Source: a virus. From it: a DNA stretch of 51,530 bases. Below, piece by piece: positions 1 to 51,530 of the stretch (position 1 is its first letter; the number at the start of each line of letters is the position of its first letter). A model generated the notes under the pieces. That model was given only the letters and a program-made list of their open reading frames with translations, had not been told where the DNA came from and searched no databases. The DNA lies in the IMG/VR virus record IMGVR_UViG_3300024226_000282, positions 1 to 51,530 of that record, one strand, 5' to 3'. The position numbers and the translations under genes are program-made.

Positions 1-4
1 TTTT

Positions 5-526
5 ATGATAAAAAGAATAGCATTAGTAGGAGCAAGTAGTACAGGTAAGACTACTGTATATGAATTATTAAAAAATAAATTACCTAAATATGAATTCGTA
101 AACGAATCTACTAGAACTGTAGGTAGTTACGGATTTCCTATCAACGAGGAAGGTACTTGTGCTACTCAGTTAGCTATTAGTAGTTTTCATTTAGAAGCTT
201 TACTCCAACCTTATAACTTAGTACTAGATAGATGTTATATGGATGTTGTAGTTTATACTAAATTTATGAAAGGGGTAACTTCACATACGTACAGTTATAT
301 AGAAGATACTTGGAATAGGGTTAAAAATGAATATACTCATTATATTTACTTCCCTATTGAATTCGATTCAGTAGATGATGGAGTAAGGAGTATAAGTGAA
401 GAGTGGAGAAAAGAAGTAGATGATGAATTTAAAGCAGTACTAGACGGAGTACGTCAACCTTACTTAACTATAACTGGTTCTCCTATGCAAAGAGTAGAAC
501 AAATAATGAAATTTATAAATGTATAA
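5..526 (+). CDS. P-loop NTPase, AAA/NadR-like kinase family
   Basis: Small ATP-binding protein of 173 residues. A Walker A motif, GASSTGKT, lies at residues 9-16 straight after the first beta strand, and an LDR motif sits near residue 73, as in nucleotide or nucleoside kinases and the ATPase domain of NadR-like proteins. No second catalytic domain is present, so the length fits a single kinase or ATPase domain. The substrate cannot be told from the sequence; a role in nucleotide or NAD metabolism is inference. The gene overlaps the following nuclease by 8 bases, which suggests coupled translation. It begins at the window edge but has an ATG and looks complete. Confidence 0.7.
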   Translation: MIKRIALVGASSTGKTTVYELLKNKLPKYEFVNESTRTVGSYGFPINEEGTCATQLAISSFHLEALLQPYNLVLDRCYMDVVVYTKFMKGVTSHTYSYIEDTWNRVKNEYTHYIYFPIEFDSVDDGVRSISEEWRKEVDDEFKAVLDGVRQPYLTITGSPMQRVEQIMKFINV

Positions 527-884
527 ATACGGAGCTAAATTAATTAGAGTAGTCGACGGAGATACCGCAGATGTAATGATCGATTTGGGTTTTGATACTT
601 GGGTTAAAGCAAGGTTAAGATTTAAAGGGGTTGACACTTGGGAAAAGAGAACAAGAGATTTACAAGAAAAAGCTAAAGGCTTAGAAGCCTCAGCATTTAC
701 AAAAAAGTATCTAGAGATGAATGATGGTAATTTTATCATTCAGTCGTACGGGAAAGGTAAGTACGGTAGGATATTAGCTGAAATTTTCATAAAAGGAGAA
801 GAAACCTCTTTAAATAAACTACTAATCGAAAACGGCCACGCTTACATATACGAGGGTGGTAAAAAACAAACATTTAAAAATTAA
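519..884 (+). CDS. Thermonuclease (staphylococcal nuclease family)
   Basis: A 121-residue SNase-fold protein. It carries the VVDGDT strand (residues 11-16), the catalytic cluster around R34, D39 and E42 (RLRFKGVDTWE), and the second catalytic arginine in YGR (R84), matching R35, D40, E43 and R87 of staphylococcal nuclease. It should therefore be an active Ca-dependent DNA/RNA endonuclease. There is no signal peptide, so it acts inside the cell; degrading host DNA for nucleotide salvage is a plausible phage role (inference). It overlaps the kinase-like gene by 8 bases and is followed 3 bases later by queF. Confidence 0.88.
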   Translation: MYKYGAKLIRVVDGDTADVMIDLGFDTWVKARLRFKGVDTWEKRTRDLQEKAKGLEASAFTKKYLEMNDGNFIIQSYGKGKYGRILAEIFIKGEETSLNKLLIENGHAYIYEGGKKQTFKN

Positions 885-887
885 ATT

Positions 888-1799
888 ATGGCAGACGTAA
901 AAAATTATCAAGAAGTAGTAGAAATAGCATCAAAGCATTTAGGTAAAGTTGGTGGTGATGGGTATAAAGACACCTACTCACCTGAACTACTGGTCAAAGT
1001 ACCAAGGTATTTGAATAGAGAAGGATACGGGTTAACCGATAAAAGCTTCGTAGGAGTAGATACTTGGAACTGTTACGAAGTCTCAGCAATTACAACTAAA
1101 GGTCAACCTGTAGCAGGTATGCTAAAAATTGTATGCCCTTCAGACTCAGAATATCACGTAGAATCTAAATCTATTAAACTGTATTTAAATTCTTTTAATA
1201 TGACCAGACTAGGAGATTGTTCAGCAGATTGTATGGCTGTGATAGAAGCTAGGGTAAAAGAAGATTTAGACAAATTACTGGAAACAAATACAACAGTAAG
1301 TTTTTATAGTGATTTAGAGGACGGAAAAGCACTATCTTTTGAAGGTTATACAGATTTAGGTGAGATAGTAGATTTAGATCAAATAGACTTTACAGCTTTT
1401 CAATCTGATGCTTCTCAGCTACTTATAGAAGATACTTCAGATACTCCAAAAGAAATAAAATTAAGATCTAACTTATTAAGATCTAACTGTAGAGTAACGA
1501 ATCAACCAGATTGGGGTGATGTATTTATTAGAATGAATGGTAAAAATTTACCAGCAGTAGATTCGTTAGCTAAGTATATTGTATCTCATAGAACGGTAAG
1601 TCATTTTCATGAAGAAATATGTGAAATGGTATTTAAGCATTTAATGGATGCGTATAAACCAGACGATTTAATGGTATCATGTCTATACACTAGACGAGGT
1701 GGTTTAGATATTAACCCTATTAGAGCTACGCATTCAAGATTTATACCAGACTTTTTTACACACACAGATTATAGAATTGAAAAAACCTTAAGACAGTAA
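888..1799 (+). CDS. queF: QueF, NADPH-dependent preQ0 (7-cyano-7-deazaguanine) reductase, long form
   Basis: A 303-residue protein matching the long two-domain T-fold QueF, which reduces preQ0 to preQ1. The substrate motif ESKS is at residues 92-95, followed by KLYLNSFNMTR. The catalytic cysteine is C201 in SNCRVTNQPDWG, the partner aspartate is D208, and the purine-binding FHEE is at 240-243. All key residues are present. In bacteria QueF feeds queuosine synthesis in tRNA. In phages, 7-deazaguanine enzymes are known to supply modified bases for genomic DNA as protection from restriction, with preQ1 as one reported end product. No QueC, QueD, QueE, FolE or DpdA gene is visible here, so preQ0 must come from the host or from genes outside the window. 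Confidence 0.93.
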   Translation: MADVKNYQEVVEIASKHLGKVGGDGYKDTYSPELLVKVPRYLNREGYGLTDKSFVGVDTWNCYEVSAITTKGQPVAGMLKIVCPSDSEYHVESKSIKLYLNSFNMTRLGDCSADCMAVIEARVKEDLDKLLETNTTVSFYSDLEDGKALSFEGYTDLGEIVDLDQIDFTAFQSDASQLLIEDTSDTPKEIKLRSNLLRSNCRVTNQPDWGDVFIRMNGKNLPAVDSLAKYIVSHRTVSHFHEEICEMVFKHLMDAYKPDDLMVSCLYTRRGGLDINPIRATHSRFIPDFFTHTDYRIEKTLRQ

Positions 1800-1800
1800 T

Positions 1801-2061
1801 ATGGAAAATACAAAACTACAAGAAGAACTCGCTAGTTTAAAATTTAACGGAAAATCAGCACTAGATGCAACATATTCACTTTTTGATTACCTAGGACAGA
1901 AAGCAGGTCCAGAATTAGGAAGGGATGTATATAAGACAGCATTAAGAGAGAAAGAACCAGTTGGAGTAAGAGATGTAAGCAATAGAGCTTACACAGGTAA
2001 GGTAATGCTATATAGAAAAGAATTCTTAAAAGAATATTTTGATGCAAAAAGAAATAGTTGA
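1801..2061 (+). CDS. Hypothetical protein, 86 aa
   Basis: Not recognised. It is a soluble, charged, mostly helical small protein with no signal peptide or membrane segment. It begins one base after the queF stop and overlaps the next gene by 20 bases, so it belongs to the same transcription unit. Function unknown. Confidence 0.6.
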   Translation: MENTKLQEELASLKFNGKSALDATYSLFDYLGQKAGPELGRDVYKTALREKEPVGVRDVSNRAYTGKVMLYRKEFLKEYFDAKRNS

Positions 2062-2299
2062 GAATAACGAACTTATAGCAAAACGGGTACCACCTGGAGA
2101 TAAATGGGAACTAGTCATTGATAAGGAAAACCTTATTGATGGCTTAGTACCTACCCTCACACAGTATATGCGTAAAACTAAATTTAAAGGTCACTATAGA
2201 TTAGAACCTTTGAATGGCAAATTATTCGCTATAAAGACTGAAGAGGTTACTATAGAAGAACCGGAACCAGAAAAGTTTGATCTTTACGGAGAATATTAG
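2042..2299 (+). CDS. Hypothetical protein, 85 aa
   Basis: Not recognised. I chose the ATG at 2042 rather than the in-frame TTG one codon upstream. The protein is soluble with an acidic tail (EEPEPEKFD). It is the last gene of the 1-2.3 kb unit; a new promoter begins 9 bases after its stop. Confidence 0.55.
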   Translation: MQKEIVENNELIAKRVPPGDKWELVIDKENLIDGLVPTLTQYMRKTKFKGHYRLEPLNGKLFAIKTEEVTIEEPEPEKFDLYGEY

Positions 2300-2307
2300 G
2301 GAAAAAG

Positions 2308-2338
2308 TTGTTTCCTATTGTTTATTTTCTTATATTTA
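2308..2338 (+). promoter_or_regulatory. Early-type promoter, TTG-N20-TATATTTA
   Basis: TTG at 2308-2310 and TATATTTA at 2331-2338, exactly 20 bases apart. This matches the Bacteroidetes -33/-7 layout and is followed by a leader ending ATAAAGGTTATG at the 2370 gene. Confidence 0.75.
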
Positions 2339-2369
2339 GATATATTAATAGTTTAAAACAATAAAGGTT

Positions 2370-2591
2370 ATGACAGTATTACAAAGTTTAGATAGATTAG
2401 AAATATCTTACATCAAGCACATGGAAAAGTACAATGGGTATAAAGATGCTGGTTATGTGTGGTGGGATAGAATTAAAGATTGCCAGAAATGGTGTAACAA
2501 AGAAAAGACTTACGTACCTATGAGCGATACTCAGACATTGATGATAATGAGAAAATGGGTAAAAAGAGAGAAATCTTTTAACATAATATAA
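2370..2591 (+). CDS. Hypothetical protein, 73 aa
   Basis: Not recognised. A small aromatic- and lysine-rich soluble protein (YVWWDRIKDCQKW). Its start carries the recurring ATAAAGGTTATG box and its own promoter lies 30 bases upstream, so the gene is well supported although its role is unknown. Confidence 0.65.
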   Translation: MTVLQSLDRLEISYIKHMEKYNGYKDAGYVWWDRIKDCQKWCNKEKTYVPMSDTQTLMIMRKWVKREKSFNII

Positions 2592-2592
2592 T

Positions 2593-2733
2593 ATGAAACA
2601 CCCAGGATACTCAAAAGCAAAAAATGAATATGCTCAAAGAACAGAGACCTCTTTATCATCTTCAGGAAAAAAAGCATTGAAAGCAGAATTAAAAAGGTTT
2701 AATGATAGGCTAAAAAAACTTATAAAGGAATGA
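2593..2733 (+). CDS. Small basic hypothetical protein, 46 aa
   Basis: Starts with ATG one base after the previous stop and overlaps the next start by ATGA. It encodes a lysine-rich, probably helical peptide beginning MKHPGYSKAK. The tight coupling on both sides supports a real gene; no function can be assigned. Confidence 0.55.
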   Translation: MKHPGYSKAKNEYAQRTETSLSSSGKKALKAELKRFNDRLKKLIKE

Positions 2734-3275
2734 TACCAAAAAATTTCAAGTATTTAGATTCATTTGTACTCCCAAGAGAGGTAGAACAGAGCACAAGAGC
2801 TTTAACAGAACATATCACAGAAGCAAATAGGTATAAGTACTTTTTAAAATTAAAAGTCAGAAGAGATACAAAAGACCATGTCACTATGGTACCAGAAGAC
2901 TTCCCAATGCAAAGGTTAATATACCTTATTGTGTATAAAGCACCTTCCGGAACCCAACAGTTCTTTAAAGTAGGATGCTCACAGAAATGCTATCAGAGAA
3001 TAGGAAGAAACTATCTACAAGGATCTGGAGCAAATACAGGGTGGTTATCACCAGCAATGCATGAGTTCTTAAAAGAGTTTAAAGGAGAGTTTGAAATCTA
3101 TGCTAGAGCATTTGATGAAAAAATTACTCAAATGGATGATGATATAGAAGTAGATTATACTCCAAGACTAGATACCATAGAAAAAATGTATCAAGATAAA
3201 TTAAACATTAAAGACGGAAAGAAAGCTGTTCAAGAGTTTTTTACTCTGAATAATTTTTCGTATATTATTAAATAA
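2730..3275 (+). CDS. Hypothetical protein with possible GIY-YIG-like core
   Basis: A 181-residue protein. Residues about 68-100 read as two strands and an arginine helix (LIYLIVYKA, FFKVGCS, YQRIGRNYLQG), resembling the GIY-YIG/T5orf172 nuclease layout, where a tyrosine strand, a (K/Y)(V/I)G strand and a catalytic arginine follow one another. The catalytic glutamate is not obvious. The nuclease assignment is therefore tentative. It overlaps the preceding gene by ATGA and precedes the DNA polymerase. Confidence 0.45.
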   Translation: MIPKNFKYLDSFVLPREVEQSTRALTEHITEANRYKYFLKLKVRRDTKDHVTMVPEDFPMQRLIYLIVYKAPSGTQQFFKVGCSQKCYQRIGRNYLQGSGANTGWLSPAMHEFLKEFKGEFEIYARAFDEKITQMDDDIEVDYTPRLDTIEKMYQDKLNIKDGKKAVQEFFTLNNFSYIIK

Positions 3276-3290
3276 ATAAAACGGTTATAT

Positions 3291-5654
3291 ATGCAATTAG
3301 AAAAAAAGTACTATACGGTTCAAGATGAAGAGACCTTAAAATTACTTCATCAACATATCTTAGACTCAGATGTAATAGCAGTCGATACGGAGACTACCGG
3401 ACTTAACCCTCGTAAGAATAAAATTATTGGTTGGTCTGTTTCTGGTGGTGAAGGAGTAGGTTTTTACTTACCTACCTTAGTTTTTGATTATGAGAAAGAT
3501 GAACTAGTACTGCAGGAAATAAACGGTAAATCTACTGAGGTAATATCTAGAAATTTACTAAAATTACTTATAGGTAAAAAATTAGTATTCCATAATGCTT
3601 CTTTTGATGTTCAATTTATAAAGAACTATTTTGGAGTTGACTTACTACCTAGCGTTTATGTGGATACAGGGCTACTGGTACATACTGTCTACGAAGAAGG
3701 TGCATTTGGATTTGGTAACCCTTTCGGGTTAAAGTCTATTGCTATAATGAATCAAAAGGAACTAGGACTAGATGTACAAGAAGCAGCTAATAAAGAGCAG
3801 ATAGAGCTGAAAGAATCTATTAAGAGTAACGGAGGTTCTACTACTAAGGTACTATATGAAATATTTAAAGCAGACTTAGACATACTAAGTAAATACGCAT
3901 CAGCAGATACGGATTTAACTTTACGTATATGTAATCTATATTTAAAGAAGTTAAAAGAAGAAGGTTTAGAGAAGTTTTTCTTTGAAGAAGAAGTAATGCC
4001 TATCTACCGTGAAGTTACTGTTCCTATGGAAGCAGCAGGAGTTGACTTAGATATAGAGCTTATTGAAAAAGTCTATAACGAAATAGTTGAAGATCAAAAA
4101 GCTAATAAGGAAATAGTAATGAAATCTCTCCTCGATATTGCGGAAGTAAAAGAGTGGGTAGTTGCAACTGCTATGACTAACTTTCCTGTTTCTCATAAAG
4201 GTAACTGGGCTCAGAACTTAATAACTAGATACTCGATACCTTTACCTAAAAGCGAAAAGACTGGAAAGTATTCTCTTACTCAGAAGAATATAGAAGCTTT
4301 TGAACCTTCTAATGATAATGAAAGACTTGTTAAAGAGTTTTTACTAACCGGTGATGAGTCTATATTAGAAGATGTAGAAAAAGTTAGGATTTCTATGGCG
4401 ATGTGGAAAGAGTCTAATGACGGAGAGTATATTAATATTCAATCAAAAAAGCATTTAGGTGAAATCGTATTTAAGTATATGGGTATAGAACCTAAAGTAA
4501 AAGGAGCTAATACTAAATCTGGAAGAGCTAAATTTGATATGGATATGGTTAAAGAGTTAGCAAAAGAATATCCATGGGCAGAGAACTTAAGAGTGTATAA
4601 TAGGTTACTTAAAATTAAATCTACTTATGTAGATAGATTTAGAGATCGTCAAGAAGACGGAAGATACTACTTCTACTTTAAGCAGAACGGAACTGTATCT
4701 GGTCGTTATGGATCTGATGCTCAGCAACTACCTAAACCTCTAGAAGAAGGAGAAGAAGCTCCTATTATTATGAAATATGTAAACGTAGTAAGAAAGTTTC
4801 TTATTGCCGGAAATGGTAGAAAGGTTATTGATGCCGATTATGAATCTCTAGAACCTCACTGCTTTGCTTCAGTAACAGGAGATAAAGCTTTACAGGAGAT
4901 CTTTAATAAGAATTGGGATTTTTATTCTACGGTTGCTATTAAGACTGAAAAGCTAAACGAAGATACTGCCAGGTTCCCTAACGGAGTCTCAGCTGATAAA
5001 AGTGCTCCTAACTACTTAAAGAAACTAGATGCTCCAGCTCGTAACAAAGCTAAAGCCTATTCATTAGGTATTGCATACGGTATGGAAGCTTATGCTTTAA
5101 AGATGACCTTAGGAGTAGATCAGAAAACTGCTGAACGTTTAGTACAAGGTTACCTAGATGGATTTCCTCAACTTAAGGAATGGAGAGAAAATTCAAGACT
5201 GCAAGTAAAAGCTCATGGGTTCATTAAAAACTATGTTGGTAGAGTAAGACACCTACCTAAAGTTCAGAAGACTTATATTAAGTTTCAAGATAAGATGATG
5301 GATTGGAGATTTAGAAAAGAACTAGAGCGAACATACGGAAAAGACGTAGTGCTTCAAGCATATAGAGATTACCGTAATGGACTTAATAACTGTCTTAACT
5401 TTCAATTACAGTCTCTAGCAGCAGCAGTAGTAAATAGAGCAGCGTTAAAGATTAATCAGAAAGCTAAAGAATTAAATATCGATGCTATATGTCAAGCTCA
5501 AGTGCATGATCAATTGATAGTAAACGTTGATGAAAAAGACGCAGAAATGTTTGCTCCTTATGTTCAAGAGATTATGGAGAATACTACTAAACTACCTGGA
5601 GTAACTTTAAAAGCACCACCAGAGATTGCTAATAACTGGGCAGAAGGACATTAA
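3291..5654 (+). CDS. Family A DNA polymerase with 3'-5' exonuclease
   Basis: The replicative-type polymerase of this phage, 787 residues. The N-terminal DnaQ-like proofreading domain has VDTETTG (D32, E34), HNASFD and YASADTD. The polymerase domain has motif A with D516 and E521 (DADYESLE), motif B with R584, K588 and Y596 (RNKAKAYSLGIAYG), and motif C with H739-D740 (VHDQ). There is no 5' nuclease domain. Two points are unusual: the residue equal to F762 of E. coli Pol I is leucine (L592), and motif C reads HDQ where most family members have HDE. Both are seen directly. The catalytic aspartates are intact, so the enzyme should be active. Confidence 0.95.
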   Translation: MQLEKKYYTVQDEETLKLLHQHILDSDVIAVDTETTGLNPRKNKIIGWSVSGGEGVGFYLPTLVFDYEKDELVLQEINGKSTEVISRNLLKLLIGKKLVFHNASFDVQFIKNYFGVDLLPSVYVDTGLLVHTVYEEGAFGFGNPFGLKSIAIMNQKELGLDVQEAANKEQIELKESIKSNGGSTTKVLYEIFKADLDILSKYASADTDLTLRICNLYLKKLKEEGLEKFFFEEEVMPIYREVTVPMEAAGVDLDIELIEKVYNEIVEDQKANKEIVMKSLLDIAEVKEWVVATAMTNFPVSHKGNWAQNLITRYSIPLPKSEKTGKYSLTQKNIEAFEPSNDNERLVKEFLLTGDESILEDVEKVRISMAMWKESNDGEYINIQSKKHLGEIVFKYMGIEPKVKGANTKSGRAKFDMDMVKELAKEYPWAENLRVYNRLLKIKSTYVDRFRDRQEDGRYYFYFKQNGTVSGRYGSDAQQLPKPLEEGEEAPIIMKYVNVVRKFLIAGNGRKVIDADYESLEPHCFASVTGDKALQEIFNKNWDFYSTVAIKTEKLNEDTARFPNGVSADKSAPNYLKKLDAPARNKAKAYSLGIAYGMEAYALKMTLGVDQKTAERLVQGYLDGFPQLKEWRENSRLQVKAHGFIKNYVGRVRHLPKVQKTYIKFQDKMMDWRFRKELERTYGKDVVLQAYRDYRNGLNNCLNFQLQSLAAAVVNRAALKINQKAKELNIDAICQAQVHDQLIVNVDEKDAEMFAPYVQEIMENTTKLPGVTLKAPPEIANNWAEGH

Positions 5655-5669
5655 AACGAATTTAACCTA

Positions 5670-5677
5670 TATTTATA
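5670..5677 (+). promoter_or_regulatory. TATTTATA late-type motif before hsp20
   Basis: TATTTATA in the 100-base gap between the polymerase and hsp20, about 79 bases before the hsp20 ATG. It fits the motif found before the secreted block, but lacks the usual preceding C and lies farther from its gene. Low certainty. Confidence 0.35.
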
Positions 5678-5755
5678 TAAAATGAAAGATCAACTTGAGA
5701 GCGATTTTTTATTACATTAACCGACGATCTTAGGACGTCATAAACTTAAAATGAT

Positions 5756-6169
5756 ATGAGTACATTAGAATTATTAAACAACAACCCTTTTGACATACTT
5801 GTCAGAAATTTTTTACAATCCCAAGGGCATTTCCGCCCAATTGATCAATCAAAAGTCCCACATCCTGTTGATATCTTCGAAACACCTATCGGTATTGGTA
5901 TAGATATTGCTTGTACAGGAATCGATAAAGAGGATATTGATGTTCAAATACAAGGAAACATTCTTAGAGTAATATACGATAAACCAAAATCAGAGCTTGA
6001 TAGTAAGTTTTACCATAGAGGTATAGCTAAACGAGCTTTTAATTTAGGTTGGAAGATCGATAGTAAGTTCCAATTAAGTAAAGCTGATGCTTCATTTGAA
6101 AACGGACTACTTCGAATCAGTATACCTTTTAGCAAAGGTTCAGAGTTAAAGACTTTGAAAATTAAATAG
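5756..6169 (+). CDS. Hsp20 / alpha-crystallin small heat shock protein
   Basis: A 137-residue holdase chaperone that binds unfolding proteins without ATP. The alpha-crystallin domain covers about residues 38-135, with the family signatures FYHRGIAKRAFNLGW and DASFENGLLRISIPF (the A-x-x-x-x-GxL core). The N-terminal arm is short. Small heat shock proteins are known from T4-like marine phages. Here it opens a chaperone block with GroES and GroEL, suggesting that virion or polymerase folding depends on phage chaperones (inference). Confidence 0.92.
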   Translation: MSTLELLNNNPFDILVRNFLQSQGHFRPIDQSKVPHPVDIFETPIGIGIDIACTGIDKEDIDVQIQGNILRVIYDKPKSELDSKFYHRGIAKRAFNLGWKIDSKFQLSKADASFENGLLRISIPFSKGSELKTLKIK

Positions 6170-6189
6170 GTTTTTTTTCGCTCTCAAGT

Positions 6190-6219
6190 TTGATCCCTCA
6201 TTTATTTTTCTTATATTAA
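6190..6219 (+). promoter_or_regulatory. Early-type promoter before groES
   Basis: TTTG at 6189-6192 and TATATTAA at 6212-6219, spaced 19 bases rather than 20. It sits 27 bases before the groES start and probably drives both chaperonin genes. Confidence 0.65.
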
Positions 6220-6245
6220 TATAAACAATAAAAAATAAGTTATAC

Positions 6246-6554
6246 ATGGCAAAAGAATTAATACCCTTCAATGATAGAGTTATTATAAAACCTATAGAAG
6301 AAGATGAACAAATGTACGGTAATATAGTTGTACCTGATATGGGTAAGAACAAACCGGAAATGGGAGAAGTAATCTCAGTAGGACCAGGTCGTCAATCTGA
6401 ATTTGGTCAGTTTATTAGAGTAAATGCAAAAGTAGGAGATACTGTACTTATTCCAAAAATTGGATCTTTAAGAGTAGATTTTGATGGAGAGGAATACTTC
6501 ATAACACCAGACAAAGAAATTTTAGCAATAATTAAAGAATCAAACAATGAGTAA
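6246..6554 (+). CDS. groES: GroES co-chaperonin
   Basis: A 102-residue Cpn10 protein, the lid of the chaperonin cage. It starts with the canonical PFNDRVIIKPIEEDE strand, carries a mobile loop at about residues 17-33 with the hydrophobic anchor NIVVPD, and ends with the DKEILAII strand. Length and layout are those of bacterial GroES, unlike the diverged T4 gp31. It overlaps groEL by 8 bases, so the ring and its lid are translated together. Confidence 0.94.
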   Translation: MAKELIPFNDRVIIKPIEEDEQMYGNIVVPDMGKNKPEMGEVISVGPGRQSEFGQFIRVNAKVGDTVLIPKIGSLRVDFDGEEYFITPDKEILAIIKESNNE

Positions 6555-8184
6555 AAAAGTTATATTTTCAGACGAAGCAAGAGGGAAGCTAGCAAAAGGA
6601 GTAGATAAATTAGCAAATGCTGTAACAGCTACATTAGGACCTTCCGGAAGAAACGTTATTATAGAACAAGATATGGGGAATCCTATATCAACTAAAGACG
6701 GAGTAACAGTAGCTAAGTCAATCGAACTATCAAATAAGGTGCAAAATTTAGGAGCACAAATTGTTAAACAAGCTTCTATTAAGACAGCAGAGCAAGCAGG
6801 AGACGGAACAACTACATCTACACTTCTCGCACAATCTATGCTTTCAGAAGGTATAGACAAACTTAAGAAAGGTCAAAACGCAGTAGACATAAAAAGAGGT
6901 ATTGATGAAGCAACAAAAGAAGTTGTACAATATCTAAAAGAGTATTCAAAAGACATAACGGATGAAGAACAGCTAAAGCAAGTAGCTACTATCTCAGCTA
7001 ACAATGACACCGAAATAGGTGAGTTAATTTCCACTGCCATGGACAAAGTTGGCCGTGATGGGGTAGTAACAATCGAAGAGTCGCGAACAGGAGAAACATA
7101 TTTAGAAACTGTTGAAGGTATTCAATTCAGCAGAGGTTACAAGTCTCCTTACTTCGTCACAGATAATAGCTCAATGCAAGCTGTTCTTCAAGATCCGTTT
7201 ATACTTCTTACAGATAAGAAGATTAATAACATAAAAGAACTTCTTCCTATCTTAGAAGCATGTTCATCTCAAAATAAACAGCTGTTAATTATAGCAGATG
7301 AAATAGGAGGAGAGGCACTTTCTACCTTAGTAGTAAATAAGATGAGAGGTATCTTAGGAGTTGTAGCAGTTCAAGCACCTGATTTTGGAGACAGAAGAAA
7401 AGCAATATTAGAAGATATTGCAATACTAACTGGAGGAACAGTAGTATCTCATGAAAAAGGAATGAAACTTGATAAGTTTAATACTGACTGGTTAGGGAAA
7501 GCTAACAAGGTAACAGTTAGTAAAGATACTACAACAATTATCGATGCACAAGGAGAAGAAGCTGCAATAACTGATAGAGTAGAGGATATTAAGAGTTTAA
7601 TTGATAATAGTAATTCTAATTTTGAAATTGAAACTTTACAAGAGAGGTTAGCTAAGTTTATCGGCGGTGTATCTATTGTACACGTTGGTGGATTGACAGA
7701 AATAGAAATGAAAGAGAAGAAAGATAGAGTAGATGATGCACTCCACGCTACTAAAGCAGCCTTGGAAGAAGGAATTCTACCAGGTGGAGGTATCGCTCTC
7801 TTGAACTCTGCTATGATGCTTGCTGACCAAATTGGCGCCCAACCAGAAGAGTATCATCTAGGTTACGAAATTGTAATCTCAGCAATCGAAAGACCTTTCT
7901 ATAAAATACTATTAAATGCAGGATATACAGACAGCGATATAGGAGGTATAGAAGAACATATTAAAGAAGGAGGAGATGCCTGGTCAGGGTATAATCCTAG
8001 AGAAGAACAGTATGTAAATATGTTTGCTTCCGGTATTATTGATCCAACTAAAGTTACTAGGTTAGCATTAGAAAATGCAGCATCAGTTGCAGGAACGATG
8101 TTAATAACTGAAGCAGTGATTAGTAATAAAAAGGATAAAAAACAAGACCCAGCACAGGGTATTGATCCATCAATGATGATGTAA
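6547..8184 (+). CDS. groEL: GroEL chaperonin, complete
   Basis: A full-length 545-residue Cpn60. ATP-site motifs are intact: LGPSGRNV (30-37), KDGVTVAKSIEL (50-61), GDGTTT (85-90) and the hydrolysis aspartate D397 in RVDDALHATKAALEEG, followed by PGGGIALL. The C-terminus ends in SMMM and lacks the usual GGM repeat tail, which may alter the cage interior (inference). A paired GroES and complete GroEL is uncommon in phages; most carry only a co-chaperonin. It is coupled to groES upstream and overlaps the next start by one base. Confidence 0.95.
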   Translation: MSKKVIFSDEARGKLAKGVDKLANAVTATLGPSGRNVIIEQDMGNPISTKDGVTVAKSIELSNKVQNLGAQIVKQASIKTAEQAGDGTTTSTLLAQSMLSEGIDKLKKGQNAVDIKRGIDEATKEVVQYLKEYSKDITDEEQLKQVATISANNDTEIGELISTAMDKVGRDGVVTIEESRTGETYLETVEGIQFSRGYKSPYFVTDNSSMQAVLQDPFILLTDKKINNIKELLPILEACSSQNKQLLIIADEIGGEALSTLVVNKMRGILGVVAVQAPDFGDRRKAILEDIAILTGGTVVSHEKGMKLDKFNTDWLGKANKVTVSKDTTTIIDAQGEEAAITDRVEDIKSLIDNSNSNFEIETLQERLAKFIGGVSIVHVGGLTEIEMKEKKDRVDDALHATKAALEEGILPGGGIALLNSAMMLADQIGAQPEEYHLGYEIVISAIERPFYKILLNAGYTDSDIGGIEEHIKEGGDAWSGYNPREEQYVNMFASGIIDPTKVTRLALENAASVAGTMLITEAVISNKKDKKQDPAQGIDPSMMM

Positions 8185-8483
8185 TGAATGACATTATAGT
8201 TAGAGAATATACTAATGAGTATGGATTAAAAGATAAATGGACGTATAAGGGTAATACGTTGATTAGTACAGAAATGACCTACCCAAAAACTAAAATTAAA
8301 AAGAAAACTATTATGAGTAAAAAACAAGAATTATTCGAAGCAATTGAAGCAAACTTTAATGAGTTAGCAGAAAATAATGCAGGTACTACAAAAGCATCTC
8401 AACAGAGAGCTAGAAAAGCAGCAGGTGAAATTAAGAAATTAATCACCGACTATAGAAAAGCTTCTGTAGCAGAGAACAAGTAA
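8184..8483 (+). CDS. Histone H1-like / Hc1-like small basic protein
   Basis: A 99-residue protein whose last 55 residues, from the internal ATG at 8313, resemble bacterial histone H1-like proteins: a helix (ELFEAIEANFNELAEN) followed by a basic ARKAAGEIKKLITDYRK helix. Such proteins bind DNA non-specifically. The first 43 residues are unrelated, so either they form a phage extension or translation really starts at 8313; the 8184 start is favoured by its overlap with the groEL stop. A role in packaging or shielding DNA is inference. Confidence 0.6.
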   Translation: MNDIIVREYTNEYGLKDKWTYKGNTLISTEMTYPKTKIKKKTIMSKKQELFEAIEANFNELAENNAGTTKASQQRARKAAGEIKKLITDYRKASVAENK

Positions 8484-8494
8484 GATGAGGAGGC

Positions 8495-8548
8495 GGGGGA
8501 GGGGCGTTTCTCTCTCTCGTCGACGAAGTCGACACGCGCGAATTTAAA
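8495..8548 (+). repeat. GC-rich hairpin repeat, copy 1
   Basis: A GC-rich island in AT-rich DNA: GGGGCGTTTCTCTC, then a 6-bp hairpin with GAA loop (8519-8533, GTCGAC arms), then CACGCGCGAATTTAAA. GCGT and ACGC can pair around the hairpin. The same arrangement recurs at 44281 and 45691. It lies in a noncoding gap just after a stop codon and before a bidirectional terminator. Confidence 0.75.
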
Positions 8549-8586
8549 AGAAGGTCCTTCCGGAAACGGCTAGGGCCTTTTCTTTG
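8546..8586 (+). terminator. Probable bidirectional terminator
   Basis: Inverted repeat AAAAGAAGGTCC ... GGGCCTTTTCTTT around a short loop, between convergent genes. A-tract on the left arm and T-tract on the right allow it to work in both directions. The right arm also encodes the last codons of the minus-strand gene. Confidence 0.6.
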
Positions 8587-8896
8587 TGAATATGTTAAAG
8601 GTTACCCCAATGGAGAGGCCTCCGTAAGTTGTTGCTAATAAATCCCGTTTATCAAAGCGATTGCCTTTCTCTCTGCTATCGGAAAGTTCTTTTAATGTAC
8701 CAACCAATATAGAAGAAGCAACGGAGTAAATCAATGCTTTTTTCTTGCTCTTGGTCTTAGCGTAAACTAGAGTATAAGTGCTTGCGGATACTAACGCGCC
8801 TGCGGCAAAATGGTACTGTTTGTCGTATTCTGTTAAGAGCTGCGCGTGAGCCGTGGAAAGAGTTAAGAATAGTAGAAGTGTAGTAAATAGTCTCAA
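8570..8896 (-). CDS. Exported protein, YfiM/DUF2279-like
   Basis: A 108-residue exported protein, alone on the minus strand in this region. A Sec signal peptide ends near AHAQ (residue 19). The mature part has the pattern DKxxHF...G, then KELSDSREKGNRFDKRDLLATTYGG, which resembles the YfiM/DUF2279 family of small envelope proteins also met in phages. The likely start is TTG at 8896, since no in-frame ATG is near. The family's function is not established; membrane or envelope association is the safe reading. Confidence 0.7.
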   Translation of the reverse strand: MRLFTTLLLFLTLSTAHAQLLTEYDKQYHFAAGALVSASTYTLVYAKTKSKKKALIYSVASSILVGTLKELSDSREKGNRFDKRDLLATTYGGLSIGVTFNIFTKKRP

Positions 8897-8990
8897 TGCG
8901 TGTGGGTTTTAAAGGTTTAATAGAACCAAACCCTTCAGCACATCATCTATTCATAACACAGGATTCTTTATAATAAATATAAGTAAGAAG

Positions 8991-9021
8991 TTGTTAATCA
9001 GAATTATTTTTCTTATATTTA
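8991..9021 (+). promoter_or_regulatory. Early-type promoter within an inverted repeat
   Basis: TTG at 8991-8993, 20 bases, TATATTTA at 9014-9021. An inverted copy of the -7 region (AAATATAAG, 8974-8982) faces the opposite way, towards the minus-strand exported gene, although no TTG stands 20 bases from it. Confidence 0.7.
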
Positions 9022-9036
9022 TTTAATAAAGGATAG

Positions 9037-9186
9037 ATGGTGAACGATATGAAATTTTTATACTGGGAAGATGAATGGAATTTAAATAAAGATGAAAAAA
9101 AAGAAAATGAATATCCGGATGGACAACGGAGAGAGTTATTCGGAAAGAGAGCTGTCGAAATTGGTAAGAAGAAAGATGCTGACTAA
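9037..9186 (+). CDS. Hypothetical protein, 49 aa
   Basis: The first ATG after the 8991 promoter opens a 49-residue charged peptide (MVNDMKFLYWEDEWN at its start). It overlaps the next reading frame by about 95 bases and contains an A8 run at 9095-9102. Either this is a separate small gene or the run shifts ribosomes into the following frame. Function unknown. Confidence 0.45.
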   Translation: MVNDMKFLYWEDEWNLNKDEKKENEYPDGQRRELFGKRAVEIGKKKDAD

Positions 9187-9262
9187 GCATCATGGAGATG
9201 ATACAGCTTATAGAAGAAAACCTAAACACAAAAGAGATTATCGAGAAGATTTAGATGAATAA
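9092..9262 (+). CDS. Small basic hypothetical protein, 56 aa
   Basis: An Arg/Lys-rich peptide ending HKRDYREDLDE, in a different frame from the gene it overlaps. Starts at ATG 9092 or 9119 are both possible. Its 3' end overlaps the next gene by 8 bases, the usual arrangement here, which supports it. Not recognised. Confidence 0.45.
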   Translation: MKKKKMNIRMDNGESYSERELSKLVRRKMLTKHHGDDTAYRRKPKHKRDYREDLDE

Positions 9263-9491
9263 TAGTAATATTAAAAACAAATTAGTTATGAGTGATTCAA
9301 TTAAAAAGTATAATGAATTAGTACAAGATGGTTTAATACCAAAAGGAACTTCAAATGGTGAGTTTCATGAACTAGGAAAATACAGACCAAACAACCTCAC
9401 AGAACAGCAGAAACAACAAGCATACAGACTTTTAACAGAGTATGATGAAGTTGTAATAAAGTATGCTTTTAATAAAATAATGTTTGGATAA
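9255..9491 (+). CDS. Hypothetical protein, 78 aa
   Basis: Not recognised. Soluble and helical in the second half (LTEQQKQQAYRLLTEYDEVV). An alternative start at 9288 has the TTAGTTATG context typical of this genome, giving 67 residues. The end of the gene contains the -33 element of the next promoter. Confidence 0.55.
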   Translation: MNNSNIKNKLVMSDSIKKYNELVQDGLIPKGTSNGEFHELGKYRPNNLTEQQKQQAYRLLTEYDEVVIKYAFNKIMFG

Positions 9492-9514
9492 TTGAATAAT
9501 ATTTCGTATATTAC
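9484..9514 (+). promoter_or_regulatory. Early-type promoter of a leaderless gene
   Basis: TTG at 9484-9486, inside the end of the preceding gene, then 20 bases and TATATTAC at 9507-9514. The next ATG is at 9518, only 3 bases past the -7 box, so the transcript would begin at or next to the start codon. Confidence 0.65.
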
Positions 9515-9517
9515 AAT

Positions 9518-10042
9518 ATGAATACAGAACTACCTTATAATCCCAGATGGAGCAAGCAATGGCTTGAAACTCAACTCAGAAAGAGATACTTTAAAAAACC
9601 TTATGATAGGTTTATGTGGTGGAGAAGTTATACACCTAAAACTAAACCGCTAGGGTATAAAGCTTCTTTTATTGATAGATTGAGAAACGGAGATTACGAA
9701 TCAGGGCCCTACTTAATGGAGGTAGAATTAGTATTACATACTATGAATGAAAAGTTTTCAGCCCTTATAGGACGAGATGGTCAGGTAGATCATGGTAAGT
9801 ATGTCTCTGAAACCTCTGTAGATAGAGCGAGAAAAAAAAGACTTATAGAAGATCATGAAAAAGAAGAGTTTCGTAAGTTAACCGACTTAAGAGAACAGTT
9901 TGTAAAAGAGTTTAAAATATCAAAAGAAGAGTACGATGTAGAAGTAACTATAGGTTGTGATGATCTGGTTTCTTTTTACTTTAAGATAGAAGATAAGTAC
10001 GGCAAAAGAATTAGGATTCCTAGGAAAACTAAAAGCAAATAG
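9518..10042 (+). CDS. Hypothetical protein, 174 aa
   Basis: Not recognised. A soluble, strongly charged protein with a basic aromatic N-terminus (RYFKKPYDRFMWWRSY) and a central helical EKEEFRKLTDLREQF stretch, ending in a basic tail. Nucleic-acid binding is possible from composition only. It appears to be translated from a nearly leaderless mRNA. Confidence 0.6.
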   Translation: MNTELPYNPRWSKQWLETQLRKRYFKKPYDRFMWWRSYTPKTKPLGYKASFIDRLRNGDYESGPYLMEVELVLHTMNEKFSALIGRDGQVDHGKYVSETSVDRARKKRLIEDHEKEEFRKLTDLREQFVKEFKISKEEYDVEVTIGCDDLVSFYFKIEDKYGKRIRIPRKTKSK

Positions 10043-10053
10043 GTTTTAACAGC

Positions 10054-10070
10054 CTATTTATATATAAATA
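10054..10070 (+). promoter_or_regulatory. Late-type motif CTATTTATA with adjoining TATAAATA
   Basis: CTATTTATA at 10054-10062 runs directly into TATAAATA (10063-10070), the T4 late promoter sequence. The surrounding 20-odd bases are identical to those at 23424. It precedes the 10105 gene by 34 bases. Confidence 0.65.
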
Positions 10071-10104
10071 TATAATAAACAAATCAAATTTAAAAAAAAG
10101 TTTT

Positions 10105-10542
10105 ATGAAAACAATTTTAGTTATTTTAGTACTTGCAGCAATTGGCGTAGGTACAATTATTTACTTTATCAAAAAAGGTAAAATCAAAGACAGAGACGGA
10201 GACTATATTCCAGACGTAGTAGAAGATACTGCAGAAGACATAGAAGACTTTGTTGAAGATAAAATTAAAGACGGTAAGGAATTACTAAAAGATGCTAAAG
10301 CATTAGCAAAAGAAGTAAAATCTAGAGCAAAGAACGCAAAAGATGAACTTGAAGATGTATTAGAAGAACTAGCAGATGTTTCTTCTGCACTACAAGGAAA
10401 AGTAACTAAAACAAAGTTACGTAAATTTACTAAGAAAGATCTTTTAGCATTAGCAAGTAAGGATTTTGATACTGAATATCCTACATCTATTACTAAGACC
10501 AACTTAGTAAATAAAGTATATTCTCTATATAATAACAAATAA
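10105..10542 (+). CDS. Membrane-anchored protein with Ca-binding loop and SAP-like tail
   Basis: A 145-residue protein. Residues 2-22 form one transmembrane helix, followed by KKG and the acidic loop DRDGDYIPD, a D-x-D-x-D-x-I-P-D pattern as in thrombospondin-3-type calcium sites. Residues 40-95 are long charged amphipathic helices. The C-terminus (TKKDLLALASKDF ... TKTNLVNKVYSL) resembles a SAP or Rho-N-like helical fold. The combination suggests an inner-membrane anchor with an extended stalk. Role unknown; placement behind a late motif suggests late expression. Confidence 0.6.
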   Translation: MKTILVILVLAAIGVGTIIYFIKKGKIKDRDGDYIPDVVEDTAEDIEDFVEDKIKDGKELLKDAKALAKEVKSRAKNAKDELEDVLEELADVSSALQGKVTKTKLRKFTKKDLLALASKDFDTEYPTSITKTNLVNKVYSLYNNK

Positions 10543-10760
10543 TGCAAGAAAATTTAAATGTCGACATTAACCAAACTTTACCGGTTACTTGTGATGAATG
10601 TGGTGGTATTCACTTCGAGCAAGTTGTTATTATCAGAAAAGCATCCGGATTACTCACAGGAACAGGAAAACCAACTTACATACCAATCCCAGTATTTGCA
10701 TGCAAATCATGTGGGCACGTTAATTCGGAATTCCAACCTAAAGAAATCCAAGAACTTTAA
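10542..10760 (+). CDS. Zinc-ribbon protein, 72 aa
   Basis: Two CxxC knuckles, CDEC (residues 17-20) and CKSC (53-56), separated by a beta-rich stretch, form a classic zinc ribbon. There is nothing else in the protein. Such ribbons mediate nucleic-acid or protein contacts. It overlaps the previous stop by one base, so it is co-translated. Specific function unknown. Confidence 0.7.
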   Translation: MQENLNVDINQTLPVTCDECGGIHFEQVVIIRKASGLLTGTGKPTYIPIPVFACKSCGHVNSEFQPKEIQEL

Positions 10761-10876
10761 TAAGGTAGCAAAAGAAAGCTACTCAGGATTACAAGGAGAA
10801 ATTTACTCCTAATAAAATACGGCGCATCCTTAGCTATCATGAGATGCTTAAAGTAGTTTAACTATTGCCTATACGG

Positions 10877-10908
10877 AAAGAGATCTTTTATATAAGGATC
10901 TCTTTTTT
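10877..10908 (+). terminator. Rho-independent terminator
   Basis: Stem AAAGAGATC / GATCTCTTT (9 bp, 11-base loop) followed by T6. It closes the 10.1-10.8 kb unit; the next late motif begins 6 bases later. Confidence 0.85.
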
Positions 10909-10913
10909 GTTAG

Positions 10914-10922
10914 CTATTTATA
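10914..10922 (+). promoter_or_regulatory. Late-type motif CTATTTATA
   Basis: CTATTTATA immediately after a terminator and 30 bases before the 10953 gene. A gene start isolated by a terminator needs a promoter, which makes this one of the best-supported copies of the motif. Confidence 0.65.
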
Positions 10923-10952
10923 TTTAAACGTTTTAATTTAATAAGTTGCACT

Positions 10953-11210
10953 ATGTTTAAACACTTAAAGAATAAATGGATGGCATTTAGAAACATTTTT
11001 AAAGACAACAACGATATCAACGAAAAATCCGTAGTTGGATTTTTAGCATTTGCAATAATGGTAATTTTTGCAGTAGCTGATTTAGTCTCAGGCTACTTCG
11101 GTAAAGATCTAGTAATTAATGAATTTATATACGATTCATTCGTATGGATAGTATTAGGTGCTTTTGGAATTGCTGAAGTCGGTAAAGTATTCGGTAATAG
11201 AGCGAAGTAA
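10953..11210 (+). CDS. Two-helix membrane protein, possible holin
   Basis: An 85-residue protein with two hydrophobic helices (about 28-48 and 60-78) separated by a short loop (GYFGKDLVINEF) and flanked by basic ends. Size and topology fit a small holin, the pore that times lysis, but they also fit other phage membrane proteins. It stands alone between two terminators, away from the lysis-like genes at 19-21 kb. Confidence 0.5.
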   Translation: MFKHLKNKWMAFRNIFKDNNDINEKSVVGFLAFAIMVIFAVADLVSGYFGKDLVINEFIYDSFVWIVLGAFGIAEVGKVFGNRAK

Positions 11211-11232
11211 CTTAAAACTAGTATAACTTCTA

Positions 11233-11256
11233 GAGGAGGGCATTAGCCCTCTTTTT
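11233..11256 (+). terminator. Rho-independent terminator
   Basis: GAGGGC, ATTA loop, GCCCTC followed by T6 (stem 11236-11251). It separates the two-helix membrane protein from the secreted block. Confidence 0.85.
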
Positions 11257-11273
11257 TGTGAACAATTATTTAT

Positions 11274-12344
11274 ATGAAGAAACTAACCTTTATATTAATA
11301 CTACTCAGTAGTATAGTAAAAGCACAATCACCACTATGTCCTTCATCTGCACAAGCTTTTGGGTATGAACGTTTAAATTCGATAAATATAAATGGACAAA
11401 ATTACATTGTAAATACAGGTTGGACTGGACCAGGATATATAGACCATACAAATACCTTAGTTCCTACAATAAATGCCGGAGATGTAATTACTCTTAATTT
11501 TCAAGCTCAAACCCGAGGTAATTACCGACAGTACTTTAAATTATGGATTGATTATAATGGAAATGGAAATTTAAACGATTCAGGAGAACTAGTTCACTCT
11601 AGTAATAGTACGTGGAATGGAACTAGAAATTTCAATAAAACATTTACCGTTCCGCAAACAGTTTTCAATGGAGAAGTTTATATGAGGTTTATGATGGTAT
11701 ATTCTTCTTCTCCCAACTTATGTGGTAATTACTCATATGGAAATACAGTTGACTTCAAAACTACAATTACAGGAGCTGTTGATCCAATAAATCATAGTGG
11801 GTACGTTTACGGCGCTGAAGAAGAACCTTTAGAAGGAATCACAGTTCAACTTAAAACACAAAACAAAAATCAGGTTGGATTTAGTTACAATCTACACTCA
11901 GAAGCTGTAACAGATACAAATGGAGCTTATAGTTTTTCAACTAATTTAAATTATGATGATTACGATTACACTATAGATGTAGTGCCTCCTACATTATCAA
12001 TTCCAACTCTAAATGATATCAGTTACTTTACTAGTAAATTAATTAGTGGGGTTTATAATTCCAAAGATTATTGGAGAATGGATGTTAATAATGACGGGAA
12101 ATTTAGTGTTGCAGATTTATATTCTATGTTAGCTTACATGAATGGTATATTTACTCAGTATAGTAGTACTACACCTTCTACAAAAGTATTTCATTATCAA
12201 CAAACTCCTTACTTTTGGGACCCTTTAGATACTGATACTGATGATAAATCTGAAAATTTTGGATATGGAAGTTATAGTTTATTTGATAGAAGTAATGGAG
12301 ACTCTACTATATTCTATTTAATAAGAACCGGACACAGGAATTAG
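11274..12344 (+). CDS. Secreted GEVED-domain protein with dockerin-like repeat
   Basis: A 356-residue exported protein. Signal peptide residues 1-18 (ends VKAQ). Residues about 25-165 form a GEVED-type domain with the hallmark KLWIDYNGNGNLNDSGELV. Residues about 172-230 look like a carboxypeptidase-regulatory/SpaA-like beta sandwich (GYVYGAEEEPLEGITVQLK). Residues about 269-290 hold a dockerin-like calcium loop (WRMDVNNDGKFSVADLYSML). These are typical of secreted flavobacterial surface proteins, unusual in a phage. It starts the secreted block; the neighbouring cohesin-like proteins could be its binding partners (inference). Confidence 0.8.
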   Translation: MKKLTFILILLSSIVKAQSPLCPSSAQAFGYERLNSININGQNYIVNTGWTGPGYIDHTNTLVPTINAGDVITLNFQAQTRGNYRQYFKLWIDYNGNGNLNDSGELVHSSNSTWNGTRNFNKTFTVPQTVFNGEVYMRFMMVYSSSPNLCGNYSYGNTVDFKTTITGAVDPINHSGYVYGAEEEPLEGITVQLKTQNKNQVGFSYNLHSEAVTDTNGAYSFSTNLNYDDYDYTIDVVPPTLSIPTLNDISYFTSKLISGVYNSKDYWRMDVNNDGKFSVADLYSMLAYMNGIFTQYSSTTPSTKVFHYQQTPYFWDPLDTDTDDKSENFGYGSYSLFDRSNGDSTIFYLIRTGHRN

Positions 12345-12347
12345 TTA

Positions 12348-12355
12348 TATTTATA
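12348..12355 (+). promoter_or_regulatory. TATTTATA late-type motif
   Basis: TATTTATA followed by ATAAATTAATG, 28 bases before the 12383 start. It lacks the preceding C but has the same position and following A/T run as the 16945 copy. Confidence 0.5.
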
Positions 12356-12382
12356 ATAAATTAATGTTAAAATAAAATTACA

Positions 12383-13471
12383 ATGAAAAAAACAATTACC
12401 CTCATAACCGCATTACTAATCACAGTATTTACATATGGACAAACTACATCACCCGATGCAACTAAGCCGTATATAATTCTTGATTCTACTTATAATTTAG
12501 AGTCGGTTAATTCCTCAAATAATACTATAGTTGATATTTACTACGATAACACATCAGGTAACACAGTAAAAGGTATTCAATTCTCTTTCAGTTACGATAA
12601 AGATGTTTTTGACACACCAACTGTAACTTACAACAACACTTCAGGACCTGTAGGGTATATGTCTACAGATGTGGATGCAACAAACGGTATTGTAAAAGTC
12701 GTATGGGCCTATGATGGTGCTACTACTACCTTTGACCTTATTGCTGGTAATATGTTTGATGTTGAATTACCATTTAAATCTAGTTATACTAATGGTACAG
12801 TTGATGGGATTGACTTCACAAACAATTTAACTGCTTATTATGCACAAACTGATGGTACAGATGCTATTCTAGGCACATCAGATAACGGTGGTAACTTTAT
12901 AGAACCAGCATTTGATTATGTAGCAACTATTTTAAATAATGCAACAAACCCAGCAGAATTAATTCCTGTAATTTTACAGAAATCAGCAGATGGTAGTACT
13001 TGGGTAGATGTAGCTACAGATACAACAGAAGCCGATGGAACAGCAACATTCTCAGAGAATATAGATCAAGATTACTGGCAAGTTAGATTAAAAATTGCAA
13101 GTGGTTTAGATGCAAGTACAGCATTATCAGCAGCAGATGCAAATATGATTGCTCAAATAGCAGCAGGAGTACAAACAACATCAGGTATACAGTACTATAC
13201 CGGTAATACAAACCAAGCAAATGGTATTACGGTATCAGATTCTTATCTGTTATTTGCTAGATTAGCTCAAGGTTTAAGTGCTTATACAAATAACCCAGAT
13301 GTACTATTCTTTACTGAAGCTCAATACAACACTATTGATGCTGCTACCTCAGATCAATCTGGGACAATCTCAGGACAAGAAGAATTCTTATCACCACAGA
13401 TAAATGGAACTACAGCAGGTAATTTCTACTTACTAGTATTAGGTGATGCAAATGGTACAGGATTAAATTAA
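12383..13471 (+). CDS. Secreted cohesin-like protein with dockerin-like segment
   Basis: A 362-residue exported protein. Signal peptide residues 1-19 (ends TYGQ). Residues about 30-140 follow the cohesin pattern: NTVKGIQFSFSYDKDVF, a valine-rich middle and a final VELPFKSS strand. Residues about 185-230 are another beta-rich region. Residues about 250-300 (STALSAADANMIAQIAAG ... GITVSDSYLLFARLAQG) look like a degenerate duplicated dockerin. It is low in cysteine and rich in Thr, Asn and Asp, as secreted marine flavobacterial proteins are. It sits 4 bases before the next cohesin-like gene. Confidence 0.7.
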   Translation: MKKTITLITALLITVFTYGQTTSPDATKPYIILDSTYNLESVNSSNNTIVDIYYDNTSGNTVKGIQFSFSYDKDVFDTPTVTYNNTSGPVGYMSTDVDATNGIVKVVWAYDGATTTFDLIAGNMFDVELPFKSSYTNGTVDGIDFTNNLTAYYAQTDGTDAILGTSDNGGNFIEPAFDYVATILNNATNPAELIPVILQKSADGSTWVDVATDTTEADGTATFSENIDQDYWQVRLKIASGLDASTALSAADANMIAQIAAGVQTTSGIQYYTGNTNQANGITVSDSYLLFARLAQGLSAYTNNPDVLFFTEAQYNTIDAATSDQSGTISGQEEFLSPQINGTTAGNFYLLVLGDANGTGLN

Positions 13472-13474
13472 TAA

Positions 13475-14212
13475 ATGAAATCGTTATTAATATTTTTACT
13501 AACACTATCAACAGTAGCTCACTCTCAGGTCAAATTTAACGTACCTGAGATTGAGGTACCTGTTAGTACTTATATTAATTTACCGGTTGTAATCGAAACT
13601 AATAGCAACGATGTAGGTAGTTTAGAATTTGCACTAAATTATGACCCCACATACTTAGCCTTTGAAGATATATCGGTAACAGCTAAAGCTCAACAATGGT
13701 TAACCTACACTATGGACTGGCAAGGTGAAACAGTTAGATGGGGAGGATATGATGCTTCATTTGGTACTTATACAATAAACTCACCCACAGAACTATTCAC
13801 AGTTAGGTTTAAAGTAATTGATCAATCATGGGTAGAGATACCTATTACCATTGGAAGAAAAACCGCAGGAACTGAGTTAGGTTGGGATATAGAGGTTATA
13901 AGTACAGATGGGTATGTAAATAAAAGATCAATGCCCTTTGAAGTACCACCTATAGACGGCATATACGGAATAGCATACCCAGTACCTACTACCGGGCGTA
14001 TAACACTAGAGTTAACAGTACCCGAAAATGGAGAATATAAGGTTATAGTATCTGATTTTTTAGGTAAAAAACACGGTGTGTATAGTAAGAAGTTTTTCTC
14101 GGGGTATGTTTCTTTTAGAGTAGATGTTAGGGACCTTGCTACTGGTATCTATTTATTACAAGTAACTAACGGTAGGTTTGTTAAGACATTTAAAATTATT
14201 AAAAATGGGTAA
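13475..14212 (+). CDS. Secreted cohesin-like protein with T9SS C-terminal sorting domain
   Basis: A 245-residue exported protein. Signal peptide residues 1-17 (ends AHSQ). Residues about 20-130 form a cohesin-like sandwich (VGSLEFALNYDPTYLAFED is typical). Residues about 165-245 match the type A sorting domain of the Bacteroidetes type IX secretion system: AYPVPTTGRITLEL, YKVIVSDFLGKK, LATGIYLLQVTNG, and the final KTFKIIKNG. Such domains direct a protein through the host outer membrane and are normally cleaved on the surface. A phage gene carrying one is remarkable. It overlaps the next gene by 8 bases. Confidence 0.85.
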   Translation: MKSLLIFLLTLSTVAHSQVKFNVPEIEVPVSTYINLPVVIETNSNDVGSLEFALNYDPTYLAFEDISVTAKAQQWLTYTMDWQGETVRWGGYDASFGTYTINSPTELFTVRFKVIDQSWVEIPITIGRKTAGTELGWDIEVISTDGYVNKRSMPFEVPPIDGIYGIAYPVPTTGRITLELTVPENGEYKVIVSDFLGKKHGVYSKKFFSGYVSFRVDVRDLATGIYLLQVTNGRFVKTFKIIKNG

Positions 14213-14462
14213 AAAGAAAACATTTTTTTCGGAAATTAAAAACCAAATAGTAACAGGAATTGGATTAGTAATAACAGCAGGATTTGGATTATTAATAGCT
14301 AATATGCAATCTATATTTGAACCTAAAGAAGAAGTTCAACAACCACCAATGATAGAACAAACAATTAGCATTCCAGAAGGAGTTAAAGATACTTTAGTAA
14401 TAACTAAGACTATAAAAGTACAACCAGTCAAGACTAAGAAAGAAGAAGAAATATCATGGTAA
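14205..14462 (+). CDS. Single-pass membrane protein, 85 aa
   Basis: I chose the ATG at 14205, which overlaps the preceding stop by 8 bases, the genome's favourite coupling. A basic N-terminus (MGKKK) is followed by a transmembrane helix at about residues 16-36, then a proline- and lysine-rich tail (EEVQQPPMIEQ). The topology suggests a cytoplasmic start and periplasmic tail. No family recognised. It lies within the secreted block, so an inner-membrane partner of the export proteins is possible (inference). Confidence 0.6.
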   Translation: MGKKKTFFSEIKNQIVTGIGLVITAGFGLLIANMQSIFEPKEEVQQPPMIEQTISIPEGVKDTLVITKTIKVQPVKTKKEEEISW

Positions 14463-15163
14463 GAATATTTTTAATTATATCGATGTTACTAAGTTTTACT
14501 GCTAATGCTCAATTAGGTAAAACGGAGACAGAAAACTATAAGGGTAAATTTGAACAAGATGCAGATATAGATGAAGTATCTGATTATATGTTAGATTATC
14601 AATTACCAATTCAAGTACTGAACATTGGCTTTACACCAGAACTGTATGAATTTTATCCTGAATTAAGAGAGAATAGAGTGGGATTGGGTGTGAGTAATAT
14701 TACTCTATCTTATCTAGAATGGACTGACAGGTTTATATTTACAGAAGATAAAGAAGATATTAAACAAAGAATGGTAAAACAACATAAAGCTTCAGCTAAA
14801 GGTATATCTTCAAATGAGATTAAAGTTGTCGGTAATGTAATATTAGCAGAATACTTTACCTATGTTGAGATTTATGACTACTCAGTATCTGAAGAAGAAG
14901 AAATAACTAAAGACGGTATAAAGATTGTTCTAAAAACTATTATCGGTATGCAAGTGAGATTTGTAAATGCCGAGACTGGTTCCATACTAACAGGTTCCGG
15001 AAGTGGAGAAGCAGTTACAATAAAAAGATCTAATTTATTAGAAGGTTTGGATGAAGTTAAGTTCAATAAATCTACAATTGGAATAGCAACCAAAAAAGCT
15101 CTTGAATCAGCTTCAGCAAGGATCGTGAAAAAAATGATTAAGCGTGGCATCTTTAAAGAATAA
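14456..15163 (+). CDS. CsgG-family outer-membrane secretion protein
   Basis: A 235-residue exported protein resembling CsgG, the curli subunit exporter that assembles as a ring in the outer membrane. Signal peptide residues 1-18 (ends ANAQ). Family-like features are the long helix with RFIFTEDKEDIKQRM, the strand VVGNVILAEYFTYVEIYDY, the conserved VRFVNAETGSILTGSGSGEA, and the terminal helix ALESASARIVKKMIKRG. There is no lipobox cysteine, unlike E. coli CsgG. CsgA/B-like repeats are not visible, so the substrate is unknown. It overlaps the previous gene by 7 bases and the next by 20. Confidence 0.75.
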   Translation: MVRIFLIISMLLSFTANAQLGKTETENYKGKFEQDADIDEVSDYMLDYQLPIQVLNIGFTPELYEFYPELRENRVGLGVSNITLSYLEWTDRFIFTEDKEDIKQRMVKQHKASAKGISSNEIKVVGNVILAEYFTYVEIYDYSVSEEEEITKDGIKIVLKTIIGMQVRFVNAETGSILTGSGSGEAVTIKRSNLLEGLDEVKFNKSTIGIATKKALESASARIVKKMIKRGIFKE

Positions 15164-16502
15164 AATAATACTATTACTATTGAACGTTATACCTATGTTT
15201 GGTTTCTCTCAAACATGGAACTATACGTTTACCGATCCCTGTACCCTTAATCAACAAACAGTAACAAACACTATAGGTCAATCCATTGCTTTAAATTACT
15301 TTGGGAATGTACAGAGCTTTACAGAAAGTGATTTTACTAATGGTGTATTTGATAACTGGATTAATTCTGTAACTCAAATTAATTCATCATCACCATGTGA
15401 AAGCATTACACAGGTAATAGTTAACAATGCAAATAGTACGGTTGTAGCGACTACATTAACTGTTGTGACTAATATAATGTCCGTAATGGGAGGCAATATG
15501 TTACCACCAGCAGAAAGTATTAACAACTCATCTAATGGAAATGATTCTGATGAAGAAGCAGATGAGAAAAACACTAAAACAAATGGAAGCAATACAGATA
15601 AAAAAGGAAGCACAAACATTACTCAAACAGATAAAGGCAATCAAGAAGCCAAAGGAAATCAATCCTCTACTAAACCAAGCGGAGGATCTAATTCAAATAC
15701 AACTGGAGGGTCTAGCAATACAGATAAATCAGCTAAAACAGGAGAACAAAAGACTGAATCGCCTGTAGAAGATAACGAAGGGGCATCAACACAAGCTGTA
15801 GCTAACTCCTTAGCTAATGCTATAGATGGAGGAGATAACGAACAATCAAATGAATCAGGAAAAAACTCAGGTAGCTTAATAGCTTCAGGAGATATAGTCG
15901 TAATATCTAATCAAGATAATTCAAATGGAGAGCAATTTAGATTTGTTGGAAGTATTACACATTCCAACACAGATAATAGTAGAATAAAAGGAGCATTATT
16001 TACATATACATCAGTTACCAATGATGCTAGTATAACCTTATATAAATCGTGGATAAATCCAAAAAAGACTTTTAACTTAGTATTAGCTAACACAACACTA
16101 ACTAATTTTAAAACAGACGTAACCAACACTACAACAGCATTAGAATCTTTCCGATTCGGTAAGCAAAAGAAGTATACAGGTATGGCTGGAATAAACTACA
16201 CTTACGGTAAGCTCGGTGAAAGAAGTCTACAGAACTTATCATCAGTTGCTGGAGTACATAGAAACTTTAAGGTTAGTCCCAGAATATCAACAAGTTTTCT
16301 TATGCTAGGAGTGTACTCACCTTTTACTCAATATTATGAAGGTAAATGGTTTAATGCAGGATTATTAGTTGTACCTTTTAGTTCATGGGATATTAAAATA
16401 ACAAAAACATTTAAGTACAATATAAGCTTTACCGGAGTATGGCAGACATCTGGCAGTGCTTTAAACTATCAAATATTAACAGGAGGAAAAATAAACTTTT
16501 AA
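15144..16502 (+). CDS. Large exported protein with low-complexity linker and probable C-terminal barrel
   Basis: A 452-residue protein starting at GTG 15144, 20 bases inside the CsgG-like gene. The signal peptide ends near GFSQ (residue 23). Residues about 125-245 are a low-complexity Asn/Ser/Gly/Lys/Asp linker. Residues about 250-452 alternate short amphipathic strands and end in phenylalanine (GGKINF), as outer-membrane barrel proteins do. Residues about 25-110 form a separate cysteine-containing domain. Coupling with CsgG implies joint action, perhaps as an outer-membrane partner. Not assigned to a family. Confidence 0.6.
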   Translation: MASLKNKIILLLLNVIPMFGFSQTWNYTFTDPCTLNQQTVTNTIGQSIALNYFGNVQSFTESDFTNGVFDNWINSVTQINSSSPCESITQVIVNNANSTVVATTLTVVTNIMSVMGGNMLPPAESINNSSNGNDSDEEADEKNTKTNGSNTDKKGSTNITQTDKGNQEAKGNQSSTKPSGGSNSNTTGGSSNTDKSAKTGEQKTESPVEDNEGASTQAVANSLANAIDGGDNEQSNESGKNSGSLIASGDIVVISNQDNSNGEQFRFVGSITHSNTDNSRIKGALFTYTSVTNDASITLYKSWINPKKTFNLVLANTTLTNFKTDVTNTTTALESFRFGKQKKYTGMAGINYTYGKLGERSLQNLSSVAGVHRNFKVSPRISTSFLMLGVYSPFTQYYEGKWFNAGLLVVPFSSWDIKITKTFKYNISFTGVWQTSGSALNYQILTGGKINF

Positions 16503-16505
16503 ACT

Positions 16506-16943
16506 ATGAAACATTTAACATTATTACTATTACTTTTACCTACACTACTATTTTCACAAAATTGCTACGAAGTAGGTAGAGTTGTATCAAGAGTAGAAAC
16601 AGAAGATATAAGTCAAAAGAGAATTATATTCGGTATAAAGCAGATGGCAGAAGAAATACTATCAGAAAAGTACGACTTATGTCTTAACGGTACCCCTATC
16701 TTTATAGAGATTACATCAATCAAAGCTCCATCTACAGGGTTTAAGATAGGACCATGGGAAAGAAAGAAGAAAGTAACTCAGGTAAAATTAGTTATTATAA
16801 TAAGAGGAGAAGTAATAGAAGGAATCGGAATAGCAAAATCAACTGTTCAAGCAACATTCTTAGATTTAAATAATGAAAATCTTCCTTTTAGTAAAACTGT
16901 ATTTGCTTCAGCAGTAAAAAAAGCATTGGAAGATACTTTATAA
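16506..16943 (+). CDS. Exported small protein of the CsgG-like cluster
   Basis: A 145-residue protein with a signal peptide ending LLFSQ (residue 18), then a cysteine (NCYEVG). The mature part alternates helices and strands (PIFIEITSIKAPSTG, QVKLVIIIRGEVIEG) and ends in ASAVKKALEDTL, rather like the CsgG-like protein two genes upstream. It begins 3 bases after the barrel gene. Periplasmic accessory protein is a reasonable guess; no family recognised. Confidence 0.55.
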   Translation: MKHLTLLLLLLPTLLFSQNCYEVGRVVSRVETEDISQKRIIFGIKQMAEEILSEKYDLCLNGTPIFIEITSIKAPSTGFKIGPWERKKKVTQVKLVIIIRGEVIEGIGIAKSTVQATFLDLNNENLPFSKTVFASAVKKALEDTL

Positions 16944-16952
16944 CTATTTATA
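16944..16952 (+). promoter_or_regulatory. Late-type motif CTATTTATA
   Basis: CTATTTATAATAAATT, overlapping the stop of the previous gene by no more than a base and 19 bases before the 16972 start. Confidence 0.6.
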
Positions 16953-16971
16953 ATAAATTAAAACTAAAGAG

Positions 16972-18177
16972 ATGAAAAAATTATTAGTATTATTTACAGT
17001 ATTACTTTCAACACAAGTATGGGCACAGGAAGAAAAGCCGGGCTTCTTTAAATCTATATATACAGATTTCTTAAAATACGGTACAGTATACGGAGCAGGA
17101 GATATATCCAATTCTGTTGAAGCAGAAGAACAAACATATTTCCTTAGAACTAATCCTGATGGAAGTTTATATTCTATACCGGATGTAGTTAACAATACAG
17201 AAGTATTTCCTTTTGATTATAGATATGGATTCGGAATAAGAAAATTAGCTAGATTTGATTACGAAAGAAAACCTAAGAACTTTTATGATGGTACTGAAGA
17301 GCAGTTAGTATTTTCAGCACCAACATCAGCTGTACAGGGACTCGAATATTTATTTCATTTTGAGAAAGAAAGATGGAGAGGGCAGGATTTCACTAATTAT
17401 AATTTCTTTTTAAAACACACTGGAAAGTACCATATACTAAAAGTACAATCTAGATCAGTAGAGAAAATTAACTTAAAATTTAACTCAGCTGAACTTAGAG
17501 CTAGATTACCAATAGGTAAGAAGTTTTCTATATCAGCAGGTGCTATAGCTAGAGGACATGAAAGAGCATATGGATATAATCCAATAGAGATTTGGTTAAA
17601 TGAAACAGATGCAGATGGCAATCCAGTTAATCAATGGTATCAATTAGGATATGAAAATGGATACCAAGATGTTTTTTACACTCAAACAAGCACTGACCCA
17701 ACCACAGGTGAAGAAATAACTACACAGGATTGGTATTGGATAGATGAAGAAGGAACACAAGTCGCATCATCAGACTTAGACTTCAGAGAAAGAATAATGC
17801 CATCACTTATGAATGAATTTAATGGATTAGCTTGGGATGAATTAGATTCATGGGTAGAAGTAGCACCTATAGTAGGATTAGATTTCTACCACTACAAAAG
17901 AGATTTTTGGTTCCATGGATATGCTAACTACATTCTACCTTACCATAGATACATAAAAGGTGATGAAGAAGCATCGTACTTAAATAGAAACAATTGGGGT
18001 AAAGGTGGATTGAGACAAGATGCAGAATTAGAGCAATGGTCTGATTATTCATTTGGAGCATCATTAGGTACTAAAATAGGGAAGAACTTAGGTATATTTA
18101 TACAAGGTGAATATTCTAAAATGTGGGACAGTAAATTATATCAAACAACATTTGGTTTAAATTACTCTTTTAAATAA
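16972..18177 (+). CDS. Probable outer-membrane beta-barrel protein
   Basis: A 401-residue exported protein. Signal peptide residues 1-19 (ends VWAQ). The mature part is rich in aromatic residues on alternating positions, with many predicted strands and acidic loops (TSTDPTTGEEITTQDWYW). The last strand, QTTFGLNYSFK, is the kind that closes an outer-membrane barrel. No enzyme motif is visible. Its own late motif precedes it, so it may be made in large amounts late in infection. It could be a pore, receptor mask or structural protein; the sequence does not decide. Confidence 0.6.
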   Translation: MKKLLVLFTVLLSTQVWAQEEKPGFFKSIYTDFLKYGTVYGAGDISNSVEAEEQTYFLRTNPDGSLYSIPDVVNNTEVFPFDYRYGFGIRKLARFDYERKPKNFYDGTEEQLVFSAPTSAVQGLEYLFHFEKERWRGQDFTNYNFFLKHTGKYHILKVQSRSVEKINLKFNSAELRARLPIGKKFSISAGAIARGHERAYGYNPIEIWLNETDADGNPVNQWYQLGYENGYQDVFYTQTSTDPTTGEEITTQDWYWIDEEGTQVASSDLDFRERIMPSLMNEFNGLAWDELDSWVEVAPIVGLDFYHYKRDFWFHGYANYILPYHRYIKGDEEASYLNRNNWGKGGLRQDAELEQWSDYSFGASLGTKIGKNLGIFIQGEYSKMWDSKLYQTTFGLNYSFK

Positions 18178-18183
18178 TATAAA

Positions 18184-18468
18184 ATGGCAAAACAAATAGG
18201 AGAGGAAACTAAAATTACTTTAGACCTCAAAACAATAGGTATAGTTTTATTCGGTCTTGCAACTGTTATCGGAATGTGGTTTTCACTTCAAGCAGATATA
18301 GAAGAAGCAAAAGAACTTCCGGAACCTGAAATTCAAAGGATAGAGTTTCAAATGAAAGATGAAGCAATTAGAGATGCTATCATTAATACTCAGGATGATG
18401 TAGAAGAAATTAAGAATCAGCTTAATAAGATTGATGAGAGACTCTTTGATTTACAAAAAAGAAACTAA
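18184..18468 (+). CDS. Membrane-anchored coiled-coil protein, 94 aa
   Basis: One transmembrane helix at about residues 17-37, then a long heptad-patterned helix (VEEIKNQLNKIDERLFDL) to the end. The shape resembles spanin-like or scaffold-like small phage proteins. It begins 6 bases after the barrel gene and ends one base before the next start. No specific family recognised. Confidence 0.55.
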   Translation: MAKQIGEETKITLDLKTIGIVLFGLATVIGMWFSLQADIEEAKELPEPEIQRIEFQMKDEAIRDAIINTQDDVEEIKNQLNKIDERLFDLQKRN

Positions 18469-18469
18469 T

Positions 18470-18871
18470 ATGAAAAAGTTTATAGTTATAGCACTGGTGC
18501 TTATTACAAGCTCAATTTACGGTCAACAGATTTTAACTGATGATAATTTTGAACAAGCTGTAGAAGGTAGATCGGCTTTTCAAGATGATAACATTTCGAT
18601 AGTCGTCGTAGAATTTTGGGCATCCTTTAATGATGACAATTCTTTTGAACATTGGGATAAAATAGAAGGAGTTAAATACTATAGATGCGATATCGCTAAA
18701 GCACCAAAAGCTAAAAAGAAACATAAAGTCAGAACAATCCCACACATCATAATATTTAAAGACGGTTTTGACGAAATACATTTTAAAGCAGGTTTAGATT
18801 TCACAATCTCACAATCACTAGAAGATATACAAAAAGAGATTGATGAATTGAAAAAGGAAAGTAAATTTTAG
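18470..18871 (+). CDS. Exported thioredoxin-fold protein lacking the CxxC active site
   Basis: I chose the ATG at 18470, which opens a clear signal peptide (ends IYGQ, residue 19). The 133-residue protein has the thioredoxin order: VVVEFWASF strand and turn, then VKYYRCDIA, then VRTIPHIIIFKDG with the cis-proline P91. Where thioredoxins have WCGPC, this reads WASFNDDN with no cysteine, so disulphide exchange is impossible. A folding or binding role in the periplasm is more likely. It ends the secreted block. Confidence 0.7.
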   Translation: MKKFIVIALVLITSSIYGQQILTDDNFEQAVEGRSAFQDDNISIVVVEFWASFNDDNSFEHWDKIEGVKYYRCDIAKAPKAKKKHKVRTIPHIIIFKDGFDEIHFKAGLDFTISQSLEDIQKEIDELKKESKF

Positions 18872-18896
18872 ATACTACTATAAAAGTAATAGAACT

Positions 18897-18977
18897 ATGA
18901 CATACGGTATAAATTTAGAGAGTGAAGAGCTTATAGAAGAGTTTATCATTCTACATCAAGAAAGCGATAATATTTAA
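18897..18977 (+). CDS. Tiny acidic hypothetical peptide, 26 aa
   Basis: ATG to TAA encoding an acidic helical peptide (NLESEELIEEFIILHQ). It fills the gap between two genes and ends 6 bases before the next ATG. Short length makes it uncertain. Confidence 0.3.
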   Translation: MTYGINLESEELIEEFIILHQESDNI

Positions 18978-18983
18978 AATAAT

Positions 18984-19220
18984 ATGGCAAACGCAGTAGC
19001 TTGTATGATTGCAATAAATGATGTTAAATCCTCAGTTCAAGGAAATGATCCTAGAACCTGGATGAAAGCATGCGCAATAGAAACTTTATTGAAAGGTAAA
19101 AGCGGTAAGCATTTCAAAAATTGCTTAATAGGTAAAATAGAATCAACTAAAGAACACATTGAAGACCCAGCAGGGTATGCTGAGGAACTATATAATGAAA
19201 TTAAAAATAAATGCAGATAA
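18984..19220 (+). CDS. Hypothetical protein, 78 aa
   Basis: Not recognised. A soluble helical protein with four cysteines (C8, C31, C47, C77), possibly two disulphides or a metal site, although there is no signal peptide. It overlaps the putative endolysin start by 10 bases, so it is probably co-expressed with the lysis genes. Confidence 0.55.
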   Translation: MANAVACMIAINDVKSSVQGNDPRTWMKACAIETLLKGKSGKHFKNCLIGKIESTKEHIEDPAGYAEELYNEIKNKCR

Positions 19221-19831
19221 ATATGAACTGTTACACGAGAGAAGAAATAGAAGAGACGATGAAGAGTAAAGGTTACAAGTACTTTACTGGAGGAGATTAT
19301 GACGTAAATATAATAGGAGTAAGAAACTCTAACACTAATAACGAAGTTACAAATAAATTTGACGACTGTATAACACTATCTTATAAAGATAATGGAGAGT
19401 GGAAATTTAAATGTTATAAAAGCACAACAGACCCAGGTTCACATTGGGAAAGGAATTTATTAAATAAAGACGGAGTAGCAATACTAAAACCAGGTCAATA
19501 TAGAGGTTCTCATAAAATAGGATTACACCAAGGTAAATACGAAGCACTAAGACAGAAGTCACCTGTAAAAGTCTACAGAGATAATAATAAAGACGGTAAA
19601 TACGATATGATTGAAGAGAATGTACATGAAGGTATATTTGGAATCAATATTCATAAAGCTGGAAAGTTTGTGAATGGTTCAACTCAGATTGATAAATGGT
19701 CAGCAGGTTGTCAAGTATTTTCTAAAGAATCTGATTTTAATGAATTTATGGCAATTATGCATAAAGCATCAGATAAGTACGGTAACTCTTTTTCCTACAC
19801 TCTTTTAGAAAGTAAAGATATAGTTGCTTAA
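19211..19831 (+). CDS. YkuD-like (L,D-transpeptidase-type) putative endolysin
   Basis: A 206-residue protein whose C-terminal half carries H148 and, 15 residues later, SAGC (164-167), close to the H-x(14-17)-(S/T)-H-G-C signature of YkuD peptidases. C167 would be the nucleophile; alanine replaces the signature histidine. The sequence GINIHKAGKF before it fits the family. N-terminal residues 1-90 are unassigned. No signal peptide is present, so export would need a holin. Position just before a spanin-like pair supports a cell-wall lysis role (inference). Confidence 0.6.
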   Translation: MQINMNCYTREEIEETMKSKGYKYFTGGDYDVNIIGVRNSNTNNEVTNKFDDCITLSYKDNGEWKFKCYKSTTDPGSHWERNLLNKDGVAILKPGQYRGSHKIGLHQGKYEALRQKSPVKVYRDNNKDGKYDMIEENVHEGIFGINIHKAGKFVNGSTQIDKWSAGCQVFSKESDFNEFMAIMHKASDKYGNSFSYTLLESKDIVA

Positions 19832-19854
19832 TTGAATTATTATTCTTATATTAA
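19824..19854 (+). promoter_or_regulatory. Early-type promoter of a leaderless gene
   Basis: TTG at 19824-19826 inside the end of the endolysin-like gene, 20 bases, TATATTAA at 19847-19854. ATG follows at 19858, so the transcript is expected to be leaderless or nearly so. Confidence 0.7.
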
Positions 19855-19857
19855 AGT

Positions 19858-20229
19858 ATGGGCACACAACAAAGCTATACAAGCAGGTATTTATTATGCG
19901 CAATCTTAGGAGGATTTGTAGCATATATGATATGGAATAATCCTTCAATTGATGTAGATATAAAAGCTTACCAAACTCAAATAAATATTTTACAGAGTAG
20001 AATAGATTCAATACAAACTAAAAATAGCTATCTACAAGTAGAAGCAGATTCGTTAAATACTGAGTTGGATAAGTTTAGCAATAAAATAAACTTATTAAAT
20101 ACAAAGATATATGTTATTAAAAAAGAAACTGAACAGAAGCTTAACGCTATTGATACTTTTGGTGGCTCTCAGCTTCAAGAGTTTTTCTCAAAACGTTACC
20201 AAAGACAGTACAAAGATAGTATTAAGTAA
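19858..20229 (+). CDS. Inner-membrane coiled-coil protein, spanin-like (Rz-type)
   Basis: A 123-residue protein with a transmembrane helix at about residues 10-26 and then an almost uninterrupted coiled coil (residues 38-100, SLNTELDKFSNKINLLNTK). This is the layout of an inner-membrane spanin. A second exported coiled-coil gene begins inside it in another frame, the classic Rz/Rz1 arrangement. Sequence similarity to known spanins is not claimed. Confidence 0.55.
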   Translation: MGTQQSYTSRYLLCAILGGFVAYMIWNNPSIDVDIKAYQTQINILQSRIDSIQTKNSYLQVEADSLNTELDKFSNKINLLNTKIYVIKKETEQKLNAIDTFGGSQLQEFFSKRYQRQYKDSIK

Positions 20230-20542
20230 ACCAGTAGCAAAGTTAGTAGTAAAGGATCTTGTATCTTTTGATCAAATCACCCTACAACTTAGTACCACTA
20301 ATAAACTACTTAAGGAGACTAATTTAAAACTAAACACGCAATCTATTTTAGTTACTAATCTAGAAAGTCAAGTAAGTAACTACGATAACATATTTACTGA
20401 ACTTAACACTAAATACAGTGTGCAACAACGTCTATCTGAGGATTTAGAAAGGTCACTTAAGCGACAAAAAGCGATGACTACTATTTATAAAATAGGAACA
20501 ACAGTTGGAGCAGTTGCAACGTTACTACTACTTGTTAAGTAA
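20111..20542 (+). CDS. Exported coiled-coil protein overlapping the spanin-like gene
   Basis: A 143-residue protein that starts 119 bases inside the preceding gene in a different frame. A signal sequence (LLILLVALSFKSFSQ) is followed by heptad repeats (residues 50-115) and a C-terminal hydrophobic segment (IGTTVGAVATLLLLVK). No lipobox is present, so it is not a standard Rz1 lipoprotein; a C-terminal anchor may replace the lipid. Possible outer or unimolecular spanin component (inference). Confidence 0.55.
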   Translation: MLLKKKLNRSLTLLILLVALSFKSFSQNVTKDSTKIVLSKPVAKLVVKDLVSFDQITLQLSTTNKLLKETNLKLNTQSILVTNLESQVSNYDNIFTELNTKYSVQQRLSEDLERSLKRQKAMTTIYKIGTTVGAVATLLLLVK

Positions 20543-20552
20543 TATTTGAATT

Positions 20553-21725
20553 ATGTATAAAAAACTTAAGAGGAATTTATTCCCCTTCATTATAACGATT
20601 TCTGCATTATCAGTATCAATTTCTGCAGCATTTTATTCGGTTAGTGGGCTAAGTAAGTTGTTTGCTGGAGCATCTCTTGAAGTCATTATTATGGCTGGAT
20701 CCTTAGAGGTATCAAAACTAGTTATAGCATCATTACTTTACCAGTATTGGGACACATTAAATAAGTATCTTAGAACATATCTGACTGTAGCTACTGTAGT
20801 TTTAGTACTTATTACTAGTATGGGTATATATGGATTTTTAAGTGCAGCTTATCAAGATACTTATAGACAGTTGACTGTAAAAGAAAACCAAACAGCATTT
20901 TTAGAACAAAAGAAACAATTTTATGAAAACGATGTTTTTAGGTATGATGAAGAACTTAAAAGAATTAGTAATAACATTAGTACTCTTTCTAATGCGAAAT
21001 CTCAATCAATCCAAGTACGAGACACCTCGGTGGCTGGGGGCGTTAGAACAACCGTCTCTACTTCAGAGCTTAGGATGGCAGCAAAACGTATTGAAGTTGA
21101 AGAGGAGAATCGTAACAACATTCAAAGGAAAAGAGAAATAGTAGCTGATAGTTTACAGAAGTACCAACTGGCAATACTAGAATTAGATAATAATACAGAG
21201 GTAGCTGGAGAGTTAGGACCATTACAATACCTTTCCGGACTGACAGGTACTCCTATGGATAAAATTATTAATATATTATTATTAGTAATTATATTTGTAT
21301 TTGATCCTTTAGCTATATCTTTAGTAGTAGCAGCAAACTTTGCCTTTGATCAAGCTAGACCTAAAAAGAACTTATATAACGAGGATGAAGAAGAATGGGA
21401 CGAGTTTATTAGAGAAGAGACTTACGAGGCAGAGGTAGATAGTAAAAAAGTTGCTATGGAATTTGAAGTTAAAGACCCTGAAGAGGTTAAACAAAAGAGT
21501 CCTTATTCTAGCCGAATGGATATAATTGGTCAAAACGGAAACGATGGTGAACATTACGACTCAAAATCGGGGTACGTATTAGAAAATAACATACTCAATG
21601 TTAAACATAAAAGCCCTAGATACTGGACAGTAAATCTAAAATCAGGTGAAACAGTTACCGTGCCTAAAAAAGCAGCACAAGCGGCATTAACAAAAGATAA
21701 AGATAGTACAAAAAGTTATATGTAA
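20553..21725 (+). CDS. Four-helix membrane protein with coiled-coil loop
   Basis: A 390-residue protein. Transmembrane helices at about 10-30, 40-62, 75-98 and 236-262. Between the third and fourth lies a large charged coiled coil (about 105-215). The C-terminal 125 residues are acidic and soluble, ending in a basic beta segment (SGETVTVPKKAAQAAL). Not recognised. Size and position after lysis-like genes leave open a holin-linked or sensor function. Confidence 0.55.
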   Translation: MYKKLKRNLFPFIITISALSVSISAAFYSVSGLSKLFAGASLEVIIMAGSLEVSKLVIASLLYQYWDTLNKYLRTYLTVATVVLVLITSMGIYGFLSAAYQDTYRQLTVKENQTAFLEQKKQFYENDVFRYDEELKRISNNISTLSNAKSQSIQVRDTSVAGGVRTTVSTSELRMAAKRIEVEEENRNNIQRKREIVADSLQKYQLAILELDNNTEVAGELGPLQYLSGLTGTPMDKIINILLLVIIFVFDPLAISLVVAANFAFDQARPKKNLYNEDEEEWDEFIREETYEAEVDSKKVAMEFEVKDPEEVKQKSPYSSRMDIIGQNGNDGEHYDSKSGYVLENNILNVKHKSPRYWTVNLKSGETVTVPKKAAQAALTKDKDSTKSYM

Positions 21726-21728
21726 TAG

Positions 21729-21759
21729 TTGCTTGTTTGAGTATTATTTCTTATATTAT
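21729..21759 (+). promoter_or_regulatory. Early-type promoter
   Basis: TTG at 21729-21731, 20 bases, TATATTAT at 21752-21759, 22 bases before the 21782 start. Confidence 0.72.
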
Positions 21760-21781
21760 ATAAATATAAAAATACTAAAAC

Positions 21782-22021
21782 ATGTCACAATTCAAAGTTA
21801 TTGAAGCACTTAAAGCTCAAGCAAAAGCAGATAAAGCAAAAGCCCTTATGTCGTTAGAGCTACTAACAACCCACGCAGCTGGTATAGGAGATCATACAGC
21901 TAATGATTTCTTAAAAGATGCTAATGAGTCTTTAGAACTCTTAGTAGATGCTGATGATAAACTTTCAGCAATAGCAACATACTTCCCAGAAGATAATCCA
22001 TCTAAGGTTATAAATGGTTAG
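21782..22021 (+). CDS. Hypothetical helical protein, 79 aa
   Basis: Not recognised. Ala/Leu/Lys-rich and almost wholly helical (VIEALKAQAKADKAKALMSL), with no membrane segment. First gene of the promoter at 21729 and followed 2 bases later by the DUF1599-like gene. Confidence 0.55.
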   Translation: MSQFKVIEALKAQAKADKAKALMSLELLTTHAAGIGDHTANDFLKDANESLELLVDADDKLSAIATYFPEDNPSKVING

Positions 22022-22023
22022 TT

Positions 22024-22449
22024 ATGAGTAAGCAAGTGAAAGAGTACGAAAATAAATTAAAAATAAAAGTTACAGAAATGAGCAGTAGAGAAATCAGCAA
22101 TGCTAAGAATCCTCCTTCAGCAAGAGAAATCCTAAGAGAAGAGTACCCAACAATACATGACGCTTACGAACAGATAATGTATGAACAGTTTGACTTATTT
22201 GCTAAGAAACATTTAGATTACGGTATGCATAATGTTAGTGCAGGAACCAATCTAGAAACAGCAGACGAAATGGAGTTTGCTATGACAGGGTTATGGTATA
22301 GACTTTCAGATAAAGTTAACAGATGGAAGAATATGATTATATCAGGGCGTAAGGCACAAAATGAAACATTATTAGATACCTTTCAAGATATAACTAACTA
22401 TGGGATAATTGCTCAGTTAGTGTCTAAAGGTCTATGGAAAAACGATTAA
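22024..22449 (+). CDS. Nucleotide-modification-associated domain 1 (DUF1599-like) protein
   Basis: A 141-residue protein matching the DUF1599 pattern: KKHLDYGMHN (the K-x-x-DYG motif), WYRLSDKVNRWKNM (the RLxDKxxR helix) and LLDTFQDITNYGIIAQ (the DTxxDIxNY helix). The family occurs in phages and is linked by genome context to modified nucleotides. Together with queF at 888 this suggests that this phage alters its DNA bases or nucleotide pools (inference). Confidence 0.72.
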   Translation: MSKQVKEYENKLKIKVTEMSSREISNAKNPPSAREILREEYPTIHDAYEQIMYEQFDLFAKKHLDYGMHNVSAGTNLETADEMEFAMTGLWYRLSDKVNRWKNMIISGRKAQNETLLDTFQDITNYGIIAQLVSKGLWKND

Positions 22450-22453
22450 TAGT

Positions 22454-23419
22454 TTGAAAAAAATCTATCCAGATAGAAAGGTTTTAAAAGCTGATCCTTT
22501 AGTAAAAGAGGTATGGGAGAGTAAGATAAAACAATCTCCTAAATCAAATAAGCATATTTCGTACTCTCAACTAAGCAGTTTTTCCTCTTGTCAGAGACAA
22601 TGGTACCTTCAATACGTTAGGAAATTAGCTCCTTACCAACCATCCATACATGCAACCTTTGGAACTGCAATGCATGAAACTATGCAAACATGGTTGGAGG
22701 TAATGTACCACGATAAAGTTAAGACTGCTAATGAAATAGATCTAGACGCTTTGTTATATGAGAATATGATAAAAGCATATAAAGGACAGAAAGCTCAAAA
22801 TAGTCATCAGCATTTTTCTAATACAGATGAATTAACTATGTTCTGGATAGACGGTAAGCATATACTTAACTACCTTAAAAAGAAGAGAAGCGCTTACTTT
22901 GGTACTAAGGGGATATATTTAGCAGGAGTAGAGACATTGCTTTATCAAGAATTACGCCCTGGAGTAATGTTTAAAGGGTTTATAGATCTAGTATTTTATG
23001 ATGCAAGAGTTGATAGATGGAAAATAGTAGATATTAAAACATCAACATCAGGGTGGAATAAATTTGCTAAATCAGATGATAAAAAGTTAGCTCAAATACT
23101 ACTATATAAAAAGTTCTTTTCAGAACAGTTTGATATTCCAATTGAAAAAATTGATGTAGAGTATTTTATAGTTAAACGTAAAGTACCAGTAGATGCAGAT
23201 TATGCAGCAATGCAACGAAGAGTACAGGAATTTAGCCCAACAGCTGGTAAAATAAAAGTAGGTCAAGCAGTTTCTCTTATGAATACATTTGTAGAAACAG
23301 CAGTAGATAAAAATGGAGAGTATGTTGATAAAGAGTATCCAACTAACCCTAGTAAGTGGGGTTGCAATTTTTGTGCTTTCAAAGATATGAGAATATGTCC
23401 TGATGCTATTAATGGATAA
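22454..23419 (+). CDS. PD-(D/E)XK nuclease, Cas4/RecB-like, with cysteine cluster
   Basis: A 321-residue nuclease starting at TTG 22454. The N-terminal SSFSSCQRQWYLQY motif, GTAMHETMQ (histidine of the RecB family), GFIDLVF (catalytic D) and WKIVDIKTS (the D-x-K pair) occur in the right order. The C-terminus holds C-x2-C-x7-C (GCNFCAFKDMRICPD), which with the N-terminal cysteine can bind an Fe-S cluster as in Cas4 and AddB. Probable role: DNA end processing in recombination or host DNA degradation. Confidence 0.85.
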   Translation: MKKIYPDRKVLKADPLVKEVWESKIKQSPKSNKHISYSQLSSFSSCQRQWYLQYVRKLAPYQPSIHATFGTAMHETMQTWLEVMYHDKVKTANEIDLDALLYENMIKAYKGQKAQNSHQHFSNTDELTMFWIDGKHILNYLKKKRSAYFGTKGIYLAGVETLLYQELRPGVMFKGFIDLVFYDARVDRWKIVDIKTSTSGWNKFAKSDDKKLAQILLYKKFFSEQFDIPIEKIDVEYFIVKRKVPVDADYAAMQRRVQEFSPTAGKIKVGQAVSLMNTFVETAVDKNGEYVDKEYPTNPSKWGCNFCAFKDMRICPDAING

Positions 23420-23424
23420 AGGGC

Positions 23425-23441
23425 CTATTTATATATAAATA
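23425..23441 (+). promoter_or_regulatory. Late-type motif CTATTTATA with adjoining TATAAATA
   Basis: The same CCTATTTATATATAAATATATAA context as at 10053, here 17 bases before the ribbon-helix-helix gene. It is the only candidate promoter for the 23.4-31.1 kb sugar cassette. Confidence 0.65.
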
Positions 23442-23457
23442 TATAAGTATATATGTT

Positions 23458-23661
23458 ATGAAAAATTCTGAAAAAAGGTTAACGACCGTTCGTATTGAAG
23501 ATGATTTATTCCAAGAGTTTAAATACCAATGCATAAAAAATAAATTTTCTTTTCAAAAGCTTGCCTCCCGTAGTATTTTTCTTTATCTTACAGATAAGGA
23601 GTTTAGAGAAGGTATACATAAAATAAGTAATATTAATATAGAACAATTAGATGACAAATAG
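23458..23661 (+). CDS. Ribbon-helix-helix DNA-binding protein
   Basis: A 67-residue protein with an N-terminal beta ribbon (RLTTVRIEDDLFQEFK) and two helices (FQEFKYQCIKNKF, SFQKLASRSIFLYL), the layout of Arc/MetJ-type repressors that bind DNA as dimers. It stands at the head of the sugar cassette, right after the late motif, and overlaps the first glycosyltransferase by 11 bases. It may control this operon (inference). Confidence 0.75.
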   Translation: MKNSEKRLTTVRIEDDLFQEFKYQCIKNKFSFQKLASRSIFLYLTDKEFREGIHKISNINIEQLDDK

Positions 23662-25099
23662 AGAAGGTTATATAAAGAAAGAAGATAGAAAAAAGATTCT
23701 TCTACTTTGTGATGATATTAGAATGCACTCAGGTATCGCAACTATGGGTAAAGAGTTTGTATTTGGGTTAGCTCATAAGTTTAACTGGGTACATGTAGCA
23801 GGAGCATTAAAACATCCAGATGCTGGAAAAGGGCAAGATGTATCTAATGAAGTAAATAAACTTACCAACATGACTGACTCAGACGTTAAACTGATTCCTT
23901 ATAATGGATATGGAGACGTTGGTTTAGTTAGGAGTCTTATAGCTCAAGAGAAACCTGATGCTATAATGATTTTTACTGACCCTAGATATTGGACATGGTT
24001 ATTTGATATTGAAAGAGAAATTAGATCGCATATACCTATTATGTACCTAAACATATGGGATGATTACCCTGCACCACTTTACAATAAAGTATACTACAAT
24101 TCCTGTGATTTATTAATGGGTATATCAAAACAAACTGTTAACATTAATAAATTGGTATTAGGAGAAGATGCTAAAAGTAAGATCATCAGATACGTACCTC
24201 ACGGTATAGATGAGAATATGTTCTTTAAGATTCATAAAGATGATGAGCAGTTTAAAGGTTTCCAGGAATTTAAAAACTCAGTATTTGAGAACCGTACAGA
24301 TATAGAATACGTAGTTATGTTTAATTCACGTAACATAAGAAGAAAGAGCGTACCAGATCTAATTTTTGCTTATAGACTATTCTGCGATAAGATAGGAAAG
24401 GAAGAAGCTAAAAAATGTGCTTTAATACTCCATACTCAAAGTGTAGATCAAAACGGTACAGACTTAAGAGCAGTTAGAGAGAACCTATGTGATCCAGAAT
24501 ATGTTAATGTATATTTCTCGGAAGGTAAATTAACAACACCTCAAATGAATTGGTTATATAATTTAGCAGACTTAGTTGTTTTACCTTCTTCTAACGAAGG
24601 ATGGGGATTAGCATTGACAGAAGCAATGATGTCAGAAACTATGATTGCAGCTAACGTAACAGGAGGTATGCAAGACCAAATGAGATTTACTGATGATAAA
24701 GGAGAATGGTTTACACCGAGTAAGGATATACCTTCTAATCATAGAGGTACTTATAAAGAACATGGTGAATGGTCTATACCGATCTTTCCAAGTAACATCT
24801 CATTAGTTGGGTCAGTTCCCACACCTTATATATTTGACGATAGATGTTCAGCAGAAGATATAGCAGAAGCAATATTTAAGTCTTTTAGTATGACACCTGA
24901 AGATCGTTTAAAGAAAGGTAAGAAAGGTAGAGAATGGGTAACATCAGAAGAAGCACAGATGTCTTCTAAAAATATGTCAAAGAATATTGGTAACTGTATT
25001 GATGAATGTTTTGAAAACTTCATACCAAGACCTAAATTTGACTTTATAAAGGTAGAAGACCTTGCACCTAAATACACAGAACATAAATTAATTTACTAA
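23651..25099 (+). CDS. Glycosyltransferase family 4-type
   Basis: A 482-residue GT-B enzyme. The N-terminal half begins KILLLCDDIRMHSGIATMGK, the glycine loop that binds the acceptor side. The C-terminal half has YVPHGID, VMFNSRNIRRKS and the nucleotide-sugar motif SNEGWGLALTEAMM (E-x7-E). It retains the donor-binding site, so activity is expected. Donor and acceptor are unknown. First enzyme of the cassette. Confidence 0.88.
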   Translation: MTNREGYIKKEDRKKILLLCDDIRMHSGIATMGKEFVFGLAHKFNWVHVAGALKHPDAGKGQDVSNEVNKLTNMTDSDVKLIPYNGYGDVGLVRSLIAQEKPDAIMIFTDPRYWTWLFDIEREIRSHIPIMYLNIWDDYPAPLYNKVYYNSCDLLMGISKQTVNINKLVLGEDAKSKIIRYVPHGIDENMFFKIHKDDEQFKGFQEFKNSVFENRTDIEYVVMFNSRNIRRKSVPDLIFAYRLFCDKIGKEEAKKCALILHTQSVDQNGTDLRAVRENLCDPEYVNVYFSEGKLTTPQMNWLYNLADLVVLPSSNEGWGLALTEAMMSETMIAANVTGGMQDQMRFTDDKGEWFTPSKDIPSNHRGTYKEHGEWSIPIFPSNISLVGSVPTPYIFDDRCSAEDIAEAIFKSFSMTPEDRLKKGKKGREWVTSEEAQMSSKNMSKNIGNCIDECFENFIPRPKFDFIKVEDLAPKYTEHKLIY

Positions 25100-25116
25100 A
25101 TATTACAGGTTATACT

Positions 25117-26433
25117 ATGAACAAACCACTAGCAGTTATATCATGCCCGATAGATACATACTCAGGATATGGAGCGAGAGCAAGAGATTTTGTAAGAGCA
25201 TTATCAAATGCAAAAGGAAATGAATGGGATATAAAGATACTACCTCAAGTATGGGGAAATACGAAAGCAGGTTACTTAAAAGAGCATGGAGATAGTTTTT
25301 TTACTCCTATGGTTATAGGTAAGCTAGAAAAGAAACCAAATGTATGGGTACAAATAACAGTACCTAATGAATTTCAAGCAGTAGGGGATTTTAACATAGG
25401 TGTTACTGCAGCTATGGAGACTACACTATGTCATGATACTTGGGTGACTGGAGCAAATAATATGGATATCGTATTTACTTCTTCAGAGCACGGTAAAAAT
25501 TCTCTTATCAACAGTATGTTCGATGTAGAAAATAACGAAACTAAAGAAAAGAGTAGACTAAGAATTACCAAACCAGTAGAAGTATTATTTGAAGGAGTTG
25601 ACTCTAAAACATATGATCCTAAAAGTGAATATAAAAACACAGAGTTAATTAATTCGTTAGATAGTATTAAAGAAAATTTCTGCTTCTTATTCGTTGGGCA
25701 TTGGCTACAAGGTGAACATACACAGGATAGAAAAAATATAGGAGGAATGATAGAAAGCTTCCTTGAAACATTTAAAACTCAACACACTCAACCTGCTTTG
25801 ATTATAAAAACTCAATCAGCAAATAGTTCTATAATGGATCAGCAAGCGATACTTGAAAAGATAGATTTTGTTAGAAAGAAAGTTAAAGGAAGAATACCTA
25901 ATGTATACTTACTACATGGAGAACTATCGGATAGAGACATTAATAACCTATATAATCACAGTAAAGTTAAAGCAATGGTTAACCTAACAAGAGGTGAAGG
26001 CTTTGGAAGACCGTTACTAGAATTTACAACCACAGGGAAACCTATTATTGCATCAGGATGGTCAGGACATACGGACTTTCTTAGAAGTGATTTAAATCTA
26101 CTTGTAGGAGGTAAATTAGAAACGGTACACCCATCGGCGGTAGTTCAAAAAATGATTATACCTGAATCAAAATGGTTTACTTTTGATGATAAAGAAGCTA
26201 GTAAAGCATTTAAATCGGTATATAAAAACTATAAACAGAATATCATTAAAAGTAGAACTCAGAAAAGAATAACAAGAGAGCACTATTCCCTTGAGAAGAT
26301 GGAGGAGTTACTAAAAAACTATTTAGATAAATATACTCCTAAATTCTCAGTAGAACAAGAGTTTACCCCTCCTAAGTTAGAGTTACCAAAAGAGATAAGA
26401 TTACCAAAAAGAAAATTAACAAAAGTAAAATAG
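25117..26433 (+). CDS. Glycosyltransferase family 4-type, second copy
   Basis: A 438-residue GT-B enzyme, distantly similar in layout to its neighbour. SGYGARARDFVRAL at residues 14-27 is the acceptor-side loop. LTRGEGFGRPLLEFTTTGKPIIAS is the donor-binding E-x7-E region, and FVGHWLQGEHTQDRKN is the strand before it. It ends in a basic tail. Starts 17 bases after the first GT. Confidence 0.87.
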   Translation: MNKPLAVISCPIDTYSGYGARARDFVRALSNAKGNEWDIKILPQVWGNTKAGYLKEHGDSFFTPMVIGKLEKKPNVWVQITVPNEFQAVGDFNIGVTAAMETTLCHDTWVTGANNMDIVFTSSEHGKNSLINSMFDVENNETKEKSRLRITKPVEVLFEGVDSKTYDPKSEYKNTELINSLDSIKENFCFLFVGHWLQGEHTQDRKNIGGMIESFLETFKTQHTQPALIIKTQSANSSIMDQQAILEKIDFVRKKVKGRIPNVYLLHGELSDRDINNLYNHSKVKAMVNLTRGEGFGRPLLEFTTTGKPIIASGWSGHTDFLRSDLNLLVGGKLETVHPSAVVQKMIIPESKWFTFDDKEASKAFKSVYKNYKQNIIKSRTQKRITREHYSLEKMEELLKNYLDKYTPKFSVEQEFTPPKLELPKEIRLPKRKLTKVK

Positions 26434-26438
26434 TAAAT

Positions 26439-26888
26439 ATGAATTTAGTACAAGGACCGTTTGGAAGTAATGCCTGCTACGAACAAAGTTTCGAACAAGA
26501 TGGACAAGAGATTAAAACGTGGCTATGTTTCGGTAGCGGATTTACAACATCAACATTAATGACTGAAGGATCAAAATCAGTAAAAGATTTATTAGAAACA
26601 GCACCTGAGCTATATAAAGATTTATTGCATATTGATAATGAAAAAAGAGTATGGTTTCCAGCTACAATTACTCTACCAGAAAAAGGAATGGTTTTCTTAG
26701 ATGGAGTAAGTAAAGAGGATTGGAAATGGAAAGCAGTAAATGCAATAGAGATTCCAAAAGAAGATTTAGGTAAGTATCCATCTGGTCAAACTCATAGAAT
26801 GGATATGAGAAACGGAAAAGAGTTTAAGCGCAGTGACTTTATGGACGCTTTAGAAATGATAGGATTTTACGAAATACCAAAAGAGTAA
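26439..26888 (+). CDS. Hypothetical protein in the sugar cassette, 149 aa
   Basis: Not recognised. A soluble alpha/beta protein without membrane segments. It contains two cysteines (C13, C30) and aromatic patches (DWKWKAVNAIEIP). It is tightly packed between glycosyltransferases, 5 bases after one and 2 before the next, so it probably takes part in the same pathway. Confidence 0.5.
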   Translation: MNLVQGPFGSNACYEQSFEQDGQEIKTWLCFGSGFTTSTLMTEGSKSVKDLLETAPELYKDLLHIDNEKRVWFPATITLPEKGMVFLDGVSKEDWKWKAVNAIEIPKEDLGKYPSGQTHRMDMRNGKEFKRSDFMDALEMIGFYEIPKE

Positions 26889-26890
26889 GC

Positions 26891-27511
26891 ATGAAAATAA
26901 GTTATGCAATAACAGTATGTAATGAGTATGAGGAGATTCAAAAACTAATATCCACACTTATGCTCAATATCAGAGAAGAAGATGAGGTAATAGTCTTATT
27001 TGATAAACAAAAAGGAACTGCAGAAGTATGGGAGTACTTAGTAGGTCTACAGAGCCAAGATTTAATAAAAGCATATCCAAAATCTTTTAAAGGGCATTTT
27101 GCAGACTGGAAGAATTTACTTAGTTCTTTTTGTACTGGAGATTATATATTCCAGATTGATGCAGATGAAATTCCTTCAGAGTTTTTACTAAAAACATTCC
27201 CTCAGGTACTAGAAAGTAATGCTGTAGAGACTATACTAGTCCCAAGAGTCAATACAGTTGAAGGTTTAACTGATGAGCATATCCAAAAGTGGAGATGGAA
27301 TGTAAATGAAAAAGGTTGGGTTAATTGGCCAGATTATCAAATGAGGATTTGGAAAAATATACCTGAGATTAAATGGGTTAATAAGGTACACGAAGTGTTA
27401 GAAGGTTTTAATACTTTTGTAAAGTTACCGCTTTTAGAACAGTATTCATTAGAACATAAAAAAGATATTAACCGACAGGAAGCTCAAAATAACTATTATG
27501 ATACCCTTTAA
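26891..27511 (+). CDS. Glycosyltransferase family 2-type
   Basis: A 206-residue GT-A enzyme: ISYAITVCNEYEEIQKLI at the start, DEVIVLFD strand, DWKNLLSSFCTGDYIFQIDADEIP with the metal-binding D-x-D, and a later WVNKVHEVLEG segment common in SunS/TarS-like GT2 proteins. Compact with no membrane helix. Probable sugar transfer to a protein or polysaccharide. Confidence 0.82.
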   Translation: MKISYAITVCNEYEEIQKLISTLMLNIREEDEVIVLFDKQKGTAEVWEYLVGLQSQDLIKAYPKSFKGHFADWKNLLSSFCTGDYIFQIDADEIPSEFLLKTFPQVLESNAVETILVPRVNTVEGLTDEHIQKWRWNVNEKGWVNWPDYQMRIWKNIPEIKWVNKVHEVLEGFNTFVKLPLLEQYSLEHKKDINRQEAQNNYYDTL

Positions 27512-27514
27512 GAT

Positions 27515-28168
27515 ATGATGTACGATACTAAATATAAATTTAATGAAACATGGTTTGATAATTCAATTGAACTATGGAATCAAGTCTTTGACAAATTTAA
27601 AGACGATATTAATATAGAAAATGTCTTAGAGATAGGTTGTTATGAAGGAAGAGCAACAGTGTACCTTTGTGAAAAGGTTCTTAAAGCTAATGCTAATTAC
27701 GATGTAGTAGATACATTTGGAGGATCAGAAGCGGAGTCCGGTATGAAAGAAACAATGAATAGGTTAGATAAAAATAATAATATAATCTACGATAACTTTA
27801 AACATAACATATCATTTTTCAAGGATATTAACTTTAATATACACAGAGGTATATCTCAGCAAATTCTACCAACCCTTGTGGATAAAGAGAGACAGTACGA
27901 TTTTGTATATGTAGATGCTTCTCATAGAGCAGATGATACATTTGTAGATGCATACTATGCTAATAAAATGTTAAAAGATGGTGGCTTATTAATATTTGAT
28001 GATTTTGGCTGGAAAGACCCTGCACAACCAGAACTAGTATCTTCTCCTGAGTTTGGTATTAGAACATTTGCAACAATGTATCAAAACATATACGATACTA
28101 TCGCAACAGGTTACCAGATAGTATTAAGGAAAAAAAGTAATGAAAATATAATTAAAAGTACATTTTAA
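27515..28168 (+). CDS. SAM-dependent methyltransferase (Methyltransf_24-like)
   Basis: A 217-residue Rossmann methyltransferase. Motif I is VLEIGCYEGRATVYL (about residues 39-53). Motif II ends in VVDTFGG, and the later strand FVYVDASHRADD with GGLLIFDDFG is typical of sugar O-methyltransferases that bind a metal. In this cassette it probably methylates a sugar (inference). Starts ATGATG, 3 bases after the GT2 gene. Confidence 0.82.
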   Translation: MMYDTKYKFNETWFDNSIELWNQVFDKFKDDINIENVLEIGCYEGRATVYLCEKVLKANANYDVVDTFGGSEAESGMKETMNRLDKNNNIIYDNFKHNISFFKDINFNIHRGISQQILPTLVDKERQYDFVYVDASHRADDTFVDAYYANKMLKDGGLLIFDDFGWKDPAQPELVSSPEFGIRTFATMYQNIYDTIATGYQIVLRKKSNENIIKSTF

Positions 28169-28183
28169 AAAACAAACAAAGTT

Positions 28184-29251
28184 ATGAGAAAAACAGCATT
28201 AGTACTAGGTGGTGGTGGTTTTATAGGAGGTCACTTAGCAAAACGATTAAAAGAAGAAGACTACTATGTACGAGTTGTAGATATTAAATCAAAACATGAA
28301 TTTTGGAACCATGGACTTATATGCGATAATTATGTTTCTGGTGACTTAAGAGAAGCTTCAATTGTTGCAGCAGCATTCAGAGTAGAACGTGACCCAAATC
28401 ATACAGATGTAATTTACGATTACAGTTTACAGAAACAACCTTTCACGGTTATAGACTCTTTTGATGAAGTTTACCAATTAGCAGCTGATATGGGAGGTGC
28501 TGGTTACATCTTTACAGGAGAGAATGATGCAAATATTATGCATAATTCAGCATTAGTAAACCTTAATACAGTACTAGAGGCAAGCAAGACAAGAGTAAAA
28601 AGAATATTCTACTCCTCTTCAGCTTGTATGTACCCAGAACATAATCAATTAGATCCTGATAACCCTAACTGTGAGGAAAGCTCTGCTTATCCAGCTGACC
28701 CAGATTCAGAATACGGATGGGAAAAACTATTTAGTGAAAGATTATTTTTAGCTTTTGCTAGGAATTATAAATTAAGTGTTAGAGTTGCAAGGTTTCATAA
28801 TATATTTGGACCTCAAGGAACTTGGACTGGCGGAAAAGAAAAAGCACCTGCTGCTATGTGCCGTAAAGCTGCAGAAGCAGATACTGAAATGGAAGTATGG
28901 GGTGATGGGTTACAGACTAGATCCTTTTTATATGTTGATGAATGTATAGAAGCTATGTTAAGGTTTATGAGACAAGAAGAATTTGCTGGCCCAGTCAATA
29001 TAGGTTCAGAGGAAATGGTTACAATAAATGAGCTTGCTAATATAGCTATTAATTGTTCCGGAAAAGATATTATAATCAATAACATACAAGGTCAAGACTT
29101 TATTGATAAGTACGGTTTCCCTTGCCCTGTCGGAGTAAGAGGAAGAAACTCTGATAATAAATTGTTTAAAGAGAAGATGGGATGGGAACCTTCTCAATCA
29201 TTAGTTGAAGGAATGAAAGAAACTTTTAAATGGATTAACACACAAAAATAA
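28184..29251 (+). CDS. NAD-dependent epimerase, GDP-mannose 3,5-epimerase-like
   Basis: A 355-residue SDR-type sugar epimerase. NAD loop GGGGFIGG (9-16), SSSACMYP (144-151) and catalytic Y177/K181 (YGWEK). Strong resemblance to GDP-mannose 3,5-epimerase: LAADMGGAGYI, RFHNIFGPQGTWTGGKEKAPAA, GDGLQTRSF and GRNSDN. A stretch of about 25 residues (about 62-90) is inserted relative to that family. It likely makes the activated sugar used by neighbouring transferases, possibly GDP-L-galactose, but the substrate is inferred. Confidence 0.88.
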   Translation: MRKTALVLGGGGFIGGHLAKRLKEEDYYVRVVDIKSKHEFWNHGLICDNYVSGDLREASIVAAAFRVERDPNHTDVIYDYSLQKQPFTVIDSFDEVYQLAADMGGAGYIFTGENDANIMHNSALVNLNTVLEASKTRVKRIFYSSSACMYPEHNQLDPDNPNCEESSAYPADPDSEYGWEKLFSERLFLAFARNYKLSVRVARFHNIFGPQGTWTGGKEKAPAAMCRKAAEADTEMEVWGDGLQTRSFLYVDECIEAMLRFMRQEEFAGPVNIGSEEMVTINELANIAINCSGKDIIINNIQGQDFIDKYGFPCPVGVRGRNSDNKLFKEKMGWEPSQSLVEGMKETFKWINTQK

Positions 29252-30202
29252 ATGAATAGATATATAGTAACAACAACAATTAATCCTCCAACAATAGCTA
29301 CAAGGAAGTTTTGTAAGTTAGCAGATAAGAAAGGTTGGAAATTTATAATCATAGGAGATACAAAAACACCTCACAGTCAGTATTTTAAGTTACAAGAGAA
29401 CTATGATAACTTCGAATATATTACTCCAGAGGAACAGGAGCAATTATACCCTGCTTTAAGTCAAGCTATTGGATGGAAGAGTATTCAAAGGAGAAATATA
29501 GGTTTACTTCTTGCATATGATAGAGGAGCAGAAATTATAGCTACTGTTGATGATGATAATATACCATATGACACTTGGGGAGATGATGTTATGGTAGGTC
29601 AATATAGAGAAATAGATTTATATGACCATAAGATTTATAATGTGTTTGATCCTATTTCTCCTACTAACCATAATGACTTATGGCATAGAGGGTATCCAAT
29701 AGAGTGTGTACCTAGTAAAAATGAAATAGAGTATAAAGGTAAGACAGAAAGAAAAGTGCTTATACAAGCTGATTTTTGGGATGGTGATCCTGATATAGAT
29801 GCTCTCTGCAGGTTAAGTAAAATGCCAGTCTGTAAGTTTACTAAATTTAAACCATTTGGATCTAATCAAATAGCACCTTTTAATTCTCAAAATACTTTTT
29901 TACATAGAGATGTTATACCGTACTACTCAGTACTTCCACATGCAGGTAGAATGGACGACATATGGGGTGCTTATATAGTTCAACTCTATTTTCCACGTTC
30001 AGTAGTATATAACAAAGCTTCTGTGTATCAAGATAGAAACGAACAAGACCTAGTAACTAATTTAGAAAATGAAGTTATTGGGTATAGAAATACTTTGAAA
30101 CTAATAAACGATCTAAGTAACTACTATAACTACCTTCCTCAAAAGAGTCAAAAGTTTTGGGATGTTTGGAGAAATCAATTTGTAAAAGATATAGAAATAT
30201 GA
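29252..30202 (+). CDS. STELLO/DUF288-like glycosyltransferase
   Basis: A 316-residue protein resembling STELLO and reversibly glycosylated polypeptide transferases: IVTTTINPPT at the N-terminus, WKFIIIGDTKTP, the helix QRRNIGLLLAYDRGAEII and the metal site ATVDDDNIPY (D-D-D). A later GRMDDIWGAYIVQ matches the family's second acidic motif. Starts directly at the epimerase stop. Probably adds a sugar from a nucleotide donor. Confidence 0.72.
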   Translation: MNRYIVTTTINPPTIATRKFCKLADKKGWKFIIIGDTKTPHSQYFKLQENYDNFEYITPEEQEQLYPALSQAIGWKSIQRRNIGLLLAYDRGAEIIATVDDDNIPYDTWGDDVMVGQYREIDLYDHKIYNVFDPISPTNHNDLWHRGYPIECVPSKNEIEYKGKTERKVLIQADFWDGDPDIDALCRLSKMPVCKFTKFKPFGSNQIAPFNSQNTFLHRDVIPYYSVLPHAGRMDDIWGAYIVQLYFPRSVVYNKASVYQDRNEQDLVTNLENEVIGYRNTLKLINDLSNYYNYLPQKSQKFWDVWRNQFVKDIEI

Positions 30203-31080
30203 AACTATCAGCAATAATAGTATCCCGTAATGATAACTACGGAGGACATTTAAATGAAAGAGCTACATACGCAATAAACTCAGCTATACATACTTACGAC
30301 GAAGTAATTTACGTAGATTGGAACTCTGATAAAGGTAGTTTACTTTACGATATAGAAGATAACCTAGATGTTAAAGGTAATCTAAAACATATAGTCATAC
30401 CTCCCGACGTAGCAGCACAGCTTACTAATAGTGATCCACATGCACAAAAATGCTGTGAAGTGTTAGCTCGTAATATAGGTATTAGAAGAGCAACCGGAGA
30501 TTATATTGTATCAACAAACATAGATATTATACAACCTAAAAGAGAAGATATTATTAAGTTGATACAGGATAAAGGTACAGAAGGATTTTTTACAACTGTT
30601 AGTAGGAGACCATTAGAATGGGAAGAAATTAAAAACTTCCAAGGAGGAGATTATAACTTCTCTAATTGGAGTGCATTTAGAGACTATGCATATGTTAATT
30701 CAACTCCCCGTAACATGCAAGAAAAAACAACACCAGGAGATGAATACAGCATTATAAACTGCTGTGGAGACTTTCAATTAGCTCCTGCTCAAGTATGGGA
30801 TGATATCAAAGGTTTTGAAGAAGAGTTAATATACCCACTTTTTGCTGATACTAACGTGCAGAAGAAAGCAGCACTCAAAGGACATAGATTAACTGGAGCA
30901 TATTCTCCACCGTTGTTTCATATCAATCACGGTTCAAAAGGTTGGGGAGGCGGAGGAATTGCTGACGGAGTTAATAAGAAGTCAAACGACATAAACAGAG
31001 CAGTAACTCTCCAGCAAGAATCTACAAACCCTGACACATGGGGCTTCTCACAAATTGACATCGAACACGAAACATTTTAA
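30199..31080 (+). CDS. Glycosyltransferase family 2-like
   Basis: A 293-residue protein; I chose the ATG at 30199, which overlaps the preceding stop as ATGA. It starts KLSAIIVSRNDNYGG, a GT-A first strand, has EVIYVDWNSDKGS, and RNIGIRRATGDYIVSTNIDI where an N-x-D replaces the usual D-x-D. The C-terminal half contains FHINHGSKGWGGGG. Probable glycosyltransferase; activity less certain because of the altered metal motif. Last gene of the cassette. Confidence 0.68.
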   Translation: MKLSAIIVSRNDNYGGHLNERATYAINSAIHTYDEVIYVDWNSDKGSLLYDIEDNLDVKGNLKHIVIPPDVAAQLTNSDPHAQKCCEVLARNIGIRRATGDYIVSTNIDIIQPKREDIIKLIQDKGTEGFFTTVSRRPLEWEEIKNFQGGDYNFSNWSAFRDYAYVNSTPRNMQEKTTPGDEYSIINCCGDFQLAPAQVWDDIKGFEEELIYPLFADTNVQKKAALKGHRLTGAYSPPLFHINHGSKGWGGGGIADGVNKKSNDINRAVTLQQESTNPDTWGFSQIDIEHETF

Positions 31081-31090
31081 ATAAACACTA

Positions 31091-31099
31091 CTATTTATA
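31091..31099 (+). promoter_or_regulatory. Late-type motif CTATTTATA
   Basis: CTATTTATAATAG, 23 bases before the 31123 start, in the gap after the sugar cassette. Confidence 0.6.
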
Positions 31100-31122
31100 A
31101 TAGTACAAAAAATACAAAACCT

Positions 31123-31485
31123 ATGAATAAAATAGAAACATTAATAAAAGATGTATTAAGTGAAGCTGCTAAAATCAATTTTGCTGGGCATAAGTTTCTC
31201 CTTAAAGTAGATGTAAACGAAGATCCTCAGAAAAAAGGATTAAAGATACAATTCTTACCTACTAGTTTTGGCGGCATAACACCTACGGAACAGAACGATA
31301 TAGCAATTGAACTAGAAAAAAGACTAGAAGATGGCTTAACGGATTATGAATTAAGAGTTGAGAGAGACAGAAACTTAAAGGATAAAACAATCATAGGATT
31401 CTTCGTCTATATAGAATACTTCGATAAAATAGTTAGGAAGGCTCTTTCAGGTCAAAACCCAACTAGTTTATCAGATGAAGGATAA
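31123..31485 (+). CDS. Hypothetical protein, 120 aa
   Basis: Not recognised. Soluble alpha/beta protein with a short acidic C-terminus. Behind a late motif and overlapping the next gene by 11 bases. It could be structural or assembly-related, but nothing in the sequence proves it. Confidence 0.55.
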   Translation: MNKIETLIKDVLSEAAKINFAGHKFLLKVDVNEDPQKKGLKIQFLPTSFGGITPTEQNDIAIELEKRLEDGLTDYELRVERDRNLKDKTIIGFFVYIEYFDKIVRKALSGQNPTSLSDEG

Positions 31486-31873
31486 AAAGCAAATAAGAAA
31501 AATTCTAAAGAAGTCACTGAATCTACGGTTTAATATAAAATCGCTGACACCTACCCCTGAGCAAATAAATAAAAGTTTGTTTATTGATACCATGAAAGGT
31601 ATGACAGAGATACAGGATAGAAGTCAGTTCCTTGCAACAGAGATAGGAATAGATACAGTAGCATTCGAAGATGCATACTTCAGAGTTATAGAAAACCTAT
31701 TCAGATTACACTTCAATCAAGAGCAACTTTCCCTAATTCAACTATACCTCTATGAGCTATTCCCAGATAAACAGTGGGACGGAACAATTGAGTTACAGAT
31801 AAAAGACGATACAAAAATAGTCGAATTTAAAGAACCTAAAGATGTATGGGAAGTTATAAACTTATTTAAATAA
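31475..31873 (+). CDS. Hypothetical protein, 132 aa
   Basis: Not recognised. Basic N-terminus (KDKKQIRKILKKSL) followed by a helical middle and an acidic end. Overlaps the preceding gene by 11 bases; the two are probably translated together. Confidence 0.55.
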   Translation: MKDKKQIRKILKKSLNLRFNIKSLTPTPEQINKSLFIDTMKGMTEIQDRSQFLATEIGIDTVAFEDAYFRVIENLFRLHFNQEQLSLIQLYLYELFPDKQWDGTIELQIKDDTKIVEFKEPKDVWEVINLFK

Positions 31874-31875
31874 AG

Positions 31876-31906
31876 TTGCTTATTCAATTTTAAATTCGTA
31901 TATTTA
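31876..31906 (+). promoter_or_regulatory. Early-type promoter
   Basis: TTG at 31876-31878, 20 bases, TATATTTA at 31899-31906, starting 3 bases after the previous stop and 29 bases before the 31935 ATG. Confidence 0.74.
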
Positions 31907-31934
31907 TATATTAATAATTTAAAAACGGTTATAT

Positions 31935-32348
31935 ATGCAAAACTTAAAAATGATACCATGCCCGGTATGTGGCGAAGACTTTCCTGAACTAAGAAAAACT
32001 AAATTTGGTTACCATACCTGTGTTAATTGCTCTACTGAAGAAGCTGTAGTAGGTATTACAACTATTGAAGGAACAGGAGACCATACATACAACGATATTA
32101 TAATAATGCCTCGTAAAAGAGCAGTAGCAATTGCTAAAAAAGAAGCAGAGTTATCCGGTAGGTCGTCTCATTCTGCATTAGAACTTTTAGATTTAGATAG
32201 AGATGATGATAAACAGGAACAAGTAATAAGAGATAAAGTTACTGAGATAATGGATGAGGATTTGAATGGTGATAATATTGTAACTGATGATCAACATAAA
32301 GATCCTGATACAGACATTACAGGTATGATAAAAGGAATTGACTACTAA
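31935..32348 (+). CDS. Zinc-finger protein, 137 aa
   Basis: CPVCG (residues 9-13) and CVNC (about 29-32) make a four-cysteine zinc knuckle with DksA/TraR-like spacing, followed by IIIMPRKRAVAIAKKEAELSG and a long acidic, Asp-rich tail. Such proteins often bind RNA polymerase or nucleic acid. Ends directly at the start of the HNH-like gene. Confidence 0.6.
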   Translation: MQNLKMIPCPVCGEDFPELRKTKFGYHTCVNCSTEEAVVGITTIEGTGDHTYNDIIIMPRKRAVAIAKKEAELSGRSSHSALELLDLDRDDDKQEQVIRDKVTEIMDEDLNGDNIVTDDQHKDPDTDITGMIKGIDY

Positions 32349-32978
32349 ATGGCAAGACCGTCTAAAATAATTAGCAAAGAAGCAATGCTAAGAGCTCAGA
32401 AGATGACTCGTTCGAATATGGCAGCAGCTAGGTACCTGCATGTGTCATATAACCACTATAAGAAGTACGCAAAGATGTACAAGAACGATGAAGGTCAGAC
32501 TTTATTAGAGGCTCATATGAATCAAGAGGGGAAGGGCATACCAAAGTTCTTAACAAACGGAGGGAAAGAACCTCCCCTCATTGATCTCATAGAAGGTAGA
32601 ATCCCAGTAGAACACTTTGATGCTAAAAAAATTAAACAGAGATTAATCTTCGAAGGAATGATTGAAGAGATCTGTGCCAATTGTGGATTTACAGAGAGAA
32701 GAGTAACAGACACAAAAGTTCCAGTAATACTAAGTTTTAAGGACGGTAACAAGAAAAACTATCATTTAGACAATTTAGAGTTCCTCTGCTATAATTGTTC
32801 TTTTCTTTATGCGGTAGATCCAATTGAAGAGAAACAAGCAGAGGCAATGGAAGATTACGTTAAAACCAAAGTAGACGAACCTGATTGGGAGTTAGACGAG
32901 CATCATATAGAGCATTTAAAAGAACTAGGACTATATGAAGAAGAAAAACCCGGAGAAGAGTTTATATCTAGACAATAA
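32349..32978 (+). CDS. HNH-like zinc-binding protein with N-terminal helix-turn-helix
   Basis: A 209-residue protein. Residues about 8-42 look like a helix-turn-helix (MTRSNMAAARYLHVSYNHYKK). Residues about 108-155 contain CANC, VILSFKDGNKKNYHLDNLEFLCYNC, the order of an HNH-type fold: two zinc CxxC pairs, a conserved N-x-x-x-DNL, and an HLDN segment. The first catalytic histidine of active HNH enzymes is not obvious, so it may only bind DNA. C-terminal 50 residues are acidic. Confidence 0.65.
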   Translation: MARPSKIISKEAMLRAQKMTRSNMAAARYLHVSYNHYKKYAKMYKNDEGQTLLEAHMNQEGKGIPKFLTNGGKEPPLIDLIEGRIPVEHFDAKKIKQRLIFEGMIEEICANCGFTERRVTDTKVPVILSFKDGNKKNYHLDNLEFLCYNCSFLYAVDPIEEKQAEAMEDYVKTKVDEPDWELDEHHIEHLKELGLYEEEKPGEEFISRQ

Positions 32979-33009
32979 TAATATTTATTAGTAAATGTAT
33001 AATTACAAA

Positions 33010-33069
33010 ATGAAAAAAGTAAAACAAATAATTTGGGAGTATTGGATTAAACCTTGGCATAAATTATAA
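33010..33069 (+). CDS. Tiny aromatic peptide, 19 aa
   Basis: A 19-codon frame (MKKVKQIIWEYWIKPWHKL) in the 95-base gap before the next small gene. Tryptophan-rich and basic. Seen only as an open frame; real translation is uncertain. Confidence 0.25.
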   Translation: MKKVKQIIWEYWIKPWHKL

Positions 33070-33073
33070 AAAT

Positions 33074-33223
33074 ATGGCTAAGAAGAAAAAAAACAAACTT
33101 TCTACTTTTAAAAAAAAGAAACCTCTCGAAAGAAAAGTTGCTGATGATCTAGTAAGGCAACATGAACGTAATGAAAAGTTACGTGAGAAAAATATCAATA
33201 CCTCTTTCTTAGATTTATTTTAA
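33074..33223 (+). CDS. Small basic hypothetical protein, 49 aa
   Basis: Very lysine-rich N-terminus (AKKKKNKLSTFKKKKPLE) followed by a charged helix. It may bind RNA or DNA by composition. Spaced 4 bases after the preceding tiny frame and 14 before the lysozyme-like gene. Confidence 0.5.
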   Translation: MAKKKKNKLSTFKKKKPLERKVADDLVRQHERNEKLREKNINTSFLDLF

Positions 33224-33237
33224 CTAAAAACACTATT

Positions 33238-33819
33238 ATGAAAAGAATGTTAATGTTATTACTATGTTCAATTCTATTCTGTACACTCACAGCTTTAACC
33301 TATAAAGCAACTAAAGTACAAAGAGTTACAGTATTAAAATCTAAACCTATACAACCTTTAGAGATTAAAAGTATAGAAATTAAAGAACTGCCTAAAGCTA
33401 AAGATCATTACGCTTTCCTAAATGACTTAGGTTTTAAAGAGTCCGGAAATAAATACACAATTGTTAACAGTTACGGGTACATGGGTAGATATCAATTTGG
33501 AATGGCAACACTTAAAGGGTTGGGATTTAAAGTTACAAAAGAAGAATTTTTAAATAATCCAAAGATACAAGAACAAGCTATGGATGCTCTACTCAGACAC
33601 AACAAAAAGAAACTTAAGAGGTATATTCGTAAATATGAAGGACAAGTTATACACGGAGTACTTATAACAGAATCTGGAATTCTAGCAGCAGCACATTTAG
33701 GAGGACAGGGAAACGTTCGTAAGTTTTTTAAATCTGGATTTGAATTTCAAGATGGATTTGGGACTTCTATAACTTTATATATGGAAAAGTTTAGTGGGTA
33801 TAAGTTGCTTCTTAACTAA
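33238..33819 (+). CDS. Membrane-anchored lysozyme-like protein
   Basis: A 193-residue protein with an N-terminal hydrophobic helix (residues 5-20) serving as signal anchor. Residues about 58-95 show the transglycosylase/lysozyme core FKESGNKYTIVNSYGYMGRYQFG, with E68 as candidate catalytic acid and the GxYQFG strand typical of the fold. A later AAAHLGGQGNVRKF supports it. It probably cuts peptidoglycan glycan strands, either in lysis or as a virion enzyme. Its last codons contain the next -33 element. Confidence 0.72.
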   Translation: MKRMLMLLLCSILFCTLTALTYKATKVQRVTVLKSKPIQPLEIKSIEIKELPKAKDHYAFLNDLGFKESGNKYTIVNSYGYMGRYQFGMATLKGLGFKVTKEEFLNNPKIQEQAMDALLRHNKKKLKRYIRKYEGQVIHGVLITESGILAAAHLGGQGNVRKFFKSGFEFQDGFGTSITLYMEKFSGYKLLLN

Positions 33820-33835
33820 ATATTTCGTATATTTA
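33805..33835 (+). promoter_or_regulatory. Early-type promoter with repeated leader
   Basis: TTG 33805-33807, 20 bases, TATATTTA 33828-33835. The 34-base leader (GATATAAATGATTAGG onward) is almost identical to those at 37102 and 40202 and contains a four-codon frame ATG ATT AGG TAA. Confidence 0.78.
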
Positions 33836-33868
33836 GATATAAATGATTAGGTAATTAAAATAAAGGTT

Positions 33869-34150
33869 ATGACAAAAACAGAGTTAAAAAGATTACAGAC
33901 AAAAGAAGTTATTAACTTACTAGAAAGTAAATTTAAAGCTGAAAACTTTGACAATGATCAAGGAAGCTATTTCACATTTAATATTGGAGATTTTGAAGGA
34001 TCATTAATGCGTAGAGATTTTGACGTTATGTTTAATGATGCTATGAGAATGGGTCCTGGATTTAGTGATGAAGAGTATGCTGTTAGAGATGCTGCTTTAG
34101 TGTTAGAAGAGGCTGTTAATAAAGAAATCCAAGTTTATTTAAATAAGTAA
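33869..34150 (+). CDS. Hypothetical protein, 93 aa
   Basis: Not recognised. Soluble, acidic in the second half, with the start box ATAAAGGTTATG. First gene of a five-gene run of small unknown proteins (33.9-35.2 kb). Confidence 0.58.
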   Translation: MTKTELKRLQTKEVINLLESKFKAENFDNDQGSYFTFNIGDFEGSLMRRDFDVMFNDAMRMGPGFSDEEYAVRDAALVLEEAVNKEIQVYLNK

Positions 34151-34156
34151 AAGGTT

Positions 34157-34384
34157 ATGGTATTAAATAAAATGAAAACAGTGCAAAAGGTTATAGACCT
34201 TATCGCTGAAAAGCAGCTTATGGGAGAAGAACTTCCGGAATTATCAAATGATAGAATTGAAGCAATAGCAGACTCTATTTTGTTTGAATGGAACGATGCT
34301 TATGAAGGCTTCGGATACCCAGAAGAGTTTAACAATTTAGTTAAATGGAATTTAGAACAAAACATACTACATTGGAATGGGTGA
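34157..34384 (+). CDS. Hypothetical protein, 75 aa
   Basis: Not recognised. Helical, acidic protein (IEAIADSILFEWNDAYEG). The start carries AAAGGTTATG; a second ATG at 34172 is also possible. Overlaps the next gene by 8 bases. Confidence 0.55.
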   Translation: MVLNKMKTVQKVIDLIAEKQLMGEELPELSNDRIEAIADSILFEWNDAYEGFGYPEEFNNLVKWNLEQNILHWNG

Positions 34385-34691
34385 GAAAAGAGGAAGAACA
34401 GAAAAGATTAGGTATGATTTTGATACCGCAGGTGTGTTAGAAATATTCTTAAATGAGAAATGGTATAGAGTTACTTCAAGCGATTTTAGATCTTTCAATG
34501 GTCCGAGAAGGATAACACTTCCAGATTATGTAGAACATGGGAACGTTAAAGTACCTCTTACAACGTATGAGTATGAAGGCCCTATTTACGCTTGGGGAAC
34601 TAACTACATGGTGCCGTTTACAAATGATGGTAAAATAGTACCAAGTGAGGAATTAAATAAGAGGAATAAACAATCAATGTTAAGACAATAG
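34377..34691 (+). CDS. Hypothetical protein, 104 aa
   Basis: Not recognised. Soluble beta-rich protein with many aromatic residues (YEYEGPIYAWGTNYMVPF). Co-translated with its neighbours through an 8-base overlap upstream. Confidence 0.57.
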   Translation: MGEKRGRTEKIRYDFDTAGVLEIFLNEKWYRVTSSDFRSFNGPRRITLPDYVEHGNVKVPLTTYEYEGPIYAWGTNYMVPFTNDGKIVPSEELNKRNKQSMLRQ

Positions 34692-34695
34692 GTAA

Positions 34696-35010
34696 ATGAA
34701 AAGGAAATTACTATATAAAAACCAAGAAGAATTCTCACAGGCTTTTAAGAAAAATAATAACGATATTACTAACCTGATGGTTGAAGGTATTACTGAAGCA
34801 TTTAATAACAAAAAGAAATCAGCACAACTATTTACGATAGGTTTTGAAGATGAAGATGAATATACTTTTGAAGTTACTTTACCTTCTACTCAATGGGTGA
34901 TTGCATTAGAGCAATGTTTAAAGAATTACGAGTCTTGGGATATGAGCGATGAAATTATAGACACATACCTACTAATTAAAAAAGTTAAGGAATGGCTAAC
35001 TATAAAGTAG
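34696..35010 (+). CDS. Hypothetical protein, 104 aa
   Basis: Not recognised. Soluble alpha/beta protein (LFTIGFEDEDEYTFEVTLP). Starts 5 bases after the previous stop and overlaps the next gene by 19 bases. Confidence 0.55.
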   Translation: MKRKLLYKNQEEFSQAFKKNNNDITNLMVEGITEAFNNKKKSAQLFTIGFEDEDEYTFEVTLPSTQWVIALEQCLKNYESWDMSDEIIDTYLLIKKVKEWLTIK

Positions 35011-35189
35011 TAGAATTTAATGGAGAAATGTTTCAATTAATTAGAAGGATTAAAGTATCTCAAGTTAATGGAAATATGGAGGGACTTAAAGCATGGAGAG
35101 ATATGTTACATTGTGACCATGTCTTAAGAGCAGGAGAAGAATTCCTAATGGTTAGGTTTGTAGAGGATATAGAGTATGAAACTCTATAA
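34992..35189 (+). CDS. Hypothetical protein, 65 aa
   Basis: Not recognised. Small soluble protein with two cysteine-free halves joined by a GNMEGLKAWRDML helix and ending in acidic residues. Last gene of the 33.9-35.2 kb run. Confidence 0.5.
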   Translation: MANYKVVEFNGEMFQLIRRIKVSQVNGNMEGLKAWRDMLHCDHVLRAGEEFLMVRFVEDIEYETL

Positions 35190-35207
35190 AAATAGTTAGT
35201 GAGTTAG

Positions 35208-35238
35208 TTGCCTCACAAAGATAAATTTCGTATATTTA
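35208..35238 (+). promoter_or_regulatory. Early-type promoter
   Basis: TTG 35208-35210, 20 bases, TATATTTA 35231-35238, 32 bases before the DUF932-like gene. Confidence 0.76.
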
Positions 35239-35269
35239 AGTATAATTATTAATCTAAAAAAAGAATATT

Positions 35270-36115
35270 ATGTCAGATGTAATGTTAAGTTTTAAAGGAG
35301 ATCAGTCATACATGACTAAAGATCAATTAAAAGAAGTTTGCCCATTGGCATTCGCAAAAGAAGCTACTAACCCTAAAGTTAGTGGTAAGTATCTATTCGT
35401 CAATACAGAAACAATTGTTGATGACCTAGATAAATTAGGTTGGAAACCAGTCCAAGCTGCTCAAAGAAAAGGTAGAGGAGGTTCTACTATTTTCAGTAAG
35501 CATATGGTTGCATTTCAGAACCCAGATATTATGATAAAAGGAGAAAACGGAGACGATTCTTTTCCTAGAATTATTATGACAAACTCTCACGACGGTATGC
35601 AAGCTTTTAAGTTTAGTGTAGGTATTTATAGATTAGTTTGTTCAAACGGTTTAGTTGTCGCTGATGAAGAGTTTAGTGATTTCAAAATTAAACATAAAGG
35701 ATATACCTTTGAAGAGCTTAGAGGAGTAGTAAATCAAGCTGTAGAAGATTTACCTAATAAAGTTGAAGTTTTAAATCAAATGAAAAACAGAGTACTTTCA
35801 AAAGAAGAGAAAGATACTTTAGCTTTACATGCTATGTTAATTAGAGCAGGAATTAAAATTGATTCCCCTCAAGCAAAGAAGTTTAACTACGATGATGAAA
35901 CTATTGAAGATATCCTTGATCCTAAAAGAGATGAAGATAAGGGTGATGATTTATGGAGAGTCTTTAATGTTATTCAAGAGAAAATTACTCAAGGAGAGTT
36001 TAGTGCAGCTTTAAAAGGTGCTAAAGTCCGTAAGGTAAGAAAGATTAAATCTTTTGAAAAAGAGTTAAAAGTAAATAAGCAGTTATTTCAACTAGCTACT
36101 GCACTAATAAATTAA
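35270..36115 (+). CDS. DUF932-like phage/plasmid protein
   Basis: A 281-residue soluble protein with the DUF932 pattern: HMVAFQNPD, PRIIMTNSHDGMQAFKFSVGIYRLVCSNGLVV, where NSHDG...F..G..R..C.NG is the family hallmark, followed by a long helical region and a basic C-terminus. The family is common on phages and plasmids but has no firmly known function. Its own promoter suggests early expression. Confidence 0.75.
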   Translation: MSDVMLSFKGDQSYMTKDQLKEVCPLAFAKEATNPKVSGKYLFVNTETIVDDLDKLGWKPVQAAQRKGRGGSTIFSKHMVAFQNPDIMIKGENGDDSFPRIIMTNSHDGMQAFKFSVGIYRLVCSNGLVVADEEFSDFKIKHKGYTFEELRGVVNQAVEDLPNKVEVLNQMKNRVLSKEEKDTLALHAMLIRAGIKIDSPQAKKFNYDDETIEDILDPKRDEDKGDDLWRVFNVIQEKITQGEFSAALKGAKVRKVRKIKSFEKELKVNKQLFQLATALIN

Positions 36116-36133
36116 TAACCAAAACTAATTAAA

Positions 36134-36322
36134 ATGACAGAATCATATTATTTTCCAGCGATTAAAGTAAATGCTAAGATAGCAGAAATAATCGACTCAG
36201 GACATCACATAGAAATTGCAGGATATATCTATGAGAGGTTAACTAAAAAACCAAGAGGTAGATCAATAGCAAGAAAGCTTTTCAATACCAATACTAACGA
36301 GCGTTTTGTAATTTACGGGTAA
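36134..36322 (+). CDS. Hypothetical protein, 62 aa
   Basis: Not recognised. Small basic protein (RLTKKPRGRSIARKLF). Its stop overlaps the next start by one base. Confidence 0.5.
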   Translation: MTESYYFPAIKVNAKIAEIIDSGHHIEIAGYIYERLTKKPRGRSIARKLFNTNTNERFVIYG

Positions 36323-36678
36323 TGGTAGTAGTTAAGGATTTACTAATAGGAGCAGGATTATTCAGCATAGCTCACATACTTACATTTTACCAGCTTAATG
36401 GTCAGTTTTTAAAGTCTACTGATTGGTTTAAAAACAATGTAACACTCGTAGCTGCAGCAGGAATAATCCTCTCCTTCTTCTACATTTGGGGAACGAAGTA
36501 TACTGTTTCCGGAATGGATGGATTATTATGGCCAGCACGGTTTATGGGGTTTGGAGTTGGTATGATCATATACGCTATATTAGTTAACTATCACTTTAAT
36601 GAAGGCATAACTCCAAAGACAGCAGTTAGTTTAGCGTTAGCGTTACTATTAATTTGTATACAGGTATTGTGGAAGTAG
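36322..36678 (+). CDS. Four-helix membrane protein, 118 aa
   Basis: Four hydrophobic helices at about residues 5-24, 38-56, 70-88 and 97-116 with short loops (KYTVSGMDGLLWP). No known transporter motif. Start overlaps the preceding stop by one base. Confidence 0.6.
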   Translation: MVVVKDLLIGAGLFSIAHILTFYQLNGQFLKSTDWFKNNVTLVAAAGIILSFFYIWGTKYTVSGMDGLLWPARFMGFGVGMIIYAILVNYHFNEGITPKTAVSLALALLLICIQVLWK

Positions 36679-36700
36679 AATATTTATATAAAAGATAAGA

Positions 36701-36829
36701 ATGAAAAAATCAGAAATTATAGCAAAGATTTTAGAACTTAAAGTCAAAAAAGGAGTTAGATCTATAGCAGAAAAGTTAAAGATACAAAAGCTTCAACAAA
36801 AATTAGAACAGTTTTATAATAAAAAATGA
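36701..36829 (+). CDS. Small basic helical protein, 42 aa
   Basis: Lysine-rich and almost entirely helical (KLKIQKLQQKLEQFYNKK), preceded by TATTTATATA at 36681 and overlapping the following start as ATGA. It may be a DNA- or RNA-binding helix; unknown. Confidence 0.5.
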   Translation: MKKSEIIAKILELKVKKGVRSIAEKLKIQKLQQKLEQFYNKK

Positions 36830-37017
36830 ATTATATATTAGCATATATAGGATTAGGACTGCTATGGGCAGGCTGGTTAGAGTGGTACTGTACAAGTTAC
36901 TTAGAAGAACCATATAATGTGGATTTCACTCTAAAAGAAAGAATATTTCACAGCTGCTTATGGCCAGTTTCACTTGGAGTCTTCATTTTTAATATAGGTA
37001 GAGACTGTTTAAAGTAG
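36826..37017 (+). CDS. Two-helix membrane protein, 63 aa
   Basis: Two hydrophobic helices (about 2-20 and 43-58) around a charged loop with several tryptophans. No family recognised. Coupled to the preceding gene by ATGA. Confidence 0.52.
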   Translation: MNYILAYIGLGLLWAGWLEWYCTSYLEEPYNVDFTLKERIFHSCLWPVSLGVFIFNIGRDCLK

Positions 37018-37070
37018 TTACTAACTTAAAGATTATTTAGTACTATACGTAAAAATAACTTAGTAAGTAG

Positions 37071-37101
37071 TTGGAGGCTATTGTTATATTTCATATATTT
37101 A
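37071..37101 (+). promoter_or_regulatory. Early-type promoter with repeated leader
   Basis: TTG 37071-37073, 20 bases, TATATTTA 37094-37101, followed by the same leader as at 33836 and 40202, including ATG ATT AGG TAA at 37109-37120. Confidence 0.77.
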
Positions 37102-37135
37102 GATATAAATGATTAGGTAATTAAAAATAAAGGTT

Positions 37136-37426
37136 ATGAAAACATTCAAAGACATTAAGTTTAAACAACATAAATTAGGTAAAGGTCACATTCAAGGACT
37201 ACTTAAACTATCCAACGGTATTGAATTTTCAGTTGTAGCAGGTAAAGGTATGTACAGCACAGGAAAAGGTGGTGTTAGAGAAGCAATTGATAAAGTTGAA
37301 GATGCTTCTTCATTTGAGGTAGCTGTATTTGATCAAGATGGAAATTTTATTGGTGCCGATAATGACTTAGTTTTAGGATGGCAATCAAGAGAAGATATTG
37401 ATAAATTAATTCAAATTCACTCATAA
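37136..37426 (+). CDS. Hypothetical protein, 96 aa
   Basis: Not recognised. Compact beta-rich soluble protein with glycine-rich turns (GKGMYSTGKGGVREA). Start box AAAGGTTATG. Followed one base later by the next gene. Confidence 0.57.
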   Translation: MKTFKDIKFKQHKLGKGHIQGLLKLSNGIEFSVVAGKGMYSTGKGGVREAIDKVEDASSFEVAVFDQDGNFIGADNDLVLGWQSREDIDKLIQIHS

Positions 37427-37427
37427 G

Positions 37428-37667
37428 ATGGATAAGGAAAACAAAAGGTACGTAGTGCAAATGGAAATGTACGTTTATGCTGATAATGATTATATGGCTA
37501 AGAAACGAGCTAATGATTTAAGATTATCATTAGAGAACAGACGACATTCTCAAGATGTAACTGTTAAAGAGATAGGTGAGCAACCATTTGCTAGTTTTGA
37601 TTATCGTAAGTTAGATGATCCTACCTTTACACCTAAGGATAAGTCTGAAGCACCTCTACCCTTTTAA
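37428..37667 (+). CDS. Hypothetical protein, 79 aa
   Basis: Not recognised. N-terminal strand and helix (YVVQMEMYVYADNDYMAKK), C-terminal proline-rich acidic tail. Ends 3 bases before the next promoter. Confidence 0.55.
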   Translation: MDKENKRYVVQMEMYVYADNDYMAKKRANDLRLSLENRRHSQDVTVKEIGEQPFASFDYRKLDDPTFTPKDKSEAPLPF

Positions 37668-37670
37668 AAG

Positions 37671-37701
37671 TTGGTTCTTACAATTATTTTTCGTATATTA
37701 A
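37671..37701 (+). promoter_or_regulatory. Early-type promoter
   Basis: TTG 37671-37673, 20 bases, TATATTAA 37694-37701. The open frame extending through it is not coding; the real start is the ATG at 37728. Confidence 0.75.
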
Positions 37702-37727
37702 GGTATATTAATAAAGCAATAAAAGTT

Positions 37728-37958
37728 ATGTTTAGAATAGATTTAGATAGAGAAATGGCCTGGGTTACTTTCCTAGGAGATGGATTTGAAAAGATATGGC
37801 ACCCAGTAACAGATGCTTCCGGAAAGCAGTTAATGTGGTCAGAAGATATTATGGATTTTTGTAGAGCTCAATTTAATGTAAAGGAATGTTGGGTTTCTTT
37901 CGGAATTGCTCCTACTAGTCAGATGATAGTACAAAATTCAGTAAGAGATAACATGTAA
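37728..37958 (+). CDS. Hypothetical protein, 76 aa
   Basis: I chose the ATG at 37728 (context ATAAAAGTTATG), because the open frame upstream consists of the promoter. Soluble aromatic protein (MAWVTFLGDGFEKIWHP). Not recognised. Confidence 0.55.
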   Translation: MFRIDLDREMAWVTFLGDGFEKIWHPVTDASGKQLMWSEDIMDFCRAQFNVKECWVSFGIAPTSQMIVQNSVRDNM

Positions 37959-37963
37959 TATAG

Positions 37964-37994
37964 TTGCTAGTTACAATTATTTTTCTTATATTTA
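37964..37994 (+). promoter_or_regulatory. Early-type promoter
   Basis: TTG 37964-37966, 20 bases, TATATTTA 37987-37994. The leader with GTTAGGAAGTTAATT resembles the one at 41936. Confidence 0.77.
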
Positions 37995-38036
37995 GATATA
38001 AAGTTAGGAAGTTAATTATTAATTAAAATAAAGGTT

Positions 38037-38816
38037 ATGACAAAAATTGAAATCATTGAAGAGATTATCGTTAAAAAGCAAGAGGAATTAAAAAAAGCTA
38101 ATGCTATTGGTAAGAAGCTAGAACAAGCTAAAGTAGATGTTATGTTCGACGTAATGGAGAAATACTTTGGAGGAGAGTTTACTCTAGACGATGTCTATAT
38201 TAAGAAGCCAACAGGTGGGTACTCTGGTACTACTTATGAAGTTAAGAGACCTAACAAAGAGTATAAATACGATAAGGAGTTAATGACTATTAGGTTTAAT
38301 GAGGATTGGAGAACTAACGAGATAGATAGTATAAATACTAGTCTTTACTCTACTACAGATAACTCTCAATGGGAATTAGAACGAATCTTTACTAATGGTG
38401 AAATAGCTAAAGTATTATTAGATCACGGAGATGATATATTAGCTGAAATGAATGTTGTTAGATTGACTAACAAAAAGGAGATTGATGCTGCTAGAACTGA
38501 GATTTATAAAATAGAGGTTTCTATTACTAACTTAAAGTCTGAGATTAATACTATATATCTTGATGAGGCTACTGAGAAGCTTGAAGGTGAAGGACTAGTA
38601 TTTGGAGAAGGTAAGAAAGGTGCTATAGATATTAAATGGGACTGGACTATAAGAAGTATTAACTCTGCTAAGATACTAAGTAAAACTGCTTCAGGTAAGT
38701 CTTGTAATATAGAGATTCAAGCTTATGATTATGAACCAGTAGTATACGAAAAGGTTCGTATGAGTAATGTAGAAGCATTACTATGGCAATATAGAAACTA
38801 TGCAATTAACGCATAA
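38037..38816 (+). CDS. Hypothetical coiled-coil-containing protein, 259 aa
   Basis: Not recognised. N-terminal helix (IVKKQEELKKANAIGKKL), central charged region, and a second heptad-like helix at about residues 148-178 (RTEIYKIEVSITNLKSEIN), then a beta-rich end. Start box ATAAAGGTTATG. It precedes the tRNA cluster and shares its direction, so the tRNAs may be read through from its promoter. Confidence 0.57.
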   Translation: MTKIEIIEEIIVKKQEELKKANAIGKKLEQAKVDVMFDVMEKYFGGEFTLDDVYIKKPTGGYSGTTYEVKRPNKEYKYDKELMTIRFNEDWRTNEIDSINTSLYSTTDNSQWELERIFTNGEIAKVLLDHGDDILAEMNVVRLTNKKEIDAARTEIYKIEVSITNLKSEINTIYLDEATEKLEGEGLVFGEGKKGAIDIKWDWTIRSINSAKILSKTASGKSCNIEIQAYDYEPVVYEKVRMSNVEALLWQYRNYAINA

Positions 38817-38826
38817 TGAAGAAGGA

Positions 38827-38900
38827 GGATCAGTAGCTCAGCTGGATAGAGCATCGCCCTTCTAAGGCGACGGTCGTAGGTTCGAATCCTACCTGGTTCA
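38827..38900 (+). tRNA. tRNA-Arg (UCU)
   Basis: A 74-base cloverleaf. Acceptor GGATCAG/CTGGTTC pairs with two G-T pairs, D arm GCTC/GAGC, anticodon stem TCGCC/GGCGA with loop CTTCTAA (anticodon TCT), T arm GTAGG/CCTAC with TTCGAAT, discriminator A. CCA is not encoded. It reads AGA/AGG; AGA is the dominant arginine codon in this window, so the tRNA supports phage translation. Confidence 0.95.
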
Positions 38901-38906
38901 CAATGT

Positions 38907-39006
38907 AGGGGAGAAAAACGTAAAATCCTAAAGTGTAATCGACGGATTGCACGAAGCTTTAGGTTGGGACTCTGAGTGTGAAAGCCGGCTAAAGAGTGAA
39001 GCCCCT
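38907..39006 (+). ncRNA. Unidentified structured RNA between two tRNAs
   Basis: A 100-base segment with nested pairing visible by eye. A closing stem AGGGG/CCCCT (38907-38911 with 39002-39006) encloses two arms. Arm 1 is CCTAAAG/CTTTAGG (38927-38933 with 38957-38963) topped by TGTAATC/GATTGCA around a GACG loop. Arm 2 is ACTCT/AGAGT (38969-38973 with 38993-38997) with an apical loop containing the palindrome AGCCGGCT. No protein frame explains it. It matches no RNA family I can name. Confidence 0.6.
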
Positions 39007-39016
39007 CAAATATTTT

Positions 39017-39090
39017 GGACTTTTAGCTCAGTTGGTTAGAGCACCGCACTCATAATGCGTAGGTCGATGGTTCGAGTCCATCAAGGTCCA
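39017..39090 (+). tRNA. tRNA (CAU), Met or Ile2
   Basis: A 74-base cloverleaf. Acceptor GGACTTT/AAGGTCC, D arm GCTC/GAGC, anticodon loop CTCATAA (CAT), T arm GATGG/CCATC with TTCGAGT, discriminator A, then CC. The anticodon stem CCGCA/TGCGT has one C-T mismatch at its base. Not initiator-like. If its C34 became lysidine it would read AUA, a very common codon here; otherwise it is elongator Met. Confidence 0.92.
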
Positions 39091-39101
39091 CCGGGAAAAA
39101 G

Positions 39102-39132
39102 TTGCTAGTCTGCAGTTTTTTTCTTATATTTA
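39102..39132 (+). promoter_or_regulatory. Early-type promoter
   Basis: TTG 39102-39104, 20 bases, TATATTTA 39125-39132. ATG follows at 39142, only 9 bases on, so the leader is extremely short. Confidence 0.76.
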
Positions 39133-39141
39133 GATATAAAG

Positions 39142-39624
39142 ATGAGAGAAATGAATGTTTGGTATTTACACGGTTTAGAGAGTGAGCAAGGAGGCCCTAA
39201 AGTAGACTTTTTATATAATAAAGCTACTAGAGTTTATGCTCCTAAAATGGATTATAATCATCCTGAGATGTTCAGTAGTCTACTTAAAATGGCTAAGCAC
39301 AACAAACCAGACTTGATTATAGGTTCTTCTATGGGAGGATACTTTGCTGATGCATTAGGTAGTCATCTTGATGTAGAAGTTTTGCTTTTTAATCCTGCTC
39401 TTCATAGTAGAATATTTGAACCAGAAGGCGTTAGTTACGGTGAAAGTAATTGGAAAAGAAATATCGTTGTTGGATCTGAAGATAAAGTTATTCCTCCTGC
39501 AATGACTAAAGTGCTTAAAGGAATAGTTCATACATGGACTGAGATAAAAGGAATGGGGCATAGAACCTCGTTAAATGTTTTTAAAGATATTTATAATAAA
39601 TTGATATTAAATGAAACTATTTAA
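39142..39624 (+). CDS. Alpha/beta hydrolase, YqiA/esterase-like
   Basis: A 160-residue single-domain hydrolase. It starts with WYLHGLESEQGGPK, and the nucleophile elbow GSSMGG (about residues 60-65, serine nucleophile) follows LIIG. Candidate acid D in GSEDKV and histidine in GMGHRT complete a triad. Size and pattern fit the YqiA/UPF0227 esterases. Substrate unknown. Overlaps the next gene by 14 bases. Confidence 0.75.
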   Translation: MREMNVWYLHGLESEQGGPKVDFLYNKATRVYAPKMDYNHPEMFSSLLKMAKHNKPDLIIGSSMGGYFADALGSHLDVEVLLFNPALHSRIFEPEGVSYGESNWKRNIVVGSEDKVIPPAMTKVLKGIVHTWTEIKGMGHRTSLNVFKDIYNKLILNETI

Positions 39625-40147
39625 AATAATAAGCGAGCTATCTGCTTTCAAAAAAAATACCTGGAGGCCATTAACTGCTCCAGAACTAGCACAATCGAAA
39701 GAAGAGCTATACGATTTAATTAATAATGCTTATGCACCAATAGGTGGACATCCAAACTTAAAAGGACCAGATGATATTCCCAATATAGGGGATACGTTAT
39801 CTGTTATCGATGTGGATGCTGATCCAGAAGCAGATGCAGTAGCTGTTACTAAAAATAGAACAGGCGGAACAAAGCACGTAGCAATGGGACATGATGGAGG
39901 TAAATCAGCTAAGTCTTCTGTAGTTAATAAGACAGCTGATGATTTAAAAAAACAAGGTCACTATATAGAGGTTTCCGGAAAAATACTAGATATACTAAAA
40001 GCAAAAGGAGTAGAGATAGTTGATGATGAAGAAATGGTAACTAGCGTACTCAAAGGTAAAAGCATAGTTTGGCACTATGATGGGACATACACCAGAATAA
40101 TAGGTGGACAGAAACATCGAAAAGTGCTAATGGGGAAGCCTAAATAA
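39611..40147 (+). CDS. Hypothetical protein, weakly GNAT-like, 178 aa
   Basis: An alpha/beta protein. The segment LYDLINNAYAPIGGHPNLKGPDDI and the later GHYIEVSGKILDIL resemble the acetyltransferase-like proteins of marine phages, but no clear acetyl-CoA loop is seen. Function therefore open. Overlaps the hydrolase gene by 14 bases. Confidence 0.5.
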   Translation: MKLFKIISELSAFKKNTWRPLTAPELAQSKEELYDLINNAYAPIGGHPNLKGPDDIPNIGDTLSVIDVDADPEADAVAVTKNRTGGTKHVAMGHDGGKSAKSSVVNKTADDLKKQGHYIEVSGKILDILKAKGVEIVDDEEMVTSVLKGKSIVWHYDGTYTRIIGGQKHRKVLMGKPK

Positions 40148-40156
40148 ACCTAAAAT

Positions 40157-40201
40157 AACCAACATAATGGTTGGTTCGTATGTAAATATTTCGTATATTT
40201 A
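40157..40201 (+). promoter_or_regulatory. Early-type promoter with hairpin over the -33 element
   Basis: TTG 40171-40173, 20 bases, TATATTTA 40194-40201. A perfect 7-bp inverted repeat (AACCAAC/GTTGGTT, 40157-40176) covers the TTG. It may be the end of the upstream transcript or an operator; no T-run follows it. The repeated leader with ATG ATT AGG TAA follows at 40209. Confidence 0.7.
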
Positions 40202-40234
40202 GATATAAATGATTAGGTAATTAAAATAAAGGTT

Positions 40235-40975
40235 ATGACAAATGTAAAGACAGTAAAAATGGAGGATCTAAAGTTTGATTCTCAACTATTCCGTCCTATG
40301 AAATCTGGACGAGTTATTGATGCTCACTTCTCTTCTGAAGGAGGGCTTATGAAAGGTACTAATTACGCTATTGTAGGAGATCCAGGAATTGGTAAGACTA
40401 CGGTAATGTTAGATATGTTAGCAGACTTAAAAACGAAAGGTCAAAAAGTATTATTTATATCTGGTGAGATGAATCAGATAGATATGTACGGATACGTTAA
40501 GCGTTACCCTAAGTTTGGTAGTTTAGATATTCTATTCATGGGAGACTACTGCGAAGAAAATTGCTTAGATGTAATCAAGAATGTTTTATCAGAAGGATAC
40601 GATACTGTACTAATTGATTCTATGGCAGAGATAGTTAATGGAGTTGTGGATACTGCTAAAGGTTACTACTCTTCAAAGAAAGCTGAGACTGATATCTTAA
40701 ACTTATTTGAAACTCATAATATGGGAGACAATGATTCTAAGATTAATACTTCATTCTTAGTTATTCAACAAGTTACTAAGCAAGGAGAGTTTGCTGGTAG
40801 TAATCGATTCAAGCATATGATGACTGGAATGGCTCATATGAAATGGACTAAGGAAGGTGATCGAATGTTTTACTTAAGTAAGAATCGTCGAGGAGGAGAT
40901 ATGTCAAAACGTATGTTTAACCTTAGCACTCATAACCGTATTGGATGGATGGGTACTTATGTTGACCAGGATTAA
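40235..40975 (+). CDS. RecA/RadA/DnaB-like P-loop ATPase
   Basis: A 246-residue protein with one RecA-type core. Walker A GDPGIGKT (48-55), a strand KVLFISGEMN typical of RadA/DnaB (SxE), Walker B DTVLIDS, and a later FLVIQQVTKQGEFAGSNRFKHM that matches the sensor region with an inserted loop. No helicase N-domain or zinc finger, so it is a stand-alone RecA-fold ATPase. Possible roles are recombination or helicase loading (inference). Confidence 0.78.
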   Translation: MTNVKTVKMEDLKFDSQLFRPMKSGRVIDAHFSSEGGLMKGTNYAIVGDPGIGKTTVMLDMLADLKTKGQKVLFISGEMNQIDMYGYVKRYPKFGSLDILFMGDYCEENCLDVIKNVLSEGYDTVLIDSMAEIVNGVVDTAKGYYSSKKAETDILNLFETHNMGDNDSKINTSFLVIQQVTKQGEFAGSNRFKHMMTGMAHMKWTKEGDRMFYLSKNRRGGDMSKRMFNLSTHNRIGWMGTYVDQD

Positions 40976-40978
40976 TAA

Positions 40979-41299
40979 ATGAGCAAAACGTATACTATCC
41001 CTAGAACTAATGTAGGCAAAGGAGGATTTTTTCATATAGGAGGTAAAAGGTATCATGGGCCTACTTGGATTGAAGTAGAAGAGGATACAACTTTTGACGA
41101 TATAAAGTTTGAAGAAAAACCTTTTGCCGAGCTATTTAAAGAGGAAGATAAGCAATGGAAGTTTACCTCCGCAAGATCCGGCGAAGAATATATAGTAAGG
41201 TATAATATAAGAAAAGAGCTTAGCTGCAGTTGCTGGGGGTATATAGCTCATAAGAAGTGCAAACATATTAAACAAGTAAAAGAAGAAATAAATGATTGA
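40979..41299 (+). CDS. SWIM zinc-finger protein
   Basis: A 106-residue protein whose C-terminus contains the SWIM finger C-x-C-x8-C-x-H (C83, C85, C94, H96), a module that binds DNA or proteins and often accompanies recombination factors. It starts 3 bases after the RecA-like ATPase, so the two may act together. Overlaps the next gene by 8 bases. Confidence 0.75.
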   Translation: MSKTYTIPRTNVGKGGFFHIGGKRYHGPTWIEVEEDTTFDDIKFEEKPFAELFKEEDKQWKFTSARSGEEYIVRYNIRKELSCSCWGYIAHKKCKHIKQVKEEIND

Positions 41300-41453
41300 A
41301 GTAATAAAGCATACATTAGGAATCTGTGGAGAGCACTGGCACCCAAACGTCATAACCTTGTTAGCCGGCTCTCCATTGATCCTAACTACTTACCACTACA
41401 TAAAGAGTTGCTGCGGAGGATGGTTCAAGCATAAGAAAAACTGCAAGAAATAG
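41292..41453 (+). CDS. Small cysteine-rich hypothetical protein, 53 aa
   Basis: Coupled by an 8-base overlap. Contains a hydrophobic segment (VITLLAGSPLILTTYHYI) and four cysteines (C12, C40, C41, C51), ending in a basic tail (KHKKNCKK). May be a membrane-tethered peptide. Its stop abuts the next promoter. Confidence 0.5.
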   Translation: MIEVIKHTLGICGEHWHPNVITLLAGSPLILTTYHYIKSCCGGWFKHKKNCKK

Positions 41454-41484
41454 TTGTCTAGGAACTTAATTATTCGTATATTAA
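41454..41484 (+). promoter_or_regulatory. Early-type promoter
   Basis: TTG 41454-41456, 20 bases, TATATTAA 41477-41484. The spacer CTAGGAACTTAATT is shared with the promoter at 41905, a recent duplication. Confidence 0.76.
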
Positions 41485-41510
41485 GGTATAATAAGAAAGC
41501 AATAAAGGTT

Positions 41511-41900
41511 ATGACATTACAGCAAGTTCAAAAAATTATTAAAGAGATTTATCCCAAGATTGAAAAGCATTATGGTTTTTCTAAATTCCTTCCGGAAGAG
41601 ACTCCTTACGTTGAAACTCATTACAATATCTATGCTAGACATAGTGGAGAGCCGGAAGCGGAAGGTGAAGAGGATGGATGTCAAGCTGAGTATGATAGAA
41701 CTGATAACAGTATTGTAATATACTGGCCTAACATGAAAAGCAGAAAACATATCATCGAGACTTTAGTTCATGAATATCAGCATTACTTGCAATCTCCATC
41801 ATGGTTTAAACGTTACTATAACATGGGGTATAACTATAATGATCATCCGTATGAAGTTGCAGCATATGCAGAAGAAATTAACTGGAAACTTTTTAACTAA
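41511..41900 (+). CDS. Zinc metalloprotease-like protein (HExxH)
   Basis: I chose the ATG at 41511 (ATAAAGGTTATG); the frame upstream is promoter. The 129-residue protein has HEYQH at 87-91 and a downstream glutamate, E115 in HPYEVAAYAEE, the layout of a gluzincin-like zinc peptidase. No signal peptide, so it works inside the cell. Substrate unknown; prohead or host-protein processing are open possibilities. Confidence 0.75.
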   Translation: MTLQQVQKIIKEIYPKIEKHYGFSKFLPEETPYVETHYNIYARHSGEPEAEGEEDGCQAEYDRTDNSIVIYWPNMKSRKHIIETLVHEYQHYLQSPSWFKRYYNMGYNYNDHPYEVAAYAEEINWKLFN

Positions 41901-41904
41901 ATAG

Positions 41905-41935
41905 TTGCCTAGGAACTTAATTCTTCTTATATTTA
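41905..41935 (+). promoter_or_regulatory. Early-type promoter
   Basis: TTG 41905-41907, 20 bases, TATATTTA 41928-41935. Spacer nearly identical to that at 41454. Confidence 0.77.
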
Positions 41936-41979
41936 GATATAGAGTTAGGAAGTTAATATTAATTAAATAAATAAAGGTT

Positions 41980-42498
41980 ATGACAAACAAAATTTTAGAT
42001 TACAGCTACGCATCAAATGAAATAAGAGGATACAAAAATTCTCAAATTGCTAAAAACGAAACAAACGATTGTTTTGTAAGAGCGGTAGCTTCTGCTACTG
42101 GTTCGAATTATGACAATGCTCATGAATTTGTTAAGACTAATTTTCATAGAGAAAATAAAAAAGGTACTCAATTTACTTCTGTCATTATGATGAAATTAGA
42201 AGACGAAGGATTTAATTTAGAAGGTAAAAACTTTAACGTAGAAGTTCTTTCTACTAAAAAGATTACTAATCAGTATAAACTTAAAGGAGAGGTTATTAAT
42301 AGAAAGAAGACAGTTAAGTCTTTTATGCAAACTTACCCTAAAGGTACTTATATAGTTGGAGTAAGCAATCATGCTTTTACAGTTCAAGATGGCTTACTAA
42401 TTGATAACGCAGGAGAAGAATTTAGACCTACTAGAAAGGTAGATTCAGCTTTTAAAATTACTCCTGAGTTTACTACTAACCAATTAAGTTTATTTTAA
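41980..42498 (+). CDS. Papain-like / C39-like cysteine peptidase-type protein
   Basis: A 172-residue protein with NDCFVRAVASATG (candidate nucleophile C31 at the start of a helix), a histidine in GVSNHAFTV (H131) and the following LLIDNAG (D142 or N143), which is the Cys-His-Asp/Asn order of papain-fold peptidases. No signal peptide. Probably a peptidase or amidase acting in the host cytoplasm (inference). Confidence 0.68.
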   Translation: MTNKILDYSYASNEIRGYKNSQIAKNETNDCFVRAVASATGSNYDNAHEFVKTNFHRENKKGTQFTSVIMMKLEDEGFNLEGKNFNVEVLSTKKITNQYKLKGEVINRKKTVKSFMQTYPKGTYIVGVSNHAFTVQDGLLIDNAGEEFRPTRKVDSAFKITPEFTTNQLSLF

Positions 42499-42499
42499 G

Positions 42500-42703
42500 A
42501 TGACAAGAAATTTAAGAACAGAAGGGTTTATGAAAGGCATCCGAATAATTAATAGCTGTGTTAAGATAGAGCATTTTAATGCAGCTGCTAATTACATTAA
42601 GAACTACGCTACTATGTTTGGAGATGAAACCTTCGGAAGCGAGTACGCTCGATTATTAACATCTCAACTGAGAGATAGAAAAGAATATTTAGGGAATGCA
42701 TAG
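42500..42703 (+). CDS. Hypothetical protein, 67 aa
   Basis: Not recognised. Helical basic protein; an internal ATG at 42530 is an alternative start. One base after the peptidase-like gene and overlapping the next by 8 bases. Confidence 0.5.
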   Translation: MTRNLRTEGFMKGIRIINSCVKIEHFNAAANYIKNYATMFGDETFGSEYARLLTSQLRDRKEYLGNA

Positions 42704-42890
42704 AAAAAATATGATAAAGTACATTGTTACTCTTACCGACGTAGGTACTGGAGCAACTAGTGAATTAGATATTACTACTGATAACTTAGAATGGAGCATG
42801 GAGCAATATCAACGTAATAGAGATCCATTTACATGGGATGTTATTGCGCAAGATACGGAATTAGAGGAACGTAATGAAATGTCTGAATAA
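42696..42890 (+). CDS. Hypothetical protein, 64 aa
   Basis: Not recognised. The ATG at 42696 overlaps the preceding stop; an ATG at 42711 would give 59 residues. Acidic C-terminus. Its stop overlaps the next start by one base. Confidence 0.5.
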   Translation: MHRKNMIKYIVTLTDVGTGATSELDITTDNLEWSMEQYQRNRDPFTWDVIAQDTELEERNEMSE

Positions 42891-43099
42891 TGGCAGCAAG
42901 ACCAAAACCAACAATAGCTGTAGCCTATAAGAAGACTAAAGGGCGAAAAGTATATGTAAAGGTATTCACAGACTTAGCTTGTGTAGATCCTATTATAGAG
43001 ATTAAAAGTAAGCTACTTCCTCCTAACACAGATATATTAGAGATAGGTGTTGGTAAAGATTATGCTGAAATTTATAAGAAAAAATATAAAGTAAAATGA
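42890..43099 (+). CDS. Small basic beta-rich protein, 69 aa
   Basis: Not recognised. Lysine-rich (AYKKTKGRKVYVKVF) with alternating strands and ending KKKYKVK. Overlaps the thioesterase start as ATGA. Confidence 0.5.
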   Translation: MAARPKPTIAVAYKKTKGRKVYVKVFTDLACVDPIIEIKSKLLPPNTDILEIGVGKDYAEIYKKKYKVK

Positions 43100-43497
43100 A
43101 ATACATTACACAACACCCTATAAAGAAATCTGATTTAGGATTTCACGGAAACTTATTCGGCGGTAAGCTATTAGCATGGTTAGACGCAGCAGCAGCATCA
43201 TTCGCTTGTGAGTTTTGTGATACTCCAAGAATGGTAACTAAAGCAATTGATAAATGTATATTCAATAAACCAGCTAAAGAAGGTCAACTACTAAAGATAT
43301 ATGGTGAAGTTGTATCCGTAGGAGGTTCATCAATAACATTAAAATTGGAAGCTCGCTCTCATAATGTCTATAATGGTAAACAGAATCTAATTTTAAAAAC
43401 GAATATAACATTCGTAAGGATAGATGAGATGGGAGATGCAATACCTATTTCAAGTAGAGTTAAAGGGAAGCTACCAAATAATAAAATACTAGACTAA
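43096..43497 (+). CDS. Acyl-CoA thioesterase, hotdog fold (YciA-like)
   Basis: A 133-residue hotdog protein. GNLFGGKLLAWLDAAAAS (about residues 17-34) is the central helix with the catalytic aspartate of YciA-type acyl-CoA hydrolases, and later strands (LLKIYGEVVSVGGSSITLKLEA cut into segments 58-80) complete the fold. It would cleave fatty acyl-CoA. Use in lipid remodelling during infection is inference. An unusual gene for a phage. Confidence 0.85.
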   Translation: MKYITQHPIKKSDLGFHGNLFGGKLLAWLDAAAASFACEFCDTPRMVTKAIDKCIFNKPAKEGQLLKIYGEVVSVGGSSITLKLEARSHNVYNGKQNLILKTNITFVRIDEMGDAIPISSRVKGKLPNNKILD

Positions 43498-43498
43498 C

Positions 43499-43648
43499 AT
43501 GGAAAATAAAAAGAAACAGAAGTTTGAGTACCAAGGAAGAACTCTTCGTCAAGTAGAGAATTCATATAAGATTATGGAATGGACCTTCCTATCAGCTATA
43601 GCATTAGGAGTCCTTTATTCAATAGGTAAAGCATTATCAATATGGTAG
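43499..43648 (+). CDS. Small single-pass membrane protein, 49 aa
   Basis: A basic N-terminal half (ENKKKQKFEYQGRTLRQ) and a C-terminal transmembrane helix (WTFLSAIALGVLYSIG). Starts one base after the thioesterase stop and overlaps the next gene by 7 bases. Not recognised. Confidence 0.55.
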   Translation: MENKKKQKFEYQGRTLRQVENSYKIMEWTFLSAIALGVLYSIGKALSIW

Positions 43649-44187
43649 AATATAAGAATAGATACGGAGACGTTTATACGTTTACTAAGCAAGAAGACGA
43701 AAGTATATTATGGGAAGGACCTTTTGAGCATGTTAGAGTAGGCTTTCCAAACGTATATAAAGTAGCTTATCAACAGTTTCGTAAAGATGGAGGACAATTA
43801 AACCAGTATGAATTCGAAGAGAAGGTACATGAGCAGATATATGATCAAGATGGTAACTGGCTTAGAAAAGGACCTATAACAGAAGATTACGGACCGATGG
43901 TATTCTCAGATACTGATAGTATTAATATGGTTGACCCTTCAGGAGGACCTTTTATTAAAGAGCATAGTGAATTAGGAGCTATGTTTGGTGAAGAGTTAAA
44001 AGGGTTATGTGTTAGAAGCTTTCATTGGAATAAAGATAAGAAAGCATATGAGATACAAACATATGGAGAGTTTGATCATCTAGCAGAGACTGAAATTATA
44101 GGTGGTATAATTAATAGGGCAGCATCACCCTGTACTGCTCATGCAAGTGAATCGGATCGTAATATAGAAGAAGAAGAAAATGCCTAG
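43642..44187 (+). CDS. Hypothetical protein, 181 aa
   Basis: Not recognised. Soluble, beta-rich and acidic, with a cysteine near the end and an EEEE tail. Overlaps the genes on both sides by 7-8 bases. Confidence 0.57.
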   Translation: MVEYKNRYGDVYTFTKQEDESILWEGPFEHVRVGFPNVYKVAYQQFRKDGGQLNQYEFEEKVHEQIYDQDGNWLRKGPITEDYGPMVFSDTDSINMVDPSGGPFIKEHSELGAMFGEELKGLCVRSFHWNKDKKAYEIQTYGEFDHLAETEIIGGIINRAASPCTAHASESDRNIEEEENA

Positions 44188-44335
44188 ATCATATTGTGAA
44201 GAGACATCAAGCCTTTATTGGGAGGTTTACAATGAGATGAATAATAATAAGAAGAAGTTTGTAAGTGAGGCATTTAAGAAGAGGGGGCGTTTTTCTTCCT
44301 CGACGAAGTCGCCACGCGCGAATTTAAATAAGTAA
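44180..44335 (+). CDS. Hypothetical protein, 51 aa, with repeat-encoded tail
   Basis: Starts 8 bases inside the preceding gene. The first 34 residues are ordinary for this genome; the last 17 (GRFSSSTKSPRANLNK) are encoded by the GC-rich hairpin repeat copy 2. The repeat may have inserted and replaced the original C-terminus, or extended it. Function unknown. Confidence 0.5.
   Translation: MPRSYCEETSSLYWEVYNEMNNNKKKFVSEAFKKRGRFSSSTKSPRANLNK
44281..44328 (+). repeat. GC-rich hairpin repeat, copy 2
   Basis: GAGGGGGCGT, pyrimidine run, CGAC-GAA-GTCG hairpin (44301-44311), CCACGCGCGAATTTAAA. Very similar in order to copies at 8495 and 45691. Here it is inside a coding frame. Confidence 0.75.
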
Positions 44336-44336
44336 T

Positions 44337-44846
44337 ATGATAGAAGAATTTAAACCCATACTAACTCCTAAAGGAATTCTTAATTGTGGTGCCTTTGGAG
44401 GATCATACTTCGGTACAAAAGACTTAGAAGGTGATTATGATTACCAATCTCTATTTCAAGAGACATTAGCAGAAGTATCTCCGGAAAAGTACTTAGGAGA
44501 TAAGTATCAAGTGAAGAAGAATATGTTTAAGATTAAGAGCGGCATGCCTTATGACTATTGGAAAGAGAAGGGTTGGATACATAATGATGATCCATATGGT
44601 TGGTTTGAATGGTACTTAAAATATCACAACGGTAGAAGGCATTCAGATGATGCAAGACAGATTCAACGATGGAGAGAGTTTTGTGGAGTGAATGGTAGAT
44701 GGCGTAAAAGAATCTATAACAGGATAGAAGAGACAGGTGATTGGAAAGTAAGTCCAAGGATACAACAATCATTACTACATTGGGGGTATATGGTCAACGA
44801 AGTAGACTATCAAAAACATATTAAAGAGATGAATCATGGCATATAA
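44337..44846 (+). CDS. Conserved-type hypothetical protein, 169 aa
   Basis: A soluble aromatic-rich protein with PYGWFEWYLKYHNGRRHSDD and RQIQRWREFCG, a WFEWY...GRR...D..QI.RW arrangement I have seen in proteins of unknown function, so it may be a conserved domain. No catalytic site identified. Starts one base after the repeat-tailed gene and overlaps the MazG-like gene by 11 bases. Confidence 0.58.
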   Translation: MIEEFKPILTPKGILNCGAFGGSYFGTKDLEGDYDYQSLFQETLAEVSPEKYLGDKYQVKKNMFKIKSGMPYDYWKEKGWIHNDDPYGWFEWYLKYHNGRRHSDDARQIQRWREFCGVNGRWRKRIYNRIEETGDWKVSPRIQQSLLHWGYMVNEVDYQKHIKEMNHGI

Positions 44847-45066
44847 AATGACCAAAGATAAAACAACGTTGAAGTTAATAGAGGAGTTAAATGAATTAGC
44901 TACAGTATTACTTCAGAACTATAATAAGCCTAAGAAGGAACATACAATAGAGATACAAGATGAAATAGCAGATGTTAAGCTTTGGTTGAACATTGTAGAG
45001 AAACGCTATGACAAAGAGTATATCGATAAAAGAATAAAGGGTAAGATTAAAAAGTATAAGCTATGA
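44836..45066 (+). CDS. MazG-like NTP pyrophosphohydrolase-type protein
   Basis: A 76-residue all-alpha protein with EELNE (E16, E17, E20) and DEIADVKLW (E43, D46), the metal-binding E-x2-E and E-x2-D pairs of MazG-like hydrolases that remove abnormal NTPs or lower alarmone-type signals. MazG proteins occur in many marine phages. Basic C-terminus. Confidence 0.7.
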   Translation: MAYKMTKDKTTLKLIEELNELATVLLQNYNKPKKEHTIEIQDEIADVKLWLNIVEKRYDKEYIDKRIKGKIKKYKL

Positions 45067-45164
45067 TAAAGGCAATAAAAAGAATATTAAGAGATATGTG
45101 GATGGGTATAAAGATAGCAAATGAGAACTATCTTAATGGTAAGACTAATCAAGGTAAATTCTAA
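45063..45164 (+). CDS. Tiny basic peptide, 33 aa
   Basis: Overlaps the MazG-like stop as ATGA. Amphipathic basic helix (AIKRILRDMWMGIKIANENY). First of five tiny tandem frames (45063-45618), each starting within a few bases of the previous stop. Confidence 0.42.
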   Translation: MIKAIKRILRDMWMGIKIANENYLNGKTNQGKF

Positions 45165-45166
45165 AG

Positions 45167-45277
45167 ATGAGTAACGAAGAACAATATGAAGTTAGCGCAA
45201 AAGTAGTATTCATATGCTGTTCCTTTGTTGGATTAGTTACACTTTTAACACTATTAGCATTAGCAATCAAACCATAA
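45167..45277 (+). CDS. Tiny membrane peptide, 36 aa
   Basis: One transmembrane helix (CSFVGLVTLLTLLALAI) after a short acidic start. Second of the tandem tiny frames. Single-helix phage peptides can act on membrane proteins; unknown here. Confidence 0.45.
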   Translation: MSNEEQYEVSAKVVFICCSFVGLVTLLTLLALAIKP

Positions 45278-45282
45278 CAAAG

Positions 45283-45375
45283 ATGAGTAAAGAATCAATA
45301 CCGGATTTGATATTAGCTATAGTAGTGTTAATGTTATGGAATGGGTACTTAATATATAAAATGCGAAAGAGATGA
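45283..45375 (+). CDS. Tiny membrane peptide, 30 aa
   Basis: One hydrophobic helix (LILAIVVLMLWNGYLIY) with a basic tail (KMRKR), so the tail is probably cytoplasmic. Overlaps the next frame as ATGA. Confidence 0.45.
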   Translation: MSKESIPDLILAIVVLMLWNGYLIYKMRKR

Positions 45376-45485
45376 TCAATAGCGGAAGAGAATGGGATTG
45401 GTTAGATGATATAATAGAAGATGGTATAGATGATTATGTCTCAGTACCTACAGGAAGTAAACCGCCTACATGTATAGAAGATTAA
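45372..45485 (+). CDS. Tiny acidic peptide, 37 aa
   Basis: Acidic, with WDWLDDIIEDGIDD, ending in a short proline segment. Coupled to the membrane peptide upstream by ATGA. Unknown. Confidence 0.42.
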   Translation: MINSGREWDWLDDIIEDGIDDYVSVPTGSKPPTCIED

Positions 45486-45486
45486 T

Positions 45487-45618
45487 ATGGAGTTTAAAGT
45501 ATATGAGTATAAACCTTTAACAATAGGACTATGGAGACCATTTGTAATAGAGGAAGGCTTTATAAAGGACTATATAAGAAGGACTTCAATAGAGACAGAT
45601 AATATAATACTATTTTAA
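45487..45618 (+). CDS. Small hypothetical protein, 43 aa
   Basis: Soluble mixed-charge peptide (FKVYEYKPLTIGLWRPFVI). Last of the tandem tiny frames. Unknown. Confidence 0.42.
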   Translation: MEFKVYEYKPLTIGLWRPFVIEEGFIKDYIRRTSIETDNIILF

Positions 45619-45633
45619 AGTAAAATAAGAGTT

Positions 45634-45831
45634 ATGACAATACAAGAACAATTAAGAGGATGGGGTATGGACGTAGAAGCTTTGAAGGGGGAGGGGGCGT
45701 TTCTCTCTCCACCGAAGGTGCCACGCGCATTTTCGACGAATGTCTCAAATGATCCAACCCAACCCAACAATCTAAAGGAAGAGGAATGGTGTCATTACGG
45801 AGGTCTGCCATCACCTAAAGCATATATGTAA
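45634..45831 (+). CDS. Hypothetical protein, 65 aa, interrupted by repeat copy 3
   Basis: Starts TAAGAGTTATGACA, close to the common start context. Residues about 19-34 (EGAFLSPPKVPRAF) come from the GC-rich repeat, while the flanks have ordinary AT-rich codons. The protein may be a small gene carrying a repeat insertion that preserved the frame. Confidence 0.45.
   Translation: MTIQEQLRGWGMDVEALKGEGAFLSPPKVPRAFSTNVSNDPTQPNNLKEEEWCHYGGLPSPKAYM
45691..45734 (+). repeat. GC-rich hairpin repeat, copy 3
   Basis: GAGGGGGCGTTTCTCTCTC, hairpin CACC-GAA-GGTG (45710-45720), CCACGCGCATTTTCG. The arm sequence differs from copies 1 and 2 (CGAC/GTCG) at two positions on each side, and all pairs are kept. 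Confidence 0.75.
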
Positions 45832-45843
45832 GCATGCTAAAGC

Positions 45844-45939
45844 ATGTGTCTGAGAGTGTACGACTTTGATCAATACTACATATCATTAGATATAAGATCA
45901 ATGGAGAGATACCGTGGTAGTAAGGTAGATAGAGGGTAA
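45844..45939 (+). CDS. Doubtful small frame, 31 aa
   Basis: An ATG-to-TAA frame (MCLRVYDFDQYYISLDIR at its start) in otherwise empty DNA. No start box or promoter close by, so doubtful. Confidence 0.2.
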   Translation: MCLRVYDFDQYYISLDIRSMERYRGSKVDRG

Positions 45940-46142
45940 ACAACCAAGTGTTAGCCTAAAGCATATCAATTAAGTGTAACGTATATATTAATATATTGAT
46001 ATACATATAGTTTTATATTGAGATATATTGTTTGTATAGAATAATACCTATAGGATGTATGGAATGAAAGGAAATTATATCAGGCATGCACCCCTCTCCA
46101 ATATTTTTTTTTCTATATAGAGGAAAATAACCCACCAAACAG
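45940..46142. other. AT-rich noncoding gap
   Basis: About 200 bases (more than 360 if the doubtful frame before it is not real) without a convincing gene. It contains AT palindromes such as TATATTAATATA near 45985 and ends in a T-run at 46105-46113 before the next promoter. No clear terminator stem, iteron set or origin signature was found. Confidence 0.4.
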
Positions 46143-46173
46143 TTGTCTATATGCGTAAATTTTCTTATATTAA
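46143..46173 (+). promoter_or_regulatory. Early-type promoter
   Basis: TTG 46143-46145, 20 bases, TATATTAA 46166-46173; the leader ends ATAAATAAAGGTTATG at 46202. Confidence 0.76.
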
Positions 46174-46201
46174 GGTATATTAATAAAGATAAATAAAGGT
46201 T

Positions 46202-46507
46202 ATGACGTATTCAGACAAAGTTAAGAGTTCAAAAGTAATGTTAGACATCATCAAGTCCATGGAGGATGAAGAGAGTATTAAGTTTACCTACGGCAAAGGT
46301 TATAAAGGAGAGCCTGAGGTATATAAGATCAATTGTTATAAGGATGGTATAGATGGTAAAACGTCTTATAGTATCTGGAATAACTTTAATGGTATGAATG
46401 TATCTTCTTTGGGTCCTACTACGGTTAAGTGTTATACATTTGATATGATGTCTCAGAGAACTACATATAACTTCCCGTTAAATGAAATGATAATGGTTGA
46501 AGGATAG
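46202..46507 (+). CDS. Hypothetical protein, 101 aa
   Basis: Not recognised. Soluble protein with a beta-rich middle (YSIWNNFNGMNVSSLGP). Own promoter and start box, so well supported as a gene. Confidence 0.58.
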   Translation: MTYSDKVKSSKVMLDIIKSMEDEESIKFTYGKGYKGEPEVYKINCYKDGIDGKTSYSIWNNFNGMNVSSLGPTTVKCYTFDMMSQRTTYNFPLNEMIMVEG

Positions 46508-46528
46508 ATAAATCCTATGGGGTATTAG

Positions 46529-46559
46529 TTGCCTCCTAAGGATATTTTTCTTATATTTA
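46529..46559 (+). promoter_or_regulatory. Early-type promoter
   Basis: TTG 46529-46531, 20 bases, TATATTTA 46552-46559, then a short leader ending GCAATAAAGGTTATG. Confidence 0.77.
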
Positions 46560-46579
46560 AGTATAAAGCAATAAAGGTT

Positions 46580-46840
46580 ATGAGTAATATAGAGTATTTA
46601 AAGAGTTATGTAGGTAAGATGTTTAGTGACAATTTTAGTTCTACCGGGACCAGTCTATTGATTAGAGTGGAAGAGGATATGAATAAGGCCTACTACATGG
46701 AGTGTTATAGTCAATATGCCAATGTGTCTGGTAGAAGAGCTGATGGTAGTAAGAGAACAGATAAGTTGTATCATCCTACACCGGGTTTAAATACAATGTC
46801 TATCGCTCAGTTAGAGAGATGTATAATAGGTGTAGTATAA
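46580..46840 (+). CDS. Hypothetical protein, 86 aa
   Basis: I chose the ATG at 46580; the frame upstream is the promoter. Soluble protein with a GRRADGSKRTDK turn and aromatic strands. Not recognised. Confidence 0.56.
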   Translation: MSNIEYLKSYVGKMFSDNFSSTGTSLLIRVEEDMNKAYYMECYSQYANVSGRRADGSKRTDKLYHPTPGLNTMSIAQLERCIIGVV

Positions 46841-46866
46841 ATTATTAATTAAATTAAATAAAGGTT

Positions 46867-47055
46867 ATGAAGAAGAAGTTAGATTTAAATCCTGCTACTG
46901 ATTATGTGAAGTACCTCAACGGCTATATGCCTAAGATTGAGCATTGGCAAGCAAAGTTTGATGAGGCTAAGAGTAACAATGATTTCGATGGTATGAATGA
47001 GGCACTAGATAGTCTTATATACTTTGTTAGTAAACAAAAATTGATCTATGGTTAA
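46867..47055 (+). CDS. Hypothetical protein, 62 aa
   Basis: Not recognised. Helical charged protein (WQAKFDEAKSNNDFDGMNEAL). It has the ATAAAGGTTATG start box but no promoter of its own, so it is read from 46529. Overlaps the next gene by 8 bases. Confidence 0.55.
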   Translation: MKKKLDLNPATDYVKYLNGYMPKIEHWQAKFDEAKSNNDFDGMNEALDSLIYFVSKQKLIYG

Positions 47056-47254
47056 TATATTAAGAGCCGTAATGGTAGTAGCTGGTATTATAATAGTATA
47101 TGGTATAGGTTATGCCTTTATACAGCTGGTTAATGGTATACTATATCAGATCTTTATACATCCAGAGCGTACATGTGTTATAGTCTTATCTATATTAGGC
47201 ATATGGGCGGGTATAGAGTATGTAATCAAACGTATAAACAATTCCAAGGTATAA
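47048..47254 (+). CDS. Two-helix membrane protein, 68 aa
   Basis: Two hydrophobic helices (about 4-28 and 42-58) around a histidine-containing loop (YQIFIHPERTC), ending basic. Not recognised. Confidence 0.52.
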   Translation: MVNILRAVMVVAGIIIVYGIGYAFIQLVNGILYQIFIHPERTCVIVLSILGIWAGIEYVIKRINNSKV

Positions 47255-47270
47255 CCTTACCTTCCTAAGT

Positions 47271-47382
47271 CCTTCGTTAACTCGTCCGGTATCCTGCCGG
47301 TCGGGTGAAGGCATGTAGATATCATGGTGATAGAACAGTGACAGTAAAGTTCCCTAAAGGGTTGGTCCTCTGCAAGATTCTA
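47271..47382 (+). ncRNA. Candidate structured RNA, two hairpin arms
   Basis: Arm 1 is an almost continuous hairpin: CCTTC, ACTCG and CCGG on the 5' side (47271-47289) pair with CCGG, CGGGT and GAAGG (47297-47311). A T-G pair fits only the plus strand. Arm 2 pairs ATGGT..AGAA with TTCTACCAT (ending near 47382) around CCCT-AA-AGGG. GC content is high for the region. It lies between the plus-strand genes and the minus-strand bS21 operon; no family recognised, and it may alternatively be a composite terminator. Confidence 0.45.
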
Positions 47383-47443
47383 CCATACCTAATCGCATAC
47401 TTCCTATAGAATTTTGGTATATAGTAATATATATGTATATATG

Positions 47444-47587
47444 TTAAGCTATTAAACTCCACATAGCACTCACAACACCACCTAATACAAACAAACATAG
47501 CATTCCTACTATTAAAGCAAATACGGTATCTCCTAACATACCTAATACTTGTTTACCTAGTTGTTTATTTTCTTCTCTATTGCTCAT
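47444..47587 (-). CDS. Small membrane protein of the bS21 operon, 47 aa
   Basis: Minus-strand gene right after bS21 (the two overlap by one base). A soluble N-terminus (MSNREENKQLGKQ) and one transmembrane helix (VFALIVGMLCLFVLGGVV). Not recognised. Confidence 0.55.
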   Translation of the reverse strand: MSNREENKQLGKQVLGMLGDTVFALIVGMLCLFVLGGVVSAMWSLIA

Positions 47588-47787
47588 TACTTTAAATCTT
47601 CGTGTTTGTCTCTATACTCACGGGTCTTAATTGTCTTTTGTTTAGACTTACGCTTGGCATCCGAAGGTTTTGTATAGTGTTTACGTTCTCTCTGTTCTTT
47701 CAACAGCTTTGTATCCCGTACCTTACGTTTATACCTCTTTAATGCTCTTGCAATGTCCTCACCTTTCTTTAATAGTATTCTTAACAT
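47587..47787 (-). CDS. rpsU: Ribosomal protein bS21
   Basis: A 66-residue protein with the bS21 pattern: EDIARALKRYKRKV, LKEQRERKHYTKPSDAKRKSKQK and a basic tail. The residue order (A-L-x-R-Y-K-R, then E-x-R-x-x-x-x-Y-x-K-P-S-x-x-x-x) is diagnostic. bS21 is a small-subunit protein near the 3' end of 16S rRNA; in Bacteroidetes it helps to hide the anti-Shine-Dalgarno. Phage bS21 copies are known from metagenomic and other phages and are thought to enter host ribosomes. Middle gene of a minus-strand operon; no Shine-Dalgarno before its own ATG. Confidence 0.88.
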   Translation of the reverse strand: MLRILLKKGEDIARALKRYKRKVRDTKLLKEQRERKHYTKPSDAKRKSKQKTIKTREYRDKHEDLK

Positions 47788-47814
47788 TTATATGTTTTAT
47801 AGTACATAGGCTAT

Positions 47815-47997
47815 CTATGAGTTGTCTAACTGGATTGTTCCTTCTTTGACTAGCTCTTGATATGCCATATCTATGAGTTCATTCATATCTTTACGTTGTC
47901 CTTGCTTGGTCGACCGTATTTCTCCGACCCTTTTAAGTAGCTCTACGTTTTTACCTTGAGCGTATGCAATATACAGTAAATCTTCTCCAGTACTCAT
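47815..47997 (-). CDS. Hypothetical protein, 60 aa, leads the bS21 operon
   Basis: Not recognised. Soluble helical protein (YAQGKNVELLKRVGEIR, then KDMNELIDMAYQELVKEG). First gene after the minus-strand promoter at 48026-48056, followed by bS21 27 bases later. Confidence 0.55.
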   Translation of the reverse strand: MSTGEDLLYIAYAQGKNVELLKRVGEIRSTKQGQRKDMNELIDMAYQELVKEGTIQLDNS

Positions 47998-48025
47998 CTA
48001 TATTTTCTATACCTTATTATATTAA

Positions 48026-48056
48026 ATAATATAAGAAATTTTTGGGGAAAAAACAA
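48026..48056 (-). promoter_or_regulatory. Early-type promoter, minus strand
   Basis: On the minus strand TTG is at 48056-48054 and TATATTAT at 48033-48026, exactly 20 bases apart. It drives the 47.4-48.0 kb operon with bS21, and is the only minus-strand copy of this promoter found. Confidence 0.75.
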
Positions 48057-48115
48057 CTAATATTGAAATTTTTTTTTTGCAAATTTTTTGATCTATACAA
48101 ACATGCTATTTATTA

Positions 48116-48556
48116 ATGATGGAAAAACTAGACCCACATACGTTATTTAGCATCTTCGAACAAGGAGATGAAGAGGTATATAGAGAGCATGGACACGATG
48201 ATGTCTTAGATAACCCTTTTGTCCTTATGGGGATGGTGTTAAGAGGTTTAGAGAACTATAAGCTTATGGTATTAATGTATACTCGTAAGTATCCAGAGCA
48301 GTTTAAAGCAGCAGAACCAGGTATTAAAGGTAAGTACTACGATAAGATGTATGGATATCTTAATAGATTGGATTTAAGAAAGATAGAGACTGCTTTCCGT
48401 ATAGGCAAAAGCTATTCAAAGGATGAGATACAATTAGCTTTAGATGATCTAATAGAGCATTATATAAGTGTTGAGCAGTATGAGAAATGCGCTAAAATCG
48501 TTCAATACAAAGATCTCTTTATTTTAGAAGAAGTTTACCAAATAATTAATAAATAA
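48116..48556 (+). CDS. Hypothetical helical protein, 146 aa
   Basis: Not recognised. Mostly helical and charged (FSIFEQGDEEVYREHGHDD, LRKIETAFRIGKSYSKDEIQ). Preceded by a T-rich stretch and by TATTTATTAATG right at the start; promoter unclear. Confidence 0.55.
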   Translation: MMEKLDPHTLFSIFEQGDEEVYREHGHDDVLDNPFVLMGMVLRGLENYKLMVLMYTRKYPEQFKAAEPGIKGKYYDKMYGYLNRLDLRKIETAFRIGKSYSKDEIQLALDDLIEHYISVEQYEKCAKIVQYKDLFILEEVYQIINK

Positions 48557-48568
48557 CTGTCACTTTAG

Positions 48569-48599
48569 TTGCCTAGTAACTTAATTTTTCGTATATTTA
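48569..48599 (+). promoter_or_regulatory. Early-type promoter
   Basis: TTG 48569-48571, 20 bases, TATATTTA 48592-48599; the spacer begins CCTAGTAACTTAATT, related to those at 41454 and 41905. Confidence 0.77.
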
Positions 48600-48624
48600 G
48601 ATATAAGATAAAAAGATAAAGGTT

Positions 48625-48996
48625 ATGGCAAATTCAAACACACACACAATTTCAAATCAAAGTCAATTCGATGAAACTCTTATGTGGGTCTCAGATCTCT
48701 ACAAAGACGTTAATGGTTTCAGACCTAGAGGGTATAACTTCCATAATTGGTCTTTCCAGGAGCTTGCTGATTTCGTTACCGACCTTATGTTAGTAAACTC
48801 AAAGCAAGTCGAAGATGAGAGGGCTTGGGAGAATAAAGCTATTAAGGATGTAATGTCTGTAGGGGCTGATGATAAGGAGACTGCTCTTAGATGGTTAGAT
48901 CAAGCCGATGCTTACTTTATGTACGGTGATGATGAATTCTATGAAGATCATATTGAGAAGTACGGTTGGGTAGCTAAACACTTTGAGGTATGTTAG
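48625..48996 (+). CDS. Hypothetical protein, 123 aa
   Basis: Not recognised. Acidic, aromatic, soluble protein (DLYKDVNGFRPRGYNFHNW). Start box GATAAAGGTTATG. Overlaps the lipoprotein start by 7 bases. Confidence 0.57.
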   Translation: MANSNTHTISNQSQFDETLMWVSDLYKDVNGFRPRGYNFHNWSFQELADFVTDLMLVNSKQVEDERAWENKAIKDVMSVGADDKETALRWLDQADAYFMYGDDEFYEDHIEKYGWVAKHFEVC

Positions 48997-49628
48997 ATAT
49001 AAATCTTCGCGGCAACTTGCGCGCGTTTCGCGCGGCGGCCCTTTTGTTTTTACTCGCCCTCGCCCTTTCTTGTGAGCAAGATGTTTTGATACCTAACACT
49101 TGTGTAGGAGGTGATTGTAATGCATATATGTCTACTCAATTTTACAAAGACAGTAACGGTTATACACACGCTGTCCTTGATTGGACTAGAGAGTATTTAC
49201 CTTATTTTGCTATAGATGTAGAGGCATCTCGTACTAATCCTGTTTATTACTATAACGATGTACCTGTTGTTAGTGCTGAATTTGATACAGATACTTACTA
49301 TGTGTTAGGAGATAGTATTGCTTTCACTATTCCACTGTACAACCCTTATACTGGATTAGAGACTTACGATGGTTTTCCAATACCTGTACAGGATACTGTG
49401 GTTTATTTAAGTCAGTTTCAAGGAATGGTACTCCCTATAGTCCAGAATGATACTAGAATTTACTTTGCAGACAATGAAGAAGGTAGATTTACTACAAAAA
49501 GGTTAGTTGGTCCAGTCCCAGAAGTGATGATAGGTGATACTATATCGGTTTATATGAGGGTATTTTGGGATGCCGGTGAGTATTCCGTGTTAAAAGATGA
49601 ATATTTAGAAAAATATATTATAGAATAG
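48990..49628 (+). CDS. Lipoprotein, 212 aa, with GC-rich 5' end
   Basis: A lipoprotein signal: basic start (RGNLRAFRAA), hydrophobic core and lipobox LALSC (lipidated cysteine about residue 28), so it is membrane-attached after export. The mature part is beta-rich and acidic with many Tyr and Asp; no enzyme motif. The first 15 codons are strongly GC-rich, with a perfect CGCGCG-TTT-CGCGCG hairpin (49020-49034), unlike the rest of the gene, which suggests an inserted segment supplying or rewriting the signal peptide. Confidence 0.7.
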   Translation: MLDINLRGNLRAFRAAALLFLLALALSCEQDVLIPNTCVGGDCNAYMSTQFYKDSNGYTHAVLDWTREYLPYFAIDVEASRTNPVYYYNDVPVVSAEFDTDTYYVLGDSIAFTIPLYNPYTGLETYDGFPIPVQDTVVYLSQFQGMVLPIVQNDTRIYFADNEEGRFTTKRLVGPVPEVMIGDTISVYMRVFWDAGEYSVLKDEYLEKYIIE

Positions 49629-49659
49629 TTGCTTTTCTGCAAAATTTTTAATACCTTGT
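49629..49659 (+). promoter_or_regulatory. Early-type promoter, divergent -7 element
   Basis: TTG 49629-49631, 20 bases, TACCTTGT at 49652-49659, closer to the host TAnnTTTG consensus than the other copies. A 113-base AT-rich leader separates it from the HD gene. Confidence 0.55.
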
Positions 49660-49772
49660 ATATATTATATAAGAAAATTAATAAGGTATAATAAAAAGTA
49701 TATTTAAATAAATAAAATATTTAATAATAATTTAATTAACTATTAATAAGAATAAATTTAAAAAGGTTACCT

Positions 49773-50504
49773 ATGTTAAATGCTGAACAGATTGCTAAAA
49801 ACTACGAAAAACACTTAAAAATCATTGAAACCTATTTAGGTGGACGTGCTATCGCTTGTAAAGAGATGTTAAAACACATGGAGGATAACTATGTAATGGC
49901 TCCTGCTAGTGGAAAGACTTGGTATCATAATGCTTTTGCTGGAGGATATGTAGATCATGTTAATAGAGTAGTACAATATGCTGTAGAGCAGTCTAGATTA
50001 TATGAAAAAATGGGTGGTACTTTAGATTATACTGAAGAGCAATTAGTATTTGCCGCTCTCTTTCATGATTTAGGTAAGATAGGAGATGGAGATCAACCAA
50101 ACTATATACCTCAGACTGATAAATGGAGACAAGATAAGCTTTCAGAAATGTATACTTATAATCCAGACCTTCAATTTATGTTAATTCCAGATAGATCTTT
50201 ATTTATTTTACAGAAGTTCGGTATTAAAGTAGATCAAAAAGAGTTTTTAGGTATAAGATGCCACGATGGAGTGTTTGATAAGGCTAATGAAGCTTACTTT
50301 TTCAGTAATGTTGAATCATCTAGACAAAAAACAGCTTTAGTATCCGTTTTACATACTGCTGACTTCTTAGCCTCTAAGGTAGAGTACGATATGTGGAAAA
50401 GAAACGGAGGATCTTCACAACCTAAATCCCAGAAGACTAAATCAACCACAGGTAAAAGAGTTAATTCTTCTCAGGGCTTAACAAATTTACTTAAAAATAT
50501 ATAG
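49773..50504 (+). CDS. HD-domain phosphohydrolase
   Basis: A 243-residue protein with the HD superfamily metal-binding residues: H52 and H62 in the YHNAFAGGYVDHVNRV region, the HD pair H98-D99 in AALFHDLGKIGDG, and a later D in LHTADFLASKVEYD. It should hydrolyse phosphate bonds, probably of nucleotides. The C-terminus is basic and disordered (QPKSQKTKSTTGKR). First gene before gp55; a 3' neighbour starts after one base. Confidence 0.82.
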   Translation: MLNAEQIAKNYEKHLKIIETYLGGRAIACKEMLKHMEDNYVMAPASGKTWYHNAFAGGYVDHVNRVVQYAVEQSRLYEKMGGTLDYTEEQLVFAALFHDLGKIGDGDQPNYIPQTDKWRQDKLSEMYTYNPDLQFMLIPDRSLFILQKFGIKVDQKEFLGIRCHDGVFDKANEAYFFSNVESSRQKTALVSVLHTADFLASKVEYDMWKRNGGSSQPKSQKTKSTTGKRVNSSQGLTNLLKNI

Positions 50505-50505
50505 T

Positions 50506-50826
50506 ATGAACATTAATCCTACCACTCTATACATAATAGTAACAATTTTAGTTGCTTTTGCCGGAATTTTATCGTATATTACATATAACCTACTAAGAAA
50601 GGTAGAGAATTACCAAGATATTACTAATAATCAATCAGAATACCTGGTAAAAGTCTCTTCTTTGATAGTAGATACACAAAAGCACCTAAACAATCTTGAC
50701 GAACGTGGGGTTTTCAAGTCTGATGATGAGGTCGGTTATTTTTTTGAAAATATAAAACTGATACAAAAAGAGTTGGACAAATACCAACTACCCGAAAACT
50801 ATGCCAAGAAAGAGATCAAAAGCTAA
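50506..50826 (+). CDS. Single-pass membrane protein with coiled coil, 106 aa
   Basis: A transmembrane helix at about residues 8-30 followed by a helical charged domain (LVKVSSLIVDTQKHLNNLDERG) and VGYFFENIKLIQKEL. Overlaps the sigma factor gene by 26 bases, hence co-translated with it. Function unknown. Confidence 0.58.
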   Translation: MNINPTTLYIIVTILVAFAGILSYITYNLLRKVENYQDITNNQSEYLVKVSSLIVDTQKHLNNLDERGVFKSDDEVGYFFENIKLIQKELDKYQLPENYAKKEIKS

Positions 50827-51505
50827 TTACTTTACAAAAGAGACAGAAGAATATATAAACAAGTACAACTCTTCAATAGACACCGAATACCGTAATAAGA
50901 TATTTACAGAACACATCTACTACCCGTTCTATAAGCTAGCAGAGAATATAATACATACATTTAAGTTTTACTACACAGATGTTGATAAGATTGAAGACCT
51001 TAAACACGAAATAGTCTCTATGCTCTTAGAAGAAAAGATTATGAAGTTTGATAAGGATAATGGAGCAAAAGCTTATTCATATTTCGGAACTATAGTAAAA
51101 AGGTGGTTAATAAATTATAATAATAAAAATTATAAGAAGTTAAAGAAAATCGGAAGTTTTGATGATATGGAAGATTCATACGATACTCCATTTTGGAAAA
51201 ACGAAGAAGACTCTATATCACTCAGCCAATTTCTAGATATATACGTAGAAGAAGCATATGTAGATTTAGAAAGTAATTTTACTAAAGAAAGTGAAAGAAA
51301 GATAGCGGATGCTATTTTAACTATATTTAAAACAAGACAGGATTTAGATATATTTAAAAAGAAAGCTCTGTATATATACATAAGGGAAATGACGGATTGT
51401 GAAACTCCACACTTAACTAAAGTGGTAAATAAGTTAAAAACACACTTCTATGTTTTATTCGATAAATATAATGATGTAGGTTTAATTCGCACAAAAGAAC
51501 TTTAA
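50801..51505 (+). CDS. 55: T4 gp55-like late-transcription sigma factor
   Basis: A 234-residue protein resembling the late sigma of T4-type phages, which directs host RNA polymerase to TATAAATA-type late promoters. Matching features are the N-terminal NKIFTEHIYYPFYKLAENIIHTF helix, KIEDLKHEIVSMLLEEKI (sigma region 2-like), and KAYSYFGTIVKRWLINYNNKNYKKL, where the region 2 DNA-contact segment lies. It is longer than T4 gp55 (185 residues) by a C-terminal extension (about 185-234). It most likely reads the (C)TATTTATA motif of this genome (inference). Confidence 0.88.
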   Translation: MPRKRSKANYFTKETEEYINKYNSSIDTEYRNKIFTEHIYYPFYKLAENIIHTFKFYYTDVDKIEDLKHEIVSMLLEEKIMKFDKDNGAKAYSYFGTIVKRWLINYNNKNYKKLKKIGSFDDMEDSYDTPFWKNEEDSISLSQFLDIYVEEAYVDLESNFTKESERKIADAILTIFKTRQDLDIFKKKALYIYIREMTDCETPHLTKVVNKLKTHFYVLFDKYNDVGLIRTKEL

Positions 51506-51507
51506 AT

Positions 51508-51516
51508 CTATTTATA
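51508..51516 (+). promoter_or_regulatory. Late-type motif CTATTTATA at window end
   Basis: CTATTTATATATAAAA directly after the gp55-like gene, followed by ACGTATG. Presumably the promoter of a gene continuing beyond the window. Confidence 0.5.
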
Positions 51517-51530
51517 TATAAAAACGTATG

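Follow-up and report, generated by a model that had tools for sequence, protein, structure and literature searches.

A secreted gene block of large Bacteroidota phages with a cohesin/T9SS scaffold, dockerin-type head proteins and a predicted CsgG-fold protein

Layout of the block

The window analyzed here is a stretch of 51,530 nucleotides of viral DNA (IMG/VR record IMGVR_UViG_3300024226_000282), whose source phage is about 167 kb in size and has the cultivated Flavobacterium phage immuto as kin. It contains a block of ten genes (g1 to g10), and a check of the open reading frames found all of them on the + strand where the original prediction had placed them, with intergenic gaps of -20 to +38 bases (taking the start of g10 as 18467; its likely ATG is 18470, not 18467). 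By a crude rule that asks for a basic start, a hydrophobic run and small residues (with inspection besides), and to which signal peptides and membrane anchors look alike, eight of the ten genes have signal-like N-termini (g1, g2, g3, g5, g6, g7, g8 and g10, starting at 11274, 12383, 13475, 14456, 15144, 16506, 16972 and 18470, respectively), as compared to 8 of 76 non-nested + strand ORFs in the rest of the window (Fisher p = 9e-6), in keeping with the Sec signal peptides that had been predicted for eight genes. Endolysin and spanin-like genes lie directly 3' of the block in the window, and in two related loci (L019 and L020) an endolysin homologue is found close behind it (at most 0.4 kb from the g7-type gene); late expression of the block is only hinted at by these downstream genes. 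None of the ten proteins has a head or tail PHROG match at E <= 1, and most PHROGs have no function assigned.

A cohesin scaffold with a T9SS sorting domain

The g3 protein (13475..14212), the anchoring half of the putative scaffold, combines a cohesin domain (13529..13831, residues 19-119; PF00963, 34.9 bits, cut-off 24.1), which also matches a cohesin of solved structure, 2xdh, in a sequence-profile search (E 0.0015), with a T9SS type A C-terminal sorting domain (13976..14197, residues 168-241; PF18962, 36.0 bits, cut-off 27; TIGR04183, 42.4 bits, cut-off 23). It starts with a signal-like N-terminus (crude rule and inspection), as is the case for Sec-exported T9SS cargo. A profile search for T9SS domains was among the checks proposed with the original prediction, and it recovered the sorting domain on g3. 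We note that this domain, the head family of g1 and the g2-g3 fusion (both described below) had been missed or only hinted at.

The adjacent g2 (12383..13471) encodes the N-terminal half of the scaffold, with a beta domain that is possibly cohesin-like and a dockerin-type module. The module is suggested by the similarity of residues 164-357 to the C-terminal half of the immuto lectin protein (25% identity, E 2e-8) and by an HMM of g1 C-terminal halves, which matches the g2 proteins of L009 (E 3e-10) and L050 (E 1e-7) and a fragment in L063, with no match to the window's own g2. For the cohesin, neither Pfam nor NCBIfam gave a match; g2 and g3 align by hhalign with prob 62 over a region that includes their signal peptides, and with signal peptides left out the g2-like region of fused relatives gives prob 0.6 and 0.2. 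Of the two cohesin-like proteins predicted, g3 is thus borne out and g2 is not established. Other matches of g2 are a sub-threshold one to a phage minor tail protein family (PF06141, E 0.084, 13.6 vs 25 bits) and nothing credible among PDB sequences (best E 0.47).

The two scaffold genes, split in the window, form one fused protein in 67 of 94 representative loci (117 fused ORFs, 48 after collapsing at 90%), and one fused scaffold aligns to immuto as three pieces, corresponding to its lectin, g2-type and g3-type genes. Among 64 non-redundant scaffolds (48 fused ones chosen without regard to the tail and 16 split ones chosen by a tail HMM), 64 contain the T9SS tail and 57 the cohesin at E <= 0.001, and exactly one PF18962 tail was found per contig in all 11 chosen contigs of 150-309 kb. 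Because every scaffold scanned has this domain and each of the chosen long contigs has exactly one, delivery of the scaffold to the cell surface would be the expected outcome. We also considered g2 as a bacterial gene and rejected it: a single one of 64 pattern matches in genome_contigs was real, and the contig that holds it, assigned to a metagenome-assembled genome, bears the phage block itself, so that phage DNA was probably binned with this genome.

Head proteins with a dockerin-type module

The g1 protein (11274..12344) is a predicted secreted protein in which a variable head is followed by a conserved module of about 185 residues (CarboxypepD-like plus dockerin-type). Its head is a GEVED domain (11532..11759, residues 87-162; PF20009, 52.7 bits, cut-off 24.4). 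The original prediction had called the protein dockerin-like; the dockerin type I profile stays under its Pfam cut-off (PF00404, 15.3 bits, cut-off 22.9), and at E <= 0.001 it is found in 1 of 65 head proteins and 3 of the 64 scaffolds, while a calcium-loop motif (D270 x N272 x D274 ... D281; 12081..12116) is conserved: loop position 1 is D in 61 of the 65 head proteins, position 3 is N in all 65, position 5 is D or N in 56 and position 12 is D in all 65. Only a single calcium loop can be discerned in the modules, and the second loop of classical dockerins was not recognizable by eye. The sorting tail is absent from the head proteins.

The families found in the heads of the 65 proteins are Lectin_C (36), Laminin_G_3 (16), GEVED (6), Ig_7 (4), PA14 (2) and Pentaxin (1), and none of the 10 Pfam families found in these proteins is a clear enzyme family. 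Laminin_G_3 is part of a superfamily of lectins and glucanases, and for some heads no family was found at all. Between g1 and its relative in L009/L090 (one contig), the C-terminal modules are 85% identical and the heads have no similarity. Across the 293 pairs whose dockerin modules are at least 60% identical, there are 40 in which no alignment of the heads extends over 40% of the query head; 25 of these were examined, and 23 show partial head alignment, often with length differences. Full replacement of the head is therefore clear only for a few pairs of sequences (e.g. window-type/L090). A diversity-generating retroelement behind the variable heads was rejected, as reverse transcriptase (PF00078, E <= 0.001) is absent from all 11 chosen contigs.

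A predicted CsgG fold and its partners

The g5 protein (14456..15163) had been predicted to be a CsgG-family exporter. By sequence, PF03783 (CsgG) gave no match at E <= 1 in g5 and none at E <= 10 in the 167-kb relative, the NCBIfam CsgG profile did not match either, and a search of PDB sequences with g5 returned a single match (E 0.45), with CsgG not found. By structure, the AlphaFold2 model (pLDDT 77, pTM 0.71; an earlier model from 9 similar sequences, pLDDT 40, was discarded) matches PDB entries by Foldseek with a best E of 6e-8 (prob 1.00), 25 of the 34 matches at E <= 0.001 are CsgG or curli-complex chains, and the top match in a viral library is an annotated phage CsgG. VIA superposed the model on CsgG with Z 12.5 (3.0 A over 157 residues); the Foldseek alignments to CsgG have TM-scores of 0.36-0.52 and rmsd > 10 A, which leaves the position of some parts of the model uncertain. 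These comparisons show that g5 has a CsgG fold as far as a model of moderate confidence goes, and it is in this form that the predicted relationship survives.

Profile comparisons used nine CsgG sequences (E. coli, six plasmids and two phages) chosen from 52 plasmid and 7 phage records. The g5 family matches CsgG over its full length in global mode (P 8e-5; for nine sibling families P is 0.68 or higher), and in controls 100 column shuffles reached at most 14.9 vs 25.5 and the reversed alignment gave P 0.68; the local match has prob 13-17 over about 62 columns, and with a deeper alignment the global match fell from prob 33 to 13.7. A CsgG match was also seen in one of three genomes around the metagenome-assembled genome (class and phylum searches), and it was left out of the comparison. 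A lipobox is present in 45 of 93 distinct g5 relatives and absent from the window's g5 and from all 20 distinct copies that share its N-terminal motif. The block is not classed as a curli system, as CsgE gave no profile match and support for CsgF does not extend past the signal peptide. A bacterial origin of g5 was rejected (none of 163 pattern matches in genome_contigs was confirmed as a relative).

On either side, g5 is overlapped by its neighbors. The small g4 (14205..14462; 7-base overlap) has one hydrophobic segment (topology by eye) and a C-terminal Trp, the latter shared by all 100 distinct complete members of its family. The 452-aa putatively secreted g6 protein (15144..16502; 20-base overlap) has a low-complexity middle, and its family ends in Phe (32), Leu (35) or Gln (26) among 94 distinct complete members; against CsgF it reaches prob 1-40 depending on the mode (in the best case the aligned stretch is about 30 columns long and takes in the signal peptide), and against PDB sequences nothing credible was found (best E 0.049). 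The next gene, g7 (16506..16943), encodes a small putatively secreted protein that weakly resembles the C-terminal half of g5 (hhalign prob 29, P 6e-4 over 58 columns); an HMM of g7 rebuilt with weaker matches also caught g5-type proteins, and ORFs were labeled by best score. A match of g7 to ribosomal protein S1 (PDB sequences, best E 0.0016) was taken as chance.

The last three genes are accessory. The 401-aa g8 protein (16972..18177) is putatively secreted and barrel-like by eye, has no Pfam or NCBIfam match over cut-off and is found in only 4 of 80 loci; outer-membrane barrels, predicted for g6 and g8, are not established. The g9 gene (18184..18468) encodes a small membrane/coiled-coil protein with no family over cut-off, whose weak PHROG matches include an Rz-like spanin (E 0.05). 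The predicted thioredoxin fold was confirmed in the putatively secreted g10 protein (18470..18871; PF00085, 26.3 bits, cut-off 23.5), and a related gene is present in 16 of 80 loci.

Conservation across phages and comparison with known systems

At least 551 stretches encode relatives of g5. In the 94 representatives, the order g4-g5-g6 is found in 91, the scaffold in 90 and a separate head protein in 76 (g6 itself is present in 93 and g7 in 79), which answers the proposed check for gene order in related phages and supports, at the level of sequence, that a secreted block with cohesin, dockerin-type module and putative CsgG-fold protein is kept together across many large phages.

The same block in the same order is found in Flavobacterium phage vB_FspM_immuto (three strains, four records, e.g. 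NC_055915; gp013-gp022), whose record states Flavobacterium sp. LMO8 as host. The immuto homologues share 55% (g2), 49% (cohesin/T9SS protein), 62% (g5), 47% (g6) and 52% (g7) identity with those of the window, and the lectin head protein 34% in its C-terminal half; its head is a C-type lectin, whereas that of the window is GEVED. The immuto block also has an annotated thioredoxin-domain protein, and g8 has no immuto homologue at E <= 1e-3. The immuto record names only the lectin, cohesin and thioredoxin domains, with the other block genes hypothetical. In this linear record the block lies at 10.5-17 kb, after replication and nucleotide genes, while the genes annotated as capsid, terminase and tail lie within 82-154 kb and the annotated endolysins follow the block at distances of about 5 and 27 kb.

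Cellulosomes consist of an anchored cohesin scaffold and exchangeable dockerin-bearing modules. The block resembles them in its putatively anchored cohesin scaffold and exchangeable dockerin-type modules, and differs in its lectin-type heads, the lack of a clear enzyme family in 65 head proteins, the T9SS tail and its location in a phage.

Among phage systems, cryophages carry genes with T9SS type A tails that vary between phage variants (one with PA14), and superinfection is named as a possible role of this cargo (PMC7468147). There each variable cargo bears its own tail, whereas here the tail sits on a shared cohesin scaffold, the variable heads bear a dockerin-type module and a CsgG-fold protein adjoins; the part of the cryophage account available to us contains no cohesin or dockerin (PMC7468147). 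Pelagimyophages and phage Melnitz share with the block a phage-encoded CsgG-fold protein in a small operon, in their case with CsgF (PMC7029224, PMC9004378, available parts). Their CsgG proteins (39.7% and 36.8% identity with the E. coli protein) are recognized by sequence, whereas g5 is related by fold and a weak profile match only, and the block has the cohesin/T9SS scaffold where they have CsgF. In crAss-like gut phages, BACON proteins of carbohydrate-binding type, encoded next to the section of head genes, have T9SS tails or such tails nearby, and the available part of that account has no cohesin, dockerin or CsgG (PMC6949934). Phage T9SS cargo (PMC7468147) and phage CsgG (PMC7029224, PMC9004378) are thus each in print, going by the parts available to us; the claim that no such phage system had been described holds for the combination of cohesin/T9SS scaffold, dockerin heads and CsgG-fold protein, which had no report in the literature searched (mostly without subscription papers).

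Possible functions of the block

The explanation we favor, at about an even chance, is that the block encodes a surface-display apparatus on infected Bacteroidota cells, with lectins carried on a T9SS-exported cohesin-dockerin scaffold. The block proteins would reach the periplasm by Sec, as their signal-like N-termini suggest; the scaffold would be exported by the host T9SS and fixed on the cell surface, given the known role of the sorting domain; and the dockerin-type module of the head proteins would dock on the scaffold cohesin. Since the heads are varied and often lectin-type, the sugars bound by the coat would be expected to change from phage to phage. The products of g5, g4, g6 and g7 would probably form an outer-membrane complex that releases or assembles the head proteins, with g4 as an inner-membrane anchor. 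This is the weakest step, and the multidomain protein that a CsgG-type channel would need to let through has a mass of about 37 kDa, judged by its length. The likeliest benefit may be masking or capture of surface glycans (e.g. against superinfection), with aggregation nearly as likely.

More tentatively, and with doubt that all of it applies, we picture a two-route organelle, with the scaffold leaving via the T9SS and the dockerin-lectins via a phage CsgG-type pore, joined outside as a sugar-specific coat with cassette-like heads; it would be cellulosome-like yet viral, serve receptor masking or cell capture and be widespread in large Bacteroidota phages.

The same display apparatus could have adhesion or clumping as its purpose, with infected cells tethered to sisters, algae or particles where progeny meet hosts. 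Varying, largely lectin-type heads would suit such a purpose, and 'sibling capture' is proposed for the pelagimyophage curli genes in the available part of PMC7029224, but Melnitz, which has csgGF, produced no clumping in its authors' cultures according to the available part of PMC9004378; we regard adhesion as possible, if rather unlikely.

It is less plausible still that g5, g4 and g6 act in lysis or its timing as an envelope pore, with the cohesin/dockerin genes merely co-transcribed. Such a role is proposed for Melnitz CsgGF (PMC9004378, available part), and it would agree with the downstream lysis genes in the window, L019 and L020, with the weak spanin match of g9 and with Trp-ending g4-type proteins that precede a lipoprotein in about half of the relatives, loosely like a spanin pair. 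However, 90 of 94 representatives have the scaffold together with g5, something that mere co-transcription does not account for, and the annotated immuto endolysins are kilobases away from the block.

Lectin-type domains are used in phage fibres, and together with the sub-threshold tail protein match of g2 this might suggest that the proteins belong to the virion, as fibres or capsid decoration, and that their signal-like N-termini mislead, but the T9SS tail in 64 of 64 scaffolds, the density of such N-termini, the distance of the immuto block from its structural genes and the absence of head or tail PHROGs among the weak matches of the ten proteins make this very improbable.

Implications

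Knowledge of the ways in which phages remodel the outer cell surface of Bacteroidota is scant, and the module described here is conserved in hundreds of metagenomic stretches. Because the relative immuto is grown on Flavobacterium, the display model can be tested directly. If cohesin-dockerin docking is true, a virus would here be using the principle of the cellulosome, and the block would offer new pairs of dockerin and cohesin as well as lectins and a CsgG-type protein. If the display model is true, large aquatic phages would routinely hijack the T9SS for surface display, and the exchangeable lectins would be the part that varies.

Composition and genomic setting of the block

The ten genes at 11274-18871, named by their start positions (11274, 12383, 13475, 14205, 14456, 15144, 16506, 16972, 18184 and 18470), lie on one strand and are tightly spaced, with small gaps or overlaps. 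The high density of signal peptides in the original prediction was borne out: by a crude rule, signal-like N-termini were found in 8 of the 10 block genes as compared to 8 of 76 other plus-strand ORFs (Fisher p 9e-6). Family matches over cut-off were obtained for 13475 (cohesin and type IX secretion system (T9SS) type A sorting domain), 18470 (thioredoxin-like) and 11274 (a GEVED head; its CarboxypepD-like region and dockerin were both below cut-off). None of the remaining block genes had a family match over cut-off, and a PHROG search of the block proteins gave weak matches only.

The virus record covers 51.5 kb; its right end (45000-51530) recurs at 100% identity in a near-identical contig, 167,696 bases long, which encodes the block proteins at 100% identity too, with one exception at 99.8% (tblastn). 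Among cultivated phages, the closest are those named immuto, which infect Flavobacterium sp. LMO8 and have genomes of about 160 kb. Upstream of the block are DNA polymerase and GroEL genes in the window, and replication and nucleotide genes in immuto. The phage-borne GroEL (6246-8184; phrog_5725, E 3e-162) is preceded by a GroES-sized gene, the same order as the annotated GroES and GroEL in immuto. Directly downstream of the block, at 19211-20229, are an endolysin (phrog_33083, E 5e-18) and an Rz-like spanin (phrog_739, E 4e-5); an endolysin homologue is found behind the block in two metagenomic loci (L019 and L020) as well. A glycosyltransferase gene at 23651-25099 shares 63% identity with an immuto glycosyltransferase, which is the first in a run of annotated glycosyltransferase or sugar-modifying genes.

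Conservation across relatives

The same gene order was sought in related phage genomes and was recovered: the 18 relatives of 14456 that were examined first all retain 11274-12383-13475-14205-14456-15144-16506 to contig limits, and four of them (L004, L005, L009 and L018) also have a 16972 homologue. Wider scans found at least 150 and at least 551 stretches with a 14456 relative, 80 being kept from each, and domain HMMs were applied to 158 loci, including overlapping loci of the same contigs. For counting, we used one representative (the locus with most genes) per distinct 14456-type protein (n=94). Homologues of 15144 are found in 93 representatives, of 14205 in 92 and of 16506 in 79, the 14205-14456-15144 order in 91, a cohesin scaffold in 90 and a separate dockerin-head protein in 76; all loci were found via 14456 and are cut by contig ends, so absence of a gene does not mean its loss.

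Some relatives carry an alanine-rich 'SAEAHA'-type repeat protein of about 310-330 residues (L055, 6376-7305; L110, 7018-8001) between the 14205- and 14456-type genes, next to a small membrane protein. In L121 the 14456- and 15144-type genes are separated by one for a 116-residue membrane protein (8713-9063), and several other large contigs have these two genes similarly spaced. One metagenome-assembled-genome contig (L032, 6859-9994) has 11274- to 14205-type genes at 72-89% identity, and is likely a phage contig put in that genome bin.

Scaffold and head proteins

Of the 94 representatives, 67 have the 12383- and 13475-type proteins joined into one chain of about 640 residues and 22 have them split, and this fusion ties 12383 functionally to 13475. 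The fused scaffold runs from a beta domain through a dockerin-type module and a cohesin to a T9SS tail, and one such fused protein aligns with immuto in three pieces (the lectin, 12383-type and 13475-type genes). At E <= 0.001, a cohesin is found in 57 of 64 non-redundant scaffolds and the tail in all 64, comprising 48 fused scaffolds selected without the tail HMM and 16 split ones selected by it. Each of 11 chosen contigs of 150-309 kb has exactly one PF18962 tail, in an ORF of scaffold length (245-250 or 629-646 residues).

Head proteins have the C-terminal module of 11274 in common; in complete-looking ORFs their heads span about 140 to 815 residues. The window-type and L090 head proteins share 85% identity in the module, with heads lacking detectable similarity, and L050 has two tandem head proteins. 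Among 65 head proteins scanned (several families per protein are possible), Lectin_C was found in 36, Laminin_G_3 in 16, GEVED in 6, Ig_7 in 4, PA14 in 2 and Pentaxin in 1. Calcium-loop positions are conserved in these 65: D at position 1 in 61, N at 3 in 65, D or N at 5 in 56, and D at 12 in 65. An HMM of the module matches the 12383-type proteins of L009, L050 and L063; it has no match to the window's own 12383 (hhalign prob 25), whose C-terminal half matches that of the immuto lectin protein (E 2e-8). A retroelement is unlikely, since a search of 11 contigs turned up no reverse transcriptase.

The CsgG-fold protein and its neighbors

The proposed CsgG-like exporter, 14456, stood at the level of fold but not of sequence profiles. 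It has no PF03783 match and no CsgG among its matches to PDB sequences, and local profile comparison with CsgG reached prob 13-17 only. A global comparison of 26 family members with nine CsgG proteins gave prob 33% (P 8e-5, 225 columns), as compared to P 0.68 or worse for nine sibling families and scores of at most 14.9 for 100 column-shuffled versions (25.5 for the real match); with a larger set it fell to prob 13.7 (P 5e-4). In a structure model built from 44 sequences (pLDDT 77, pTM 0.71), the top 17 PDB matches are all CsgG or curli-complex chains (E 6e-8 to 7e-6), with PelC next. Superposition on CsgG gave Z 12.5 over 157 residues at 3.0 A by VIA; Foldseek TM-scores to CsgG were low, at 0.36-0.52, and the rmsd exceeded 10 A. 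We conclude that 14456 has the CsgG fold, and it may be pore-forming. Of 93 distinct relatives, 45 have a lipobox; the window protein lacks one, as do all 20 copies that share its N-terminal motif. 16506 resembles the C-terminal half of 14456. The 14205-type proteins have a hydrophobic segment, and Trp is the last residue in all 100 distinct complete sequences; they may bridge the inner membrane and the CsgG-fold complex.

Relation to known phage systems and putative function

T9SS cargo with variable domains is already known from Cryophage (PMC7468147), T9SS tails near BACON proteins from crAss-like phages (PMC6949934), and phage CsgG/CsgF from pelagimyophages and Melnitz (PMC7029224, PMC9004378). 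The available portions of these descriptions mention no cohesin-dockerin scaffold. Two 14456-type queries against a collection of 50,697 phage records matched only the three immuto strains (four records), as did 13475, a fused scaffold and one lectin-head query. We therefore regard the block as a novel variation on phage-encoded surface cargo.

Sec would bring the block proteins into the periplasm, and the scaffold is predicted to reach the outside via the host's T9SS. The dockerin-lectins are predicted to bind the scaffold's cohesin; because head proteins have no sorting tail, the putative CsgG-fold complex probably assists their export. Chains of scaffolds could form as well, through the dockerin module that the scaffold itself carries. 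The most likely purpose is masking or binding of surface glycans, with superinfection exclusion as the simplest use. Adhesion or clumping comes close behind as a putative purpose, and a lysis role for the CsgG-fold part is possible. A phage that combines sugar editing with lectin display could be masking its own receptor.
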